NCBI RefSeq assembly: GCF_021129235.1
Contig: NZ_JAJOMA010000002.1
Span: 62,001 to 126,000 of the forward strand
Source: Kineosporia mesophila
GTDB taxonomy: Bacteria; Actinomycetota; Actinomycetes; Actinomycetales; Kineosporiaceae
Length of the DNA stretch: 64,000 nucleotides
Direction: 5' to 3'
This document shows, in pieces, positions 1-64,000 of this stretch. The notes beneath the pieces were generated by a model. That model saw nothing but the letters and a program-made list of their open reading frames with translations, was not told where the DNA came from and ran no database searches. The stretch's first letter is position 1, and every line of letters starts with the position of its first letter. Both the position numbers and the translations under genes were made by a program.

Positions 1-1141
1 GGCCCATCCCGGCCTGCCAGAGGTCGGTCTGGTACGTACCACCGCCCGGCTTCCGCAGCAGGTAGCCCTTTTCGCTCGCCTCGTCGAAAATGGCGGCGCG
101 CTGGCCGATGTACGGGTTGATCCAGACGCACACCCGCAGGTCCTTCTCCCGCAGGCGCTTCAGCATGCCCACGGGGTCGGGGAAAACCCGGGGGTCCCAG
201 GTGAAGTCGCACCAGCTGTACTCGCGCATCCAGAAGCAGTCAAAATGGAAGACGCTGAGCGGTATACCGCGCTCGGCCATACCGTCGACGAAGTGGTTGA
301 CCGTCTCCTCGCCGTAGTCGGTGGTGAAACTCGTGGACAGCCAGGTGCCGTAGCTCCAGGCCGGCACCTGCGCCGGGCGGCCGGTGAGCCGGGTGTACCG
401 GTCCAGCACGTCTTTCGGCCCGGGGCCGCCGATCACCAGGTACTCCAGCGTCTCGCCCGGGACCGAGAACTGCACCCGCTCGACTGCTTCCGAGCCGATC
501 TCGAGGGAGACCGGGCCGGCGTCGTTCACCAGCACCCCGTAACCGCGGTTACTGAGGTAGAAGGGCACGTTCTTGTAGGCCTGCTCGCTGGAGGTGCCGC
601 CGTCGGCGTTCCAGATGTCCACAGACTGGCCGTTCTTCACCAGCGGGCCGAAGCGCTCGCCGAGCCCGTAGACGGTCTCGCCGACGCCCAGGGCCAGCTG
701 CTCGTGCAGGTAGGTCGTGCCGTTGTCGAGCATCAGTCCCAGTGACCGCAGGCCGCTGCTGGTCAGGGGCTTGCCGTCCTGCACGAAGCTCAGGTTCCAG
801 GGTGCGCCCAGGTCGATCCGGGCCTCCAGGGATCCCGAGCGCAGCACACCGGTCGTGCCGTCGAAACTGCTGCTGCCCTCTTCGGAGGTGTTCAGCTCGA
901 ACCGCTCCGGTTCCTTGCTGCCCTTGTGGTGCTCGACGCGCACCTTGATCACACCGGGGGCCGGGGCGGTCAGGGTCACCGTGAGCGTCGCGGCGTTGAG
1001 CGTGTCGCCCCGGTGCGCCACGACCTTCGTGGCGGCGAGGACGACCAACTGGTTGCCGGTGCTCTCGACGTCGAACACCTCACGGGCGTACAGGGCCTCG
1101 ACCCCGTCCCGCATGCGCCAGTAACCATCACTGAATTTCAT
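1..1141 (-). CDS. yicI: Alpha-xylosidase, GH31 (YicI type), partial at left edge
   Basis: The first 380 residues of a glycoside hydrolase family 31 enzyme that removes alpha-xylosyl units from non-reducing ends of oligosaccharides. The visible part covers the N-terminal beta-sandwich and the beginning of the barrel. Strong YicI-like blocks are HFDCFWM, CDFTWDP and VCVWINPYIGQ near residues 310-350. The catalytic aspartates lie beyond the window edge. Translation starts at ATG 1141 (MKFSDGYWRM), 22 bp after the stop of the permease gene, so it is the last visible gene of the sugar operon. Family assignment is secure; the exact substrate (xyloglucan fragments such as isoprimeverose) is inferred. 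Confidence 0.9.
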   Translation of the reverse strand, partial: MKFSDGYWRMRDGVEALYAREVFDVESTGNQLVVLAATKVVAHRGDTLNAATLTVTLTAPAPGVIKVRVEHHKGSKEPERFELNTSEEGSSSFDGTTGVLRSGSLEARIDLGAPWNLSFVQDGKPLTSSGLRSLGLMLDNGTTYLHEQLALGVGETVYGLGERFGPLVKNGQSVDIWNADGGTSSEQAYKNVPFYLSNRGYGVLVNDAGPVSLEIGSEAVERVQFSVPGETLEYLVIGGPGPKDVLDRYTRLTGRPAQVPAWSYGTWLSTSFTTDYGEETVNHFVDGMAERGIPLSVFHFDCFWMREYSWCDFTWDPRVFPDPVGMLKRLREKDLRVCVWINPYIGQRAAIFDEASEKGYLLRKPGGGTYQTDLWQAGMG

Positions 1142-1163
1142 CGGCGGGTCAGCACCTTTCGTC

Positions 1164-2075
1164 TCACTTGATGGCACCCGCGGTGAGCCCGCGGGTCAGG
1201 GTGCGCTGGAAGACGAGGAAGAAGATCAGGGTCGGCAGAACGCCGAGCAGGGCCGAGGCGCTGATCGTGGTGACGTTCATGATGCGTTCTCCCTGAAGCG
1301 TCGCGATGCCCACCTGCACGGTCTGGTTGTCGGCGCTGACCAGGAACGACAGGGGGATCAGGAACTCGTTCCAGGTCCAGATGAAGAAGAACACGGCCAG
1401 TACGGCCAGGGTCGGGCGGCAGACGGGAACCACCACGCGCCAGAGGATCTGCCGTCGGTTGGCCCCGTCGAGCGCCGCCGCCTCCAGGAGCTCCCGGGGG
1501 AAGGCGCCGAAGACGCTGGCCAGCAGGTAGGTCCCGAAGGCGCCGTGGATGACGACGAAGACGATGACGACCGACCAGATGGTGTCGTACAGGCCGATGT
1601 TCTTGAACATGATGTACAGCGGGTAGAGCAGCGCCTCCTGCGGCACGATCGTCGCCAGGAGGAACGCCACGAGGACCCACATCCGGCCCCGTACCCGGCC
1701 GATGCCCAGGGCGTAGGCGTTCAGCACCGAGATCAGCACGCCGAACACCGCCACCAGGCCGGAGATCAGGACGCTGTTCCAGACCTTGCGGGGGAAGTCG
1801 ACGGCCTCCCAGAAGGTCTTGATGCCGTCCAGGTAGATCCCGGTGGGCAGTCCCAGCGGGCCGTGGGCGGAGAAGTCCTCGGGTGACTTCACGGCGTTGA
1901 GCAGAACCAGGAGCAGTGGGGCGCCCATGATCACGCCGACGACCAGGGTGACGGCCAGGGCCAGCCACTCCAGGCCGGTCCGGCGCCGTCGTCCGTTCCG
2001 GCGGGGAGGTGCCGGCGCGGGGTGTTCCTCGTCCACCAATTGCTGATGTTCGTTCTCGGACTGGCCGACCGTCAT
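1164..2075 (-). CDS. Sugar ABC transporter permease (MalG type)
   Basis: Inner-membrane permease of a carbohydrate-uptake ABC importer, 303 residues. It has a basic N-terminus (NGRRRRTG), about six membrane segments, and the EAA loop (LLEAAALDGANRRQILWRVVVP near residues 195-216) that contacts the ATPase. ATG 2075 was chosen because it is preceded by GGAGGA and overlaps the stop of the upstream permease (ATGA). No ATPase gene is present in the operon, so a shared MsiK-type ATPase encoded elsewhere is likely, as is common in actinobacteria. Confidence 0.92.
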   Translation of the reverse strand: MTVGQSENEHQQLVDEEHPAPAPPRRNGRRRRTGLEWLALAVTLVVGVIMGAPLLLVLLNAVKSPEDFSAHGPLGLPTGIYLDGIKTFWEAVDFPRKVWNSVLISGLVAVFGVLISVLNAYALGIGRVRGRMWVLVAFLLATIVPQEALLYPLYIMFKNIGLYDTIWSVVIVFVVIHGAFGTYLLASVFGAFPRELLEAAALDGANRRQILWRVVVPVCRPTLAVLAVFFFIWTWNEFLIPLSFLVSADNQTVQVGIATLQGERIMNVTTISASALLGVLPTLIFFLVFQRTLTRGLTAGAIK

Positions 2076-2971
2076 TGTTCCTCCTGATCGGCCAGCCGGA
2101 ACTGGGCCCGGACGAAGAAGATCGCGACGGCGAGCACGACCACGGTGAGTGCCGTCGCGATCGTGGCGCCGTAACCGACCCGCTGCGCGGTGAAGAACTC
2201 GGTGTAGGAGTAGTAGCTCGGCACGATCGTCGAGCTGCCCGGGCCACCTCTCGTCAGCGCGTAGACCGGTCCGAACACCTTCAGGGCGGCCACCGTGCAG
2301 GTGAGCACCACGACGAAGATCTCCGGGCGGATACCCGCCAGGGTGATGGCGCGGAACCGCTGGAACCAGTTGGCGCCGTCGAGTTCCGCCGCCTCGTAGA
2401 GCTGGGGGTCGATCCGTTGCAGCGCCGACATGAAGACCACCACGGGGTAACCGATCTGGATCCAGACCAGGACCGCCGCGATCGAGAGCAGCGCCGTGTC
2501 GGGGCTTCCCAGCCAGTTGTGCTGGAGTCCACCCAGGCCGAACGCCTTCAGCAGGTCGTTCAGGGCGCCGTCCTCGGGACGCAGGATCCACCCGACCACG
2601 ATCGCCGCGATCGCGATCGGGAGGATCTGCGGAAGGTAGTAGACCGCGCGCAGCAGACCCATGATCTTGCCGTTGAACCGGCGCCCCACCAGGTCGAACA
2701 GCAGCGAGGCGAGGAACAGCCCGATCGCGGTCGGCAGGATCACCATGGCCACGACCATCGCGATGCTGTGCTGGAACGACGCCCAGAAGTCGGCGTCCTG
2801 AAACAGTTCCTTCCAGTTGTCCAGGCCGATCCAGGTGGGCGGCTTGATCCCGCGGTAGCGGGTGAAACTGAGGTACACGTTCCAGGCCAGCGGCACGATG
2901 ATGATGACCGTGAGCAGGAGCGCTCCCGGGATCAGGTAGAGCCAGTAGCCTTTACGGCTTTCCGACCTCAC
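2072..2971 (-). CDS. Sugar ABC transporter permease (MalF type)
   Basis: Partner permease of 299 residues with about six membrane segments. The EAA loop is visible as YEAAELDGANWFQRFRAITL near residues 190-210. It starts at a GTG whose bases overlap the stop codon of the substrate-binding protein (GTGA) and ends overlapping the start of the next permease, so the three genes are translationally coupled. It should form a heterodimeric channel with the 1164-2075 product. Confidence 0.92.
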   Translation of the reverse strand: MRSESRKGYWLYLIPGALLLTVIIIVPLAWNVYLSFTRYRGIKPPTWIGLDNWKELFQDADFWASFQHSIAMVVAMVILPTAIGLFLASLLFDLVGRRFNGKIMGLLRAVYYLPQILPIAIAAIVVGWILRPEDGALNDLLKAFGLGGLQHNWLGSPDTALLSIAAVLVWIQIGYPVVVFMSALQRIDPQLYEAAELDGANWFQRFRAITLAGIRPEIFVVVLTCTVAALKVFGPVYALTRGGPGSSTIVPSYYSYTEFFTAQRVGYGATIATALTVVVLAVAIFFVRAQFRLADQEEQ

Positions 2972-4293
2972 CCGTCGATCTCCTTGACTCCCTTGTCGTA
3001 GTCGGTCTGGAGCTGGTCCAGCACGGCGTCGACCGGCTTCGAGCCGTTCACCAGCTCCTGCAGGCTGGAGTTGAGGTCGGCGTAGAAGGTCGGGGCGGGC
3101 CAGTCCGGGTAGAAGGCCAGGCCGTCCTGGTCGTTCAGGGTGGTGAAGTTGTTGATCAGGTCTTTCGACTTCTCGTCGGTGATCGCGTCGGGTTCGGCGG
3201 CCACCGGGATACCGCCGTTGTTACCCAGGAGGTTCTGGATCTCGGGGGACATGGTGATGTCCATGAACTTGTAGGCGAGGTCCTTGGCGTCGGAGTTCTC
3301 CGGCACCACCCACAGGTTCCCGGACGAGCCGGGGGAGAGTTTGGCGCCCGGGAAGAGGAAGGTGCCCCAGTCGAACTTGTTGGAGGTGGTGAAGTTTCCG
3401 TACCACCAGCTGCCGGAGAAGAAGATCGGGTTGGTGCCGGCGATGAACGCGTCCCCGGCGTCCTGGGCCTTCTGGCCGGTGGAGCTCTTCGAGATGTAGC
3501 CCTTGTCCACCCATTCCTTCAGGGTGTTCGCGGCGGCGGTCCAGTTCGCGTCGTGGAAGTCGGCGGGGGCCGTGTAGGTCTGGTAGTCGGTGACCCACTT
3601 GCGGTCCGCGTTCATCAGGGCGAGCTGGTACAGCAACTGGCCGAGCGGGTACTCCTGGGCGGACTCGGCGAGCGGGGTGATGCTCTTGTCCTTGAACGTC
3701 TGCAGTACCTGGGTGAACTCGTCGAGGGTGGTCGGCACCTCGAGGTCGTACTTCTTGAAAAGATCCTTGTTGTAGTACACCTGGACGTACTCACCATAGT
3801 TCGGGATGCCGTACCAGTTGCCCGATCCCATCACGCCGGTGTCGCTGTACCGCGCCGTGGTCTGCAAGGACGACGAGAGCTTGTCGGCCCAGCCGTACGC
3901 CTTCACCGCGGGCCCGATGTCGGTCAGCAGGCCCTGGCTGGAGAGCAGGCCCGAGGTGGCGTTGCCCTTGTTGTACTCCATCACGTCGGGCGCCGAGTCC
4001 GAGTTCAGCACCTGGCTGGCGGACTGGTTGATCTGCTCGAAGCTCTTCAGCTGGAAGTCGACCTTGGCGCCGGTCTCCTCGGTGAACTTCTTCATCGCTT
4101 CTTCCCAGGCGATACCCATCGCACTGGTCTTGTCCTCGTACGTCCACACCGTGAGGGTCTGACCCTCACCCTTCGGGGCGGTGTCGATGTCGTCGCTGCT
4201 GCCGGCGGAGTCGCTCCCGCCGCTGCAGGCGGTCACCAGCAGGGTCGCCGCGAGTGCCAGTGCACTCCCGACGACGATCCGTCGTTGTCCCAC
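2968..4293 (-). CDS. Sugar ABC transporter substrate-binding lipoprotein
   Basis: Extracellular solute-binding protein of the MalE-like family 1, 441 residues. It has a lipoprotein signal (VVGSALALAATLLVTACSGG) with the lipobox Cys near residue 23, followed by a Ser/Asp-rich linker and a two-lobe binding domain. GTG 4293 is preferred over an upstream in-frame ATG at 4335 because AAGGAGGT lies 7 bases before the GTG. As the first gene of the operon it is downstream of the paired palindromes at 4367-4400. The nearby alpha-xylosidase suggests a xylosylated oligosaccharide ligand (inference). Confidence 0.92.
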   Translation of the reverse strand: MGQRRIVVGSALALAATLLVTACSGGSDSAGSSDDIDTAPKGEGQTLTVWTYEDKTSAMGIAWEEAMKKFTEETGAKVDFQLKSFEQINQSASQVLNSDSAPDVMEYNKGNATSGLLSSQGLLTDIGPAVKAYGWADKLSSSLQTTARYSDTGVMGSGNWYGIPNYGEYVQVYYNKDLFKKYDLEVPTTLDEFTQVLQTFKDKSITPLAESAQEYPLGQLLYQLALMNADRKWVTDYQTYTAPADFHDANWTAAANTLKEWVDKGYISKSSTGQKAQDAGDAFIAGTNPIFFSGSWWYGNFTTSNKFDWGTFLFPGAKLSPGSSGNLWVVPENSDAKDLAYKFMDITMSPEIQNLLGNNGGIPVAAEPDAITDEKSKDLINNFTTLNDQDGLAFYPDWPAPTFYADLNSSLQELVNGSKPVDAVLDQLQTDYDKGVKEIDG

Positions 4294-4366
4294 GGGCGCT
4301 ACCTCCTTGAGGAGGAGTGGGCGCGCCAGCCGCATCCACTCCGATGCCTGGCCTGCGTGTTCGTGC

Positions 4367-4400
4367 AGGTTTACCGGTAACGGAAGTTAGCGGTAAACCT
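4367..4400. promoter_or_regulatory. Paired LacI-type operators upstream of the sugar operon
   Basis: AGGTTTACCG (4367-4376) and CGGTAAACCT (4391-4400) form a perfect 10-bp inverted repeat. Each half also sits in its own short palindrome with a central CG-rich core (TTACCGGTAA at 4371-4380; TTAGCGGTAA at 4387-4396), about 16 bp apart. Such symmetric sites are typical of LacI-family sugar repressors. No LacI gene is in the window, so the regulator must be encoded elsewhere. Confidence 0.7.
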
Positions 4401-4445
4401 TCAGCAAAAGCGACAGATGACTCTGGTCTGGCGACGAACGGTCGT

Positions 4446-5084
4446 TCAGGTGGTGGCGTAGCGGGCCTTCATGGTCCTGGCGGCCTCGATCACGGCCCCG
4501 TCCATCGCCCCGTCCGAGGGGCTGTAGTCGAGCAGGAGCATGCGCGGCCAGAAGACGAAGTCGGCGATCATGCCCAGGAACTGGGTGGCTGCGAGCGAGG
4601 CATCGGTGAGATCGACGTTCCCGGCGTCTTTCTCGGCCTCGAGGTAGCGGCGCACCGAGTCGAAGAACGGCATCTTGCCCAGGCGGAAGTGGGTCTGGCC
4701 CAGCTCGGGGAAGCGGGGGGCCTCGGCGATGACGATGCGGAACAGGTCGGCCATGCCCGGGCGGGTCAGGAGGGCGACGTAGCGCCGACCGACGGTCTCC
4801 AGCCCCACCGTGAGGTCGCCGGTGGGGGGCTGGTCGTGGTCGCTCTCGTGCTGCGGTCGCCAGTAGTCCGTGACGATCGCGTCGAACAACGCCGCCTTGG
4901 TCGGGAACTGCTTGAACAGCGTTGCCTTGGAGACCCCGGCGGTGGTCGCGATCTTGGCCAGGGAGGTGCCGGCGTACCCCGACCGGAGGAAGAGGCCGGT
5001 TGCGGCGCCGATGATGGCGGCGCGCTTCTCGGCGGCCATGACCTGGTGGTACGTGGGGATCTCGGGAGGCACGTCGTCCATCAT
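4446..5084 (-). CDS. TetR family transcriptional regulator
   Basis: Repressor of 212 residues. The N-terminal helix-turn-helix spans about residues 20-65 (SLAKIATTAGVSKATLFKQF), followed by a helical ligand-binding domain. It is divergent from the short-chain dehydrogenase, with 98 bp between the two chosen start codons. That intergenic region holds two palindromic sites, so it probably controls both genes. The ligand is unknown, and it could alternatively be annotated simply as an AcrR-like regulator. Confidence 0.9.
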   Translation of the reverse strand: MMDDVPPEIPTYHQVMAAEKRAAIIGAATGLFLRSGYAGTSLAKIATTAGVSKATLFKQFPTKAALFDAIVTDYWRPQHESDHDQPPTGDLTVGLETVGRRYVALLTRPGMADLFRIVIAEAPRFPELGQTHFRLGKMPFFDSVRRYLEAEKDAGNVDLTDASLAATQFLGMIADFVFWPRMLLLDYSPSDGAMDGAVIEAARTMKARYATT

Positions 5085-5094
5085 GCCGGTCGGC

Positions 5095-5169
5095 TCGAGT
5101 GGTGAGCTACTTGACTCACCATTGTTCTCTGCCTACGTTGTGAGGCGAGTCGCTCGGCTCACCACTCGA
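5095..5169. promoter_or_regulatory. Divergent TetR operators and SDR promoter
   Basis: TGGTGAG (5100-5106) pairs with CTCACCA (5115-5121) around an 8-bp spacer. A second site pairs GTGAG (5140-5144) with CTCAC (5158-5162). The outer edges form a 13-bp perfect inverted repeat (5095-5107 and 5157-5169). A plus-strand promoter fits between them: TTGACT at 5111-5116 and TACGTT at 5134-5139, 17 bp apart, so the -35 box overlaps the first operator and repressor binding would block the promoter. Confidence 0.7.
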
Positions 5170-5182
5170 TCGAAGGATGCTC

Positions 5183-5932
5183 ATGCGCACAGTTCTGATC
5201 ACTGGCGGTACCGGGGGCATGGGGTCCAGTCATGTACGGGCGTTTCATGCACAAGGGGACGCCGTGGTCGTCGCGGGTCTCAACGCGACGGTGGGTGAGG
5301 CGATGGTCGGAGAGCTGGGGGAGAGGTCGCTCTTCGTCCGGCTCGATGTCACGGACGAGGACGACTGGAAAGCAGCGGTGCACGCCGCACAGGAACGGTT
5401 CGGTCCGGTCTCGGTGCTGATCAACAACGCCGGTGTGCAGAATCCGGCCGTATTGCTCGAGGATACCGAATCCGGACTCTGGGAGCGGACGTTCGCGGTC
5501 AACGTCACCGGGCAGTACCTGGGTATCCGGGCGGTGACGGCTTCCATGCGGCGTGCCGGTGGTGGGGTGATCATCAATGTCGGGTCGTCGATGGCCTACG
5601 GCGGGACGGCCCACTTCGCTTCGTACGTGGCCAGTAAGTGGGCTGTTCGGGGGCTGACCCGGTCCGCCGCCCTGGAGCTCGCGAAGGACGGGATCCGGGT
5701 GCTGGCGGTCCACCCGGGCGTCATCTCCACACCTCTCGTGCACGAGCCACCGGCTGACGGGTACCCGGCGCTGGCCGATGTCTTCTCGCCCGAGCCCTTC
5801 GCCGTGCCGCGGCTGGGTCGCCCGGAGGAGGTCAGCGATCTGATGCTGCATCTGGCGTCGTCGCGGGCGGCGTTCATGACCGGCTCGGACGTGGTGATCG
5901 ACGGTGGCCTGTTGCTGGGGCCGGCCGCCTGA
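5183..5932 (+). CDS. Short-chain dehydrogenase/reductase
   Basis: Classical SDR oxidoreductase of 249 residues. It shows the cofactor loop TGGTGGMG, the NNAG motif, the catalytic Ser (NVGSSM) and Tyr/Lys (SYVASK), and a C-terminal family signature (GSDVVIDGG). The ATG at 5183 is preferred over the ATG at 5177 because GAAGG at 5172-5176 directly abuts the latter but is correctly spaced for 5183. The substrate cannot be read from the sequence; the paired TetR suggests induction by a small hydrophobic molecule. Confidence 0.9.
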   Translation: MRTVLITGGTGGMGSSHVRAFHAQGDAVVVAGLNATVGEAMVGELGERSLFVRLDVTDEDDWKAAVHAAQERFGPVSVLINNAGVQNPAVLLEDTESGLWERTFAVNVTGQYLGIRAVTASMRRAGGGVIINVGSSMAYGGTAHFASYVASKWAVRGLTRSAALELAKDGIRVLAVHPGVISTPLVHEPPADGYPALADVFSPEPFAVPRLGRPEEVSDLMLHLASSRAAFMTGSDVVIDGGLLLGPAA

Positions 5933-5959
5933 GGGGCGCGGTGGGGGGCGCCTGGACAG

Positions 5960-5974
5960 TGATAAGCATTATCA
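5960..5974. promoter_or_regulatory. Zur-like palindrome before the YibE/F gene
   Basis: TGATAA-GCA-TTATCA is a perfect 6+3+6 palindrome matching the general form of actinobacterial Zur (zinc uptake regulator) boxes. It ends 15 bp before the ATG at 5990, so bound protein would overlap the promoter or transcript start. Identification as Zur is by similarity to known box shape and to the box at 20978-20996. Confidence 0.6.
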
Positions 5975-5989
5975 TTACCTTCGGCGTCC

Positions 5990-7684
5990 ATGGGCTCCCA
6001 TCATGTTCACGGCGCCGGCGGCGAGGACTTCGCTGTCGGCCGGCGCGCACTGGCCTGGCTCCTGGCGGTGCTGGTACCGCTGCTCGTCGCCACGGTCGTC
6101 GGGATGGTGATGCTGTGGCCCAGTAGTACGCCGCCGGTCGCGCGGCAGGTGACCACCGCTGGGGACGTGTCCCAGGACGTCTACGGTGCGAAAGTGGTCT
6201 CGACGTCGGCGCAGGAGTGCGAGGGATCGTCGGGCGACCGGCTGCCCGACGGATCCATCCCGGCAACGGTGCTCTGTGCCTCTGCGGCCGTGCAGATCTC
6301 TTCCGGTCCGGATGAGGGAGAGTCCGTCACGGTGCAGATCCCGGCGCAGGTGTACCGCGCGGGGGTCAGTCCCGGGGACAGCATCCAGGTGGCTCGCTAT
6401 CCCGGGTCGCTGCTGTCGGGCGAGGACAGCGGTGACGCTGCGGATACCGGTGCGGATGTGGGTACGACTCCGCCCGCTGCTCTGCCGGACGGGACCGTCT
6501 ACGCGTGGAACGACTTCTCCCGTGGCTTCCCGTTGGTCTTGCTGGCAGTGGCCTTTTCGGTGCTGGTCGTGGCCGTGGGCCGGTTGCGGGGGCTGGCGGC
6601 CGTCATCGGTCTGGGACTGGGCTATCTCGCGGTCGTCAAGTTCATGCTGCCGGCGTTACGGCTGGGTGAGAATCCGGTCGCGGTGGCCCTGATCGGTTCC
6701 GTCGCCGTCATGACGGTGGTGCTGTACCTGGCGCACGGGGTCTCGGCGAAGACCACGGCGGCTCTGCTCGGAACGATTTTCGGCCTGGCGCTGACCGCGG
6801 GGCTGGCCGACTGGGCCTCGACCGTCGGGCATCTCAACGGTCTCAGTTCGGAGGAGAACTACACGCTGGCCCAGCTCACCGGGTCATCGGATCTGTCCGG
6901 GGTGATTCTCTGCGGCATCATCATGGCCGGTCTCGGGGTGCTGAACGATGTCACCATCACCCAGGCGTCGGCCGTCTGGGAGGTCCGGGCTCACGCTCCG
7001 CAGCTGGGGTTCGGGAAGCTGTTCGTCAGCGGTATGCGGGTCGGGCGTGATCATCTGGCCTCCACCGTCTACACGATCGCCTTTGCCTACGCCGGTGCGG
7101 CATTGCCCACGCTCATCCTCATCGACCTGTACCACCAGCCCCTGGGGCAGGTTCTGACGAGTGGGCAGATCGCCGAGGAGATCGTGCGCACGCTCGTCGG
7201 GGCGATCGGTCTGGTTCTGGCCATTCCGCTGACGACCGGCGTGGCTGCGGCTGTCGTGGCGTCATCGCCGGGGGCTGGTGGGGTAAGTGTTGGTGGAGTA
7301 AGTGTTGGTTCGGTAGGTATTGGTTCATCGGGGTCCGGGGCGCCGGGGTCCGGTGTATCGGGGTCTGGTGTATCGGGGTCTCGTCTTTCGGAATCTGGTG
7401 CGCTGGAACCCGGGAAGTGGAACGGAAGTCGCTCCGGTCGGCGGCGACGGGACGACGCGAATGACTACCGTGCGGCGCCGTCCCGGGAGCCGGGCGCCGA
7501 TAGGTCTGCTGCCCCGTACTCCGGTGCTCAGGGATCCGGTGGCCATGAGTTCGGTGGCCATGAGCCCGGTGTTCAGGAACCCGGTGGTCAGAAGTCTGGC
7601 GGCTGGGACTCCGATGGTTGGGACTCCGGTGGTTGGGACTCCGGTGGCTGGGAGTCGCCTGGCCGGGAACCGGGGAACCCGTGA
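5990..7684 (+). CDS. YibE/F family multipass membrane protein with repetitive C-terminal tail
   Basis: Protein of 564 residues. It has an N-terminal membrane segment (residues 18-40), an extracytoplasmic domain (about 45-165), and then about seven further membrane segments to about residue 425, with the YibE/F core (VLNDVTITQASAVWEVR and GRDHLASTVYTIAFAYAGAALP). The last 140 residues are low-complexity Gly/Ser/Pro repeats ending in repeated GGWDS units. The family's transported substrate is not established. The Zur-like palindrome just before the start suggests a role under zinc starvation (inference). A possible leaderless transcript is suggested because no clear ribosome-binding site is present. 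Confidence 0.8.
   Translation: MGSHHVHGAGGEDFAVGRRALAWLLAVLVPLLVATVVGMVMLWPSSTPPVARQVTTAGDVSQDVYGAKVVSTSAQECEGSSGDRLPDGSIPATVLCASAAVQISSGPDEGESVTVQIPAQVYRAGVSPGDSIQVARYPGSLLSGEDSGDAADTGADVGTTPPAALPDGTVYAWNDFSRGFPLVLLAVAFSVLVVAVGRLRGLAAVIGLGLGYLAVVKFMLPALRLGENPVAVALIGSVAVMTVVLYLAHGVSAKTTAALLGTIFGLALTAGLADWASTVGHLNGLSSEENYTLAQLTGSSDLSGVILCGIIMAGLGVLNDVTITQASAVWEVRAHAPQLGFGKLFVSGMRVGRDHLASTVYTIAFAYAGAALPTLILIDLYHQPLGQVLTSGQIAEEIVRTLVGAIGLVLAIPLTTGVAAAVVASSPGAGGVSVGGVSVGSVGIGSSGSGAPGSGVSGSGVSGSRLSESGALEPGKWNGSRSGRRRRDDANDYRAAPSREPGADRSAAPYSGAQGSGGHEFGGHEPGVQEPGGQKSGGWDSDGWDSGGWDSGGWESPGREPGNP
7270..7670 (+). repeat. Short tandem repeats encoding the YibE/F tail
   Basis: Degenerate units such as GGTGGAGTAAGTGTT, GGTGTATCGGGGTCT and GGTTGGGACTCCG repeat in phase with the reading frame. 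They give GVSVG, GVSGS and GGWDS repeats at the protein C-terminus. Confidence 0.8.
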
Positions 7685-7922
7685 CTGAGAGACCGATGAC
7701 CAGTCATATGGTTTCGGCCATCCCCGGGGTCTGGCGCTGGCATGGTCGCTTCCTCGCAAGCCTTGGAACGTTGACGGCGAGATGTGGCACCGCAGGTGAG
7801 TGGGAGCTGCCCTGGTGGACAGAGGGCTTCGCTGGGCAAGCCTTGCTGCGTGGTCGACCTGGCTGTCGTGGCCCTTTCGGAAGAGGGATCCTGCCCTCCA
7901 GGTAGCAGGATTCGGAAGATTC

Positions 7923-8386
7923 TCAGAATGGTGGGTCGGGGTAATCGGGAAGATTGCCGGTGGCGGTCCCCCAGGGTTCGCGCTTGCCGCGGTCAGGAGC
8001 AGAACCACTTGAGGAAGAGGAGCGCTCACTGAGGCCACCGCGTCTTCTCCTTGCCGCCCGCGTGATCTCGTCGTTGACTTGTTCGATGTCGCGTTGCCAG
8101 CGTCGGAGGCGGTCGGCGGTGCGCTGGGCCGCGGTCAAAGTGTCGTTCCGGGTGGATGTTGCCGGCCTGATGAGGAATTCGTTGTCGGCTGGTGGCACGG
8201 AAAGGGGCAGGGTCCATCCCGGGCTGCCCGGTAGTACCGGTGGCGGGGACGCATGCACTCTGCCCTCAGGGGTGACCCAGAGAACGGTCCCTGCGGGAAG
8301 GCGTTCATCGGGCCCGCTGAAGCGGGTGCTCCATCCGGCGCTGGTCTTGAGGTTGTGATGAGTTCTGCAAGCCGGATGCAGATTAC
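7923..8386 (-). pseudogene. DUF222/HNH endonuclease, detached C-terminal half
   Basis: Minus-strand remnant beginning at the junction and encoding N-L-H-P-A-C-R-T-H-H-N-L-K followed by a 140-residue tail. This is the second half of the HNH motif (HPACRTHHNLK) found in DUF222 proteins. The missing first half (CDLDHLVPFDEGGTTCPC) is on the same strand at 17467-19349. Joining the two with a single copy of GTAA (TTAC on plus) gives codons TGT-AAT-CTG in frame, so the gene was split by insertion of the intervening 9 kb. It has no start of its own and is presumably not expressed. Confidence 0.9.
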
Positions 8387-8444
8387 TTCTACTTCGCTAA
8401 CCCGGGCTATTCATGGCGAGCCGCGTTCTAGTGGCCGAAAATAA

Positions 8445-8517
8445 GAAAAGTGCCCCCTGAGCTGCAACGATGGAGTTGTCGAGACAACACCGGAGCAGCG
8501 AAAAGGGAGCACTTTTC
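8445..8517 (+). promoter_or_regulatory. Stem-loop covering the transposase ribosome-binding site
   Basis: A 14-bp inverted repeat with one mismatch (8445-8458 against 8504-8517) encloses nested pairs GCTGC/GCAGC (8461-8465, 8495-8499) and GTTGTC/GACAAC (8475-8480, 8483-8488). The ribosome-binding site GGGAG (8505-8509) for the GTG at 8520 lies in the 3' arm. RNA read in from outside would therefore hide it, a known way for insertion sequences to limit transposase synthesis. Confidence 0.65.
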
Positions 8518-8519
8518 AG

Positions 8520-9980
8520 GTGTCAGAGTTTAGCGGATGGGCTGATGACCTGCGGGTAGAAGTCGCCGGACACGGCGTGGTGGCGCATACCGGATCAGTT
8601 GCGGTGCGGCTGCTGGCCGACTGCAGCGGCCTGACCGGGCGCCTCTCGCAGATCATGAACCCGAAAGATGCTCTGGTGGTGCACGATCGAGGTCGTGTCA
8701 TGACCAACACGGCGGTCATGATCGCTGATGGTGGCCGGGTGATGTCGGACCTGGCCGTGCTGCGTGATCAGGGCGAGATGTTCGGGCCGGTCGCCTCGGA
8801 CCCGACTCTGTGGCGGACCCTGTCCGCTGTTGACGCTCATCAGCTGGCCCGGATCGCTGCTGCAAGGGCGAGGACCCGCAGGGTGGTCTGGGCCCAGATC
8901 ACGGCCCGGCACGGGCAGATCCCGGCCGCACGGGTGGCCGGGCAGTGTAATCTCGGCCGGAGCGTCGTGATCCGTCTGGATGCCTCGACCATTCTCGCGC
9001 ACTCCGAGAAGGAATGGGCAGCGCCGACATTCAAGAAGACCTTCGGGCACTATCCGCTCACGGCGTGGTGCGACAACACCGGTGAATGCCTCGCGATCAA
9101 GCTCCGCGCCGGCAACGCCGGATCGAACACCGTCACCGACCACATCGAGGTCCTGACCGAAGCGATCCGTCAGATCCCCGCCGCGTTCCGGCGCGACCTG
9201 CTGATCACCTGCGACGGCGCCGGATCCACGATCGAGCTGATCGAGCTGATCGAGCACATCACCACCCTGAACGCCGCAGCCGGCCGGAAAGTCCACTACA
9301 GCGTCGGGTTCAACCTCGACGAACGCGTCAAGACCGCCATCGACCTGGTCCCGGACGATGCCTGGCAGCACGCCCTGGACGAGAACGGCGAAGCCCGGCC
9401 CCTGGACAAAGCCGCCGTCATCGAACTGACCGGCCTCCTGCGCGAATCGGTCGGCGGGGATCGGCTGAAGACGTGGCCGGCCGGAATGCGGATCATCGTC
9501 CGCCGCGAAAAGCCCCACCCCGGAGCCCAACTGTCCTTGTTCGAACAGCACGAGGGCTGGCGCTACCAGGTCATCGCGACCAACACCCCGGCCACCACCC
9601 GCGGCCAGCTCGCCCAGATAGCCGTGCTCGAGGCCCGCCACCGCGCCCAGGCGAGGGTCGAGGACTGCATCCGCACCGCCAAGGCCACCGGCATGGGACA
9701 CCTGCCTTCCAAGAAGGCCCAGGTCAATCAGGCCTGGCTGGCCGCCGTCGCGATGGCCTGCGACCTGCTGGCCTGGCTGCGCCTGCTCTGCCTGAGCGGC
9801 GACCTGGCCAAAGCCGAACCCAAGACCCTGCGCTACCGGATCCTGCACACATCCGCCCGGATCATCCGCGGCCAACGCCGACGCACCATCCGCATCCCCG
9901 AAACCTGGCCCTGGGCAACCCAACTACGAGACTGCATCCAAGCCGCCCTGACCCTGCCATTCACACCCATCATCACCTGA
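8520..9980 (+). CDS. IS1380-family-like transposase
   Basis: DDE transposase of 486 residues. The first acidic catalytic block is VIRLDASTI (near residue 155), followed by ITCDGAGST (near 232) and a C-terminal acidic/arginine region (ARVEDCIRTAKATGMGHLPS) characteristic of IS1380-like enzymes. It is apparently full length and starts at GTG 8520. Terminal inverted repeats of the element could not be fixed. The right end must lie before about 10165, where the neighbouring gene stops. Confidence 0.85.
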   Translation: MSEFSGWADDLRVEVAGHGVVAHTGSVAVRLLADCSGLTGRLSQIMNPKDALVVHDRGRVMTNTAVMIADGGRVMSDLAVLRDQGEMFGPVASDPTLWRTLSAVDAHQLARIAAARARTRRVVWAQITARHGQIPAARVAGQCNLGRSVVIRLDASTILAHSEKEWAAPTFKKTFGHYPLTAWCDNTGECLAIKLRAGNAGSNTVTDHIEVLTEAIRQIPAAFRRDLLITCDGAGSTIELIELIEHITTLNAAAGRKVHYSVGFNLDERVKTAIDLVPDDAWQHALDENGEARPLDKAAVIELTGLLRESVGGDRLKTWPAGMRIIVRREKPHPGAQLSLFEQHEGWRYQVIATNTPATTRGQLAQIAVLEARHRAQARVEDCIRTAKATGMGHLPSKKAQVNQAWLAAVAMACDLLAWLRLLCLSGDLAKAEPKTLRYRILHTSARIIRGQRRRTIRIPETWPWATQLRDCIQAALTLPFTPIIT

Positions 9981-10165
9981 ACACCGGCCGTCCCTACCCG
10001 AACAACCCGGAGGAACACCCCAGCCGGCCCGTGAACCGGCGGCACCGACCCGACCGTCGGGCCGCCAGCACACCCAAAACCCATCAGAAAGGAGCCCAAG
10101 ATCAACAACCGACAAGAAGAATCCGAACGATCCTCACCCGCGAAGGATCGAGGTCAGTGAGCTTC

Positions 10166-10663
10166 TCAACGACTCGTCTTTAGCACAACCTCTGGCTCCG
10201 GCTCGGCCGGCCACATAAGGAGAAGAAACTCCTCCTTGATGGAATCGTCACCCTGGGATGCGCGAGAGGCTTGACGACCGCGCGCATGAACTCGGATCCG
10301 GTACTGCCCTTCAGCGAGAGTGGGAAAGCGATCGTCGTCACCGGCTTCCTCGACCGTTCCAACCCCGAAGATATCGTCCTCCTCGACCTGCACGGATACC
10401 TCAGCCACGTCCTCCCACTCGTCAAGGTCTCCTTGTTCCGGGCGGTCGTCGCGCACGTCTACGGTAAGTGAAATGTATCCGTCTCTGCGTCCGGTCCGCA
10501 GAATGGCAAACTCCCCGGGTACCGCAGGGAGACCAGGCTCTTTGAGAGCGTCGATCAATCCGTTACCGCGGTTGGGATCCCATTCTGTTGGATCGAAGTA
10601 CTCGCTGCCTTTAAGGTGAAACTGACCATATGAGACGTAAATCTTGCCCGAGGCGGCACCCAT
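10166..10663 (-). CDS. ComJ/Nin-like DNase inhibitor candidate (immunity protein)
   Basis: Protein of 165 residues, cytoplasmic, acidic. The layout resembles Bacillus Nin/ComJ, the inhibitor of the competence nuclease NucA: a start block IYVSYGQFHLKG (Nin: SISYHQF), a central EVSVQVEEDDIFGVGTVEE block and a late LAEGQYRIRVHARG block (Nin: LPKGDYQL). The similarity was recognised by eye and is distant. The upstream gene encodes a secreted NucA/NucB-type DNase, which supports a toxin-immunity reading. ATG 10663 was chosen because GGGAG lies 6 bases upstream; an ATG at 10675 is possible. The 3' end lies next to the IS1380-like element. Confidence 0.65.
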   Translation of the reverse strand: MGAASGKIYVSYGQFHLKGSEYFDPTEWDPNRGNGLIDALKEPGLPAVPGEFAILRTGRRDGYISLTVDVRDDRPEQGDLDEWEDVAEVSVQVEEDDIFGVGTVEEAGDDDRFPTLAEGQYRIRVHARGRQASRASQGDDSIKEEFLLLMWPAEPEPEVVLKTSR

Positions 10664-10770
10664 TGAAACTCCCATCTCTGTGTGGTCCGGTCGGGACAAC
10701 TCTACTGCGGCTTCCCGAGTGCCTGGAGCACGGGCCCCAAAGCGCTCGGGCCTACGCACTCTCGGGACCC

Positions 10771-12072
10771 TTAGGTGGCAACCCAGAACGCGTCTCCGCG
10801 AAGGACTCTATTCTGTGAGAAGAATTTGCCGATCAGGCCGCCCTGCTTGTCGTTCTCGCCTTCGGGTACGTAAGCCCAGCCCCATTCCGAGGCAGGCACG
10901 TTGGCTGCACCCTGCGCCGTCGATGCGAACGGGTATTCATCACAAGAGAAGCCGGAGGGTGCAGCACGCTTGCGCGCCGTGGGGCAGGCTTCATTGCGAT
11001 TGGCGTTAATCTTCGCCGCGGCGGTTTGGCGAACCAGTGGGTTCTTTCCCTTGCTTAGAGTTTTGCTGCCGTAGTGCTTGCTGCCAGCCTTTTGGATGCG
11101 CGCAATGTTTTTGTTGATTTCCGTGAGAACTCTCATCTCCGTCATGGTGGGACGCACCTTGTAGAAAACGCAACCTCCGGCAGTATTGACGGTCAGTTGC
11201 TTGTCGCACCGATACTTTCCTGAGTTGACGATGACATCTTCCATGCCGAAGCTAGGGTGATTGAAAATAAGTCCGTAAACGGACTGATTAACGATCTTTT
11301 TCTTTTTGGGAACGGTGCTCGTGTATTTGACGGTCGCGCTAAACGTGTCGCCCTTAATGAGTACCTGAGGCGTAAATTTAACGTCCGTGCTGCAGCTTTT
11401 CCCACAAAGCACCGTGTATCGAGAAAGGCTTGTTCCGACACCTTCACCGGTCACGGCGAGTACTTTGAAACTGTCCTTTTCGGTCCACTTGAGCTTCCTC
11501 GGGTTAAGAGTCAGGACGCGCTTCATCCGAAGGCGCACGGACCCAACCAGAATACCCTTGCTGTAGTACTTGATGCCTCCGTTCTTCACCCATACGCACT
11601 GGCCGAAGCGGTTTGTCTTGTTGGTAGCGGTGGCGCTGCACGCGGGGGCGGTGACGGCAGGGGCTTTCAGCAATGCGTCAACGCTGCCGTCCGCGTTGGT
11701 GGTGTCGTCCGCAGCGTCGTCGGTGGCGTCGTCGGTAGGGTCTTCGGCGGTCTCGTCCGCCGGATCCTCTTCGGTCTCGTCGTAAGCCTCGTCGTCAGCC
11801 TCCTCGACGACCTCGTCAGCGGGGTCCGCTTCGTCGTCAGCCGTGTCGTCGGCCGTGTCGTCTGTGGGACTGGCGGTGTCATCTGCCGGGATCTCCGCGG
11901 TGTTGCCAGGTACCGTGGGAGCTGTTGCCTCCCAACCATCTTGGACAATCACAACCTCGTTGCCCTCATTGGTCTCTGCCGAGGCAACTCCCGATGGGGC
12001 CACCCCGGCCAGAGTGGCCAACACCAGCGCAGCCGCGAGACGGGACCGCTTGTATCTCTTCGTTTTCAACAC
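10771..12072 (-). CDS. Secreted NucA/NucB-type deoxyribonuclease with acidic linker
   Basis: Protein of 433 residues starting at GTG 12072 with AAGGAG six bases upstream. Residues 1-32 are a Sec signal peptide (RLAAALVLATLAGVAPSGVASA). Residues 35-125 are an Asp/Glu/Thr-rich repeat linker (ADDTADDEADP-like). Residues about 135-335 form an unassigned domain with Cys pairs. The last 90 residues carry the NucA/NucB DNase signature: CPTAR, SCDEYPFAST, and ENDKQGG. It should be secreted and cleave DNA outside the cell or in a target cell. The next gene downstream resembles the Nin inhibitor. Codon usage is poorer in GC than the flanks, consistent with transfer. Confidence 0.85.
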   Translation of the reverse strand: MLKTKRYKRSRLAAALVLATLAGVAPSGVASAETNEGNEVVIVQDGWEATAPTVPGNTAEIPADDTASPTDDTADDTADDEADPADEVVEEADDEAYDETEEDPADETAEDPTDDATDDAADDTTNADGSVDALLKAPAVTAPACSATATNKTNRFGQCVWVKNGGIKYYSKGILVGSVRLRMKRVLTLNPRKLKWTEKDSFKVLAVTGEGVGTSLSRYTVLCGKSCSTDVKFTPQVLIKGDTFSATVKYTSTVPKKKKIVNQSVYGLIFNHPSFGMEDVIVNSGKYRCDKQLTVNTAGGCVFYKVRPTMTEMRVLTEINKNIARIQKAGSKHYGSKTLSKGKNPLVRQTAAAKINANRNEACPTARKRAAPSGFSCDEYPFASTAQGAANVPASEWGWAYVPEGENDKQGGLIGKFFSQNRVLRGDAFWVAT

Positions 12073-12197
12073 TGTCTGCTCCTTAAAGCGAATGCTCGAA
12101 AGGGGCAGTAGTGGACAATGGGGTTAGGGCGACCCATGTGTAAGGTTTGCCACTTTTTGCCTAAAAGGCAGCGAATACCCCCGGGCTGGCCCAAGAA
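12073..12197. other. Region between the DNase gene and the IS5 element
   Basis: It contains the ribosome-binding site and presumably the promoter of the DNase gene (minus strand), and the left flank of the IS5 insertion. A short palindrome-like CCTAAAAGG occurs near 12163. No gene was recognised. Confidence 0.4.
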
Positions 12198-13066
12198 GTC
12201 AGTTCAGAATGAGCAGCCGTGTCGGGTTTGGTTGATATGCCGGTTTGTTGATGATGCTGGTCATGGAGGACGACGTCCTGACGGACGAGATGTGGTTGCG
12301 CCTTGAGCCTTTGCTGCCCGTTCGGGAACGACGGTTCCGCCATCCTGGGCGGCTGCGTGCGGACAACCGTGCGGTGCTGGAAGCGATCTTGTGGGTCGCT
12401 CGGACCGGTGTGGGCTGGAACAGGGTCCCGACCTCGCCGTTCGGTGTCTCGGGAGCCACGTGCTGGCGCCGGCTGGATGAGTGGCACGAGGCTGGGGTTT
12501 GGCAGCGCCTGCATGAACAGCTCCTGGGCGAGCTGCGTGCCGCGGGCAAGCTAGACCTATCAGTGGCGATCGTGGATTCTTCCCACCTCAAAGCCCTTAA
12601 GGGAGGGACCATGTCGGCCCCAGCCCGGTCGATCGGGGCAAGCCCGGTTCCAAGCACCACCTGATCACCGAAGCCGGGGGCATCCCGCTGGCGCTCATCC
12701 TGACCGGCGCCCACCGCAACGACGTCATCCAGCTCCTGCCACTGCTCAAGGCCATCCCCCGGATCCGGGGCACCCGCGGGCGACCCGCCCAGCGCCCCCG
12801 TCGCCTCTACGGTGACCGCGGCTACGACAGCAACCCCCACCGCGCCAAGATCCGCAAGCTTGGCATCACCCCACGCATCGCCCGCCGCAAGACCGCCAAC
12901 GGCTCCGGCCTGGGCGTCCACCGCTGGCCTGTCGAGCGAACATTCGCCTGGCTGCACGGATTCAAGCGTCTGCGCATCCGCTACGAACGCCGCGCCGACA
13001 TCCATCAGGCCTTCATTTCCCTTGCCTGCTCATGGATCTGCCTGCGACATCTCATTCTGAACTGAC
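12198..13066 (+). mobile_element. IS5-family insertion sequence
   Basis: Bounded by 16-bp inverted repeats GTCAGTTCAGAATGAG (12198-12213) and its complement (13051-13066), giving an element of about 870 bp with one transposase in two frames. No convincing target-site duplication was found, because the flanking bases differ. Confidence 0.9.
12245..13065 (+). CDS. IS5-family transposase in two overlapping frames
   Basis: The first frame (12245-12664) encodes the N-terminal part (DEMWLRLEPLLPVRERR) and the first catalytic aspartate (AIVDSSHLKALKGG). The second part, in the -1 frame from about 12601 to 13065, encodes the rest: LYGDRGYDS (second Asp) and VERTFAWLHGFKRLRIRYE (catalytic Glu). The switch must occur in the GGGAGGGACC stretch (12601-12610) just after a TAA in the second frame. 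IS5 members of the IS427 type are known to use frameshifting, so the enzyme may still be made; a simple inactivating mutation is the alternative. Confidence 0.85.
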
Positions 13067-13100
13067 CTCTTAAAGGACCCCTCCGACCATAGCTGCCGCC

Positions 13101-13229
13101 GTGAGCCTCTGGTTACTCGAACAGGTAGACCGATTTGACGCGCTGCTGGAGGAGTCCGACGGCAACAAGGCCAAGGCCACCAGTTCGATACACAAGGCCG
13201 GTCTGTCAAGCTGTTCTCGTGACAGATGA
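13101..13229 (+). CDS. Small ORF of 42 residues, possible gene remnant
   Basis: A GTG-initiated frame (VSLWLLEQVDRFDALLEES, then GNKAKATSSIHKAGLSSCSRDR) begins 35 bp after the IS5 right end and overlaps the next gene's possible GTG start at 13219. It reads like the C-terminal end of a helical protein and may be the tail of a gene cut by the IS5 insertion. No family recognised. Confidence 0.3.
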   Translation: MSLWLLEQVDRFDALLEESDGNKAKATSSIHKAGLSSCSRDR

Positions 13230-14100
13230 GCCGTGGAGGCAGGGTTACCCACGCGATCGGCGCAGCGAAAGCCAGAGGCAGCAGGCGGCGTCCAGTCCGT
13301 TCGGGGACTTCGAGTTCGTCGCTGGTCGAGTGGTGGCGCGGGCTACGGGTGCGCGCGTCTGGATCTGGGACGACAATTCCCAGCCGAAAATGCCTGACCT
13401 GCGCATCCAGTACCCACACGCTCCCGAGCTCGACGGTTACGGCGAGGTGGTCATGGCGGTGAATGCCGATCATGCGGCTCTTGATCGCAAACTGGCGGGC
13501 GGCGGTTCCCTCAGGCGGGAATCATCTCTTCAGTGGGGCTGGTTCCTCACACTCTCGCCGAAGATTCGTCTGGATCGAGATTGGAAGGCCATCGTGGCCA
13601 GCCTGGCTGAATTGGAACGCCAAGGCTTTGACTCGCCGACCTTTTTGCCCATCGATCCGGAAACAGGTTCGGTTGAACTACTGGCTCTTCTCGACCTTGG
13701 CGTAACCGAAATTGCCAGTGCTGCAAGCAATCAGGCTCTGAGCGGAATCGTCGAGCTGTTCACTCCGCCCTGGGGAGGCAAGGTGGCGCCTGACTGGGAG
13801 GGGTTTCAGTCTTGGCTAGCGAACTTCCTCACCTCGAACACCGTGGCCAATAAGCGGGAAAAGCTCGCTGCGACAGGCACGCCGCAACGTCATCTGTTCG
13901 TGGGAATCAGCAGCGCCATGCCCTGGGCGGTGCTGCACGCGCTCGACTACCCGTCGATAGGGCTGCCGCTGTTCGTGCCCCAGCTTCCTGACGAGCTTAC
14001 CCACCTCTGGTTGATGGGCTTGCCCGCCCCATCTCGCTGTATCAGCTGGTGGCCTGATCGATTCTGGTTTGATCCTCAGAGTCGCTGGGCCACGCTCTGA
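13219..14100 (+). CDS. Hypothetical protein, 293 residues
   Basis: Not recognised. The product is soluble and mixed alpha/beta. Its N-terminal part resembles a substrate or nucleic-acid associated domain with LSPKIRLDRDWKAIVASLAELERQGFD cut into two helices, and its C-terminal part has HLFVGISSAMPWAVLHALD and LPDELTHLWLMG. The start is uncertain: GTG 13219 is preferred since the frame further upstream (ATG 13135) overlaps another frame and looks unlike protein. It lies in the island between the IS5 and a lipoprotein gene. The GC content is slightly below that of the flanking chromosome. Island position suggests an accessory (perhaps defence) role, without direct evidence. Confidence 0.6.
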   Translation: MTDEPWRQGYPRDRRSESQRQQAASSPFGDFEFVAGRVVARATGARVWIWDDNSQPKMPDLRIQYPHAPELDGYGEVVMAVNADHAALDRKLAGGGSLRRESSLQWGWFLTLSPKIRLDRDWKAIVASLAELERQGFDSPTFLPIDPETGSVELLALLDLGVTEIASAASNQALSGIVELFTPPWGGKVAPDWEGFQSWLANFLTSNTVANKREKLAATGTPQRHLFVGISSAMPWAVLHALDYPSIGLPLFVPQLPDELTHLWLMGLPAPSRCISWWPDRFWFDPQSRWATL

Positions 14101-14449
14101 CACGGGACACTGCATCCACGAGCTGACTGGAGGCGTGGAATTTCAGGAGCCAATCTAGATCTGCCCGGTCGATGGTTCTGTTGGTAGCGGGCGCTTCCTT
14201 CCTTGTAATACGGCACCTTTGACGGAACGGTCTGGCGGATCTCCGGCGACTCCTTCCATCGCCCAGGAGCCCTCCAGGGCCAGCTACGTCCACAAACGTC
14301 ACTGGTAGGGCTCTGGAGTGAAGCCGATTGGTCCGCTTTAAAAGGTTGCGGGGCGCCGCCATTACTGCCCAGAGTGTGAACGGTGGCACGGTTGAGCAAC
14401 AACGAACGTAGTTCTCGCTCATGGCGACGCCTCGTTTGCCGATCTACGG
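14101..14449. other. Intergenic region, no gene recognised
   Basis: About 350 bp between the hypothetical gene and the lipoprotein gene. Short frames exist on both strands but lack ribosome-binding sites or recognisable motifs. It probably contains the promoter of the lipoprotein gene. Confidence 0.4.
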
Positions 14450-14923
14450 GTGGTGAACAAGTGTCATGGATGGGTCGGCGCGCTCGTCTCACTGCGCTTC
14501 GCCACGCTCACCGCCGGGTGCGGAGGGTCGGACGCAGGCTCGCCAGCAGCGAGCCAAGTCAGGACCACGGCAACTACCCTGACTGCCTCCGGCGACATCT
14601 CTGATCCCTACGTCGTACTCGGCAACGGCGGCAAGATCTCCTACGCTGACGGCGACGGCGGAACCTATTATGAAGAGCCCACGACCGGGCATCAATGCAC
14701 TCACCAAACCTCGGGCGCAGCCGAGGGAACGCAGGTCACGATCACCGACGCCTCGGGCACCGTCGTGGGCATCGGGACACTAGGCCCCGGTTTGCTGAGA
14801 CCCTCTGCCGCGGATACGTGGGATTGCGCGTCATCTTTCAGCGTAAGCGGCATCCTGGCAGGAAAGAGCTTCTATGGGGTGAAGATCGGCGACCACCCCC
14901 CCGAAGCAAGTGTCCGAGTCTGA
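14450..14923 (+). CDS. Small lipoprotein, function unknown
   Basis: Protein of 157 residues from GTG 14450 (a GTG follows at 14453). The N-terminus is a lipoprotein signal ending in a lipobox (FATLTAGCGGSDAGS, lipidated Cys near residue 24). The mature part is Thr/Ser/Gly rich with two further cysteines (HQCTHQ, WDCASSF) that could form a disulfide, and a predicted beta-sheet pattern (EGTQVTITDASGTVVGIGTL). It should be anchored to the outer face of the membrane. No family recognised. Confidence 0.65.
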   Translation: MVNKCHGWVGALVSLRFATLTAGCGGSDAGSPAASQVRTTATTLTASGDISDPYVVLGNGGKISYADGDGGTYYEEPTTGHQCTHQTSGAAEGTQVTITDASGTVVGIGTLGPGLLRPSAADTWDCASSFSVSGILAGKSFYGVKIGDHPPEASVRV

Positions 14924-15162
14924 CCTACAGGGAATCTCACTTTCCATCTATTGATCACCCCGCCCAGAGCAACAAGCTTCCACTAACCTGCCCGCGCAAT
15001 CATCGACGGATGGCCAGAGTGGTTGCGACCACGACCCTGACCTTGGACTCTTTCGTAGGTCTGTGGCGGATTCCGTCTGGGTTCCCGGCGATCATCAGGC
15101 GGCATAAGCAACCCTCCACGATCTTGGTGGAACCTCATCCCAATATGCCGTGGGCGGTTCAC

Positions 15163-16506
15163 CTATAGATCGAACAGGCGTTCTTGCTGCGCTGTGGCCG
15201 ATTCCGGGTTGTGGGATCCGCGCTGACCGGAGCGTCCGTCGCCGTTGGAGGGCGCCGTATCAGGACGCAGGCCCACCTGTCGTGAACCTACCCGGGAGCG
15301 ACCTCCCGGTCGCAGATCGGAAGGATCGCTGAACTCGGCGTAGACCGTCGGCCCGTAGTGGTTCATCAGTTCGTTGCGGATGACATCGCTTCCGGATGGT
15401 GAACTTCCGAACATCCCGATGGCCACGAGCCTCGCGAAGTCGCTACTGGTCAGGGCGTCGTGGACGGTCTCGTACGAGAGGGTTCGGCCGTGCTGCAGAT
15501 AGGCTTCGACCTGTTCGCGGGGCATGCACAACCCCGAAACCATGGTGTGTTCCTCCAGCGCTGGCGACTCCTGCCGGCAGATCTTGACGAAGCTGGGGGT
15601 GTGCAACAGGCGGTAGTTCCCGTCCGTGGCGGCCGCAAGACACCGGGCGTCCAGCTGTTTCATGGCCTTGAGCTGACGATCGAGCTGGGAGTCGGCCGAG
15701 TACGTCATGTTCTTACCCGAGCGGGTCATGCGCTTGTACTGGACGAACACGAAGCTCTTGCGCTGCTGGTGGTAGTACAAAAGGTCCGGCCCGAAATCTG
15801 TTTCCAGCCGGTCCCGGTCGGTGATCATCACCTTCAGGCTTCGGTCGTGCTGGTCCCGGAACCGGCGCACCTTGACCGTATCGGTGAAGTCGTTCTGCCA
15901 GCCCAGAAATGTTCCGGCATCGCGAGCCAAGAGATCGCCCTCCTTAGGTGCCACGTCAATTTCTTGCAGGTCGGGGGCGCCGGTGTAGGCGAGCGCGTCG
16001 GCGGTGGCGTCGCGGCGGGCCATCTGGCTGGGGGTTCCGGGCGTGCGGGGTCGCAGATGCTGCAGCAGAGCGGTGTGGGCAGAAGCGTCGTACGTCTTGA
16101 GGAAGGACAGGACTGCTGTGCTGCCGCCGGGTGTGAACGTTCCGCCACCTTGCAGCAGCGGTTTCTGCTGCTGCTTCTTCAGCACCGCGGCGAGAACGGG
16201 GTGGGGCAAGGGGACCGTGAGTGCTTGTAGCCCGACGAAGGTGAAGAGACGGTGGACGCTGTCCACCAAGTCCTCGTGCCGTATGACTCCCACGTGGGTG
16301 ATCTGCTCACGGATGGCAATGAGCGCGACCTCGGCCTTCGTCCTGCCGGAGACCGCGAAGGTCATTGGCGTCACATGCTCGTCGATCCTCCAGCGGTTCT
16401 GGAAGAAGGCGGCCGTCGGACCTTCGGCTGCGAGCGCGCAGACTCGCGGTGGGCGACTCGAAGCTGTGGCAGGTGCTGACTGAGTCGATTCGCCCGCTTC
16501 ATGCAT
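15163..16506 (-). CDS. Hypothetical protein with possible PD-(D/E)XK nuclease core
   Basis: Protein of 447 residues. The centre contains D-x-GPDLLYYHQQRKSFVFVQYKRM (residues about 240-265), the shape of a restriction-endonuclease-fold active site (acidic residue, beta strands, then Q-x-K). The N-terminal half is helical; the C-terminal 60 residues are Arg/Gly/Ser rich and likely disordered. ATG 16506 is directly preceded by an AT-rich TATATCATTATC element, so the transcript may be nearly leaderless. It sits in the island, where such nucleases are often phage-defence effectors (inference). No partner subunit is visible nearby. Confidence 0.6.
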   Translation of the reverse strand: MHEAGESTQSAPATASSRPPRVCALAAEGPTAAFFQNRWRIDEHVTPMTFAVSGRTKAEVALIAIREQITHVGVIRHEDLVDSVHRLFTFVGLQALTVPLPHPVLAAVLKKQQQKPLLQGGGTFTPGGSTAVLSFLKTYDASAHTALLQHLRPRTPGTPSQMARRDATADALAYTGAPDLQEIDVAPKEGDLLARDAGTFLGWQNDFTDTVKVRRFRDQHDRSLKVMITDRDRLETDFGPDLLYYHQQRKSFVFVQYKRMTRSGKNMTYSADSQLDRQLKAMKQLDARCLAAATDGNYRLLHTPSFVKICRQESPALEEHTMVSGLCMPREQVEAYLQHGRTLSYETVHDALTSSDFARLVAIGMFGSSPSGSDVIRNELMNHYGPTVYAEFSDPSDLRPGGRSRVGSRQVGLRPDTAPSNGDGRSGQRGSHNPESATAQQERLFDL

Positions 16507-16820
16507 TTGATAATGATATAGAAGGGGCCCCTGCCGGCGGCGCAGATGCCTGGACAGTCGGTGGGACGGATAATGGCTTCATATTGCCGTCACCGAGTTG
16601 AGTTGCATCCCGGGCCCTGGCTGCCGACGGGCAGTCGGCACCTCATCGCGGGGGCGACGGTCGCCGCCATCACTTGAGAACTGTTGGAGCGGAGGAAGAG
16701 CGCGGGAGTGCCGCACCCCTGATGTTGATGAGGGTTCCTCGGTAGCGGGCTCGTTCAAGGGTAGTCAGAACGAGGTCTGGCTCGCATGATCGAGGTGATG
16801 CGTTAGGGACAGAAACCGAT
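16507..16820. other. Intergenic region with divergent-gene promoter elements
   Basis: Holds the AT-rich promoter of the minus-strand gene next to 16506. The remaining sequence up to the stop of the HTH gene has no convincing gene. Confidence 0.4.
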
Positions 16821-17399
16821 TTATCGGGCCCGCCCGTGGCTGTCTCGAATCCTTAGCCCCATCCGACTGAGTCCGGACCAGATGGTTTTGGGGTCGACGT
16901 CGAACTGGTCTGCGACGCGGACCAGAGACGAACCGCCTTCGTACAGCCGCGCTGCCTCGTGGAGAGCATCGTCGCTCAAGCCCTGGCGTCGCATGCTGAC
17001 CCCGCTGCGACGCAGGTGCTGCGAAACGGTCACTCGGTGGATGCCGAACTGCTCTGCGAGTCTGTACGTCGTGCGCCCCCTCTGGTAGCCCTCCACTAAT
17101 ATTCGGATCTGCTCGGCGCTCAGCCGCTTCAGCGATGGCTTTGGACTGGGAGGTAGCTCATCGTCAGCTCTGTAACTCTCGGATAGCTGCTCGATACGGC
17201 ACCCCCCTCTGACCAGGGCAAAAGGTTTGAATAACGTCCCAGCAGGTCCACCTTGAAAGACGCTAGTCAAACCCGGTGGTCGACCGACAACGTCGCACCC
17301 ACAATCGCCCTGCGGATTCGTGTATGGGTCTATGGCATCCCCCGTCGGGGATGCGAACCCCGGATGCTCCTTCAAGTCGCTGGCAGCTCCGACTTGCAA
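16821..17399 (-). CDS. Helix-turn-helix protein, possible recombinase remnant
   Basis: The C-terminal 105 residues carry two helix-turn-helix units: TYRLAEQFGIHRVTVSQHLR and LVRVADQFDVDPKTIWSGL, preceded by RLSAEQIRILVEGYQRG. This arrangement is familiar from the DNA-binding ends of actinobacterial resolvase/invertase-like proteins. A TTG at 17399 opens the frame, but the first 60 residues are atypical (Cys/Gly/Pro mix), so the true start is uncertain. It lies 67 bp from the island's right boundary, where an integration or excision protein would be expected. No catalytic serine-recombinase domain is visible. Confidence 0.6.
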   Translation of the reverse strand: MQVGAASDLKEHPGFASPTGDAIDPYTNPQGDCGCDVVGRPPGLTSVFQGGPAGTLFKPFALVRGGCRIEQLSESYRADDELPPSPKPSLKRLSAEQIRILVEGYQRGRTTYRLAEQFGIHRVTVSQHLRRSGVSMRRQGLSDDALHEAARLYEGGSSLVRVADQFDVDPKTIWSGLSRMGLRIRDSHGRAR

Positions 17400-17452
17400 G
17401 ACTGGGCCCCATTTCGCAAATGCGCATTTGGCGTCGTTTTGGCGGACCTACT

Positions 17453-17467
17453 AGCAAGGTACTTGCT
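17453..17467. other. Perfect palindrome at the island's right boundary
   Basis: AGCAAG-GTA-CTTGCT is a 15-bp perfect dyad whose last base is the first base of the boundary TTAC. Dyads at crossovers are typical of recombinase binding sites. No equivalent dyad was seen at the left boundary. Confidence 0.5.
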
Positions 17468-19349
17468 TACAAGGACAGGTGGTGCCGCCTTCGTCGAACG
17501 GGACGAGATGGTCCAGGTCGCAACGATTTGAGGGCACACCGCAGCCCGGGAACGTGCAGGTTTGATAGCGGGCGTTGACCTGATCGGTGAGGACCCGTCC
17601 CGGATGGTAGCGATGGGCCTGCGGCGTTGAATGGTCCCGGCCGTAACTGCACCCGGGCGCGGGGCCTGCTGATGAATCAGGCTGCCCATTGCTTCCTGCC
17701 GCCGCCCCTGGAACCGGCAGCAGGGTGATGTCTCGCGCGGAGACTGCGATGCGGCGGGCCAGGTCGGCGGGGACGGCTCCGTACCCCTGCAACAGGCCGG
17801 GGACGTTGTCGAGACCGAGAAGTGTGGCGTCTGTGATCGTGATGACCAGGTGCGGGCCGTGGCCCTTCTTCCTCGGAAGGCTGGGCAACTCCCACCAGGC
17901 CGGTATCCGGCCCAGCGGAAGAGCGGAGAATCCGAACCCGCCGAAAGAATCGGAGCGCGCCTGGTCAGCGGCTTCGTCGAGGTTCTCATGGGCTCGATGA
18001 CGGCAGGTGGGACAGGCCGCCGGTTCTACGCGCTCATCGGAAGGTCTCGCCGGCCTGGTGACTGCGGCGGCAGTACGGCCGGCATCCCTAGCGTGAGTGT
18101 TCCGGGCGGCATCACCGGACGGCTCGGATGTCCCTGAAGAATCGGGCAGCTCGGACGTCCTGCGCGGCTCGGGCGCCCCGGAAGACTCGGACGTCTTGGA
18201 CGCCCCGGAAGACTCAGGCGTCTTGGGTGCCCCGGAAGACTCGGTTGGTCTGGGCGCCCTAAACGGTTCGGACGGTTCGGACGCCTTGGGTGGCCTGGAC
18301 GGTTCGGCCGCCCTGGACGGCCCGGGTGCACCAGTCATGTCATGTGCGTCGGGCCCGGTGGAAGAGCCGTTCCCCTTCTCGTCCGTCGGTTCTGGTTCTG
18401 GTTCGCCGTCGTCCGCCCGCCGGTCCGTCTCATCGTCTGCCTGCTCGCGGCGGGTGTCATGGGCGAGAGGAATGTCGAGACCTTCAGCCAGAGCCTGGAC
18501 GATGGCGGTCAGGGCGTCGGCCCGGCGCTGTTCGTGTGTGCGCGGATCGGTTCGCCCCTCGGCCAGGAGCCGGTCGCGGCAGGCATCGGCCATGGCGTCG
18601 AGCACGCCGTCGAGGAGCTGACCGTCGTCGGCGGCCAGAATGGCGTGCACAGCGGTCATTCCGTCGGGCAGTAGCTCCGTCCAGACGCTTCGTGCCCGGC
18701 GGGCCTGGGCATGTCGTTCGTTGGCGCCGTCAGGAGCCAGGCCGAGCAGGAGCTGGTCGATGAGAACCTGGAGCGCGTGGTACGGGAGGGAAGGCGCCTG
18801 CTCGGCCAGCGCCACCTGGAACAGGAGCCACTGCGGGCAAACGGGCCCGAACCATTCGGGCTTGTGCGGTGGCCGGTGCAGACGGTCGTTGATCAGCCTG
18901 GCCCTGTCCCAGTCCAGGCGACCGGTCTCGAACAGGGCAGCGATCATGGGAAGGTCGCGGGGTAGTTCGACCGAAGTACGGGCCAGGCTCCAGGCACTGT
19001 TGCGCGAAAGCGTCAGCTCGGGAGCGAGCTGCGCCGAGACGAGTGAACCGGACCGGATCTGCGAAGCGGTGTTGGGACCGAACGCATCGGTGAGTGTTTC
19101 GTCTTCTGGTGTGGGCCTTTTGCTGTTCCGGGTGGATCGCGGACTGCGCTGCACCGGCTGGGTGTGCTCGACCAGTTCTCTCACGCAGCCGAGCTGCCAG
19201 GCCCTCAGTTGCCGCAGCATGAGTTCGCTGTCGACGATGCTCTGCAGAAGAGCGCCGTTCGAGGATCTGTCGGCATCCAGGACCCGGGCCAGGGCGTCGG
19301 GCGAGACGAAAGCCTCTGTGGACATGAGTCCTTCGCTGAGCATGCTCAT
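17467..19349 (-). pseudogene. DUF222/HNH endonuclease, N-terminal part (interrupted)
   Basis: Encodes the DUF222 (13E12-like) helical domain (residues about 20-260), a variable Pro/Ser/Glu-rich repeat linker (about 325-400), and the start of the HNH nuclease motif (YQTCTFPGCGVPSNRCDLDH, then FDEGGTTCPC). Translation runs into the inserted element and stops at 17451 after K-Q-V-P-C. The second half of the nuclease lies at 7923-8386. The catalytic HNH pair is thus broken and the product is probably inactive. Starts at ATG 19349 or one of two nearby in-frame ATGs. Confidence 0.9.
18123..18330 (-). repeat. In-frame repeats in the DUF222 linker
   Basis: Degenerate units of about 24-30 bp containing CCCGGAAGACTC and similar. 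They translate to repeated ESSGAPKT-like segments rich in Pro, Glu and Ser. Confidence 0.75.
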
Positions 19350-19475
19350 GAGTGAAACCCCCGTCTCGCCCGGATCGTCGCGGTCCCCACCGCCCAGAAC
19401 CGATACTAGACGCCCCCACCGACAATCTTCCCCGGATCCGGCGTCCTCTGCCGAAAGCCCCAGATCAGTGACACA

Positions 19476-19721
19476 TCACTGCTTTTTGTAGCGCCTTTCG
19501 AAGCGGGCGATGCGGCCCTCGGTGTCGGCGGTGCGGGCGCGTCCGGTCCAGAACGGATGGCTGGCGCTGGAGATCTCCACGTCGACGACCGGGTAATCGT
19601 GGCCGTCCTCCCACCGGATCGTGCCTCGGGAGGCAATGGTCGAGCGGGTGAGGAAGGCGGTGCCGGAACTACGGTCGCGGAACACGACCGGGCGATATTC
19701 AGGGTGGATGCCAGGTTTCAC
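19476..19721 (-). CDS. rpmE2: 50S ribosomal protein L31 type B, zinc-independent
   Basis: L31 paralogue of 81 residues ([37 protein letters not shown]). It lacks the CxxC zinc ligands of the primary L31, so it can replace the zinc-containing protein when zinc is scarce. It starts at GTG 19721, one base after the stop of rpmJ2, with AGGAAGG upstream. It forms a small zinc-responsive operon with the CobW-like gene and rpmJ2. Confidence 0.93.
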
Positions 19722-19722
19722 G

Positions 19723-19845
19723 TCAGCCCTGCCTTCCTTTCCATCGTGGGTTCTTCTTGTTGATGACGAAGACCTTGCCGCGTCGGCGTACGACGATCGA
19801 CCCCGGCTTCTCCTTGAGCGACTTCAGTGAGGCGCGTACCTTCAT
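19723..19845 (-). CDS. rpmJ2: 50S ribosomal protein L36, zinc-independent paralogue
   Basis: Forty residues ([16 protein letters not shown]... to NPRWKGRQG). The usual three Cys and one His of zinc-binding L36 are absent ([19 protein letters not shown]), so this is the C-minus form. ATG 19845 is preceded by AAGGAG. The stop is separated from the rpmE2 start by a single base. Confidence 0.93.
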
Positions 19846-19865
19846 GAACTCTCCTTAACGGTATT

Positions 19866-20960
19866 TCAGGCGCTGAGGTCGTCGATGTCCATCTCGTCGT
19901 GATCCCCGAGCCAAGGTCCGAAACCGTCGTCCGTCCCGTTCCAGCGACCGAGTCCACGCTCCATCTCCTGGTCGGTCAGGAGAGCCCGGTGGAAGGCTCT
20001 GCGTACCGAATCCCGTTGTGGACCGGTTCCGGTGACGCGCAACCGGGTGGTCCGCACCTCTCCCGACCAGGTGCCGGCCGTACCGATGCTGAGCTGGCCG
20101 CCGGCACCGTCCCAGATCCCGACGACCGAGGGTCGCCCCGGCAGCCAGAAGGTTCCCCGCGCTCTCATCGGCCCGTCGCCGAGACCTTGTAGTTCGGCGT
20201 GCAGACGGTCCGGGTGGAAAGGTTTATGAGAGTGCAGGTCCAGCGACCAGATCTCCTGGGTGTCGGTGGAGCGAATGGCGGGAAGGCGGGTCAGGTCTCC
20301 CCGGGAATCGTCCGGAGAGCGGTGGACTCCGACCAGCGACGGTGTATCAACCTCATTGATAACGCTTCTCGGTAGATCGGGACTGGTCAGATGGTTGATC
20401 AGATTGTGTTCGCGACGTCCTGCTGGGGTGTCGAACAGGATGATGTCCGCGTATTCCAGTTGGGTGGCGAGCGCCTCACCCACCGATCTGCGATCGTCCG
20501 GGTGGAGTTCGAGACCACGTTCGGCGAGCAGGTCGTCACCGAAGAGGTCGTCGAAAAGGCTTGCCGGGGAAACGGCAGCGATCACTGCCGCAGCCCTCGC
20601 TCCAGGTAGCAGGCCTGCTCCCGGCCAGGGCTGGACGGCGTGGATCAGGGGATGGGGCTCGGTGCTGACCGGTAGGCCGACGATGATCTGCGTGGGCCGC
20701 TGCGGAGAACCGAGCAGCCCACGGAGCACCGGCAGCAGATCCTCGCGTAGCGCGCACGACAGGCAGCCGTGGTCCAGTGGTTGTGTGTGCTTGTCCCGGA
20801 TGCCGGACCAGTCGTGCACCACCCGGTGCAGATGGCCGTCCGGGGTGATGTCGTGGCGCACGGCCACGGCTTCCGGAAGGTCGAGAAGCATGGCTGCGAT
20901 GGCGCTGTCGCGCAGGACCGGGTCGATCGAGGCGACGGTCAGGACGGGGACGTCGGGCAT
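19866..20960 (-). CDS. CobW/P47K-like protein without Walker A motif
   Basis: Protein of 364 residues with the CobW-family cysteine motif (LDHGCLSCALREDLLPVL, near residues 64-80) and the C-terminal CobW domain (GTFWLPGRPSVVGIWDGAGG). At the N-terminus, where the GxxGxGKT nucleotide loop should lie, the sequence is VASIDPVLRDSAIAAML, so GTP binding is doubtful. This form is typical of the variant found beside zinc-free ribosomal protein genes in actinobacteria. Members of the wider family are metal chaperones. The start is 18 bp from the Zur-type palindrome. Confidence 0.85.
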   Translation of the reverse strand: MPDVPVLTVASIDPVLRDSAIAAMLLDLPEAVAVRHDITPDGHLHRVVHDWSGIRDKHTQPLDHGCLSCALREDLLPVLRGLLGSPQRPTQIIVGLPVSTEPHPLIHAVQPWPGAGLLPGARAAAVIAAVSPASLFDDLFGDDLLAERGLELHPDDRRSVGEALATQLEYADIILFDTPAGRREHNLINHLTSPDLPRSVINEVDTPSLVGVHRSPDDSRGDLTRLPAIRSTDTQEIWSLDLHSHKPFHPDRLHAELQGLGDGPMRARGTFWLPGRPSVVGIWDGAGGQLSIGTAGTWSGEVRTTRLRVTGTGPQRDSVRRAFHRALLTDQEMERGLGRWNGTDDGFGPWLGDHDEMDIDDLSA

Positions 20961-20977
20961 GCGGCCAGCTTAGATGG

Positions 20978-20996
20978 ATTGAGAATCATTTTCAAT
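20978..20996. promoter_or_regulatory. Zur box between divergent zinc-response operons
   Basis: A 19-bp near-perfect palindrome, ATTGAGAATCATTTTCAAT (two mismatching positions), of the Zur type. It lies between the CobW-like/rpmJ2/rpmE2 operon (minus) and rpmB2/rpsN2 (plus), so one bound repressor could silence both under zinc sufficiency. Confidence 0.8.
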
Positions 20997-21042
20997 AAGA
21001 TAATCTGGTGCCGTTTCATTCCCGGCTCTCCTGGAGGCAGGC

Positions 21043-21279
21043 TTGTCCCGCGTTTGCATGGTCACCGGTGCCGTTCCCGGCTTCGGTCACTCCATCTCCC
21101 ACTCCCACCGGCGTAACAAGCGGCGGTTCGACCTCAACATCCAGTCCAAGCGGTACTGGGTGCCGTCCCTGGGCCGGAGCGTGACGCTGACCGTCAGCGC
21201 ACGGGGCATCAAGACCATCGACCAGCGCGGCATCGATGCCGTGGTGCGGGCGATCCGGGCGCGCGGGGTGAGGCTCTGA
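21043..21279 (+). CDS. rpmB2: 50S ribosomal protein L28, zinc-independent paralogue
   Basis: Seventy-eight residues (MSRVCMVTG, then [20 protein letters not shown]). Only one of the four zinc-binding cysteines remains, so it is the C-minus form. It starts at TTG 21043 with GGAGG six bases upstream. The stop overlaps the ATG of rpsN2. It lies directly behind the Zur box. Confidence 0.92.
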
Positions 21280-21584
21280 TGGCGAAGAAGAGCAAGATCG
21301 CCCGTGATGAGCAGCGTCGTGAGATCGTCGCCCGGTATGCCGAACGTCGTCTCGAGCTCAAGCGGCTGAGCGTGAATCCGCAGGTGTCCGAGGCCGAGCG
21401 GGCTGGGGCGATGGCGGCCCTGCACCGGCTGCCCCGAAATGCGTCCCCGACCCGGCTGCGCAACCGCGACCTGGTGGACGGGCGTCCGCGGGGGTACCTG
21501 GGGCGGTTCGGGCTCTCCCGGGTGCGTTTCCGGGAGATGGCCCACCGTGGCGAACTGCCGGGAGTGACCAAGTCGAGCTGGTGA
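21279..21584 (+). CDS. rpsN2: 30S ribosomal protein S14, zinc-independent paralogue
   Basis: S14 of 101 residues, the long form without CxxC pairs ([58 protein letters not shown]). It is translationally coupled to rpmB2. L33 and S18 paralogues that often accompany this pair elsewhere are missing here. Confidence 0.93.
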
Positions 21585-21733
21585 ACAGGGGAGGGCGGGC
21601 CGTGCCGTCATTCGGCACGGTGCTGCCCTCCTGGTGCGGTCGGCGGAAATGGGTGGGGGGACGACCTCACAATCGGGGGGTGCCGGAGCGTTTACCTGGT
21701 GACGGGGCAGGTGGTCGGCAGGGGAGGGGAACC

Positions 21734-22156
21734 GTGGGCGGGTACAGGCGGGTCTATACGCTGCTCAGTGCCGATGGTCGGCTCTACTCTTCGGATGTTC
21801 CGGGGCTGCTCGGTGGCCATCGGCGTTTGAAGGTCTACGGCCGTCTGGACTGTCCGTCGGCATTGAGGGCGATCGGTCAGTGTCGGGTGGGGCAGACGGG
21901 TGGCTACCTGAAGTACCGGGTGTTCTTCGCGTCCGAGGCCGTCGCTATCGCTGCTGGGTACCGGCCCTGTGGCGCTTGTCTGCCCGTGAAGTACCAGGCC
22001 TGGCGTGAGGCGCAGTCGGCGGGAGATCGAGTGCAAGAGGGACGCGCGCGGGAAGGGCGGTCGAGGGAGCCGGTCGTGGAGGGGCGGCCGGTTGGGAAGC
22101 TGCCGGACGAGAAGCTGTCGGCCGAGAAGCCGTCGGACAGGAAGCAATCGGACTAG
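21734..22156 (+). CDS. Ada-type metal-binding domain protein
   Basis: 140 residues from GTG 21734, chosen for the GGGAGGGGA just upstream. The core (YTLLSADGRLYSS, GRLDCPSALRAIG, YRVFFASEAVAIAAGYRPCGACLPVKY) matches the N-terminal zinc-binding domain of the alkylation-response protein Ada, with the downstream Cys pair (RPCGAC) and CPS kept but one usual Cys missing. The tail has repeated EKLS/EKPSD units. It is followed 128 bp later by alkB, pointing to DNA alkylation repair or its sensing. It has no methyltransferase or HTH domain of its own. Confidence 0.75.
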   Translation: MGGYRRVYTLLSADGRLYSSDVPGLLGGHRRLKVYGRLDCPSALRAIGQCRVGQTGGYLKYRVFFASEAVAIAAGYRPCGACLPVKYQAWREAQSAGDRVQEGRAREGRSREPVVEGRPVGKLPDEKLSAEKPSDRKQSD

Positions 22157-22284
22157 AAGCAATCGGACGAGAAGCAATCGTGGGGGAGGCGGTCGGTCGG
22201 CAAGAACTTGGTGGGGAAACGATCGGTCGAGGAAGATCCGGCCGGGAGAGACGTGGCCGGGGGAGAATGTCAGGAGGGGCCGGA

Positions 22285-22956
22285 ATGAGCATGCTGTTCG
22301 GTGACGAGTTGTTCGAGCGCCCGCGGCGCGAGCTGGCGCCCGGCGCCTACTGGGTGCCGGGGTGGCTCACGCTCGAGCAGCAGGCCTGGATCGTGGCCCG
22401 GTTCCGGGAATGGGCCGACGGGCCGGTTCCCCTTCGGGGCGCTGTCGTCAACGGGCACGAGATGAGTGTGAAAACGGTCTGCCTGGGCTGGCATTGGCGT
22501 CCGTACCAGTACACCCGGGAGGCCGTCGACGTGAACGGCAGCCGGGTGCTCGATTTTCCCGACTGGATGGTCCGTCTCGGTCGACGGGCGCTCGCCGAGG
22601 CAACGGGTGATCTGCCGGCCGGGGAGACGTACACGCCCGACACCGCGCTCGTGAACTATTACGACCAGCAGGCCCGGATGGGCATGCACCAGGACCGGGA
22701 CGAGGCGGCTCTGGACCCGGTGGTGTCCTTGTCCATCGGGGACACGTGCCGCTTCCGGTTCGGTAACACCGAGAACCGGGGGCGGCCCTACGAGGACATC
22801 GATCTGGCCTCGGGAGACCTGTTCGTGTTTGGAGGCCCCTCAAGGCTGGCCCATCACGGCATCCCGAAGGTCTATCCGGGCACGGCTCCGGACGGGTGCG
22901 GTCTTGGCCGCGGGCGTATCAACATCACCATGCGGGTCACCGGGCTGCCGGGCTGA
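22285..22956 (+). CDS. alkB: AlkB-like 2OG-Fe(II) dioxygenase (DNA repair)
   Basis: 223 residues. AlkB uses iron and 2-oxoglutarate to oxidatively remove methyl groups from N1-methyladenine and N3-methylcytosine. Iron ligands are MHQDRDE (H-x-D) and the distal His in LAHHGIPK; the 2-oxoglutarate arginine is in GRINITMR. ATG 22285 has AGGAGG upstream. The 5' leader contains degenerate 15-bp repeats (near 22090-22180). It follows the Ada-like gene on the same strand. Confidence 0.9.
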   Translation: MSMLFGDELFERPRRELAPGAYWVPGWLTLEQQAWIVARFREWADGPVPLRGAVVNGHEMSVKTVCLGWHWRPYQYTREAVDVNGSRVLDFPDWMVRLGRRALAEATGDLPAGETYTPDTALVNYYDQQARMGMHQDRDEAALDPVVSLSIGDTCRFRFGNTENRGRPYEDIDLASGDLFVFGGPSRLAHHGIPKVYPGTAPDGCGLGRGRINITMRVTGLPG

Positions 22957-23114
22957 GAGACCCGCGCGTCGGTGACGGTAGGCATGCGACCCTGCTGGCG
23001 ACCGGCCGGCGTTCATCGCCCGCAGCCCACCTGGATGGGGGCCTGGGCGAAGCTCTGGATGGGGTTTCCGAGGAGGAATCTCGAAGGGAGGAACCCTGGA
23101 CGGAGGAGCTCTGG

Positions 23115-23906
23115 ATGGAGAGGTCCTGGACGGATGAGTCCTGGATGCAAGAAGACGGTGCCCCGACGATCAAGGCAGTCCTGTTCGACCTGGACGGCAC
23201 GCTGCTCGATCATGAGAGCGCCGCAACGACGGCCCTGGCGCAGGCGTGTGGGCTGGGCCGTGACGATCCGGCACTACCGGAGTTACTGCAGGTCTGGCGT
23301 GAACTGGAGGGCTCGGTCTTCGACCGGTTCCTGGCCGGGGAGCTCACCTTCACCGAGCAGCGCCGGGTGCGGGTCGCCGCCCTGGCCCGGCACCGTGGGC
23401 TCGGAAGCTGGACGGACGAGCAGACCGATGCCTGGTTCACCGGTTACCTGCAGGACTACGAAGCAGGATGGCGTGCCTACGACGATGCCGCCGAGATCGT
23501 CGACTGGTTGGTGGCCCGGGGGCTGAAACTGGGCGTCGTCACGAACGGACAGGGTGACCAGCAACGACGCAAGCTCACGGCAATCGGCTGGGACACCCTG
23601 ACCGACGTGGTGCTGGTGTCGGGCGAGGTGGGTGTGTCCAAACCGGATCCGGCCATCTTCGTCCAGGCCTGTCAGCAACTGGATCTGCCTGCGGAACGGG
23701 TGCTCTGCGTCGGGGACCGGCTCGACCTGGACGCAACCGCCGCACGCGACGCGGGGCTGGCCGGAGTATGGCTGGACCGGGCCGGCAGGGGTGGAGGTAC
23801 TGGGTCGGGTGTGCCAGTGATCCGGGGGCTGGGCGAGCTACCGGACCTGATGCTCCTCAGACCGCCCAGCCGGTGGCCGCCGCCCATGACTCGGCCCGGT
23901 CGGTGA
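23115..23906 (+). CDS. HAD family hydrolase
   Basis: 263 residues, a haloacid-dehalogenase-like phosphatase. Motif I is FDLDGTLLD (near residue 21), motif II VVTNGQ, motif III/IV GVSKPDPAIF and VGDRLDLDATAARDAGL. A helical cap lies between motifs I and II. ATG 23115 is chosen for the GGAGGAG upstream. The first 16 residues come from a repeated GGAxxAGTCCTGG sequence (ELWMERSWTDESWMQE). It overlaps the 3' end of the convergent grpB gene by 50 bp. The substrate is not determined. Confidence 0.88.
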   Translation: MERSWTDESWMQEDGAPTIKAVLFDLDGTLLDHESAATTALAQACGLGRDDPALPELLQVWRELEGSVFDRFLAGELTFTEQRRVRVAALARHRGLGSWTDEQTDAWFTGYLQDYEAGWRAYDDAAEIVDWLVARGLKLGVVTNGQGDQQRRKLTAIGWDTLTDVVLVSGEVGVSKPDPAIFVQACQQLDLPAERVLCVGDRLDLDATAARDAGLAGVWLDRAGRGGGTGSGVPVIRGLGELPDLMLLRPPSRWPPPMTRPGR

Positions 23907-24402
23907 TGGCGGCGATCAGGGTGCCCTTGGCCTTGGCGTACGCGTTCACGTCCGGCCAGTCCCGCAGAGCCAGTTGTCGTTTGAGGTTGGCGTAGGCGTC
24001 ACGGTCGGACTGGTCCTGACGGAGCCAGTCGCGGAAGAGGAGGTGCCGGCGTTCCCACTCACTGCCGGCCGAGCAGACGTGGACGTGGACGGTGAGCTCG
24101 GGGGTGCGAACCATGCGGTGATCCGGCTCGCGTACCCGCAGCTGGTATCCGGCGGACTTGAGAGCCGGCAGGTAGTCGGTCTCGTCGTCGGCGTCGACCA
24201 CGCTCAGATCGATGTCGATGATCGGCTTGGCGGTCAGGCCGGGGATCGAGGTGGAGCCGACATGGTCGATGCGTGAGGCTTTTCCACCCAGAGCGGCCGC
24301 GATCTTGTCACGCTCGTGCTCGAACATGGAGGGCCAGGAATCGCTGTATCCGACGAGGACGATGTCGCGTTTCTCAGGGCCACCGATGAGCTCAAACGTC
24401 AC
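23857..24402 (-). CDS. GrpB family protein (nucleotidyltransferase fold)
   Basis: 181 residues. UPF0157/GrpB signature HVGSTSIPGLTAKPIIDIDLSV lies near residues 45-66, with the C-terminal LFRDWLRQDQSDRDAYANLKRQLA. The fold is a minimal nucleotidyltransferase; its reaction is unknown. Starts at GTG 24402 and converges on the HAD gene. Confidence 0.9.
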   Translation of the reverse strand: MTFELIGGPEKRDIVLVGYSDSWPSMFEHERDKIAAALGGKASRIDHVGSTSIPGLTAKPIIDIDLSVVDADDETDYLPALKSAGYQLRVREPDHRMVRTPELTVHVHVCSAGSEWERRHLLFRDWLRQDQSDRDAYANLKRQLALRDWPDVNAYAKAKGTLIAAITDRAESWAAATGWAV

Positions 24403-24542
24403 ATGAACAGTATGCCGCGAAGACTTTCCCGGTGGATGGCCAGGGTGCGAATCGCGGCGCCGAATTGCGAATTATGGGGTGGTTTGCGATGAGAGGATTG
24501 TTGTGCCTCGTACTGATTAGCCCTGACGGGGACCCCGCAGCT

Positions 24543-26924
24543 TCAGTGGGTCATCTCCAGCCGCAGGGTGAACACGCTGCCGCTGGGCTGGTTGTCGTGC
24601 TGCCCGACGGCCCCACCGTTCGCCTCGGCCAGGCTCGCCACGATGTGCAGCCCCAGGCCGTGCCCGGTCGTGCCGCCCGCTCCCGCGTCAGCCGCCCGGG
24701 TGAAGCGCTTGAACAGGTGCTCCCGCACGTCCGCCGGCACACCGGGTCCGTTGTCGTGCACCCCGATGGTGGCGAAGCCGGCCTCCGTGGTGACGGTGAC
24801 CGCCGTGGCGCCGCCGCCGTACTTTACGGCGTTGGTCAGGAAATTGGTGATGATCTGCTGCAGGTGCTGGGGATTCACCAGTACCTGTACGTGCTCGGGG
24901 CAGGACACCGGCACCTTCTGGTCGGCGGTCTCGACCACCTCCTGCAGAGCCCCGCGCAGCGACACGACCTCGCGGTGGGCCTGCAGTTTGCTGGTGTCCC
25001 GGCTGCACATGGCCAGGACGTTGAGCCGCAGCTGGTCGATGCGCTGCGCCGCCCTGACGATCTTCGCCGCCGTCCCGGGGACGTCCACCGGCCCGTCGGA
25101 GTCACCCAGGATCTCCCCGTAGCCGAGGATCGTGCTCAGCGGCGCCCCGATGTCGTGCGAGAGCATGCCCATCAGGTCGATCTTGAGCTGGTTGGCCTCC
25201 TCCAGCTCGGAGTTCGTGTCCACCAGCTGGTGATTGCGCCGGGCCAGGGTGGCCAGGGCCTCGTCCCGTTCGCGCTGGATCACGAGCTGGGCGCTGATGT
25301 CCTGCACGAACCCGATGAGGTGCAGGGGCTGTCCGTCCGCCTGCCGCACCAGCCGTACCCCGACCTGCGAGTCCACCGCGTGCCCGTCGCGGTGCACCAG
25401 CCTCTTCGTGTGCTCGTACGAGTCGTAGTCGCCGGAGTAGAGCCCGGCCAGCTGCCGGGCCGCGCGGGGCTGGTCGTCGGGGTGGGTGAACGACGAGTTG
25501 ACCATGCCGATCATCTCGTCGGCGCCGTAACCGAGCATCCGCGCGAAGGCGTCGTTCACCCGGATGAACCGGCCGTCCAGCCCGATGATCGTCTGCCCGA
25601 TCGTGGCCTGGTGGAACTGCACCCGGAACTGCCGTTCGCTCGCCCCGAGTCGTTCCTCGGCGTGCCGGCGCTCGGTGATGTCGGTGTTGGTCTCGATCAC
25701 CTCGTGGCCGGTGCCGTCGGCGGTGGAGCGCACCACGTGCTGGCTGAGCGCGACCACGACGGCGCCGTCCGCCCGGCGGTGCCGGAGCTCACCCTGCCAG
25801 CGGCCGGTCGCCATCAGCTGCGTCTCGATCTCCGGAAGTCCCTTGGGGAAGGCGGTGTTCAGCAGCCGGTGGATGTTCCGGCCGATCACTGCCTGGGCCG
25901 GCCAGCCGTACATCTCCTCGGCGCCGCGGTTCCAGGAACGGATGGTGCCGTCCTGGTCGCGCACGACGATCGCGGCCGGGGCGGCGTCGATCAGCTCGGC
26001 CTGGCGGCGCATCTGCTCCTCGCCCGCCCGGCGGGCGCTGATGTCGTGGACGAATGCGTGGCAGACCGGGCGACCGCCGGTGCGGGTCACCTGGGCCGAG
26101 ACCTCCACGGGGAACGTGCGCCCGTGCCGGTCGATCGCCGGCAGCTCGGCCCGTTCCCGCAGGGTGGGGCTGCTCTGCCCGTCGTCGTACCCCGGGAAGA
26201 GGGCGTCGGCGTGAGCGTCCTGGGCCCCGGCCGGCACGATCAGCCCGGCCAGCCGGGTTCCTACGGCGATCTCCCGTTCGAACCCGAAGAGTCTTTCCGC
26301 GGCCGGGTTCCACTCCAGGACGACACCGTCGGCGTCCACCGACAGGTAGGCGTCGTTGGTCGCGGTGAGGATGGCCCCGAACGTCGCCGAGGACTCCCGG
26401 GCCTCCCGGGCCGCCTGTTCCAGGGCGATCTCCGAGGCCACCGCCGCGGCGAGGTCCTCGAGGATGTCCAGTTCCTGTTGCGTCCACTCGCGGGGTTTGC
26501 CGTCGATCGCGCACAACGATCCGTAGGTGCCCGAGTCCAGCCGGATCGGCATGCCCGCGTAGCTGACCACCCCGATGTCGTGCACCGCCCCGTTGCCGGC
26601 CAGGACCTCGTCCTCCCGCGCGTCGGTCACGACCAGCGGGGCGTCGTTGTCCACCACGTACTGGCAGAACGAGTGCGAGAGCGGCGTCTCACCCGCGTCC
26701 GCCCACGGCTGGGGCAGGCCGAGCTGACTGACGAACACCTGGCGCTCGCCCGTGACCAGGGAGACCAGGATGGCGGGGGCGTCGAGCAGGCGTGCCGCCA
26801 GGCGGGTGAGGCGTTCCAGGCCGGCGACGGGAGGGCGGTGCAGCAGACCGGTGGCCTCGACCGCGCGAATGCGCTGCTGGTCGAAGACCGGGCTGTTCTC
26901 GAACACCGGACGGGCCGCGACCAT
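24543..26924 (-). CDS. GAF/multi-PAS sensor histidine kinase
   Basis: 793 residues with no transmembrane segment. A GAF domain (about 20-165; SHSFCQYVVDNDAPLVV, GSLCAIDGKPREW) is followed by three PAS domains with PAC regions (about 175-530), then a HisKA helix with phosphoacceptor His (MGMLSHDIGAPLSTILGYGEI) and a HATPase_c domain (N box FLTNAVKYG, G1 DNGPGVP, G2 GHGLGLHIV). ATG 26924 has an AGGGGA motif upstream. No response regulator lies next to it, so it is an orphan sensor, probably of an intracellular or redox signal. Confidence 0.92.
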   Translation of the reverse strand: MVAARPVFENSPVFDQQRIRAVEATGLLHRPPVAGLERLTRLAARLLDAPAILVSLVTGERQVFVSQLGLPQPWADAGETPLSHSFCQYVVDNDAPLVVTDAREDEVLAGNGAVHDIGVVSYAGMPIRLDSGTYGSLCAIDGKPREWTQQELDILEDLAAAVASEIALEQAAREARESSATFGAILTATNDAYLSVDADGVVLEWNPAAERLFGFEREIAVGTRLAGLIVPAGAQDAHADALFPGYDDGQSSPTLRERAELPAIDRHGRTFPVEVSAQVTRTGGRPVCHAFVHDISARRAGEEQMRRQAELIDAAPAAIVVRDQDGTIRSWNRGAEEMYGWPAQAVIGRNIHRLLNTAFPKGLPEIETQLMATGRWQGELRHRRADGAVVVALSQHVVRSTADGTGHEVIETNTDITERRHAEERLGASERQFRVQFHQATIGQTIIGLDGRFIRVNDAFARMLGYGADEMIGMVNSSFTHPDDQPRAARQLAGLYSGDYDSYEHTKRLVHRDGHAVDSQVGVRLVRQADGQPLHLIGFVQDISAQLVIQRERDEALATLARRNHQLVDTNSELEEANQLKIDLMGMLSHDIGAPLSTILGYGEILGDSDGPVDVPGTAAKIVRAAQRIDQLRLNVLAMCSRDTSKLQAHREVVSLRGALQEVVETADQKVPVSCPEHVQVLVNPQHLQQIITNFLTNAVKYGGGATAVTVTTEAGFATIGVHDNGPGVPADVREHLFKRFTRAADAGAGGTTGHGLGLHIVASLAEANGGAVGQHDNQPSGSVFTLRLEMTH

Positions 26925-27113
26925 TGTTTCCCCTCGGCGGATCCGGTAGGCCCCTTGAGCCGGTCGGAAGCCGCGTGACCGCCGGACGAGTGATGCCCGT
27001 GCGATCCCGGACCCCCGCCCTATGCTCGACCGCAAGAGCCCTGAGGACTCGGTGAATCCAGTGGACCAAGAAGACTGGAACGCTCGGACGACGGCGAACG
27101 GGACGGCGGACTG

Positions 27114-28574
27114 ATGGCACTGCTGGACGGCACCTCCTGGCACGGCAAGATCTGGACCGGTGGCTGGACGGACGGTTCCGGAGGCGTCTACGACTGCGTG
27201 GAACCCGCCACCGGGGAGAAGGTCGCGCAGGTCGGCCGGGCTACCCCCGGCGATGTGACCGAGGCCGCCGCAAGAGCAGCCGCGGCGCAAAAAGACTGGG
27301 CCGCAAGATCGTTCGAGGAGCGCGCCGCCGTGCTGCGCCGGGCCGGGGACCTACTCGCGCAGAACGCGGACGAGATCAAGGGCTGGCTGGCACGTGAGGC
27401 CGGCACCGTCCCGCCGTTCGGCGACTTCCAGGTCCACACCAGCGCGCAGGAGTGCTACGAGGCGTCCGCCCTCCCCAGCCACCCGTACGGGGAACTGCTC
27501 CGGACCGCAGCGCCCCGGCTGAGTTTCACGCGCCGGCTCCCCGTCGGCGTGGTCGGGGTGATCGCCCCGTTCAACGTGCCGACCATCCTGGCGATCCGCG
27601 CCGTGGCCCCCGCGCTCGCCCTCGGCAACGCCGTCGTACTGAAACCCGACCCGCGGACCGCCGTCGTCGGGGGCACCCTGTTCGCCGAGGTGTTCGCGCG
27701 GGCCGGAGTGCCCGAAGGTGTCTTCCAGGTGATGCCCGGAGGGGCCGACGTCGGTGAGGCCCTGATCGTCGCTCCCGAGGTCCGGGTGATCGCGTTCACC
27801 GGGTCCACGAAGGCGGGCCGGGCCGTCGGGGCGATCGCCGGGCAGCATCTCAAGCGGGCACACCTGGAGCTGGGCGGTAACTCGGCGCTGGTCGTCATGC
27901 CCGACGTGGACGTGGAGAAGGCCGCCGCGGTCGGGGCCTGGGGCTCGTTCCTGAACTCCGGCCAGATCTGCATGGCGACCAGCCGTCACCTCGTGCACGA
28001 GTCGATCGCCGACGCCTATGCCGAATCACTCGCCGCGCGGGTGGAGAAACTGCCGGTGGGCGACCCTTTCCGCGAGCAGGTGGCGCTCGGCCCGCTGATC
28101 GACGCCGGGCAGCGCGACCGGGTGCACGAGCTGGTCACCTCCAGCGTCGCGGCCGGGGCGACGCTGCTGACGGGGGGCACGTACGACGAGCTGTTCTACC
28201 GCCCGACAGTGCTCGGCCGGGTCCCTCAGCAGGCGCCGGCCTTCCAGCAGGAGATCTTCGGCCCGGTCGCTCCGGTCACCGCCTTCGGGTCGGTGGACGA
28301 GGTGGTGGCCCTCGCGTCCGGGTCCGAGTACGGTCTGTCACTGGGCATTCTCACGAAGGACGTGTACGCCGGGCTGGCGTTCGCGCAGCGGGTACCGGCC
28401 GGGCTCGTGCACATCAACGACCAGACGGTGAACGACGAGGCCGTCGCCCCGTTCGGTGGGGTCGGGGCGTCCGGCAACGGTTCCCGCGCGGGTGGCCCGG
28501 CGGCGAACATCGAGGCGTTCACCGAGACCCAGTGGGTCACGCTGCGCGGCGATCTTCCGGTGTACCCCTTCTGA
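27114..28574 (+). CDS. Aldehyde dehydrogenase, benzaldehyde-dehydrogenase type
   Basis: 486 residues of the NAD(P)-dependent aldehyde dehydrogenase family. It shows the catalytic Glu (HLELGGNSALV) and Cys (SGQICMATSR), cofactor motif FTGSTKAGRAVG, and a C-terminal TQWVTLRGDLPVYPF that matches benzaldehyde/aromatic aldehyde dehydrogenases (XylC-like). It should oxidise an aromatic aldehyde to the acid. It is a single gene, divergent from the histidine kinase, with the promoter probably in the 190-bp gap. Substrate preference is inferred. Confidence 0.88.
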   Translation: MALLDGTSWHGKIWTGGWTDGSGGVYDCVEPATGEKVAQVGRATPGDVTEAAARAAAAQKDWAARSFEERAAVLRRAGDLLAQNADEIKGWLAREAGTVPPFGDFQVHTSAQECYEASALPSHPYGELLRTAAPRLSFTRRLPVGVVGVIAPFNVPTILAIRAVAPALALGNAVVLKPDPRTAVVGGTLFAEVFARAGVPEGVFQVMPGGADVGEALIVAPEVRVIAFTGSTKAGRAVGAIAGQHLKRAHLELGGNSALVVMPDVDVEKAAAVGAWGSFLNSGQICMATSRHLVHESIADAYAESLAARVEKLPVGDPFREQVALGPLIDAGQRDRVHELVTSSVAAGATLLTGGTYDELFYRPTVLGRVPQQAPAFQQEIFGPVAPVTAFGSVDEVVALASGSEYGLSLGILTKDVYAGLAFAQRVPAGLVHINDQTVNDEAVAPFGGVGASGNGSRAGGPAANIEAFTETQWVTLRGDLPVYPF

Positions 28575-28909
28575 GGGCAGCATTTCGGCTGGGGCGTCGG
28601 CGGCACCCGCAGGGCGATGAGGGTGAGCAGGCCGCCACCCCACAGCAGACCGCAGCCCGGGAGACCGCAGTCCGGCAGATCGCAGTCCGGAGTGCCGCAC
28701 CCCGGCCACTCGAACAAGCTGAAGCAGTCACTCGCCCAGGCGCAGGTCGCCGTGCAGGTGTCGGCGCAGTCGTAGCTGTCCCCGGCCCGGCGCCATCAGC
28801 GCCTCCAGAAATCCTCGGACTCATGATCCGACCATTGATCCGGCAACCCACGCATCCGGCGGATTCTGGCAGTCCGGCAGCAGGATGAAACATCCCGGAA
28901 GGCGCATGA
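28575..28909. other. Intergenic region with short repeats
   Basis: 335 bp between the dehydrogenase and the glycerate kinase, which are convergent. It contains CCGCAGTCCGG-like repeats (about 28650-28700). Read on minus, these give a Cys-rich stretch (CADTCTATC, PDCDLPDCGLPGCG), but the frame lacks a good start and runs antisense into the dehydrogenase. No gene is claimed. Confidence 0.4.
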
Positions 28910-30058
28910 TCACCGTGTTCCGAGCCACTGGCCCAGCTCGGCCCCGGCCCGCTCCAGCAACGGCTCGGCGTCCCGCATGGCGATCTCGGCAGAACCGGCC
29001 AGCTCGACCAGGGCCGTGATCGACCGCACGCCGAGTTCCTCCAGCCCCGCCCGGCTCGCCACCCGTCCCGCCACGATCGCCGCGGGCACCCCGGCGGCCT
29101 GGGCCCGTCGCAGCACCTCGGCCGGTGCCTTGCCCTGCAGGCTCTGCTCGTCCCAGGAACCCTCGCCGGTCACCACCAGCTGAGCCGCCGCCAGGTCCGC
29201 GTCGAAACCGATCGTGTCCAGCACGTACGGGGCGCCCGGGGTGAGCCGCCCGCCCAGACCCCCGAGAATCCCCGCCCCCACACCGCCCGCCGCTCCGGTA
29301 CCGGGAACGTCCGGGGAGAAACCGGGCCGCAACAGCCTGGCCCAGCGCTCCAGAGCGGCGTCGACCAGCACGATGGTGGACGCGTCGAGCCCCTTCTGCG
29401 GTCCGTAGACGTGAGCGGCGCCCTGGCTTCCGGTGAGGGGATTGCGGACGTCGGTCACGGCGACGATGGCGACCCCACCCAGGCGGTGGTCCAGACCGGA
29501 CCGGTCCAGGTTGTCCACCACCAGCAGACCGGAGGCGTCGGGCGTCACCAGTTGGCCGTCCCGATCGGTGGCCACCGCCCCCAGGGCCGCCAGCAGACCG
29601 AGCCCGCCGTCGGTCGAGGCGCTGCCGCCGATCGCGACGTGGATGCGCCGCGCGCCCAGGTCGAGCGCGGCCCGGATCGCCAGGCCGAGACCCCAGCTGG
29701 AGGCGTGCAGCCCGTCGAGCCGTCCCTCCGGAAGCTGTACCAGGCCGCAGATCTCGGCCAGCTCGACGAACGCCTCGTCACCTCGCCGCCCGATGACCGA
29801 CCGCCGGGGTACCAGCGTCGGCCCGGCGACCTCGACGTCCACCGCCTCGAACCCGTTCTCCAGCAACACTGCGAGAGTTCCGTCGCCCCCGTCGGCGACC
29901 CTCCGCGTCCGTACCTCGATCCCCGGGGCCGCAGCCCGCAGCCCGCGCGCGATCGCCGCGTTGGCCGTGGCCGCGTCCAGCGTGCCCTTGAACTTGTCCG
30001 TCGCGACGAGCACACACCGCTCGTCCGGGAAATTGCTCACCGAGCGCACCTCCGTCAT
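28910..30058 (-). CDS. Glycerate kinase
   Basis: 382 residues of the glycerate kinase family (GlxK-like): N-terminal VLVATDKFKGTLDA, the GGDGT loop (VADGGDGTLAVL), IGGSASTDGGLGLLAALGA, and GEGSWDEQSLQGKAPAEV. It phosphorylates D-glycerate to 2- or 3-phosphoglycerate for glycolate/glyoxylate or serine-derived carbon. It stands alone, divergent from the acyltransferase. Starts at ATG 30058. Confidence 0.93.
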   Translation of the reverse strand: MTEVRSVSNFPDERCVLVATDKFKGTLDAATANAAIARGLRAAAPGIEVRTRRVADGGDGTLAVLLENGFEAVDVEVAGPTLVPRRSVIGRRGDEAFVELAEICGLVQLPEGRLDGLHASSWGLGLAIRAALDLGARRIHVAIGGSASTDGGLGLLAALGAVATDRDGQLVTPDASGLLVVDNLDRSGLDHRLGGVAIVAVTDVRNPLTGSQGAAHVYGPQKGLDASTIVLVDAALERWARLLRPGFSPDVPGTGAAGGVGAGILGGLGGRLTPGAPYVLDTIGFDADLAAAQLVVTGEGSWDEQSLQGKAPAEVLRRAQAAGVPAAIVAGRVASRAGLEELGVRSITALVELAGSAEIAMRDAEPLLERAGAELGQWLGTR

Positions 30059-30124
30059 CCATTTGGGTTAATTGTCGGCGAAATCGCTAACACTCAGCGT
30101 TCGCAGGGCTCATAGTCAACGTTC

Positions 30125-31399
30125 GTGACATCGACAAGTGCACATCACCGGATCCCAGCACTCGACGGCCTGCGCGGCCTCGCGGTGCTGATGGTGGTGG
30201 TCTCTCACGTCAGCAGCTACCACGCCGAGTTGCTCGGGCCCGCGGGCGTGGCGATCTTCTTCGTGCTGTCCGGCTTCCTCATCACCAGCCTGCTGCTGGC
30301 CGAGCGGGACCGGTACGGCCGGGTCAACATGACGGACTTCTACATCCGGCGCGGTCTGCGGCTCTTCCCCGCTCTCGCGCTGCTGGTGGTGCTGACACCC
30401 CTGGTGCTCTGGCTGGCCCACGACCCGCGCCTGCACGACGTCCTGCCCGGCCTGCTCGGCACCGTGTTCTACATCCAGGACTTCGAGAGCGCGACCGGCC
30501 ACGTGTCGGTGCTCGCCCACGCGTGGAGCCTGTCGGTCGAGGAGCAGTTCTACTTCGTCTGGCCGCTGCTGCTCAGCCTGATCATCGGTCACGCGCGCGG
30601 GGACCGCCGCCGGATCACCGCGATCGTGCGCAACATCTGGATCGTGGCGCTGATCTGGCACGTCGTGTCGATCGCCCTGCTGAGCTACGACTGGACCTAC
30701 TACTCGCCCGACAGCAACGCGATCTTCCTGTTCACCGGCTGCCTCCTGGCCACGTCCGTGCGCTCGCAGGCCAAGCTGCGCGTGCCCACCCCGGCCGCCG
30801 CCGGCGGTCTGGTCGTGGTCTGCCTGGTGCCGCTGTTCCTGACCCGGCTGCCGGAGGCCGACTGGCGCGAGGCCACCCTGCTGATGTTCCCGGTGGTACT
30901 GGTCAGTGCCCTGCTGGTGCTCGGCGCGGCCACGCTCAAGGTGCTCGCCAACCCGGTGCTGCGCTGGTTCGGCACCCTCTCGTACGGGCTCTACCTCTGG
31001 AACTGGGTGTTCATCAGCCTGGAACCGCACGGCCGCGCCCTGACCGGCAAGGAACGCGGAATCGCGGCCGTTGCGGCGGTCATCGCCGCCGCCGCCTCGT
31101 GGTATCTGTTCGAGAAGCCGATCCTGCGGCTGAAGTCGAGGTTCCAGCGGGTGACCACGCTCCCGGCGGCCTCCGCGCTGGCGGACGACGAGCCGGCGCG
31201 GACGACGACCCCCGGTCGTACGGTCGTGCCCGTGCGTCGCACGGATTCGGCGCAGCCCCCCGCGCAGCCCCCCTCGCAGCCCCACGCGCAGGCCGCCCCA
31301 CCGGTACGCCAGGTGCTGCCGCCGGTCACGGCCACGTCCGACACCGTGCCGATCGCCATCGTGACGGCCTCCCGGCAGCCGGGTCGTCACGCCCGCTGA
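30125..31399 (+). CDS. Acyltransferase family 3 (OafA-like) membrane protein
   Basis: 424 residues with about ten membrane segments. Family hallmarks are IPALDGLRGLAVLMVVVSH (catalytic His in VVSHVSSY near residue 28), FFVLSGFLIT, FYIRRGLRLFPA and WSLSVEEQFYFVWP. It transfers acyl groups, usually acetyl, to cell-surface carbohydrates or lipids. The C-terminal 75 residues are disordered and Pro/Gln/Ala rich (QPPAQPPSQPHAQ). GTG 30125 is the start. Acceptor unknown; there are no sugar-transferase neighbours. Confidence 0.9.
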   Translation: MTSTSAHHRIPALDGLRGLAVLMVVVSHVSSYHAELLGPAGVAIFFVLSGFLITSLLLAERDRYGRVNMTDFYIRRGLRLFPALALLVVLTPLVLWLAHDPRLHDVLPGLLGTVFYIQDFESATGHVSVLAHAWSLSVEEQFYFVWPLLLSLIIGHARGDRRRITAIVRNIWIVALIWHVVSIALLSYDWTYYSPDSNAIFLFTGCLLATSVRSQAKLRVPTPAAAGGLVVVCLVPLFLTRLPEADWREATLLMFPVVLVSALLVLGAATLKVLANPVLRWFGTLSYGLYLWNWVFISLEPHGRALTGKERGIAAVAAVIAAAASWYLFEKPILRLKSRFQRVTTLPAASALADDEPARTTTPGRTVVPVRRTDSAQPPAQPPSQPHAQAAPPVRQVLPPVTATSDTVPIAIVTASRQPGRHAR

Positions 31400-31405
31400 G
31401 CTGTC

Positions 31406-31472
31406 GGGGCTCGTTACCGGGGCTCGTTACCGGGGCTCGGTCACCGGGGCTCGGTCACTGGGGCTCGCTGCC
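31406..31472. repeat. Tandem 13-14 bp repeat
   Basis: Five successive copies of GGGGCTCGTTACC or GGGGCTCGGTCACC between the acyltransferase and lipoprotein genes. The last copies overlap the lipoprotein's 3' end. Confidence 0.85.
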
Positions 31473-31835
31473 CTCGGCGTAACAGAGGGCGTAGGCGGCG
31501 TCGGCCTTCTCGGTCAGATCACTGACCTTGGTCAGCAGCTCGGTCACCTTCTTGCCGTCCTCCTCGGTGCTGACCGTCAGGTCCTGCGCCTGCGCGTTCG
31601 CGGCGTCGACCTGGGTCGTGAGGTCGCGGTACTCCTCGCAGGCCTGGCCCTTGGCCGCCTCGGCGCTGTCAGCACTGTCGGCACCATCCGTACTGCCGGT
31701 GCTGCTGCCGTCGCTGCCGGTCGGGGCCGGGTTGCTGTCAGAACCACCACCGCTGCAGGCCGTGAGCAGCACGGCGGTACCGAGGGCGGCCAGGACCGGG
31801 GCTACATGTCGTCGGGGGCGCACGACCACGAGCAT
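31455..31835 (-). CDS. Small lipoprotein, function unknown
   Basis: 126 residues starting at ATG 31835 (an upstream in-frame start at 31889 is possible). Signal peptide and lipobox APVLAALGTAVLLTACSGGG. The linker is Ser/Gly/Asp rich, followed by a helical domain with two cysteines (QACEEYRDLTTQ and YALCYAEGSE) and a coiled-coil-like middle (VTELLTKVSDLTEKADAAYA). Probably exported and lipid-anchored. No family recognised. Confidence 0.8.
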   Translation of the reverse strand: MLVVVRPRRHVAPVLAALGTAVLLTACSGGGSDSNPAPTGSDGSSTGSTDGADSADSAEAAKGQACEEYRDLTTQVDAANAQAQDLTVSTEEDGKKVTELLTKVSDLTEKADAAYALCYAEGSEPQ

Positions 31836-31927
31836 GGACGCCTCGACGGCGCCGGTGAAGTGGCTTGGGAGACGCTTAACCACCCGCACCGCGAAGCTTG
31901 ACCCAGCGCCCGGAACGAAAGACTCGA

Positions 31928-32452
31928 TCAGAGACTGACGAACCGCTTCCCGAAGATCGGGTCGGGGTTGGCCCGGGCCTGGTGGACGGCGACCGGGGTG
32001 GCCAGGCCGAGCCAGGCCGCCTGGGGCAGCAGTGCTGCCGCGGCCACCCTGTCGTGCCGGGCCAGCAGGGGCAGGGCCGCCGCGGTGACGACCGCGTCGG
32101 TAGCGGTCCAGGCGGCGGCGAGCACAGGACTGCGGCGCCGGAAGTAGGCGTAGGAGAAGCTCACGTACACGGCGGCATCGACCGCAGCCAGCGCGAGCAG
32201 CCGGCCCCGGTCCGGGCCCGGCACCGTCCGCGCCGCCCGCAGGGTGGCCACCGACCAGCCCAGCTTGGCGATCGCCCAGGCCGGACCGAACGCCGCGGGC
32301 GGCGGGGCGTAGGAGGCCTGACGCAGGGACCGGTAGTAGGCCGGGTCATCCGGACGGCCCGCCGCGGTGCCGGCGAGCATCAGCCCGCCGGCGAGGGCGA
32401 CGGGTCGCACGGACGCCCGCAGGGCCGTGGACAGTCTGGTTCGGGCGCTCAC
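31928..32452 (-). CDS. TspO/MBR-like membrane protein
   Basis: 174 residues with about five membrane segments. The stretch YRSLRQASYAPPPAAFGPAWAIAKLGWS resembles the TspO motif (PPxWVFGPVWT) and aromatic positions are conserved. TspO proteins bind tetrapyrroles. The similarity is clear but diverged. GTG/ATG overlap with the upstream methyltransferase stop shows coupling. Confidence 0.75.
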   Translation of the reverse strand: MSARTRLSTALRASVRPVALAGGLMLAGTAAGRPDDPAYYRSLRQASYAPPPAAFGPAWAIAKLGWSVATLRAARTVPGPDRGRLLALAAVDAAVYVSFSYAYFRRRSPVLAAAWTATDAVVTAAALPLLARHDRVAAAALLPQAAWLGLATPVAVHQARANPDPIFGKRFVSL

Positions 32453-33300
32453 CGATCCAGCTTCGGCGACGGCTGCTCCCCGCGCACGTCGGAGGGCACG
32501 TCGGAGGGCACGTCGGAGCGCACCTGGGAGGGTCGCTCGAACAAGGCAGTGACCAGGAAGTCCAGGCCGAACCAGGGCGATTCGCCGGGCTGGGCCAGCA
32601 TCGGCCGGATCTCGACCTCGGTCAGGTCCTGGAACAGCCAGCGCAGGTCGCCGGGGGAGAAGGCGAGACCACCGGCCAGCGACTGTGTCCGGTACAGGTC
32701 GGCATCCGGATCGTCCGAGCCCATCCGCCCGGCGGCGAAACAGGAGACGCCGAAGTGGCCGCCCGGCGCCAGCAGCCGCTCGAGCAGTGCCCGGTAGCTG
32801 ACCCGGCGGTGCGGCGGAAGGTGGTGCAGGCAGCCGGAGTCGTAGATCAGGTCGTACGCCCCGGTCAGCTCACGCCCCGCCTCCTGGAAGGCGTCGCCGA
32901 CGACGAAGTTCACCGTCAGACCCTGTTCCTGCGCGCGTTCCCGGGCCCAGGTCGTAGCCTCGTCGGACAGATCGATCGCGTCGACGGAGAAGCCCCGCGA
33001 GGCCAGGAACAGCGCGTTGCGTCCCGGTCCGGCGCCGAGGTCCAGCGCCCGGCCCGGCCGGATCCGGCCGGCCTCCAGATGGGCCACCAGGTTCTCGTCG
33101 GGCTTGTTCGTGAAGAACGGCACGGACCGGTCTCGCCCGGCGTAGAAACCGTCCCACCAGGTCCCGCCCGCGTCGTCACTCCAGCGGTCTGCGGAGGTAG
33201 GAAACATGCTGTCCAGCAACCGTAGTGCGTCTTCCACAGTCCGCACGTCCCGTCGGCCCGGCCGGTGATCCGCTCGCAACCCCTGTCCCATTCGCGACAA
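32449..33300 (-). CDS. Class I SAM-dependent methyltransferase
   Basis: 283 residues at most. Motif I ALDLGAGPGRNALFLASRG, motif II AIDLSDEATTWARERA, and YDLIYDSGCLHHLPPHRR (post II) indicate a small-molecule methyltransferase of the thiopurine or tellurite-resistance type. The start at 33300 is tentative; GTG 33246 would also fit. The last 15 codons repeat VRSDVPSDVPSDVRG, from a 12-bp tandem repeat (CACGTCGGAGGG). Its stop overlaps the start of the TspO-like gene. Confidence 0.85.
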   Translation of the reverse strand: MSRMGQGLRADHRPGRRDVRTVEDALRLLDSMFPTSADRWSDDAGGTWWDGFYAGRDRSVPFFTNKPDENLVAHLEAGRIRPGRALDLGAGPGRNALFLASRGFSVDAIDLSDEATTWARERAQEQGLTVNFVVGDAFQEAGRELTGAYDLIYDSGCLHHLPPHRRVSYRALLERLLAPGGHFGVSCFAAGRMGSDDPDADLYRTQSLAGGLAFSPGDLRWLFQDLTEVEIRPMLAQPGESPWFGLDFLVTALFERPSQVRSDVPSDVPSDVRGEQPSPKLDR

Positions 33301-33322
33301 TCTACCCCCGTGTCAGAGGTCT

Positions 33323-34999
33323 TCAGGGCACCATCCACGACAGCACCGGTGAGGCCTGCAGCACGACGAGCAGACACATCACCGGCAACAGGATCACTGT
33401 CGCCTTCAGCACCGCCCGGAACAGCTCGCCCTCCCGCCCGGCCAGCCCGACGGCGGCCGCGCCGATGGCCAGGTTCTGCGGGCTGACCATCTTCCCCAGC
33501 ACGCCGCCCGACCCGTTCGAGGCGGCCAGCAGCAGGGGATCGAGCCCGGTCTCGGCCGCCGCGCTCACCTGCAGGGCCCCGAACAGCGAGTTCGACGAGG
33601 TGTCCGAGCCGGTCACGGCCGTGCCGAACCAGCCCAGCAGCGGCGACAGCAGCGCGAAGAAAGAGCCGGCACCGGCCAGCCACACCCCCAGCGTGGTGGT
33701 CATGCCCGACGTGTTCATCACGTAGGCGATGCCCAGCACCGCCACCACGGTCAGGATCGCCGTGCGCAGCTGCGCCAGTACTGCGCCGTAGGCCCGGGCC
33801 CATTCGGCCAGGGACAGGCGCAGCAGCAGACCGGTCAGCACCCCGGTCAGCAGCAGCACCGTGCCACCGGTGACCAGCCACTCGAACTTGAAGGTGGTGA
33901 GCGCCAGTTCACTGCCGTCGGCCTTCACCACGTCGAGCCCGGGCCAGCCGAACCGCACCGAGGGCCGCAACAGGGTCTCCTTCACCGCCGGGATCGCGAC
34001 GATGCTGAACAGGGCGATCACGATCAGGTAGGGCGCGAAGGCCAGCCATCGGTCGTGGCGCTCCGGGTTCTGGAGAGTCTCAACTGAGGACGACGGCGAG
34101 ACCGCCGCCTTCTCCTCACCTTCCCCTCCTTCGGCAGGACCGGGAGGCGCGACGGAGCCGGAAGGCTCCTGGACGTCCACCATCGGGTCCGGTGACCACC
34201 CCCGCAGGAACACCAGCACGGTTCCCGCCGAGACCAGGGCCGCGGCGATGTCACTGAGTTCGACCGGCCCGTAGTTGGACACGGCGAACTGGGCGAGCGC
34301 GAACGACACCCCGCAGACCGCGGCCACCGGCCAGACATCCCGCAGGCCGCGCCGCCCGTCGAGCAGGTAGAGCAGCAGGAACGGCACGATCAGCGCGAGG
34401 AACGGCACCTGCCGCCCGGTCATGGCGCTGACGTCCCGCAGGGGCAGCCCCGACACCTGGGCCAGTGTGATCACCGGCGTGGCCACCGCGCCGTACGCGA
34501 CCGGGGCGGTGTTCGCGACCAGGGCCGTGGTGGCGGCCTTCAGCGGGCTCAGCCCGATCGCCACCAGCATCACCGAGCAGATCGCCACCGGCGCCCCGAA
34601 CCCGGCCAGGGCCTCGAGCAGGGCCCCGAAGCAGAACGCGATGATCACGCCCTGGATCCGCACGTCCGGGCTGATGCCGGTGAACGTGCGCTGGAGGACG
34701 TCGAAATGGCCCGACCGGCGCGTCAGCTCGTACACCCAGAGGGCGTTGATCACGATCCACATCACCGGGAACAGGCCGAACGCGGCCCCCTCGGTCGCCG
34801 CCAGGAGGGCCTGACCGGCGGGCATGGACCAGACGAGCACGGCCACGACCAGCGAGAGGGCCAGCCCGGTGAGGGCGGCCAGCCAGGCCCGCACCCGGAA
34901 CACCCCGAGCATGACGAAGAGGACCACGAGCGGGATCGCCGCGCAGAGGGCCGAAGCGGCGAGACTGCCGGCCAGCGGATCGAGTTCCTGTCGGTACAT
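33323..34999 (-). CDS. lldP: L-lactate permease
   Basis: 558 residues, LctP family, with about 13 membrane segments. Family motifs are GAFGLFPVMWIVINALW, GFGAPVAICSVMLVAIG, and TGSDTSSNSLFGALQ near the C-terminus, with SNGSGGVLGKMVSPQNLAIG. It takes up L-lactate (or glycolate) with protons. ATG 34999 is preferred because GGAGG sits seven bases before it, whereas the ATG at 35005 is too close. A charged Glu/Ser-rich loop lies near residue 300. No lactate dehydrogenase genes are adjacent. Confidence 0.92.
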   Translation of the reverse strand: MYRQELDPLAGSLAASALCAAIPLVVLFVMLGVFRVRAWLAALTGLALSLVVAVLVWSMPAGQALLAATEGAAFGLFPVMWIVINALWVYELTRRSGHFDVLQRTFTGISPDVRIQGVIIAFCFGALLEALAGFGAPVAICSVMLVAIGLSPLKAATTALVANTAPVAYGAVATPVITLAQVSGLPLRDVSAMTGRQVPFLALIVPFLLLYLLDGRRGLRDVWPVAAVCGVSFALAQFAVSNYGPVELSDIAAALVSAGTVLVFLRGWSPDPMVDVQEPSGSVAPPGPAEGGEGEEKAAVSPSSSVETLQNPERHDRWLAFAPYLIVIALFSIVAIPAVKETLLRPSVRFGWPGLDVVKADGSELALTTFKFEWLVTGGTVLLLTGVLTGLLLRLSLAEWARAYGAVLAQLRTAILTVVAVLGIAYVMNTSGMTTTLGVWLAGAGSFFALLSPLLGWFGTAVTGSDTSSNSLFGALQVSAAAETGLDPLLLAASNGSGGVLGKMVSPQNLAIGAAAVGLAGREGELFRAVLKATVILLPVMCLLVVLQASPVLSWMVP

Positions 35000-35270
35000 G
35001 AGCATGCCTCCACCACGACGCACGACGATGTGACGGTCCGGGAGTGTTCCCGCCATCGTGCGCCCGGTGCTCCGGTGCCGGCAGCCCTAGGTGCTGGTGT
35101 AGGCGCCGTCCAGGAGGATCAGCGGTGGACGGGGCCAGGAGTGTTGCTCCAGCCCCTTGTTCAGGAAGATGGCATGGTCACCGCCGTATCGGCACGTCCG
35201 CCTTCACCCGCGCGCCCTACGACCCCACCGCCCCGGTGCCGGGAGGCGTGGACCGGGAGGGCCGGCGTCT

Positions 35271-36587
35271 TCACCCCTGATACTCCGGCTCCTTCTGATA
35301 TTCCATGATCGCCCAGCCGTGCGCCTCGACCTGGGTGCCGGGCTCGTCGGGGGAACTGCTCAGCCGCCGCGTGACGGGCCCGCCCAGGTCGAAGCCGTAC
35401 GGCTGGTCCGAGATGTTCAGCAGCACGGCCAGCCCCGGGCCGCCCTCGGGGTTGGTCACCCGGTAGGCGAAGACCTCGTTGGCCAGGTGCACCTGGCTGG
35501 TGACGCCTCGGGTGAGCCAGGCGTGCCGCCGGCGCAGGCCGATCAGGTCCTGGTGCAGGCGGTAGACGGGACGGCCGAGATCCGAGAGTTCGTCCGGGTT
35601 CTCGGGGAACTCCGGGCGGATCTGCGCGTCGCCGTCCACCCGCTCGTACTTCACGCCCCGGAAGGCCTGCTCGTCACCGGCGTACACGCTCGGCACCCCG
35701 GCGACCGTGAACAGCACGGCCAGGGCGTGGCCCAGATGACGGGGGTCGTCGAGGCGGCTGGCCAGCCGGGTGACGTCGTGGTTGCCCAGGAAGGTCTGCG
35801 GGACGAAGGCCCCGGCGAAGGTGTTGTGCCGGTCGAGGGTCCAGGCCAGTTCCCACAGATTGGTGTCGTTCAGGCTGCTCCAGACCGACTTCCACAGCTC
35901 GTACTGGGTCAGCGAGTCCAGCCCGCCGTCGGTCACCAGCGCCGGGTAGTCGCCGTGGATGACCTCGCCGAGGAACCAGGCGTCGGGATGGGTGGAACGG
36001 ACCTCGCCGATCACGTCGTGCCAGAACGCCGACGGCACCGCATAGGCCGCGTCCAGCCGCCAGCCGTTCGCACCCCGGTCGAGCCAGTACCGCATCGCGT
36101 CGATCGTGTACTGCCGCACCGCGGGGCTCTCGTGGTTGAGTGCGACCAGACCGCTGTGTCCCTCGAAGTCGCGGTAGGTGAAGCCGTTGCTGAAGTCGAC
36201 GTGGAACCAGTCGGTGTACGCGGAGTCCGCGCCCTTCTCGAGCACGTCCCGGAACTGCGGGAAGTCACGCCCGACGTGGTTGAACACGCCGTCCAGCAAC
36301 AGCATCACGCCACGCTCCCGGCAGTCGTCCACGAGGGCCCCGAACGTGCTCTCGTCACCCAGTCGCGGGTCGATGCGGAAGTGGTCGATCGTGTCGTAGC
36401 CGTGCGTGCCGCTGGCGAAGACCGGCCCGAGCAGCAGACCGTTCGCACCGAGCTCGATGACGTAGCCCAGCCAGGGGTGCAGCCGGGCGAGGCGCGGCAC
36501 CGTTTCCCCGGAGGCCGTGGCCGGTGCCCCCGTGAAGGAGAGCGGATGGAGCTGCCACCAGATGACGTGATCCGACCAGGCGGACAT
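35271..36587 (-). CDS. Alpha-amylase family (GH13) enzyme
   Basis: 438 residues with a GH13 barrel: VMLLLDGVFNHVG (region I), GWRLDAAYAV (nucleophile Asp), WFLGEVIHGDY (acid Glu), and TFLGNHDVTRLAS (transition-state Asp). No signal peptide, so it acts in the cytoplasm on imported maltodextrins or sucrose-like sugars. The C-terminal beta domain is short. Exact specificity (glucosidase or transferase) cannot be told. Confidence 0.9.
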   Translation of the reverse strand: MSAWSDHVIWWQLHPLSFTGAPATASGETVPRLARLHPWLGYVIELGANGLLLGPVFASGTHGYDTIDHFRIDPRLGDESTFGALVDDCRERGVMLLLDGVFNHVGRDFPQFRDVLEKGADSAYTDWFHVDFSNGFTYRDFEGHSGLVALNHESPAVRQYTIDAMRYWLDRGANGWRLDAAYAVPSAFWHDVIGEVRSTHPDAWFLGEVIHGDYPALVTDGGLDSLTQYELWKSVWSSLNDTNLWELAWTLDRHNTFAGAFVPQTFLGNHDVTRLASRLDDPRHLGHALAVLFTVAGVPSVYAGDEQAFRGVKYERVDGDAQIRPEFPENPDELSDLGRPVYRLHQDLIGLRRRHAWLTRGVTSQVHLANEVFAYRVTNPEGGPGLAVLLNISDQPYGFDLGGPVTRRLSSSPDEPGTQVEAHGWAIMEYQKEPEYQG

Positions 36588-36600
36588 CGGGCCTCTTCCT

Positions 36601-36637
36601 CGGAGAACTGCGGAGAACTGCGGAGAACTGCGGAGAA
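36601..36637. repeat. Tandem 10-bp repeat
   Basis: CGGAGAACTG occurs three times in tandem followed by a degenerate fourth, directly upstream of the GH13 start. Further half copies (GGAGAAC) run to 36668. Confidence 0.85.
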
Positions 36638-36672
36638 CCCGGGAGCACCCGGAGAACCTCGGAGAACGCGGA

Positions 36673-36707
36673 ACGGCGCCGGGCTTCCTCGGAAGCGCCG
36701 GCGCCGT
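36673..36707 (-). terminator. Hairpin terminator downstream of thrS
   Basis: Ten-base arms ACGGCGCCGG (36673-36682) and CCGGCGCCGT (36698-36707) enclose a second pairing GCTTCC/GGAAGC, making a 16-bp stem with one bulged G. It begins 16 bp after the thrS stop on its strand. There is no T run, as is common in high-GC actinobacteria. Confidence 0.75.
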
Positions 36708-36722
36708 CTGTCGGGCGGAGGA

Positions 36723-38702
36723 TCAGACCTGAGCGCGAGTCCTGATCGCCTCGGTGATCCGCTCGATCGCGTCGTCGATCGGCACGCCGTTGTCCTGCGA
36801 GCCGTCGCGGAAGCGGAACGACACGGCGCCCTTGGCCACGTCGTCGTCGCCGACGATCAGCATGAAGGGCACCTTCTGCTTGGTGTGGGTGCGGATCTTC
36901 TTGGGCATGCGGTCGTCCGAGTCGTCGACCTCCACCCGCACACCGGCCGCGCGCAGCTTCCCGGCGACGTCGTTCAGGTAGGGCACGTGGTCGTCGGTGA
37001 CCGGGATGCCGACGGCCTGGACCGGGGCCAGCCACGGGGGGAACGCGCCGGCGTAGTGCTCGACCAGGACGCCGAAGAACCGTTCCAGCGAACCGAACTT
37101 GGCCGAGTGGATCATCACCGGCTGCTGCCGGGTGCCGTCGGCGGCGGCGAACTCCAGGCCGAAGCCCTTGGGCTGGTTGAAGTCGTACTGGATGGTCGAC
37201 ATCTGCCAGGTACGGCCGATCGCGTCCTTGGCCTGTACGGAGATCTTCGGGCCGTAGAACGCGGCGCCGCCCGGGTCGGGCACCAGCTGCGCGCCGGACT
37301 CCTCGGCCACGGTGCGCAGCACCTCGGTGGCCTTGGCCCAGTCCTCGTCCGAGCCGACGAACTTGTCCTTCTTCGCCGGGTCGTCGGAGCGGGTGGACAG
37401 CTCCAGGTAGTAGTCGTCGAGCCCGAAGTCGCTGAGCAGCCCGGTGACGAACTTCAGCAGGTGGCGGATCTCGTCCGGGGCCTGCTCGGGGGTCACGTAG
37501 CTGTGCGAGTCGTCTTGGGTCAGGCCCCGCACGCGGGTGAGACCGTGCACCACGCCGGACTTCTCGTAGCGGTAGACCGATCCGAACTCGAACAGGCGCA
37601 GCGGCAGCTCACGGTAGGAACGCCCGCGCGACCTGAAAATCAGGTTGTGCATCGGGCAGTTCATCGCCTTGAGGTAGTACTCGCTGTTCTCCAGCTGCAT
37701 CGGCGGGAACATGGTGTCCGCGTAGTACGGCAGGTGGCCGGAGGTCTCGAACAGCCCGCCCTTGGTGATGTGCGGGGTGCCGACGTACTGGAAACCCTCC
37801 TCGATGTGCCGGTTCCGCACGTAGTCTTCCATCACCCGCTTGATCACGCCGCCCTTGGGGTGGAAAACCACCAGGCCGGAACCGATCTCGTCGGGGAAGC
37901 TGAACAGGTCGAGCTCGGTGCCGAGCTTGCGGTGGTCGCGGCGCTCGGCCTCGGCCAGCCGGTCGAGGTAGGCCTTCAGCTCGTCCTTGGTGGCCCACGC
38001 GGTGCCGTAGATGCGCTGCAGCTGCGGGTTCTTCTCGCTGCCGCGCCAGTAGGCGGCGGCGCTGCGCATCAGCTGGAAACCGTTGCCGATCATCTTGGTG
38101 GTCGGCACGTGCGGACCGCGGCAGAGGTCTTTCCAGGCCACCTCGCCCTTGCGGTTGAGGTTGTCGTAGATGGTCAGCTCGCCGGCGCCGACCTCGACGT
38201 CGGCCCCTTCCGCGTCGCCGTTGCCGCCCTTGAGGCCGATCAGCTCCAGCTTGTACGGCTCGGCGGCCAGCTCGGCGCGGGCCTCGTCGTCGGTGACGAC
38301 GCGGCGCCGGAAGGTCTGGCCGTCTTTGATCAGGCGCTGCATCGCCTTGTCGAGGGCCTTCAGATCGTCCGGGGTGAACGGCGTCTCGACGTCGAAGTCG
38401 TAGTAGAAGCCGTCTTTGATCGGCGGGCCGATGCCGAGCCTGGCGTCTTTGAAGGTGGCCTGCACGGCCTGTGCGAGCACGTGGGCGGTGGAGTGCCGCA
38501 GCACGGCCAGGCCCTCGGGGTCGGCGGCGGTGACGGGCTCGACCTCCTCGCCCCCGGTGAGCTCGTGGGTGAGGTCGCGCAGCTCGCCGTCGACGCGCGC
38601 GACGATGACGGCACGGTCGTCGGCGAACAGGTCCGCGGCCGTGGTCCCCGCGGCAAGCTCCCGCGGGGAACCGGATACGGACACGGTGACCTGGGCTGAC
38701 AC
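36723..38702 (-). CDS. thrS: Threonine-tRNA ligase
   Basis: 659 residues, GTG start with GAGGAG upstream. N-terminal TGS domain (1-65), editing domain with [10 protein letters not shown] (near 91), and class II catalytic domain with the zinc cysteine in AMNCPMHN, motif 2 [17 protein letters not shown], and the C-terminal anticodon-binding domain ([20 protein letters not shown]-like block). It charges tRNA-Thr. Full-length and unremarkable. Confidence 0.97.
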
Positions 38703-38766
38703 AGTGACTCCTCGTTAGTTCGGTGGGCACCCGTACGGGTGGCCGTCCCGATGCTACCGAGCGCCG

Positions 38767-40947
38767 GTGAGCCTTCGCGTCCGGGATTCGCCCGTGTCCC
38801 CCCGATACGAGCTCGGGTACCAGCTCAGGCCCGGGGCCGGGCCTGCCGATAGCGAGCCTGTGGCGACGCAGGAGCTCGACGAGGCACAGGAAGCCTATTT
38901 CGGCGGTATCACCGAGGTGGACTGTCAGGAGCAGGCGCGGATCGAGGCGGTGCACGCGCTGGGGCTGCTGGAGCGGCCCGTCAGCAAGGGCATCGAGCAG
39001 GTGGTGATCCTGGCCGCGCAGTTGTGCCAGGTGCCCAACGCCACGATCAACATCGTGGACGAGGAGTGGCTGCACGCGATCGCCACCGTGGGTGGGCCGG
39101 GCGGACGTTTCCCGCGCGATGACATCCCCTGCGACCTGGTGGTGCGCAGCGGGCAGGAACTCGTGGCCCCGGACACCGCGACCGTGCCGATCCTGGCCGG
39201 CAGCCCGGTCATCGACGGCACGCTGGGCCGGATCGGGTTCTACGCCTCGGTGCCGATGCGCACCCTGACCGGCCACGTCGTGGGCACGTTGTGCGCCTGG
39301 GACGAGCGGCCGCAGAAGTTCACCGAGGATCAGCTGAACATGCTGCGGGTGCTGGCCGACCACGCGATCGGCATCTTCCAGATGGGCGATGCCCTGGAGC
39401 GCGCCCGGCACGCCACCGAGCAGCTGGCCCGGCAGTCGCGCAATGCCCGGGAGATCGTCGAGACCTCGTTCGACCCCTACTACTCCTGCGACCGCGAGGG
39501 CCGGATCACCTTCTGGAACACCGCGGCGGAGAACACCTTCGGCTGGTCGCGGGCCGAGGTGGTGGGGTCGGTCGCCGTCGACCGGCTGGTGCCCGGGCGC
39601 AACCGGCCGACGGTCGAGGACGAGCTGAGCGAGCTGGAGCAGGGAACCGTCATCCACCGCTGCGGGCCGCTGCTCTGCAAGGACGGCACCGAGAAGATCG
39701 TCGAGCTGCAGATGTGGGCCTCGCGGCACGAGTCCGGACGGCACGTCTTCGCCCGGGACGTGACCGCCGCGCAGACCGTCGATCACGCCCGGCGGGCGGC
39801 CGAGGAACTGCTCGGGGCCGCCTTCCGGCACGCCTCCGACGGGATCGTCGTGATCGCGGTCACCGGTGAGGACAACGGGCGCATCGTGCGCGCCAACCCC
39901 GCCGCGGGCACGCTGACCGGACGGGGCTCGGTCGGCCCGGTCGGCCCGGTCGGCCCGACCGGCCTGATCGGTCTCACGATCGAGGACGTCCTGGCCGGCC
40001 CGGCGCGGCCCCCGGGTTCGGTGCGGGAGGGCGAGGAGGGGCCGCGACCCGATCACCCGGACGACGTGGCCGACCGCCGCGCGCTGCTGGAGGACCTCGA
40101 CCTGCTGGTCGCCGAGCCGGCAGGCACCTTCCCCGGTGACACGATCGAGCACCTGGCCCGGATGCCCGTCGGCCCCGGCCACCTCTACATCCAGCTGGTC
40201 GTCACCCTGACCCGCGACGAGGAGGGCACTCCCGAGCATGCCCTGGTGCAGATGCGCGACGTCACCGCGGCCCAGGCGCACGAGCAGTGGCTGAAGCGCC
40301 AGACCCGGACCGACCCGCTGACCGGCCTGGCCAACCGGCTGGCCCTGCGGGAGCGGCTGAACTCCGAGATCGCCCGCCTGCGTGACCAGGAGGCGGGCCT
40401 CGGCGTGCTGATGGTCGACCTGGACAACTTCCACGTCGTCAACGACGAGCTGGGGTTCACCGGTGGCGACGACCTGATCGCCCGGACCGCGACCGTGCTC
40501 GCTGCGGCCGTGCCGCAGCAGGCGTTCACGGCCCGGCTGGGAGGCGACCAGTTCGTCGTCCTCACCCGGGCCGTTGCGGCCGAGGCCGTGCACGACCTGG
40601 CCGAGCGGGTGGCGCAGGCCCTGGGCACCGTCGGGACCGGTTTCACCCCGGCTCCGACCACGCCGGTGACCGTGAGCGTCGGCGTCACGTTCACCCGGAA
40701 CCCGGCCTCCGACCCCGAGGAACTGCTGAAGGACGCGGACACGGCGAGGTACCAGGACAAGCGCCGGCGACGTTCCGGGTCACCGGCCGGCGACCCGGTG
40801 GATCCGGTGAGCCCCGCCGCCCTGCACGCCGTGCCGTCACCGCGCGGGTCCGAGTCCCGCCCCGTCCCCGCCCCGACCCCGGCGCCCCGCCACACCCCGG
40901 TCCGGCCGGGTGACACGGCGCACCCGGCCCGGAGCCGGAAGAACTAG
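38767..40947 (+). CDS. GAF-PAS-GGDEF protein with degenerate GGDQF site
   Basis: 726 residues, no membrane segment. GAF domain about 50-215 (QVPNATINIVDEEWLHAIA; FYASVPMRTLTGHVVGTLCAW), PAS about 225-335, a second PAS about 345-510 with an inserted GPVGPVGPTG stretch, and a GGDEF domain about 515-670. The catalytic signature reads ARLGGDQF rather than GG(D/E)EF, so diguanylate cyclase activity may be lost. There is no EAL domain. The Pro/Ala-rich tail is disordered. It is divergent from thrS. Confidence 0.9.
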   Translation: MSLRVRDSPVSPRYELGYQLRPGAGPADSEPVATQELDEAQEAYFGGITEVDCQEQARIEAVHALGLLERPVSKGIEQVVILAAQLCQVPNATINIVDEEWLHAIATVGGPGGRFPRDDIPCDLVVRSGQELVAPDTATVPILAGSPVIDGTLGRIGFYASVPMRTLTGHVVGTLCAWDERPQKFTEDQLNMLRVLADHAIGIFQMGDALERARHATEQLARQSRNAREIVETSFDPYYSCDREGRITFWNTAAENTFGWSRAEVVGSVAVDRLVPGRNRPTVEDELSELEQGTVIHRCGPLLCKDGTEKIVELQMWASRHESGRHVFARDVTAAQTVDHARRAAEELLGAAFRHASDGIVVIAVTGEDNGRIVRANPAAGTLTGRGSVGPVGPVGPTGLIGLTIEDVLAGPARPPGSVREGEEGPRPDHPDDVADRRALLEDLDLLVAEPAGTFPGDTIEHLARMPVGPGHLYIQLVVTLTRDEEGTPEHALVQMRDVTAAQAHEQWLKRQTRTDPLTGLANRLALRERLNSEIARLRDQEAGLGVLMVDLDNFHVVNDELGFTGGDDLIARTATVLAAAVPQQAFTARLGGDQFVVLTRAVAAEAVHDLAERVAQALGTVGTGFTPAPTTPVTVSVGVTFTRNPASDPEELLKDADTARYQDKRRRRSGSPAGDPVDPVSPAALHAVPSPRGSESRPVPAPTPAPRHTPVRPGDTAHPARSRKN

Positions 40948-41861
40948 GGGACCGGCTTCTCCCGGCGCTGCAGGACGATCTCCAGCGGCAGGAACGCCAG
41001 CAGGCAGATCACCAGCGGCAGGAAGTGGATCTTCATGGCCAGGTAGGTGCTCAGGTGGAAGACCATGAACCCGAGCACCATCAGGTACCGCACCCGGCCC
41101 CGGGCCCAGAGGATCACCGGGGAGCACACCTCGATCGCGAAGATCAGGAACTGGGACGCGGTGAGGATCCACGGCGGGTCGAGCAGGGCCCGGCCGAGCC
41201 CGGTGCCGCGCCGGGTCATGGCCCAGGCGAACGTCGAGCCGGTCACCCAGTCCCAGCCCCCGTAGCGCACTTTGGCGACGGCGGAGAGGAAGTAGGTGGC
41301 CACGCAGCCGACCTGGATACAGAGCAGCGCCCAGCCGGCGGCCTCGGAGCGCAGTCCCGCGCCGCGGCCGCGCAGCAGGGTCGTGCCGACCGTGGGCAGC
41401 ACCCAGACGGCCATGATCAGCGCGAAGTGGTCGTGGTCGACCTTGCTGTAGGACATGCCGATCGACACCCAGTCGGTGAACCCGGCCGCGACCACCACCC
41501 CGGCCAGGGCCGTCAGCCACCGGGGCAGCCGCAGCAGGACGCCGGTGATCACCAGGGCGCACGCGGCGATCACCACGGCCCGCTCGGTGAGCACGTACCC
41601 GCTCGACGGGGTGGGCAGGTCCAGCCAGGTGCGGATCCGGATCGGGCGGTAGAGCACCGCCGAGTTCTGGGCCAGATGCGGCGGGTCGTTGACCACGTAG
41701 AACAGGTCGTAGACCACGAACAGGTAGACGACCACCCGCATCAGGGCCACCCGGGCCAGGGGTACCGGGGTGAAGACCCAGCCGCGCAGCCGTTCCGCTG
41801 GCGAGGGCACGGAACCGGCCGGCGGTTCACCGGCGACGGGAACGGCTGCCTGGGCGGTCAC
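40944..41861 (-). CDS. HTTM (vitamin K-dependent carboxylase-like) membrane protein
   Basis: 305 residues from GTG 41861, about eight membrane segments. Family marks are VPLARVALMRVVVYLFVVYDLFY, the SYSKVDHDHF block and YFLSAVAKVRYGGWDWV. HTTM proteins resemble vitamin K-dependent gamma-carboxylase; their bacterial role is mostly unknown. Its start overlaps the stop of the upstream partner gene. A paralogous pair is at 44563-45980, so this is one half of a duplicated module. Confidence 0.88.
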   Translation of the reverse strand: MTAQAAVPVAGEPPAGSVPSPAERLRGWVFTPVPLARVALMRVVVYLFVVYDLFYVVNDPPHLAQNSAVLYRPIRIRTWLDLPTPSSGYVLTERAVVIAACALVITGVLLRLPRWLTALAGVVVAAGFTDWVSIGMSYSKVDHDHFALIMAVWVLPTVGTTLLRGRGAGLRSEAAGWALLCIQVGCVATYFLSAVAKVRYGGWDWVTGSTFAWAMTRRGTGLGRALLDPPWILTASQFLIFAIEVCSPVILWARGRVRYLMVLGFMVFHLSTYLAMKIHFLPLVICLLAFLPLEIVLQRREKPVP

Positions 41862-42523
41862 TGCGCGGCCTCCGTGCTGCTGGGGGAGCTGGTGGGTGAA
41901 CTGCCGGGCGAGCTGCCCGGGGTGCTGTCGGTCCCGGCCCGGTAGGGGACCTTCAGCCCACCGAACTCCGGCAGGTCCGCCGGGACCTGCGAGTTCTCCG
42001 GCCAGCCGACGACGGTCTGGGTGGTGCTGCCGGCGTCGCGCCCGTTGTGCAGTTTGGTCACCTTCTCGCACAGCCACAGCTGGGTGAGTTCCGGGACGCC
42101 GGGATGGATCCGCCGGTAGTTCGCCGCCAGGTCGGAGAGCATGTCCGGCTCCCGCACGAAGCGGGGCTGCTGGCCCTCGATCTCGGCCCGGGCGATGCCC
42201 AGGTTGGCCGGGCTGAGCGTGACCCGCTGGAGCATGCCGTCCTCGTCCACCGCCGCCAGGAAGGTGGAGCGGATCACGTCGTTCGTGCCGGTGCGGAAGG
42301 CGAACTGGCTCATCGGCCCGAAGGGCCAGTACACGTCGTTGCCGAACACCGAGCCGTTGATCACCAGGAGGGTCCCGGCGGCCAGGGCCGCCGCCCGCCA
42401 GATCAGGCTCCGGCCGGACAGCCGCACGGTCTGCTCACCGGGATGGCCAGGAGCGCCAGGGATGCCGGGGTGGTCAGGAGGGGTGAGAACCGGGGGCCGA
42501 TCGCCGGGCTGGGGTGGGGACAC
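41858..42523 (-). CDS. Membrane-anchored partner of the HTTM protein
   Basis: 221 residues from GTG 42523 (ATG 42568 is an alternative that would overlap the divergent gene's promoter). After a Pro-rich N-terminus, one membrane segment (AAALAAGTLLVINGSVF) is followed by an extracytoplasmic domain with YWPFGPMSQFAF and LGIARAEIEGQQP. The tail is Ser/Pro repeats (GSSPGSSPTSSPSS). It resembles the 45429-45980 product and is coupled to the HTTM gene, so the two probably act together. No Pfam name assigned. Confidence 0.8.
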   Translation of the reverse strand: MSPPQPGDRPPVLTPPDHPGIPGAPGHPGEQTVRLSGRSLIWRAAALAAGTLLVINGSVFGNDVYWPFGPMSQFAFRTGTNDVIRSTFLAAVDEDGMLQRVTLSPANLGIARAEIEGQQPRFVREPDMLSDLAANYRRIHPGVPELTQLWLCEKVTKLHNGRDAGSTTQTVVGWPENSQVPADLPEFGGLKVPYRAGTDSTPGSSPGSSPTSSPSSTEAAQ

Positions 42524-42553
42524 GCCGGAGATCCTAGGACAAGGGCGAAGACG

Positions 42554-42559
42554 TAATCT
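42554..42559 (+). promoter_or_regulatory. -10 element of a probable leaderless transcript
   Basis: TAATCT lies seven bases before ATG 42567, the spacing expected when transcription begins at the start codon. No ribosome-binding site is present for this gene. Confidence 0.5.
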
Positions 42560-42566
42560 GGGCGTC

Positions 42567-42974
42567 ATGGCGCCCTCCGTTCTGCCCTCGCCCCGCCCGG
42601 TCGTCGTCTTCGACGGCGACTGCGGCATCTGCACCAAGCTGGCCGGGGTGATCACGTCGTACCTGAGGCCCCCGGCCGCGGTGGAGCCGTGGCAGCGCCT
42701 CGACCTGGCCGCGTACGGGCTGGACGCGCAGATCTGCACCGAGGCCCTGCAGTACGTGGACGCCGACGGCCGGGTGTACGCCGCCGAGCTGGCCGTGGCG
42801 CAGCTGCTGAAAGCGTCCCGGCCCTGGTTCCGCCCGGCCGGGTACGTCATCGCGCTGCCGGGGGTGCGGTCGGTGGCCGGGGTCGTCTACCGCTGGGTCG
42901 CGCGCAACCGTCAGTCACTGCCGGGTGGCACCCCGGCGTGCGCTATGCCGCCGGCGAAGCAGCCGGAGAAGTAG
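42567..42974 (+). CDS. DCC-type thiol-disulfide protein (DUF393)
   Basis: 135 residues. The N-terminal VVVFDGDCGICTKLAGVI carries the DxDCxxC motif of the DCC family. Members have a thioredoxin-like fold and are often found next to HTTM proteins, as here (divergent from the HTTM pair). Likely cytoplasmic redox role. Translation from ATG 42567 may be leaderless. Confidence 0.88.
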   Translation: MAPSVLPSPRPVVVFDGDCGICTKLAGVITSYLRPPAAVEPWQRLDLAAYGLDAQICTEALQYVDADGRVYAAELAVAQLLKASRPWFRPAGYVIALPGVRSVAGVVYRWVARNRQSLPGGTPACAMPPAKQPEK

Positions 42975-43120
42975 CCCGGGAACGGTATCGGGAACCGCCC
43001 GCCGTGCGGGGCGCACCATCGCCACCCGCAAATGGCAGCGTTGCTGCATCTGCCTTGACCTGCCCCGGTGATCGACCGCCTCATGGTGACTGAGGGATCA
43101 CCGACGGTCAGGAGGGTGAA

Positions 43121-43855
43121 GTGCTCGAGGTTGAGGACGATGTACGTGCGCCCGGTGTTCAGCTTCTGGACGGCCGCACCCTGCAGGCCGGCGTCTTCCG
43201 GGTCCAGCGCTGCGACTTCGCGTTCCGGCTGGACGTCAGCACCGACCTGGAACGGCTGATCGTCTCGGCCCCGGCCCGGTGGGCCGTGGGCGCGCTGGCG
43301 GAGCATCCCGACGACGAGCAGCGCCGGGAACGGGCCGTCGCCGCGCTGCGGGCGTCGGGGGAGAGGACCGAGGGCGGGAGCCGCCGCTTCGACCTCCTGA
43401 CCGTCCGGATCGACGGCGGGGGCCTGGTCGGGAGCGTGCTGGTGCTGTTCGGGCGGGGGACGTCGGCGTTCGTGCTGACCCCGGACACCGCGCTCGCCGA
43501 CCTGCTCGCCGCCGACCGCGGGCGCCTGGCCGGCATTCTCGCGGACGGGCTGCGCCCGGACGAGGTCCAGGACGATCCGGACGGCCCGGACGGTGCCTTC
43601 GGCTGGCAACTGCGGGTCCGGGCGATCGTCGAGGAGTTCGAGCCCTGGCTGGTGATGTCGTTCGGGATCGGTGCGGTTCCGGCCGGTCACGCGATCGTGC
43701 GGGCGAAAAGTACCGGTCGCAGCGCTGACCTGGACACTCCGGCGGCCTCCCGTCGCGTGCCCGCGCGTCACGTCGAGCCCCACCCCGGATTCGGGCGGAC
43801 CGTTCGGCGCAAGCCCGGTGTGGCTGCCTTGCTACGGAGGGTTCGCCCCACCTGA
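43121..43855 (+). CDS. Hypothetical protein, 244 residues
   Basis: GTG 43121 with AGGAGGGT just upstream. No family recognised. The product is mixed alpha/beta, with an N-terminal beta-rich part (LDGRTLQAGVFRVQRCDFAFRLDVS), acidic loops and a C-terminal Arg-rich tail (RRKPGVAALLRRVRPT). It sits on the strand of the twin 82-residue genes and inside the duplicated HTTM region. Confidence 0.75.
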   Translation: MLEVEDDVRAPGVQLLDGRTLQAGVFRVQRCDFAFRLDVSTDLERLIVSAPARWAVGALAEHPDDEQRRERAVAALRASGERTEGGSRRFDLLTVRIDGGGLVGSVLVLFGRGTSAFVLTPDTALADLLAADRGRLAGILADGLRPDEVQDDPDGPDGAFGWQLRVRAIVEEFEPWLVMSFGIGAVPAGHAIVRAKSTGRSADLDTPAASRRVPARHVEPHPGFGRTVRRKPGVAALLRRVRPT

Positions 43856-43889
43856 ATAAGGGGATCGACCGGCGGAACGGGAGGACCCA

Positions 43890-44138
43890 ATGATGGGTGC
43901 GGATGTTGTCGTCGCCAGGCTGCGGTGCTGGGGACCGGGGCGTGACGGGCAGCTCGACGAGCTGCACGACGTGGTAGCCCGCAAACTCGCAGGTCAGCAG
44001 TACATGGCGGATTTCGATGCCGAGTGCGGCACGTCGCGGGGCCCGTCCGGATGGACGCGGGACCGGGTGCAGCACGCCGTCGCCACCGCCATCGCCCACG
44101 ACTCGGTGTTCGCCGCCCGCGTGCGTCAGCTGCTCTGA
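43890..44138 (+). CDS. Small conserved protein, 82 residues (copy 1)
   Basis: ATG 43890 with GGGAGG upstream. The all-helical product (GADVVVARLRCWGPGRDGQLDELHDVV, then YMADFDAEC, and RDRVQHAVATAIAHDSVFAARVRQLL) is a close paralogue of the protein at 44290-44538. No domain name recognised; the C-terminal A-x-x-x-A-I-A-x-D-x-x-F pattern resembles helical adaptor domains in actinobacterial stress or effector proteins. Confidence 0.8.
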   Translation: MMGADVVVARLRCWGPGRDGQLDELHDVVARKLAGQQYMADFDAECGTSRGPSGWTRDRVQHAVATAIAHDSVFAARVRQLL

Positions 44139-44162
44139 GAGGTACGTGGGCTCTGAGAGGTA
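44131..44162. repeat. Direct repeat of 15 bp
   Basis: GCTCTGAGAGGTACG occurs at 44131-44145 and again at 44148-44162, spanning the end of copy 1 of the 82-residue gene. A related GAAAGGTACGG occurs near 44260, just before copy 2. Confidence 0.8.
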
Positions 44163-44289
44163 CGGGGCCGGTTCGATCAGGTGGGGCAGCTCCCCGCCCG
44201 ATCGGCCGAACCCGGCCACCTCGTCCTTGACCCCGGACCCTCGCGAGCCGATGCTTCCTCGAAAGGTACGGCCTTAACGAGGAGGCACG

Positions 44290-44538
44290 ATGCAGGGTGC
44301 GGACGTTGTCGTCGACCGGTTGCGGTCCTGGGGCACCGGCAAGGACAAGCAGCTGACCCAGTTGCACGACCTGGTCGCCGGAAAGCTTTCCGGCACGCGC
44401 TACATGGCGGAGTTCGACGCCGAGTGCCAGAAGCCGGAGGGCCCGTCCGGCTGGGCGCGCGACCGGGTGCAGCACGCCGTGGCCAGCGCCATCGCCCACG
44501 ACCCCGAGTTCGCCACCCAGGTGCGGGGTCTGCTGTAG
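44290..44538 (+). CDS. Small conserved protein, 82 residues (copy 2)
   Basis: ATG 44290 with AGGAGG upstream. It aligns end to end, without gaps, with the 43890-44138 product (GADVVVDRLRSWGTGKDKQL, YMAEFDAECQ, GPSGWARDRVQHAVASAIAHD). This tandem duplication lies between the two HTTM modules. Function unknown. Confidence 0.8.
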   Translation: MQGADVVVDRLRSWGTGKDKQLTQLHDLVAGKLSGTRYMAEFDAECQKPEGPSGWARDRVQHAVASAIAHDPEFATQVRGLL

Positions 44539-44562
44539 GGGACCGGAACCGGCACCCGCCCC

Positions 44563-45432
44563 CTAGGGGCTGGTGGACGTCCTCAATCTCGGCTCTTCGC
44601 CTCTCCACGACCGCCACCGGGCCACCGCGCTGTCGCGATACTGCTCCAGCGGCAGGAACGCCAGCAGCATGATCAGGTGCGGCCAGAACGCGATGGTGAT
44701 CACCGCGTAGGTGGCGGCGTGGAAGGCGAACCAGCCCGCGATCATCCGTCGTCGCCAGTACTCGGAGACGAAGAAGATCAGCGGGCTGAGCATCTCGAGC
44801 GAGAAGATCACCCACTGGGTCGCGTGCAGGCTCCAGGGAATGTGCAGCAGCCAGTCACCGAGGAACGTGCCGCGGCGGATGACGGCCCGGGTGATCGTCG
44901 CCGAGTTCACCCAGTCCCAGCCTCCGAAGCGGACCTTCGCCCAGGCAGACAGGAAATACGTGGCGATGCAGGCCAACTGGACCGCCCGGAAGGCAAAACC
45001 GGCGAGTTCGCTGCGGCGCCGGTCGCCGGTCGCGGCCATCCCGATGAGTGGCAGCACGAGCAGCGCCACGATGAAGTCACCGCGGTCGTGGTCGACCTTG
45101 CCGTAGGCGAAGGCCACGTACTGGTACCAGACCCAGCCCACGGCCACGAGAGCCCCGGCCACCCGGGGGAGACGACCGGTGAGGGCGAGCAGGCTCGCCG
45201 CCACGGTGCCCCACTTGAGGATCTCCACCTGCGGGACGTCGGCGGCGGGGATGCGGAACACCTCCCCCAGGTACAGGGGCTGGTACCAGACCGGGTCGGC
45301 CCAGCCGTGCCGGTAGCCGGACGTGTGCAGGAGCAGGATGTCCACGATGACGAACGCGTAGACGCACCGGCGGAACAGGGCCACCCGGGCCAGCGGCACG
45401 GGGGCGAAGAGCCAGGACCAGAGCCGGCTCAC
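44563..45432 (-). CDS. HTTM membrane protein (second copy)
   Basis: 289 residues, paralogue of the 40944-41861 protein: APVPLARVALFRRCVYAFVIVDIL, FAYGKVDHDRGDF, YFLSAWAKVRFGGWDWV. GTG 45432 overlaps the upstream stop (GTGA), so it is coupled to its partner at 45429-45980. About eight membrane segments. Bacterial role unknown. Confidence 0.88.
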   Translation of the reverse strand: MSRLWSWLFAPVPLARVALFRRCVYAFVIVDILLLHTSGYRHGWADPVWYQPLYLGEVFRIPAADVPQVEILKWGTVAASLLALTGRLPRVAGALVAVGWVWYQYVAFAYGKVDHDRGDFIVALLVLPLIGMAATGDRRRSELAGFAFRAVQLACIATYFLSAWAKVRFGGWDWVNSATITRAVIRRGTFLGDWLLHIPWSLHATQWVIFSLEMLSPLIFFVSEYWRRRMIAGWFAFHAATYAVITIAFWPHLIMLLAFLPLEQYRDSAVARWRSWRGEEPRLRTSTSP

Positions 45433-45980
45433 GGGGCGGCCTCCTCGAGGGTGCGGGGGTTGTCGTCCTCGGGCGTGCGGGCCGAGGACGGCCAGACGGC
45501 GAGGGTGCTCTCACGGACCTCGCCGGTGCGGACACCGTTCTCCAGCAGTACGTCACTGCGCACGACGCGGATCGCCTGCCACTGCGGTGCGTCCGGGAGC
45601 AGCCGGGCGTGGCTCTCCAGGAGGGTGCCGAGCATCGACGGGTCGGCCTGGATCTGCGGCATCCGGCCCTCGACCTCCGCACGGTTGAGCCCGACCGTGT
45701 CCGGGTTCAGGGAGGCGGGCCGCCACTGGTCGTCGCCGGCCTCCTTCACCTGGATCAGCGTGGAGCCGACCGGGCCCGAGGGGGCGGTGGAGGTGGCGTA
45801 CATCCGCCAGGGGCCGAACGGCCACCACCGGTCCGAGCCGTGGACCGTACCGGCCAGGAAGAGGGCGGTGATCGCGAGCAGCGCTCCCGTCAGCAGGGCC
45901 TTGAGGGGGCGGGACAGGCGGAGCGTGTCCCCGTCCGGCGCTTCCTGCGCCACTGTGGAAGTGCTGTGCGACGCGTTCAC
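45429..45980 (-). CDS. Membrane-anchored partner of the second HTTM protein
   Basis: 183 residues from GTG 45980. One N-terminal membrane segment (ALLTGALLAITALFLAGTV), then an extracytoplasmic domain with WWPFGPWRMYATS and VGLNRAEVEGRMP, both matching the 41858-42523 protein. Conserved pairing of this protein with HTTM in both modules indicates a joint function. No Pfam name assigned. Confidence 0.82.
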   Translation of the reverse strand: MNASHSTSTVAQEAPDGDTLRLSRPLKALLTGALLAITALFLAGTVHGSDRWWPFGPWRMYATSTAPSGPVGSTLIQVKEAGDDQWRPASLNPDTVGLNRAEVEGRMPQIQADPSMLGTLLESHARLLPDAPQWQAIRVVRSDVLLENGVRTGEVRESTLAVWPSSARTPEDDNPRTLEEAAP

Positions 45981-46045
45981 CGGGTCAGGATAGTCACGCC
46001 CGGACGGTCGGCTGCCGGGCCGGCCGGAGCACTAGACTCCGGCAG

Positions 46046-46594
46046 GTGACGGATGGGTACGAGACGGCTGACGCGCTCAGCGGCGAGCCGGACGGTTTCG
46101 AGCGGCTCTGGACGCCGCACCGCATGGTCTACATCAGCGGTGAGGAGAAGCCGAAGACGTCGGCCCCGGGTGAGGACTGCCCGTTCTGCCGGGCGCCGAG
46201 AGTGACCGACGAGGAAAGCCTGATCGTGGCGCGGGGCGAGCACGCCTTCGCCGTGCTCAACCTGTTCCCCTACAACCCGGGCCACGTCCTGGTCTGTCCT
46301 TACCGTCACGTCGCCGACTACACCGACCTGACCGGTCCGGAGACCGTCGAGGTCGCTACGATGACCCAGCGCGCGATGACCGTGATCCGCGCGGTCTCGG
46401 CCCCGCACGGGTTCAACCTCGGGCTCAACCAGGGAGCGGTCGCCGGTGCCGGTATCGCCGCCCACCTGCACCAGCACGTGGTGCCGCGCTGGGGCGGCGA
46501 CGCGAACTTCCTGCCCGTCGTGGCCCGCACCAAGGCGCTGCCCGAACTGCTCGCCGACACCCGCAAGAAGCTCGCCGACGCCTGGAACGCCTGA
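46046..46594 (+). CDS. HIT family protein (Ap4A-hydrolase-like)
   Basis: 182 residues. The histidine triad is HLHQHVVPRW near residues 139-148. A DCPFCR pair (residues near 49) is typical of the actinobacterial subfamily that precedes pgsA. It hydrolyses dinucleoside polyphosphates or nucleotide conjugates. Starts at GTG 46046. Confidence 0.92.
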   Translation: MTDGYETADALSGEPDGFERLWTPHRMVYISGEEKPKTSAPGEDCPFCRAPRVTDEESLIVARGEHAFAVLNLFPYNPGHVLVCPYRHVADYTDLTGPETVEVATMTQRAMTVIRAVSAPHGFNLGLNQGAVAGAGIAAHLHQHVVPRWGGDANFLPVVARTKALPELLADTRKKLADAWNA

Positions 46595-46713
46595 ATTCCG
46601 GTGTCTTCCCGGTAAGGGACCGCTCACGCTGCGGCGCCACGGTGTTCCGGTCGGTGGCCGGTCGATCTGTACGCGTCTGAGCACCCCTCCGGCGTCGGTA
46701 GAGTGGGCCCACC

Positions 46714-47364
46714 ATGCTCAACCGATTCGCGCGCGCCCTCTTCACGCGCATCTTCACGCCGGTCGCCAGGTTGCTTCTGAGCTGGGGGGTCAGCCCAGAC
46801 GTCGTCACCCTGGTCGGCACCTTCGGCGTGTGCGCCGGGTCTCTCATCCTCTTCCCGATCGGCGAGCTGTTCTGGGGTGTGATGGTCGTCACGGCCTTCG
46901 TGTTCTCCGACCTGCTCGACGGCACCATGGCGCGTCTGTCCGGCCGTTCGTCGGTCTGGGGCGCCTACCTCGACTCCACGCTCGACCGCCTCGGTGACGG
47001 CGCGGTCTTCGGTGGCCTGGTGCTCTTCTACGCCGGCCGCGGTGACGACGACGTGATGACCGCGCTCGCCCTCACCTGCCTGGTGCTCGGCTACCTGGTC
47101 TCCTACTCCCGCGCCCGGGCCGAGGGCCTGGGCATGCAGGCGAACGTGGGTATCGCCGAGCGGTCCGAACGGCTCGTGGCCACCCTCATCGCCACCGGCT
47201 TCGTCGGCATCGGCGCCCCCGACGCCCTGCTCGGGGTGGTGCTGGCCCTGCTCGCGGTCGCCAGCGTGATCACCGTGCTGCAGCGCATCCTGATGGTGCG
47301 CAAGCAGGCCCTGGCCCTGATCGCGGCCGACCGGGCCGCCGCGGTGGCCACCGGCGATGTGTGA
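46714..47364 (+). CDS. pgsA: Phosphatidylinositol phosphate synthase
   Basis: 216 residues, CDP-alcohol phosphatidyltransferase with about six membrane segments. The motif DLLDGTMARLSGRSSVWGAYLDSTLD has all four metal-binding aspartates. With the following PatA and PimA genes it is the actinobacterial PI synthase (CDP-diacylglycerol plus inositol phosphate). The stop overlaps the next start by GTGA. Confidence 0.94.
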   Translation: MLNRFARALFTRIFTPVARLLLSWGVSPDVVTLVGTFGVCAGSLILFPIGELFWGVMVVTAFVFSDLLDGTMARLSGRSSVWGAYLDSTLDRLGDGAVFGGLVLFYAGRGDDDVMTALALTCLVLGYLVSYSRARAEGLGMQANVGIAERSERLVATLIATGFVGIGAPDALLGVVLALLAVASVITVLQRILMVRKQALALIAADRAAAVATGDV

Positions 47365-48278
47365 CCTCCTCGGTGAGTGACACGAGTGACCGGGTGGCCA
47401 CCGCCGCCTACCTGACCGCCTGGAAGGTCGTGCGGCTGCTGCCCGAACGGCTGGCCTACGCGCTGTTCGCGCTGGGCGCCGACTGGGTCTGGTGGCGCCA
47501 CGGCACCGGCGTGCAGCGCCTGGAGAAGAACCTGGCCCGCGCCGTGCCCGACGCCGGCCCCGGGCAGCTGCGCGAGCTGTCCCGCCGCGGCATGCGTTCC
47601 TACCTGCGCTACTGGTGCGACGCGTTCCTGCTGCCGGGCTGGGACGCCGACCGGCTGGCGCGCACCTGCCGGGTCGACGATCCCGAGCGGCTGAAACGGG
47701 TCTTCAGCTCCGGCGGCGTCGTCGCGGCCCTGGCCCACCAGGGCAACTGGGACCACGCCGGGGCCTGGGCCTGCGTTCACCTGGCCCAGGTGACCACCGT
47801 CGCCGAGCGGCTCAGGCCCGAGGCGGTCTACCAGAGGTTCCTCGACTACCGTCGCAGCCTCGGCATGGAGATCTACCCCCTCGGCGATCCCGGCCTGATC
47901 GGCAAGCTGATCCGGCAGGTGCGCGGTGGCGCGTTCGTACCGCTGCTGGCCGACCGCGACCTGTCGGGCAACGGCGTGCCCGTCACCTTCCTCGGCGAGC
48001 CCTCCCGGATGGCCCCCGGGCCGGCCGCGATCGCGCTCGCCTCGAAGGCCCCGCTGCTGCCGGTGAACACCTACTACGAGCGGCTTCCCGGCGGTGGCTG
48101 GGGCCTCGTGCTGCAGATCCACGAGCCCGTGCCGGTGCCCACCACGGGCACGAACGCCGAGAAGATCGCCGTGATGACGCAGGGCTGTGCCGATGCGCTC
48201 TCGGCCGGCCTGCGCGAGCACCCGCAGGACTGGCACATGCTGCAGGTCGTTTTCGACTCCGACAGAACGTCCCGATGA
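47361..48278 (+). CDS. patA: Phosphatidylinositol mannoside acyltransferase
   Basis: 305 residues, LpxL/HtrB-type acyltransferase fold. The catalytic H-x4-D motif is AHQGNWDHAG (near residue 130). In this conserved cluster it acylates the mannose of PIM at the cytoplasmic membrane. Starts at GTG 47361, coupled to pgsA, and overlaps pimA by ATGA. Confidence 0.92.
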   Translation: MTSSVSDTSDRVATAAYLTAWKVVRLLPERLAYALFALGADWVWWRHGTGVQRLEKNLARAVPDAGPGQLRELSRRGMRSYLRYWCDAFLLPGWDADRLARTCRVDDPERLKRVFSSGGVVAALAHQGNWDHAGAWACVHLAQVTTVAERLRPEAVYQRFLDYRRSLGMEIYPLGDPGLIGKLIRQVRGGAFVPLLADRDLSGNGVPVTFLGEPSRMAPGPAAIALASKAPLLPVNTYYERLPGGGWGLVLQIHEPVPVPTTGTNAEKIAVMTQGCADALSAGLREHPQDWHMLQVVFDSDRTSR

Positions 48279-49471
48279 GCGACGTCCGGCCTTTGCGCAT
48301 CGGCATGGTGTCGCCGTACTCGTTCCACGTGCCGGGCGGCGTGCAGTTCCACATCCGCGACGTGGCCGAGCACCTGCTCGGGATGGGCCACCACGTCAGC
48401 GTGCTCGCCCCCTCCGACGACGACACCGAGCTGCCCTCCTACATCGAGTCGGCCGGGCGCGCGGTGCCGCTGCCTTACAACGGCTCGGTGGCCCGCATCA
48501 GCTTCGGCCCGGTCGCCTCCTCCCGGGTCAAGCGCTGGCTGGCCGAGAACGACTTCGACGTGCTGCACGTGCACGAGCCCTCCAGCCCGTCGCTGTCCAT
48601 GCTCGCGATGTGGGCCGCGACCGGCCCGATCGTCGCGACCTTCCACACCTCCAACCCGCGCTCGCGCGCGATGTCGGCCGCCTACCCGCTCCTGCGGCCG
48701 GGTTTCGAGAAGCTGTCGGCCCGGATCGCGGTGTCGGAAGACGCGCGGCGCACGGTGGTCGACCATCTGGGCGGCGACGCGGTGGTCATCCCGAACGGCG
48801 TGTTCGTCGACCGGTTCGCCGCCGCGTCACCCCGGGCCCAGTGGCAGGGCACCACCGAGCGCCCGACGCTGGCGTTCCTCGGGCGCCTGGACGAGCCCCG
48901 CAAGGGTCTGCAGGTGCTCACGGCCGCGCTGCCGGAGGTGCTGCGGGCTCATCCGGGGGTGCGTCTGCTGGTGCTGGGTCGTGGCGACGCGGAAGAGGCC
49001 CTGGCCGTTCTGCGCGACGAGCCGGCGGCACGGGAAGCGATCGAGCTGCTCGGCCCGCTCGACGACGACGCCAAGGCCTCGCTGCTGCGCTCGGTCGACG
49101 CCTACGTCGGCCCGCACACCGGCGGCGAGAGCTTCGGCATCGTGCTGGTCGAGGCGATGAGCGCGGGCGCCCCGGTGATCGCCAGTGATCTGGGGGCCTT
49201 CCGGCGGGTGCTGGACGACGGTGAGCTGGGCCTGCTCACGCGCACCGGCGACGCCCCGGCGCTGGCCGAAGCCGTGCGGGCCGTGCTGGACGACCCGGCC
49301 GCGGCCCGGGCCCGGGCGCAGCGGGCCGCCGTCGGCGTGCGCCGCTACGACTGGTCCCGCGTGGCCGCACAGATCCTGGACGTCTACGACACGGTCACCC
49401 TGGGGGCCGACAAGGTGGGCGAGGATCCGCGCCTGGGCCTGCTCGCGCGCTGGCGCCCGAAGGTGAGCTGA
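48275..49471 (+). CDS. pimA: GDP-mannose-dependent phosphatidylinositol mannosyltransferase
   Basis: 398 residues, GT4 family. N-terminal IGMVSPYSFHVPGGVQFHIRD, donor-binding region FLGRLDEPRKGL and the catalytic E-x7-E GESFGIVLVEAMSAGAPVIASD. It adds the first mannose to phosphatidylinositol. Coupled to patA. Confidence 0.95.
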   Translation: MSDVRPLRIGMVSPYSFHVPGGVQFHIRDVAEHLLGMGHHVSVLAPSDDDTELPSYIESAGRAVPLPYNGSVARISFGPVASSRVKRWLAENDFDVLHVHEPSSPSLSMLAMWAATGPIVATFHTSNPRSRAMSAAYPLLRPGFEKLSARIAVSEDARRTVVDHLGGDAVVIPNGVFVDRFAAASPRAQWQGTTERPTLAFLGRLDEPRKGLQVLTAALPEVLRAHPGVRLLVLGRGDAEEALAVLRDEPAAREAIELLGPLDDDAKASLLRSVDAYVGPHTGGESFGIVLVEAMSAGAPVIASDLGAFRRVLDDGELGLLTRTGDAPALAEAVRAVLDDPAAARARAQRAAVGVRRYDWSRVAAQILDVYDTVTLGADKVGEDPRLGLLARWRPKVS

Positions 49472-50058
49472 TGGATCACGCCCTGGAACGGCTGGACGGT
49501 ACCTGGGGTGTCGTCCTGCTCACCGTTCTGCTGCTGCTCGTGGTCGGCTGGTACCTGTCGTACCTGGCGGCCCGGCTGGACCGGCTGCACCACCGGGTCG
49601 AGACCTCCCGCGCCGCTCTGGAGACCCGCCTGGCCCGCCGGGCGGCCGTGGCGCTGGAGGTCAGCCGGCAGCTGGCGCCCCCGGCCGGCGAGCAACTGCG
49701 CCTGGCCGCGTCCCGGATGGTGCGGGCCCCCGACGCACCGGTCAGCGAGGCGGGCGAGAACCTGCTGGCGCGGGCTCTGCACCAGGCCTTCGCCGACCAG
49801 AAACAGGTGACCCGGCTGCGCGCCGACCCGGCCACGGGCGAGCTGCTCGACGAGCTCGTGCTGGCGGGGGAGCGGGTGCAGCTGGCCCGCCGGTTCCACA
49901 ACGACGCGGTGGCCCACGCCCAGCGGATGCGGCGCAAGAAGGTCGTGCGCTGGGCGAAGCTCGCCGGCACCGCGCAGATGCCCCAGATGGTCGAGATCGA
50001 CGACAGTCAGCCCGAGAGCCTCGCCTGGCAGCCGCCTCCCCAGGGGGGAATAGCATGA
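49471..50058 (+). CDS. LemA-like membrane-anchored protein
   Basis: 195 residues. One N-terminal membrane segment ([21 protein letters not shown]) and a helical domain with [22 protein letters not shown] and [17 protein letters not shown], resembling LemA coiled coils. It starts one base after pimA ends. The gene is a regular member of this cluster in other actinobacteria; its function is unknown. Confidence 0.8.
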
Positions 50059-50125
50059 TGTCGAATCCGGACCGCGTTCTGTAACGGTCCCGGTCCCAGC
50101 CGCTGAGGTCAGTGAGAGGTTCTAC

Positions 50126-51055
50126 GTGTCCAGCTCCGCGCCCGACAGTTCCACCACCCCTCCCGTCCCCGGCACCGTTACCGGCACCGGCCTCGTGAAG
50201 CGTGGCATGGCCGAGATGCTCAAGGGCGGTGTGATCATGGATGTGGTCACGCCCGACCAGGCCCGCATCGCCGAGGACGCCGGCGCCGTGGCCGTGATGG
50301 CGCTCGAACGGGTGCCCGCCGACATCCGGGCCCAGGGCGGCGTGGTCCGGATGAGCGACCCGGACATGATCGACGGCATCCAGGCTGCCGTCTCGATCCC
50401 GGTGATGGCCAAGGCCCGCATCGGTCACTTCGTCGAGGCCCAGGTGCTGCAGTCGCTCGGCGTCGACTACATCGACGAGTCCGAGGTGCTCACCCCGGCC
50501 GACTACGCCAACCACATCGACAAGTGGAAGTTCACGGTGCCCTTCGTCTGCGGTGCCACGAACCTGGGCGAGGCCCTGCGCCGGATCTCCGAGGGTGCGG
50601 CGATGATCCGCTCCAAGGGTGAGGCCGGCACCGGCGACGTCTCGAACGCCACCACCCACATGCGCCAGATCCGCGGCGAGATCCGCAAGCTGACGAGCAT
50701 GTCGCAGGACGAGCTGTACGTGGCCGCCAAGGAGCTCCAGGCGCCCCTGCCCCTGGTGCAGGAGATCGCCGCGAGCGGCAAGCTCCCGGTCGTGCTGTTC
50801 ACCGCCGGTGGCATCGCCACGCCCTCCGACGCCGCGATGATGATGCAGCTCGGGGCGGACGGCGTGTTCGTCGGCTCCGGCATCTTCAAGTCCGGCAACC
50901 CGGTGGCCCGGGCCGAGGCCATCGTCAAGGCCACCACGTTCCACGACGACCCCGACGTGATCGCCAAGGTGTCGCGCGGGCTGGGCGAGGCCATGGTCGG
51001 CATCACCGTCGACGAGATCCCGCAGCCGCACCGTCTCGCCGAGCGCGGCTGGTGA
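50126..51055 (+). CDS. pdxS: Pyridoxal 5'-phosphate synthase lyase subunit
   Basis: 309 residues. Forms the barrel dodecamer that makes PLP from ribose 5-phosphate, glyceraldehyde 3-phosphate and ammonia. The lysines of [20 protein letters not shown] and [13 protein letters not shown], and the phosphate loop ([27 protein letters not shown]) are intact. GTG 50126. Its stop overlaps the pdxT start. Confidence 0.97.
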
Positions 51056-51666
51056 GCGCGCCCGTCATCGGGGTTCTCGCCGTCCAGGGCGATTTTCGTG
51101 AGCACCTGGCGGTGCTCGACGGCGCGGGGGTGCCCACCCGCGCCGTACGCCGGCCCTCCGAGCTGGAGGGCCTGTCCGGCATCGTGATCCCCGGCGGCGA
51201 GTCCACCACGATCGACAAGCTCACCCGTATCTTCGAACTGCGCGAACCACTGCAGAGGCTTTTGGACGCGGGTCTGCCCGCCTACGGTTCGTGCGCGGGG
51301 ATGATCCTGCTGGCCGACCGGGTGGTCGACACCGCCCCCGGCCAGCAGACCTTCGGTGGTCTCGACATGACGGTGCGGCGCAACGCCTTCGGGCGCCAGG
51401 TCGACTCGTTCGAGGCCGACCTGGACTTCGCCGGGATCGAGGGCGGGCCGGTGCGCGCCGTCTTCATCCGGGCGCCCTGGGTGGAGGAGGTCGGCGCCGG
51501 GGTAGAGGTGCTCGCGCGCTCGCCCGAGGGGCACGCGGTCGCGGTCCGGCAGGGGAACCTGCTCGCCACCTCGTTCCACCCGGAGATCACCGGTGACCAC
51601 CGCGTCCACCATCTGTTCGCGCAGATGGTGACCGAGTACGCGGAGAAGGCCCGCGCGAACAGCTGA
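51052..51666 (+). CDS. pdxT: Pyridoxal 5'-phosphate synthase glutaminase subunit
   Basis: 204 residues, class I amidotransferase. Nucleophile Cys in [11 protein letters not shown], and the His-Glu pair in SFHPEITGD. It supplies ammonia to PdxS. GTG 51052 overlaps the pdxS stop. Confidence 0.96.
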
Positions 51667-51679
51667 GACCTCTCCCGCC

Positions 51680-51713
51680 GATGTCGCCGGGAGGTCACTT
51701 TCCCGGCGACATC
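51680..51713 (+). terminator. Hairpin after pdxT
   Basis: Perfect 13-bp stem GATGTCGCCGGGA / TCCCGGCGACATC (51680-51692, 51701-51713) with an 8-base loop, ending 47 bp after the pdxT stop. Likely rho-independent-like terminator without a T run. Confidence 0.8.
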
Positions 51714-51803
51714 CGGTCGGGCGGGAACACGTCCGGCCTGCGCGTGGTTGGTTAGCCAGGGTAACGATGTTTCCGCTGTGCTGATCAGATCGAGAGTCCG
51801 TTT

Positions 51804-53285
51804 ATGCCCGACCTGAGTACCCGCCGCCGCTTCCTGGTGCTGGCGATCTGCTGCCTGAGCCTGCTGATCGTCGGGCTCGAGACCACGGTGCTGAACGTGG
51901 CGCTGCCCTCGCTGCAGGAAGACCTCGGCGCCTCGGTGTCCGGGCTGCAGTGGGCCCTGGACTCCTACACGCTGGTGCTGAGCAGCCTGCTGATGCTCTC
52001 CGGCTCCACCGGCGACCGGATCGGCCGGCGACGCACCTTCCAGACCGGCCTGGCGATCTTCGTGCTCGCCTCGCTGCTGTGCAGTCTGGCCCCGAACCTG
52101 GGCTGGCTCATCGCCTTCCGGATGCTGCAGGGCGTCGGTGCCTCCATGCTCAACCCGGTGGCGCTGTCGATCGTCACCAACACCTTCCCCGACCGTCAGG
52201 AACGGGCCCGGGCCATCGGGGTCTGGAGCGCGGTCGTGGGGGTCAGCATCGCGCTCGGCCCGATCCTCGGCGGCTTCCTCGTCACCACCGTGGGCTGGCG
52301 CTGGATCTTCATCATCAACATCCCGATCGGCCTGCTCGCCATCGTCCTGACCGCGCTGTTCGTGCCCGAGTCGAAGGCGGCCCGGGCCCGGCGCGTCGAC
52401 CCGGTCGGTCAGCTGCTCGTGGTGCTCACCCTGGCCACCCTGGTCTACGCGATCATCGAGGTGCCGCACCGGGGCTGGAACTCGCCCCTGGTGCTGGGTC
52501 TGCTGGTGGTCGCGGTGGTGTCCGCCGTGAGCCTGGTGCTCTACGAGAAGCGCCGCGTCGAGCCCCTTCTCGACGTGCGGTTCTTCCGCAGCGCGCAGTT
52601 CTCGGGCGCCACCCTGATCGCCGTCTGCGCGTTCGCGGCGTTCGCCGGCTGCCTCTTCGTCAACACCCTCTATCTGCAGAACGACCTGGGCCTGACCCCG
52701 TTCCGGGCCGGGCTGTACCTGTTGCCGATGGCCGTCGTGGTGATGGTGCTGGCGCCGATCTCCGGGCGCTTGGTGGCCAGTCACGGAACCCGCCCGTCCC
52801 TGGTGCTCGGGGGTCTGGGCATGACGGCCGGCACGGTCACGCTGACCTTCGTCGATCCCTCGCAGCCGCTGGCCGTGCTCTTCCTGGCCTACGGCCTCTT
52901 CGGGGTCGGCTTCGGCATGCTGAACGCGCCGATCACCGCCACCGCGGTCTCCGGCATGCCGCCCTCGCAGGCCGGGCTGGCCGCGGCGGTCACCTCGACG
53001 AGCCGTCAGGTCGGTACGGCGATCGGGGTCGCGGTGGTCGGGTCGGTCTACACCGCCCACCTCGGCCGGCTCGGGTCGGTCCCGGACGCGGTCTCACGGG
53101 TGGACGCGGCCCACGCCGGTTTCTGGGTGGTCGCCGGGTGTGCGGTACTCGCCCTGGTGGTCGGCTGGGGGTCGTCCGGGGCCTGGGCCCGGCGCAGCGC
53201 CGAGCGGGCCGCGCAGCGTCTGGCCGAGCCGATTTCGCCGTCCCCGGGCAGCCCGGACGGCGCTACGGCCACCGCGGTGCGCTGA
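51804..53285 (+). CDS. MFS drug transporter, DHA2 (EmrB/QacA) type
   Basis: 493 residues with 14 predicted membrane segments. Motif A GDRIGRRRTF, motif B RMLQGVGASMLNPVALS and motif C ALGPILGGFLVTTVGWRW. It should export a lipophilic compound by proton antiport. It is inserted between pdxT and yebC, which adjoin in many actinobacteria. No regulator is next to it. C-terminal 45 residues are polar and disordered. Confidence 0.9.
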   Translation: MPDLSTRRRFLVLAICCLSLLIVGLETTVLNVALPSLQEDLGASVSGLQWALDSYTLVLSSLLMLSGSTGDRIGRRRTFQTGLAIFVLASLLCSLAPNLGWLIAFRMLQGVGASMLNPVALSIVTNTFPDRQERARAIGVWSAVVGVSIALGPILGGFLVTTVGWRWIFIINIPIGLLAIVLTALFVPESKAARARRVDPVGQLLVVLTLATLVYAIIEVPHRGWNSPLVLGLLVVAVVSAVSLVLYEKRRVEPLLDVRFFRSAQFSGATLIAVCAFAAFAGCLFVNTLYLQNDLGLTPFRAGLYLLPMAVVVMVLAPISGRLVASHGTRPSLVLGGLGMTAGTVTLTFVDPSQPLAVLFLAYGLFGVGFGMLNAPITATAVSGMPPSQAGLAAAVTSTSRQVGTAIGVAVVGSVYTAHLGRLGSVPDAVSRVDAAHAGFWVVAGCAVLALVVGWGSSGAWARRSAERAAQRLAEPISPSPGSPDGATATAVR

Positions 53286-53359
53286 GGGTGGCCGGCCCAT
53301 GAGTAGGATTGCTGGCTGAGCTTTGGTTTCTTAATGTATGCGTAACGGGAGGCGACCCG

Positions 53360-54118
53360 ATGTCCGGCCATTCCAAGTGGGCCACCACCAAGCACAAGAA
53401 AGCCGTCGTCGACGCCAAGCGCGGCAAGATGTTCGCCAAGTTGATCAAGAACATCGAGGTCGCAGCCCGTACGGGTGGTGGTGACCCGGCCGGCAACCCG
53501 ACGCTGTACGACGCCATCCAGAAGGCGAAGAAGTCGTCGGTGCCGAACAACAACATCGACAACGCCGTCAAGCGTGGTTCCGGGGCCGAGGGCGGCGGGG
53601 CCGACTACCAGACGATCATGTACGAGGGGTACGGCCCCAACGGCGTGGCCCTGCTGATCGAGTGCCTGTCGGACAACCGCAACCGGGCCGCCATGGAGGT
53701 CCGCACCGCGATGACCCGCAACAACGGCGCGATGGCCGACCCGGGCAGCGTGGCGTACCTGTTCAACCGCAAGGGTGTCGTCGTGGTGCCGAAGTCCGAC
53801 GGCCTGACCGAGGACGACGTGCTCGGCGCGGTGCTCGAGGCCGGGGCCGAGGAGGTCAACGACCAGGGCGAGATCTTCGAGGTGGTCAGCGAGGCCACCG
53901 ACCTGGTGGCCGTGCGCACCGCCCTGGTGGACGCGTCGATCGACTACGACTCGGCCGACGCCCAGTTCGTGCCGACGATGAACGTCCCCCTCGACGAGGA
54001 GGGCGCGCGCAAGGTGTTCAAGCTGATCGACGCCCTCGAGGACAGCGACGACGTGCAGAACGTCTACGCCAACTTCGACGTGTCCGACGAAGTGATGGAA
54101 CTCGTCAACGCCGAGTGA
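53360..54118 (+). CDS. yebC: YebC/PmpR family protein
   Basis: 252 residues ([23 protein letters not shown] at the start). ATG 53360 with GGGAGG upstream; an upstream in-frame ATG at 53309 lacks this. The family includes regulators and translation factors for polyproline stretches. It lies directly before ruvC as in most actinobacteria. Confidence 0.95.
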
Positions 54119-54211
54119 CGTCGGTCGTTTCCGGGATTTCGGGGTCGGGTGTGACATGCGTTCCGGGTGTCGCTCCCGGCCCTCGTCCGGTTTGGCTGTG
54201 ATCGTGGCGTC

Positions 54212-54793
54212 ATGCGCGTTCTCGGAATCGACCCCGGCCTGACCCGGTGCGGGCTGGGTGTGGTCGACGGGCTACCCGGGCGCCGCGTGCAGATGGTGGC
54301 CGTCGACGTGATCCGGACGCCGGCCGGCAGCGACCTGGGGGCCCGGCTGCTGGGCATCAGCGACGCCGTCGAGGGCTGGATGGACCAGGTCCGCCCCGAC
54401 GTGGTCGCGGTGGAGCGGGTCTTCAGCCAGAACAACGTGTCCACGGTGATGGGCACCGCGCAGGCCGCCGGGGTCACCGCGCTCGCCGCGGCCCGCCGGG
54501 GCATCCCCGTCGTGATGCACACGCCGAGCGAGGTGAAGGCCGCCGTCACCGGATCCGGCCGGGCCGACAAGGCTCAGGTCACGGCCATGGTGCAGCGCAT
54601 CCTCCAGCTCGCCGAGGCACCCCGGCCCGCCGACGCCGCCGACGCCCTGGCCCTGGCCATCTGTCACCTGTGGCGCGACGGCACCGCGGCGGTGATGCCG
54701 GTGCGGGGGCCGAACGCGTCGAAGGGCGGGGCGACCGCGGCCCAGCAGGCGTGGGTGGCGGCGATCGAGGCGTCGAAGAAGTCCCGGCGCTGA
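54212..54793 (+). CDS. ruvC: Holliday-junction resolvase RuvC
   Basis: 193 residues. Acidic catalytic residues are in [17 protein letters not shown] and [14 protein letters not shown]. It cuts recombination intermediates with RuvAB. ATG 54212 is chosen because the protein family starts there; there is no clear ribosome-binding site. Confidence 0.96.
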
Positions 54794-54836
54794 GGTGGAG
54801 GCCGCCGGTCTGGTGTCCGGCGGGGTGTCCGGTCCG

Positions 54837-54932
54837 GTGCCTGACTTGGTGCCTGACTTGGTGCCTGACTTGGTGCCTGACTTGGTGCCTGGCCTGGTGC
54901 CTGGCCTGGTGCCTGGCCTGGTGCCTGGCCTG
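54837..54932. repeat. Minisatellite between ruvC and ruvA
   Basis: Eight tandem 12-bp units: four GTGCCTGACTTG followed by four GTGCCTGGCCTG, with no length variation. It lies within a 243-bp non-coding gap that interrupts the otherwise tight ruvCAB run. Confidence 0.9.
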
Positions 54933-55036
54933 GTTCGGCGGCGCTGATCCGGTTCTGCGTGGTGTCCTGTCCGGTTCTGTCGGTGGCTCCGGCTAGATTT
55001 CTCTCTCGTACAGGTGTTCGGAGCTGAGGAGTCACG

Positions 55037-55672
55037 GTGATTGCGTCGGTGCGTGGGCGGGTGGCGGCCGTCCGGCTGGACTCGGTGGTGATCGAGGTCG
55101 GTGGGGTCGGGCTACTGCTCCAGGCCACCCCGGGCACCCTGGCCGAGCTGCGGCCGGGGCAGGAGACCGAACTGGCCACCAGCCTGGTGGTGCGTGAAGA
55201 CTCGCTGACCCTCTTCGGTTTCGGCACGACCGACGAGCGTGACGTGTTCGAGACGGTGCAGACGGTCTCGGGCATCGGCACCCGGCTGGCCCTGGCCATG
55301 CTGGCCGTGCACACGCCCGAGGGCCTGCGCCTCGCCGTCGCCCAGCAAGACCTCACCGCCCTCACCAAGGTGCCGGGCATCGGCCGCAAGGGCGCCCAGC
55401 GCATCGTGCTGGAGCTGACCGACCGGCTGGGTGCGCCCAGCGGGGGAGCGACCGTGGCCGCCGCCGTGAAACCCGCCGACACGGGCGGCTGGCGCGACCA
55501 GGTGCTCGACGCGCTGACCGGTCTGGGCTGGCCCGCCAAGGCCGCGTCCGATGCCGTGGACAAGGTGGTCGGCGCCCCCGACTCACCCGTGGCGCTCGAC
55601 GAGAACGGCACCCCGCCCGACATGGCCCAGGTGCTGCGCGCCGCGCTGCGCCAGCTCGGGCGCACGGGCTGA
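55037..55672 (+). CDS. ruvA: Holliday-junction helicase subunit RuvA
   Basis: 211 residues, GTG 55037. OB domain, helix-hairpin-helix motifs ([31 protein letters not shown]) and the C-terminal RuvB-binding domain ([20 protein letters not shown]). Tetrameric RuvA binds four-way junctions. Confidence 0.97.
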
Positions 55673-55683
55673 GGCCCGCGACC

Positions 55684-56862
<1,179 letters not shown>

Positions 56863-57117
56863 TCCGTTGGGGGATCGGGCAACGGTCGGCACGACGAACG
56901 ACCCTGCTCAGAGGTCCTCTGAACGGAGCACCCAGTCCGTTGTGGGAGCATGCGTGCTCACGAGCGGGCCCAGGTCGGGCATGATGGTCGGTCGGTGCCG
57001 CGGGCAACCTCGCCGCCGTCCCGGCCGACTGCTTGTCAGAGGGCTTCCCGGCGGAGGGCCAAGGAGGGCACCGGCGGACATGAGAGTTGAGACGATGAGA
57101 ACAGCATCCGTGACGGA

Positions 57118-57570
57118 GTGGGTGACGACGTGGAACTGATCATCCTGGCGGTTCCCCTGCTCCTGCTCTGGCTGATGGTGAGCCGTGGGCGCAGGCAGCA
57201 GCGTGAGCTGGTGGCCCAGCAGGAGTCGGTCACGCCCGGCACCCGGATCATGACCACGTCCGGCCTCTTCGCCGAGGTCGTCGAGGTCGATTCCGACGCA
57301 GTGGTTCTCGAGATCGCCCCGGGCGTGCGCACTCGCTGGAGCAAGCGCGCGATCGGGCAGATCGTCACGGCCGACAGCACCGACGGTGAGCAGGACGGCA
57401 CCGACGGGGAGAGCGCCGGCGAGAACACCTCCGCCGACAGCCCGAGCACCATCACCGGCACCACTGATCGTACCGGCGCTGATCGTGACGGCATCCGTTC
57501 GGAGTCCGGCTACGCGCCGCCGCCGAACTCCGATGTCACCGACGGCAGCACCGGAACCGACGGCCGATAG
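57118..57570 (+). CDS. yajC: Preprotein translocase subunit YajC
   Basis: 150 residues. One N-terminal membrane segment (LIILAVPLLLLWLMV), then the YajC domain (VTPGTRIMTTSGLFAEVVEVDSD). The C-terminal 65 residues are an acidic Asp/Ser/Thr tail. GTG 57118 or GTG 57130. Part of the SecDF-YajC accessory complex. Confidence 0.92.
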   Translation: MGDDVELIILAVPLLLLWLMVSRGRRQQRELVAQQESVTPGTRIMTTSGLFAEVVEVDSDAVVLEIAPGVRTRWSKRAIGQIVTADSTDGEQDGTDGESAGENTSADSPSTITGTTDRTGADRDGIRSESGYAPPPNSDVTDGSTGTDGR

Positions 57571-57627
57571 CCCGGCCCTGACTGCGACGGCCTGAGCCGT
57601 CTCGAGAACGAGAAGAGACCCACAACC

Positions 57628-59616
57628 GTGGCACGATCCAGCAACGCCTCCCGACCAGGTCGGGCACTGCTGTTCATGGTCGCCATCCTGGCCGTCGTGT
57701 ACGCAGTGGTCGGCATCCGGACGGTGACGTCGAACGGCGGATGGACCCCGTCCCTCGCCCTCGACCTCGAGGGCGGCACCGAGATCATTCTCGAGCCGCG
57801 GCCCCTGAACGGCCAGAACATCACGCCGACCACCGAGCAGCTGAACGAGGCCGTGAACGTGATCCGGCAGCGGGTCAACGGCTCCGGTGTCTCCGAGGCC
57901 GAGGTCACCACCCAGAGCGGCAAGAACATCGTGGTGTCGCTGCCCGGCAACCCCGACGCGGCGACCCGCAACCTGGTCAAGCAGTCGGCGCAGATGAACT
58001 TCCGGCCGGTGCTCTACACGGCGGCCGCCGCCGGTGCGACGAGTACGGCCACGCCGACGCCGACCGCCAGTGGTGACGCGACCTCCACCGCCTCGCCCAC
58101 GGCCAGCGCGAAGGCGAGCGCCAAGGCCACCTCGAAGGCCGGTGCCAGTGCCACGGCCACCGAGAAGGCCGACACCTCGGACGAGAACAACCGGGTCGTG
58201 CCGAAGGCGCTGAAGGCCGAGACGACGCCCAGCGGTTCCGCGACCACCGCGCCCGGCGCGACCTCGTCCGCAAAGTCCTCGGCCACGGCCACGGCCGACG
58301 CCAGTGCGACCACCGACGCGGACGCCGCCGCCACGGCCGCTGCCGCGGCAGCTGACGGCACCGCGTCCGACCTGGCGCAGATCACCACCGAGCTGCAGGA
58401 GCAGTTCACGGCGGAGACCTGCGCCGACCTGCCGAAGCTGCAGGGCAAGGCCTCAGACCCGAAGAAGGCGATCGTCACCTGCGACGCCGACGGGACGACC
58501 AAGTTCATCCTCGGTCCGGTCGAGGTTCCGGGTTCCGACATCAAGACCGCCACCGCGGGCATGGGCCAGAACAGCCAGGGCGCCTCCAACGGTGAGTGGG
58601 TCGTCAACCTCGAGTTCAAGTCCGACGGCGCGAAGAAGTTCGGCAACGTCACCAAGCGGCTGATCCAGCTGACCGGTGCGCAGAACCAGTTCGCGATCGT
58701 GCTCGACGAGCTGGTCATCTCCGCCCCGACCACCAACGCCGCCATCACCAACGGCGAGGCCCAGATCTCCGGCAGCTTCACCCAGGAGTCCTCGCAGCTC
58801 CTGGCCCAGCAGCTGAAGTTCGGCTCGCTGCCGGTGTCGTTCCAGGTGCAGACCGAGAACCAGATCTCCGCGCTGCTCGGCGGTGAGCAGCTCGAGCGGG
58901 GGCTGCTGGCCGGCCTGATCGGCCTGATCCTGGTGGTGCTCTACTCGCTGCTGCAGTACCGGGCCCTGGGCCTGGTGACCATCTTCAGCCTCGGCATCGC
59001 CGGTGCGCTCACCTACGGGCTGGTCGTGCTGCTGGGTGAGACCGAGGGCTACCGGCTGAGTCTCGCCGGTGTGACCGGTCTGATCGTGGCCATCGGTATC
59101 ACCGCCGACTCGTTCATCGTGTACTTCGAGCGGGTCCGCGACGAGGTCCGCGAGGGGCGGCCCCTGACCTCCGCCGTCGAGGCGGGCTGGGACCGGGCCA
59201 AGCGCACCATCCTGGCCTCCGACACCGTCAACCTGCTCGCCGCGATCGTGCTCTACCTGGTCGCCGTCGGCGGTGTCCGCGGATTCGCGTTCACCCTCGG
59301 CCTGACCACCCTGATCGACGTCGTCATCGTGTTCCTCTTCACCAAGCCCGCGGTGACGATGCTGGCCAGGCTGAAGTTCTTCGACGGTGGCCATGCGATG
59401 TCCGGCTTCAGTGCCCGGCAGCTCGGGCGCCCGAGCGCGTACGCCGGCCGCGGCCGGGTCCGCCCGACCGCCGAAACCGCCTCCGAGGGTGGCAGCATCG
59501 CCGCCCGCCGGGCCGCCGCGGCGCGGGCCGGGACCGAACCCGGTGACCCGGGTGGGACCTCCCCGCAGGACGCGCAGGACTCGGTCACCACGTCGGGCAC
59601 GGGGAGGAACTCCTGA
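57628..59616 (+). CDS. secD: Protein translocase subunit SecD with low-complexity insertion
   Basis: 662 residues. P1 periplasmic domain is interrupted near residues 130-250 by an Ala/Thr/Ser-rich stretch (ATSTATPTPTAS, SAKASAKATSK, DADAAATAAAAAADG). The C-terminal six membrane segments include the GLTGLIVAIGITADSFIVYFERVRDE equivalent (LAGVTGLIVAIGITADSFIV). With SecF it uses the proton gradient to complete export. GTG 57628. Confidence 0.95.
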   Translation: MARSSNASRPGRALLFMVAILAVVYAVVGIRTVTSNGGWTPSLALDLEGGTEIILEPRPLNGQNITPTTEQLNEAVNVIRQRVNGSGVSEAEVTTQSGKNIVVSLPGNPDAATRNLVKQSAQMNFRPVLYTAAAAGATSTATPTPTASGDATSTASPTASAKASAKATSKAGASATATEKADTSDENNRVVPKALKAETTPSGSATTAPGATSSAKSSATATADASATTDADAAATAAAAAADGTASDLAQITTELQEQFTAETCADLPKLQGKASDPKKAIVTCDADGTTKFILGPVEVPGSDIKTATAGMGQNSQGASNGEWVVNLEFKSDGAKKFGNVTKRLIQLTGAQNQFAIVLDELVISAPTTNAAITNGEAQISGSFTQESSQLLAQQLKFGSLPVSFQVQTENQISALLGGEQLERGLLAGLIGLILVVLYSLLQYRALGLVTIFSLGIAGALTYGLVVLLGETEGYRLSLAGVTGLIVAIGITADSFIVYFERVRDEVREGRPLTSAVEAGWDRAKRTILASDTVNLLAAIVLYLVAVGGVRGFAFTLGLTTLIDVVIVFLFTKPAVTMLARLKFFDGGHAMSGFSARQLGRPSAYAGRGRVRPTAETASEGGSIAARRAAAARAGTEPGDPGGTSPQDAQDSVTTSGTGRNS

Positions 59617-60767
59617 TGTTCAGCTTCGCCACCTTCGGTAACGACCTTCACTCCGGCAAGCGGTCCTTCGCCTTCATCGGGCACCGGCGCTTCTGGTACG
59701 GCATCGCGCTCGCCATGACGGTGGCCTCGATCCTGTCTCTCGCGTTCATCCGGCTGAACCCCGGCATCGAGTTCCGCGGCGGTTCCGAGTTCCAGCTGTC
59801 CAAGGTCGCCGACACCGACACGATCAAGGCGTCCGACGCGGTCGCCTCCGTGGTGCCCGGTACCGAGGCCCGGGTCACGGTCATCGGCAGCAGCGGCGTG
59901 CGGGTGCAGACCGAGACGCTGAGCGACGCCGAGACCACCAAGGTCCGGCAGGCGCTGGGCAAGGCCTACCAGGTCGACGACAGCAACATCACGTCCAGCT
60001 TCGTCGGCGCCAGCTGGGGTTCCGACGTCACGAAGAAGGCCGTCCAGGGTCTGCTCATCTTCATCGTGCTGGTCGGCATCATCATCGCCATCTACTTCCG
60101 GACCTGGAAGATGTCGGTGGCCGCGCTGGTGGCCCTGCTGCACGACCTGATCATCACGGCCGGCCTCTACTCGCTCACCGGGTTCGAGGTCACCCCGGCG
60201 TCCGTGATCGGGTTCCTCACCATCCTCGGGTACTCGCTCTACGACACCGTGGTGGTGTTCGACAAGGTCCGCGAGAACACCGACCGCATCACGCTGTCCA
60301 CGAAGCGCACCTACGAGGAAGCCGCCAACCTGGCGGTCAACCAGACCCTGGTGCGCTCGATCAACACCTCGGTGGTGGCTCTGCTGCCGGTGGCGTCGAT
60401 CCTGTTCATCGGTGCGTTCGTGCTCGGCGCGGGCACGCTGAAAGACATCTCGCTGGCGCTGTTCATCGGTATCGCGGCCGGTACCTACTCGTCGATCTTC
60501 GTGGCCACACCGCTGCTGGTCGACCTGCGCCGCCGGGAGCCGGAGATCGTCGCGCACACCCGAAAGGTGCTCAAGCGCCGGGCCGAGCTCGCCGCGGGTT
60601 CCGCCGCGGAGCCCGAGTTCGGTAGCCCCGAGGGCGACGACGGCGAGCCGGCCACGGTCGGCGCGGGCGTCGGCCCCGACACCGCGGCACCTTCGCGGCG
60701 CGGTCCGGCGGTCCGGCGGGAGACGTCCGGTCAGCGGGCGCAGCCGAAGCGGGGCCGGCGGAAGTGA
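59616..60767 (+). CDS. secF: Protein translocase subunit SecF
   Basis: 383 residues with six membrane segments; SecF signature VIGFLTILGYSLYDTVVVFDKVRENT. Coupled to secD by ATGA. The C-terminal 65 residues are a charged Pro/Arg tail. Confidence 0.96.
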   Translation: MFSFATFGNDLHSGKRSFAFIGHRRFWYGIALAMTVASILSLAFIRLNPGIEFRGGSEFQLSKVADTDTIKASDAVASVVPGTEARVTVIGSSGVRVQTETLSDAETTKVRQALGKAYQVDDSNITSSFVGASWGSDVTKKAVQGLLIFIVLVGIIIAIYFRTWKMSVAALVALLHDLIITAGLYSLTGFEVTPASVIGFLTILGYSLYDTVVVFDKVRENTDRITLSTKRTYEEAANLAVNQTLVRSINTSVVALLPVASILFIGAFVLGAGTLKDISLALFIGIAAGTYSSIFVATPLLVDLRRREPEIVAHTRKVLKRRAELAAGSAAEPEFGSPEGDDGEPATVGAGVGPDTAAPSRRGPAVRRETSGQRAQPKRGRRK

Positions 60768-61309
60768 CGATCGACAGCGTGCTGTCCGAGCGGCTCGCGG
60801 CGGGGCTCCGGGACATCCCGGACTACCCGTCGCCGGGAATCCTGTTCAAGGACATCACTCCGCTGCTGGCCGACCCGGAGCTGTTCGCGGCCTCGGTGGA
60901 CGCGCTGGCGGCGGCCCACCGGGCGGGCACCGGGGCCGAGGTGGACGTCGTGGCCGGGGTCGAGGCCCGGGGCTTCATCTTCGGCGCGGCGGTGGCCCTG
61001 AGCCTCGGGGTGGGCTTCGTGCCGATCCGGAAGAAGGGCAAGCTGCCCCACACCACCGTCTCGGCCGAGTACACGCTCGAATACGGCACCGCGATCATCG
61101 AGGTCCATGAAGACGCGGTGCACCCGGGACAGCGGGTTCTGCTGCTGGACGACGTCCTCGCCACCGGGGGCACCGCGGAGGCGGCCGCGGGGCTGCTCGA
61201 GGGCATCGGCGCTCACGTGGTGTCGGTGTCGTTCCTCGTGGAGCTCGCGTTCCTCAACGGCCGGGAACGGTTGTCTGGGCGTGATGTGAAAGCTGTCCTG
61301 AGTTACTGA
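60764..61309 (+). CDS. apt: Adenine phosphoribosyltransferase
   Basis: 181 residues. PRPP-binding loop VLLLDDVLATGGTAEA, with VAGVEARGFIFGAA and the purine-binding RKKGKLP. It salvages adenine to AMP. GTG 60764 overlaps the secF stop. Usual neighbour of relA. Confidence 0.96.
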   Translation: MTIDSVLSERLAAGLRDIPDYPSPGILFKDITPLLADPELFAASVDALAAAHRAGTGAEVDVVAGVEARGFIFGAAVALSLGVGFVPIRKKGKLPHTTVSAEYTLEYGTAIIEVHEDAVHPGQRVLLLDDVLATGGTAEAAAGLLEGIGAHVVSVSFLVELAFLNGRERLSGRDVKAVLSY

Positions 61310-61341
61310 GGGCAACTTTTTCTGCACTTTTGGGTAACGTG

Positions 61342-61417
61342 CCCCTTTTGTTTGACGAAGCGTGATGAAGTCAACACGCGATGCTCGAGTCGAGCACGAA
61401 GTCAATATCAAAAGGGG
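61342..61417 (+). ncRNA. Structured non-coding element between apt and relA
   Basis: CCCCTTTTG (61342-61350) pairs with CAAAAGGGG (61409-61417). Inside lie GCGTG/CACGC (61360-61364, 61375-61379) and a 15-bp palindrome TGCTCGAGTCGAGCA (61382-61396). RNA from either strand can fold as a three-way structure. It may be the apt terminator, a relA leader or a small RNA; no Rfam family was recognised. Confidence 0.45.
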
Positions 61418-61611
61418 CCGTTTCCCGCTGAACCGGGAATGATCAGGCCCCCGGGTGCGCTCCGATCACTGCCGGGCATGTTCTGATGATGCTCCGAAGA
61501 TATTCAAGACGGGCACCGGGCTTGTCGAGAGGCCAGGCACGGGAGCAGTACGGGCCCTAGACTCGCCAGCAGAAGTCTCCGTGGCGAGACGTACGACGTC
61601 GGGAGGATCAG

Positions 61612-64000
61612 GTGTCCGAAGAGGTCGGAGCCAGAGTCGTGCAGCATCCGCTGCCCGACGGGCGGCATGGTCGCCCCGCGCTGTCGACCGTCAAGGACCC
61701 GGAGACCCAGCCTGCTGCGAGCGCGGCGCCCGGTACCGAGATTCAGTCGACTCCGGCGCGCACCACCCCGCCCGTTCCCGTGCCGGCGGCCCCGACGCTC
61801 GTCGCCGCACCAGCCCCGTCCGGTGCTGCTCCGTCCTCGTCCGCTCCAGCCCCGTCCGGTGCTGTCCCACCCGCTGCCGGACTGCCGTCCCCGGACGTCC
61901 CCGACCAGCGCCCCGGTGCGGCCGCCAAGGCCGCGTCGGACCCGCGTCCCCGCGTCGCCGAGCCCCTGGTGTCTCCGGTCCGCGTGTTCTCGCGGATCGC
62001 CCGCCTGGGCGCCGCGTCCCGTAACCCGAACAGCCCGCTGCTGGAGCCGCTGCTGCGCAGTGTGCGCAGTGCGCATCCCAAGGCCGACGTCAGCATCATC
62101 GAGAAGGCCTTCCAGGTCGCCGAGAAGGCGCACTCGGGTCAGAAGCGCAAGAGCGGCGACCCGTACATCACGCACCCGGTCGCGGTGTCACAGATCCTCG
62201 CCGAGCTCGGCATGACCCCGGCCACCCTGGCCGCGGCGCTGCTGCATGACACGGTGGAAGACACCGACTACACCCTCGACATGCTGCGGGCCGACTTCGG
62301 CGACGAGATCGCCATGCTCGTCGACGGTGTGACCAAGCTCGACAAGGTCAAGTACGGCGATGCCGCCCAGGCCGAGACCGTGCGCAAGATGGTCGTGGCG
62401 ATGTCGAAAGACATCCGCGTCCTGGTGATCAAGCTGGCCGACCGGCTGCACAACGCCCGCACCTGGCGTTACGTGCCCGCGCACAAGGCCGAGAAGAAGG
62501 CCCGCGAGACCCTCGAGATCTACGCCCCGCTGGCGCACCGCCTGGGCATGAACACGATCAAGTGGGAGCTCGAAGACCTCAGCTTCGCCACGCTGTGGCC
62601 CAAGGTGTTCGACGAGATCGTGCGCCTGGTGGCCGAGCGTGCTCCCGCCCGGGAGGACTATCTCGCCCAGGTGCGGGAACAGGTCTCCGTCGACCTGCGG
62701 GCCGGCAAGATCAAGGCCGTCGTCTCCGGCCGCCCGAAGCATTACTACTCCGTGTACCAGAAGATGATCGTGCGGGGCCGCGACTTCGCCGACATCTACG
62801 ACCTGGTGGGCATCCGGGTGCTGGTCGACTCGGTGCGTGACTGTTATGCCGTCCTGGGTGCGCTGCACGCGCGCTGGAACCCGGTCCCGGGCCGGTTCAA
62901 GGACTACATCGCGATGCCCAAGTTCAACATGTACCAGTCGCTGCACACCACAGTCATTGGTCCCGAGGGCAAACCGGTCGAGATCCAGATCCGCACCCAC
63001 CAGATGCACCGCCGGGCCGAGTACGGCGTCGCGGCGCACTGGAAGTACAAGGACGACGCGAACGGTGTCGCGCCGGGTGCGGGTCCGGGCAGTGCCACGG
63101 ACATGACCTGGCTGCGGCAGCTGCTCGACTGGCAGCGGGAGACCACCGACCCGGGCGAGTTCCTGGAGTCGCTGCAGTTCGAGATCCAGGCGCAGGAGGT
63201 CTACGTCTTCACCCCCAAGGGGGACGTGGTCGCGCTGCCCGCCGGGTCCACCCCGGTCGACTTCGCCTACGCCGTGCACACCGAGGTCGGTCACCGCTGT
63301 ATGGGCGCCCGCGTCAACGGTCGTCTCGTGCCGCTCGAGAGTTCGCTCGACAACGGTGACGTGGTCGAGGTTTTCACGTCCAAGACCGATGCCGCGGGTC
63401 CCAGCCGCGACTGGCTGAACTTCGTCCACAGCCCGCGGGCCCGCAACAAGATCCGGCAGTGGTTCTCCAAGGAGCGCCGCGAGGAGGCGATCGAGTCCGG
63501 GAAGGACGCGATCACCAAGGCGATGCGCAAGCAGAACCTGCCGATGCGCCGCCTGCTCACCCATGAGGCCCTGATGGGCCTGGCGACCGAACTGCGGTTC
63601 CAGGACGTCTCCGGGCTGTACGCCGCGGTCGGTGAGAGCCAGATCTCCGCCGCGCACGTCGTGCAGAAGCTGGTCGACTCCGCCGGTGGTGAGGCGGGTA
63701 CCGAGGAAGACCTGGCCGAGACCGTCACCCCGATGCGTCCCCGCCGCCCGCGCATGGGCGACCCGGGGGTCGTGGTGAAGAACGTCGAAGACGTCTGGGT
63801 GAAGCTCGCCCGCTGCTGCACCCCGGTGCCGGGCGACCCCATCATCGGATTCGTCACCCGCGGTTCCGGCGTCTCCGTACACCGCACCGACTGCAACAAC
63901 GTCACCGGCCTGCGCGAGGAACCCGACCGCATCGTCGACGTCGAGTGGGCCCCGAACCAGGCCAGCGTGTTCCTGGTGCAGATCCAGGTCGAGGCCCTCG
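61612..64000 (+). CDS. relA: Bifunctional (p)ppGpp synthetase/hydrolase, partial at right edge
   Basis: 796 residues visible from GTG 61612 (GGGAGG upstream). The N-terminal 125 residues are a Pro/Ala/Ser-rich extension. Then come the hydrolase HD domain ([23 protein letters not shown]), the synthetase domain ([50 protein letters not shown]), and a TGS domain ([24 protein letters not shown]). The C-terminal regulatory domains begin and continue past the window. It controls the stringent response. Confidence 0.97.

Follow-up and report, generated by a model that had tools for sequence, protein, structure and literature searches.

A DUF222/HNH gene of Kineosporia mesophila split at a TTAC repeat by a 9,080-bp mosaic island

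In the window (the whole 64,000-nt stretch of DNA analysed from the soil actinobacterium Kineosporia mesophila), a gene of the DUF222/HNH family, which is common and nuclease-like, lies on the minus strand in two halves, separated by an island with a copy of TTAC at either boundary. The features of the locus are listed below, G004 being a genome of the genus and L022 its corresponding locus.

7923..8386, minus strand: portion of the split gene encoding the C-terminus, bounded by the junction and by the stop at 7923 (open frame, comparison with G004)
8383..8386: TTAC, the 4-bp repeat at the left boundary (sequence and L022 alignment)
8387..17466: inserted island, 9,080 bp, absent at the G004 site (L022 alignment)
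8387..8396: 10 bp (TTCTACTTCG) between the left repeat and the IS1380 end
8397-10157, plus strand: IS1380-family element, 1,761 bp, complete (NF033539 and end motif)
10166..10759, minus strand: 197-aa gene adjoining the NucA/NucB gene (no family in Pfam, NCBIfam, PADLOC or PHROGs)
10771..12072, minus strand: NucA/NucB-domain protein, 433 aa (PF14040, 1.3e-13)
12195..13069, plus strand: IS5-family element with an interrupted transposase frame (inverted repeat, NF033580)
13135..14100, plus strand: 321-aa ORF (NCBIfam, PADLOC and PHROGs without a match)
14450..14923, plus strand: 157-aa ORF whose product looks like a lipoprotein by eye (NCBIfam, PADLOC and PHROGs without a match)
15163..16506, minus strand: 447-aa ORF (distant homologues, GxDLLYY...FVxxQYKR-like motif)
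16821..17399, minus strand: gene of a helix-turn-helix (HTH) protein, towards the right end (PF13936 and PF13384 slightly above the cut-off, HTH_7 below it)
17257..17466: last 210 bp of the island, at its right end (matched only in this genome by the searches made)
17467..17470: TTAC, the 4-bp repeat at the right boundary (sequence and L022 alignment)
17471..19349, minus strand: N-terminal part of the split DUF222/HNH gene (ORF, PF02720, comparison with G004)

The right half belongs to an ORF at 19349-17451 on the minus strand (632 aa), which runs into the island and meets its stop there, and it carries the DUF222 domain of the 13E12 HNH family (PF02720, 8.6e-27 in Pfam). It reads ...TTCPC before passing into island sequence, following the HNH motif as far as TGT CCT TGT AA. 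Read from the junction on the minus strand, the left half (NLHPACRTHHNLKTSAGW...) carries on the same HNH-type motif in an open frame, NLHPACRTHH..., with no internal stop. With one TTAC copy kept, the coordinates give 1879 + 464 = 2343 nt, that is, 780 codons and a stop. Neither half matched an HNH profile in Pfam or NCBIfam; by eye, the HNH-type pattern C...GC...CD.DH..PF..GG..C.CNL.P.CR.HH is kept in nine sequences of the genus and across both halves. A hairpin with a 6-bp stem lies inside the gene at 8364-8382 and ends directly before the left TTAC; it may be due to chance, given that the scan returned 7 terminator-like sites against 6.8 expected.

An orthologue was sought in six genomes of the genus (that of the window and five relatives), and one relative had it (G004, locus L022; 89% and 81% identity in two pieces), the remaining four giving weaker matches only, with identities of ≤56%. 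Several members of the DUF222/HNH family are present in each genus genome searched. The G004 gene is an uninterrupted, 745-codon open DUF222/HNH frame that reads ...GCAGATTACAGGGACAGG... across the site. L022, an 18-kb stretch, is syntenic with window 1-24655, and the synteny extends to both sides of the gene (window 1-5963 at 94%, 18394-22112 at 93%). Window 7913-8386 aligns with L022 10565-11034 and window 17467-18157 with L022 11031-11721; position 8386 corresponds to 11034 and 17467 to 11031, so that the flanks overlap by exactly four bases, TTAC, and no base is gained or lost at the join. Recombination between DUF222 paralogues was rejected because both halves match this single G004 gene in synteny. 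Between aligned blocks, the Pro/Ser-rich linker of the DUF222 protein (18157-18394) spans about 237 bp compared with 69 bp in G004. Next to the split gene, a YibE/F-family gene (PF07907, window 5990-7684) is absent from the G004 neighbourhood, where the stretch from window 5963 to 7913 is represented by only about 185 bp.

Both halves are close to the G004 gene. The N-terminal part shows 87% amino acid identity over 570 codons (dN 0.071, dS 0.363, dN/dS 0.20) and the C-terminal part 83% over 150 codons (dN 0.102, dS 0.490, dN/dS 0.21), with no internal stop in either. Most of this divergence likely predates the insertion, and the dN/dS values therefore show only that decay has not yet begun. 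The insertion would have been recent enough that neither half has decayed, and the gene is presumably inactivated. The empty site was seen in one of the five relatives searched, and the observation of the split gene is confirmed. The preliminary description, made from the letters of this DNA, had stated that the frame can be restored at TTAC to 780 codons, with which the coordinates and the uninterrupted G004 gene agree. It had also proposed that an uninterrupted copy be sought in relatives, and G004 has one, with the same join and no bases missing. Its view of one precise insertion rather than two independent relics is upheld by the G004 empty site and by the divergence of both halves from the same G004 gene with similar dN/dS.

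The island is a mosaic of the IS1380-family element, the NucA/NucB-domain gene and its partner, a broken IS5 element, orphan genes and the HTH gene. Its G+C content in 1-kb bins is 57-67%, against mostly 64-75% elsewhere in the window. The IS1380 transposase (8520-9980) matched NF033539 in NCBIfam (5.5e-76, 255.8 bits against a cut-off of 180), and the two ends of the element rank 1 and 2 of 127,960 positions for an end motif built from eight ends, both of its own among them; transposase and matching ends alike place it in the IS1380 family. Homology to IS1380 copies in G002 and G001 starts at 8396 and 8398, and thus the end of the element lies about 10 bp inside the island. The element has no duplication of its own, the flanking tetranucleotides being different (TTCG and TGAG), nor was any clear duplication seen by eye at the two IS1380 copies compared in G376. 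The IS1380 part has matches in 69 plasmid records, none exceeding 80% of the query; no plasmid record matched its left 124 bp. The IS5 element has an inverted repeat at 12193-12213/13051-13071 (95%), a match to NF033580 of 95.6 bits, below the cut-off of 110, and, by eye, no duplication at its flanks. As searched, neither element has a near-identical second copy in this genome, where the next best match is at 69%, besides partial copies at 86-89%.

The N-terminus of the NucA/NucB-domain protein resembles a secretion signal by eye. Its gene and the 197-aa gene were matched together at two loci, in G005 and on contig C60 of this genome; the C60 match includes only 53 bp of the nuclease gene, and a G004 locus matches the nuclease part only. 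The two genes may encode a nuclease that is secreted and its partner, for instance an inhibitor. The 447-aa protein has weak homologues in four plasmid records and in three of the 392 genomes of the order that were searched, one of them this genome, and it shares its GxDLLYY...FVxxQYKR-like motif with two genome homologues. A sequence search of the PDB gave no relative, its one row being at chance level (E 0.64). The protein is a possible PD-(D/E)XK-type nuclease, and possibly one of a mobile element. At two plasmid loci carrying its relatives, integrase genes lie within about 1-4 kb.

Towards the right end, a 435-bp stretch (16822-17256) of the HTH gene region recurs at other loci of the genus and matches G004 at 82%, on another contig. 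A block of about 45-50 bp upstream of the HTH gene (about 17207-17256) is common to loci in G001, G004 and G005, and the homology ends sharply at its outer edge; at one G005 locus (L043), the block is matched without the gene. By eye, a reading of the HTH gene as an integrase tail was rejected, since no recombinase ORF was seen upstream of it at the G004 and G005 loci. Among 396 genomes searched, with two first-look candidates scored per genome, the 4.4-kb right part of the island (13072-17466) is whole only in this genome, and three others have short partial matches. DNA searches found no match to 13072-17470 in plasmids or to 10158-17470 in phages.

In simulations of 200,000 blunt insertions, an overlap of four or more bases was reached in 2.6%. 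The 4-bp overlap is thus modest evidence, and a duplication of the target is likely without being certain; this figure has no bearing on the split, on where it lies or on the intact relative. From 8384, the sequence TACTTC occurs twice in tandem, and no inverted repeats abut TTAC, both by eye. By eye, TTAC seemed the centre of an appealing dyad symmetry, which was dropped, since its 9 of 18 positions at the junction of the joined island ends are equalled by 25% of 20,000 random pairs. Elements of the IS608 type target TTAC, and this origin was set aside with no Y1 transposase or TnpB among the ORFs scanned.

The intact orthologue, the exact junctions and the content of the island are direct observations, and the event resembles a commonplace insertion of mobile DNA. 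Our tentative reading is that the 9,080-bp mosaic island entered the intact gene in one event, with the four bases TTAC within the HNH motif duplicated, or used, in the process. Entry would have been by transposition with a 4-bp staggered cut, and the IS1380 element beside the left end would most likely be linked to it, carrying neighbouring DNA in the manner of ISEcp1. The absence of duplications around IS1380 and IS5 themselves would point to later rearrangement within the island. In PMC12116815, the IS1380 family is given duplications of 4-5 bp, and one copy is described as moving a large neighbouring segment by means of a far end that matches poorly (at 4 of 14 bases) and leaving a duplication of 5 bp. 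TTAC around the whole segment fits this size range, with the 2.6% chance given by the simulations, and the IS end lies 10 bp from the island end, a closeness with a probability, by hand arithmetic, of roughly 0.3% for one randomly placed element and about 0.5% when either of two IS elements might have been the close one. Some IS1380 copies begin their end motif with CTAG, which here lies 12 bp inside the right end; it was noticed post hoc, and CTAG is present within the preceding 16 bases at 0.37% of window points (CTAG or TTAG at 0.63%).

Other features speak against this route. The duplication does not adjoin the left inverted repeat, 10 bp intervening, and the right end is at background for the IS1380 end motif (rank 58,526 of 127,960), for which reason an IS1380 right-end motif at that boundary was rejected. 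The element also lacks a duplication of its own, as do, as far as is clear, the G376 copies, and the TTAC overlap may itself arise by chance. The comparison with ISEcp1/ISEc9 of the same family is similarly divided: according to PMC12116815, these share with the island a segment of several genes bearing a lone IS1380-family element at one end, a short duplication and a poorly matching far end, which can be very poor, but their duplication abuts the left inverted repeat, whereas here 10 bp lie between and the far end scores no better than background for the IS end motif. It is quite improbable, if conceivable, that the IS1380 transposase cut beyond its own end motifs at both ends of the segment, by about 10-12 bp (CTAA lies 10 bp inside TTAC, CTAG 12 bp). 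If true, this would be a variant of one-ended transposition with displaced ends, inserting at TTAC, and the mechanism would matter only if such cutting were shown.

Transposition linked to the IS1380 element is what we favour, with some hesitation, over end-joining capture or a lost integrase. Capture of a linear fragment by non-homologous end joining at a double-strand break with 4-nt overhangs, whose fill-in would have duplicated TTAC, seems rather unlikely. The genome has a Ku gene (PF02735, 6.3e-51), the joined ends have neither a significant dyad nor, by eye, inverted repeats abutting TTAC, and the tandem TACTTC might read as filler; yet the closeness of IS1380 to the boundary would then be a coincidence, and junctions without loss at the target are not the usual outcome of end joining. 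An assembly artefact joining unrelated sequence across a repeat is very improbable: the draft genome is in 61 contigs, but the island lies inside a contig of 420,807 bp and, as searched, the genome lacks a near-identical second copy of either IS.

The remaining route, a serine (phiRv1-like) or tyrosine integrase acting at a DUF222 attB, with its gene lost later, perhaps by an IS1380-adjacent deletion, we regard as unlikely. In its favour are the short shared core, the frame-exact join without inverted repeats abutting the core, the conserved HNH codons as a plausible attB, and one large serine recombinase in the genome (553 aa, contig C34, recognized by its three domains). phiRv1 of M. tuberculosis also sits inside a sequence of the 13E12 family, REP13E12, and carries the serine recombinase Rv1586c, according to PMC9317374, and a survey of mycobacterial prophages treats it as a PICI-like element (PMC10654092). 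The island differs in that a Resolvase-domain search of the genome found no place in it, the sole one being on C34, in that PHROGs matched only transposase and HTH families among the ORFs scanned and no structural gene, and in that the junction dyad is at the level of random pairs. Pfam gave no site-specific recombinase catalytic domain in ten ORFs (eight of the island and the two gene halves), and no tyrosine integrase was found among the ORFs scanned with Pfam, NCBIfam and PHROGs; as these searches gave no site-specific recombinase for the island, it is not expected to excise itself. Nor were the joined island ends, with up to three mismatches, found in the 12 kb around the C34 recombinase, near which the island right end has only a 12-base match (E 0.12). 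The preliminary description had also linked the site to phiRv1, and that part of it was not supported by the recombinase searches and the dyad.

Its further suggestion of a recurrent choice of DUF222 genes is unsupported: at the best 80 of at least 531 loci for the gene region, all 80 read through, the matched range spanning the junction (query residues 90-91), and since a list of the best 80 disfavours split genes, this speaks only weakly against recurrent use of the site. Viral contigs gave three unsplit relatives in one search and none in another, and the literature retrieved by joining DUF222, HNH and integrase held, judged by title, nothing on this topic.

In its IS mosaic, nuclease-domain gene pair and orphan genes, the locus resembles ordinary IS-bearing genomic islands that disrupt accessory genes, with nothing different in kind, and the finding adds a documented case to a class already known. 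It provides a clean before/after pair, resolved to the exact join, for the insertion of an island in Kineosporia, and shows that one DUF222/HNH gene can be split with both halves undecayed.
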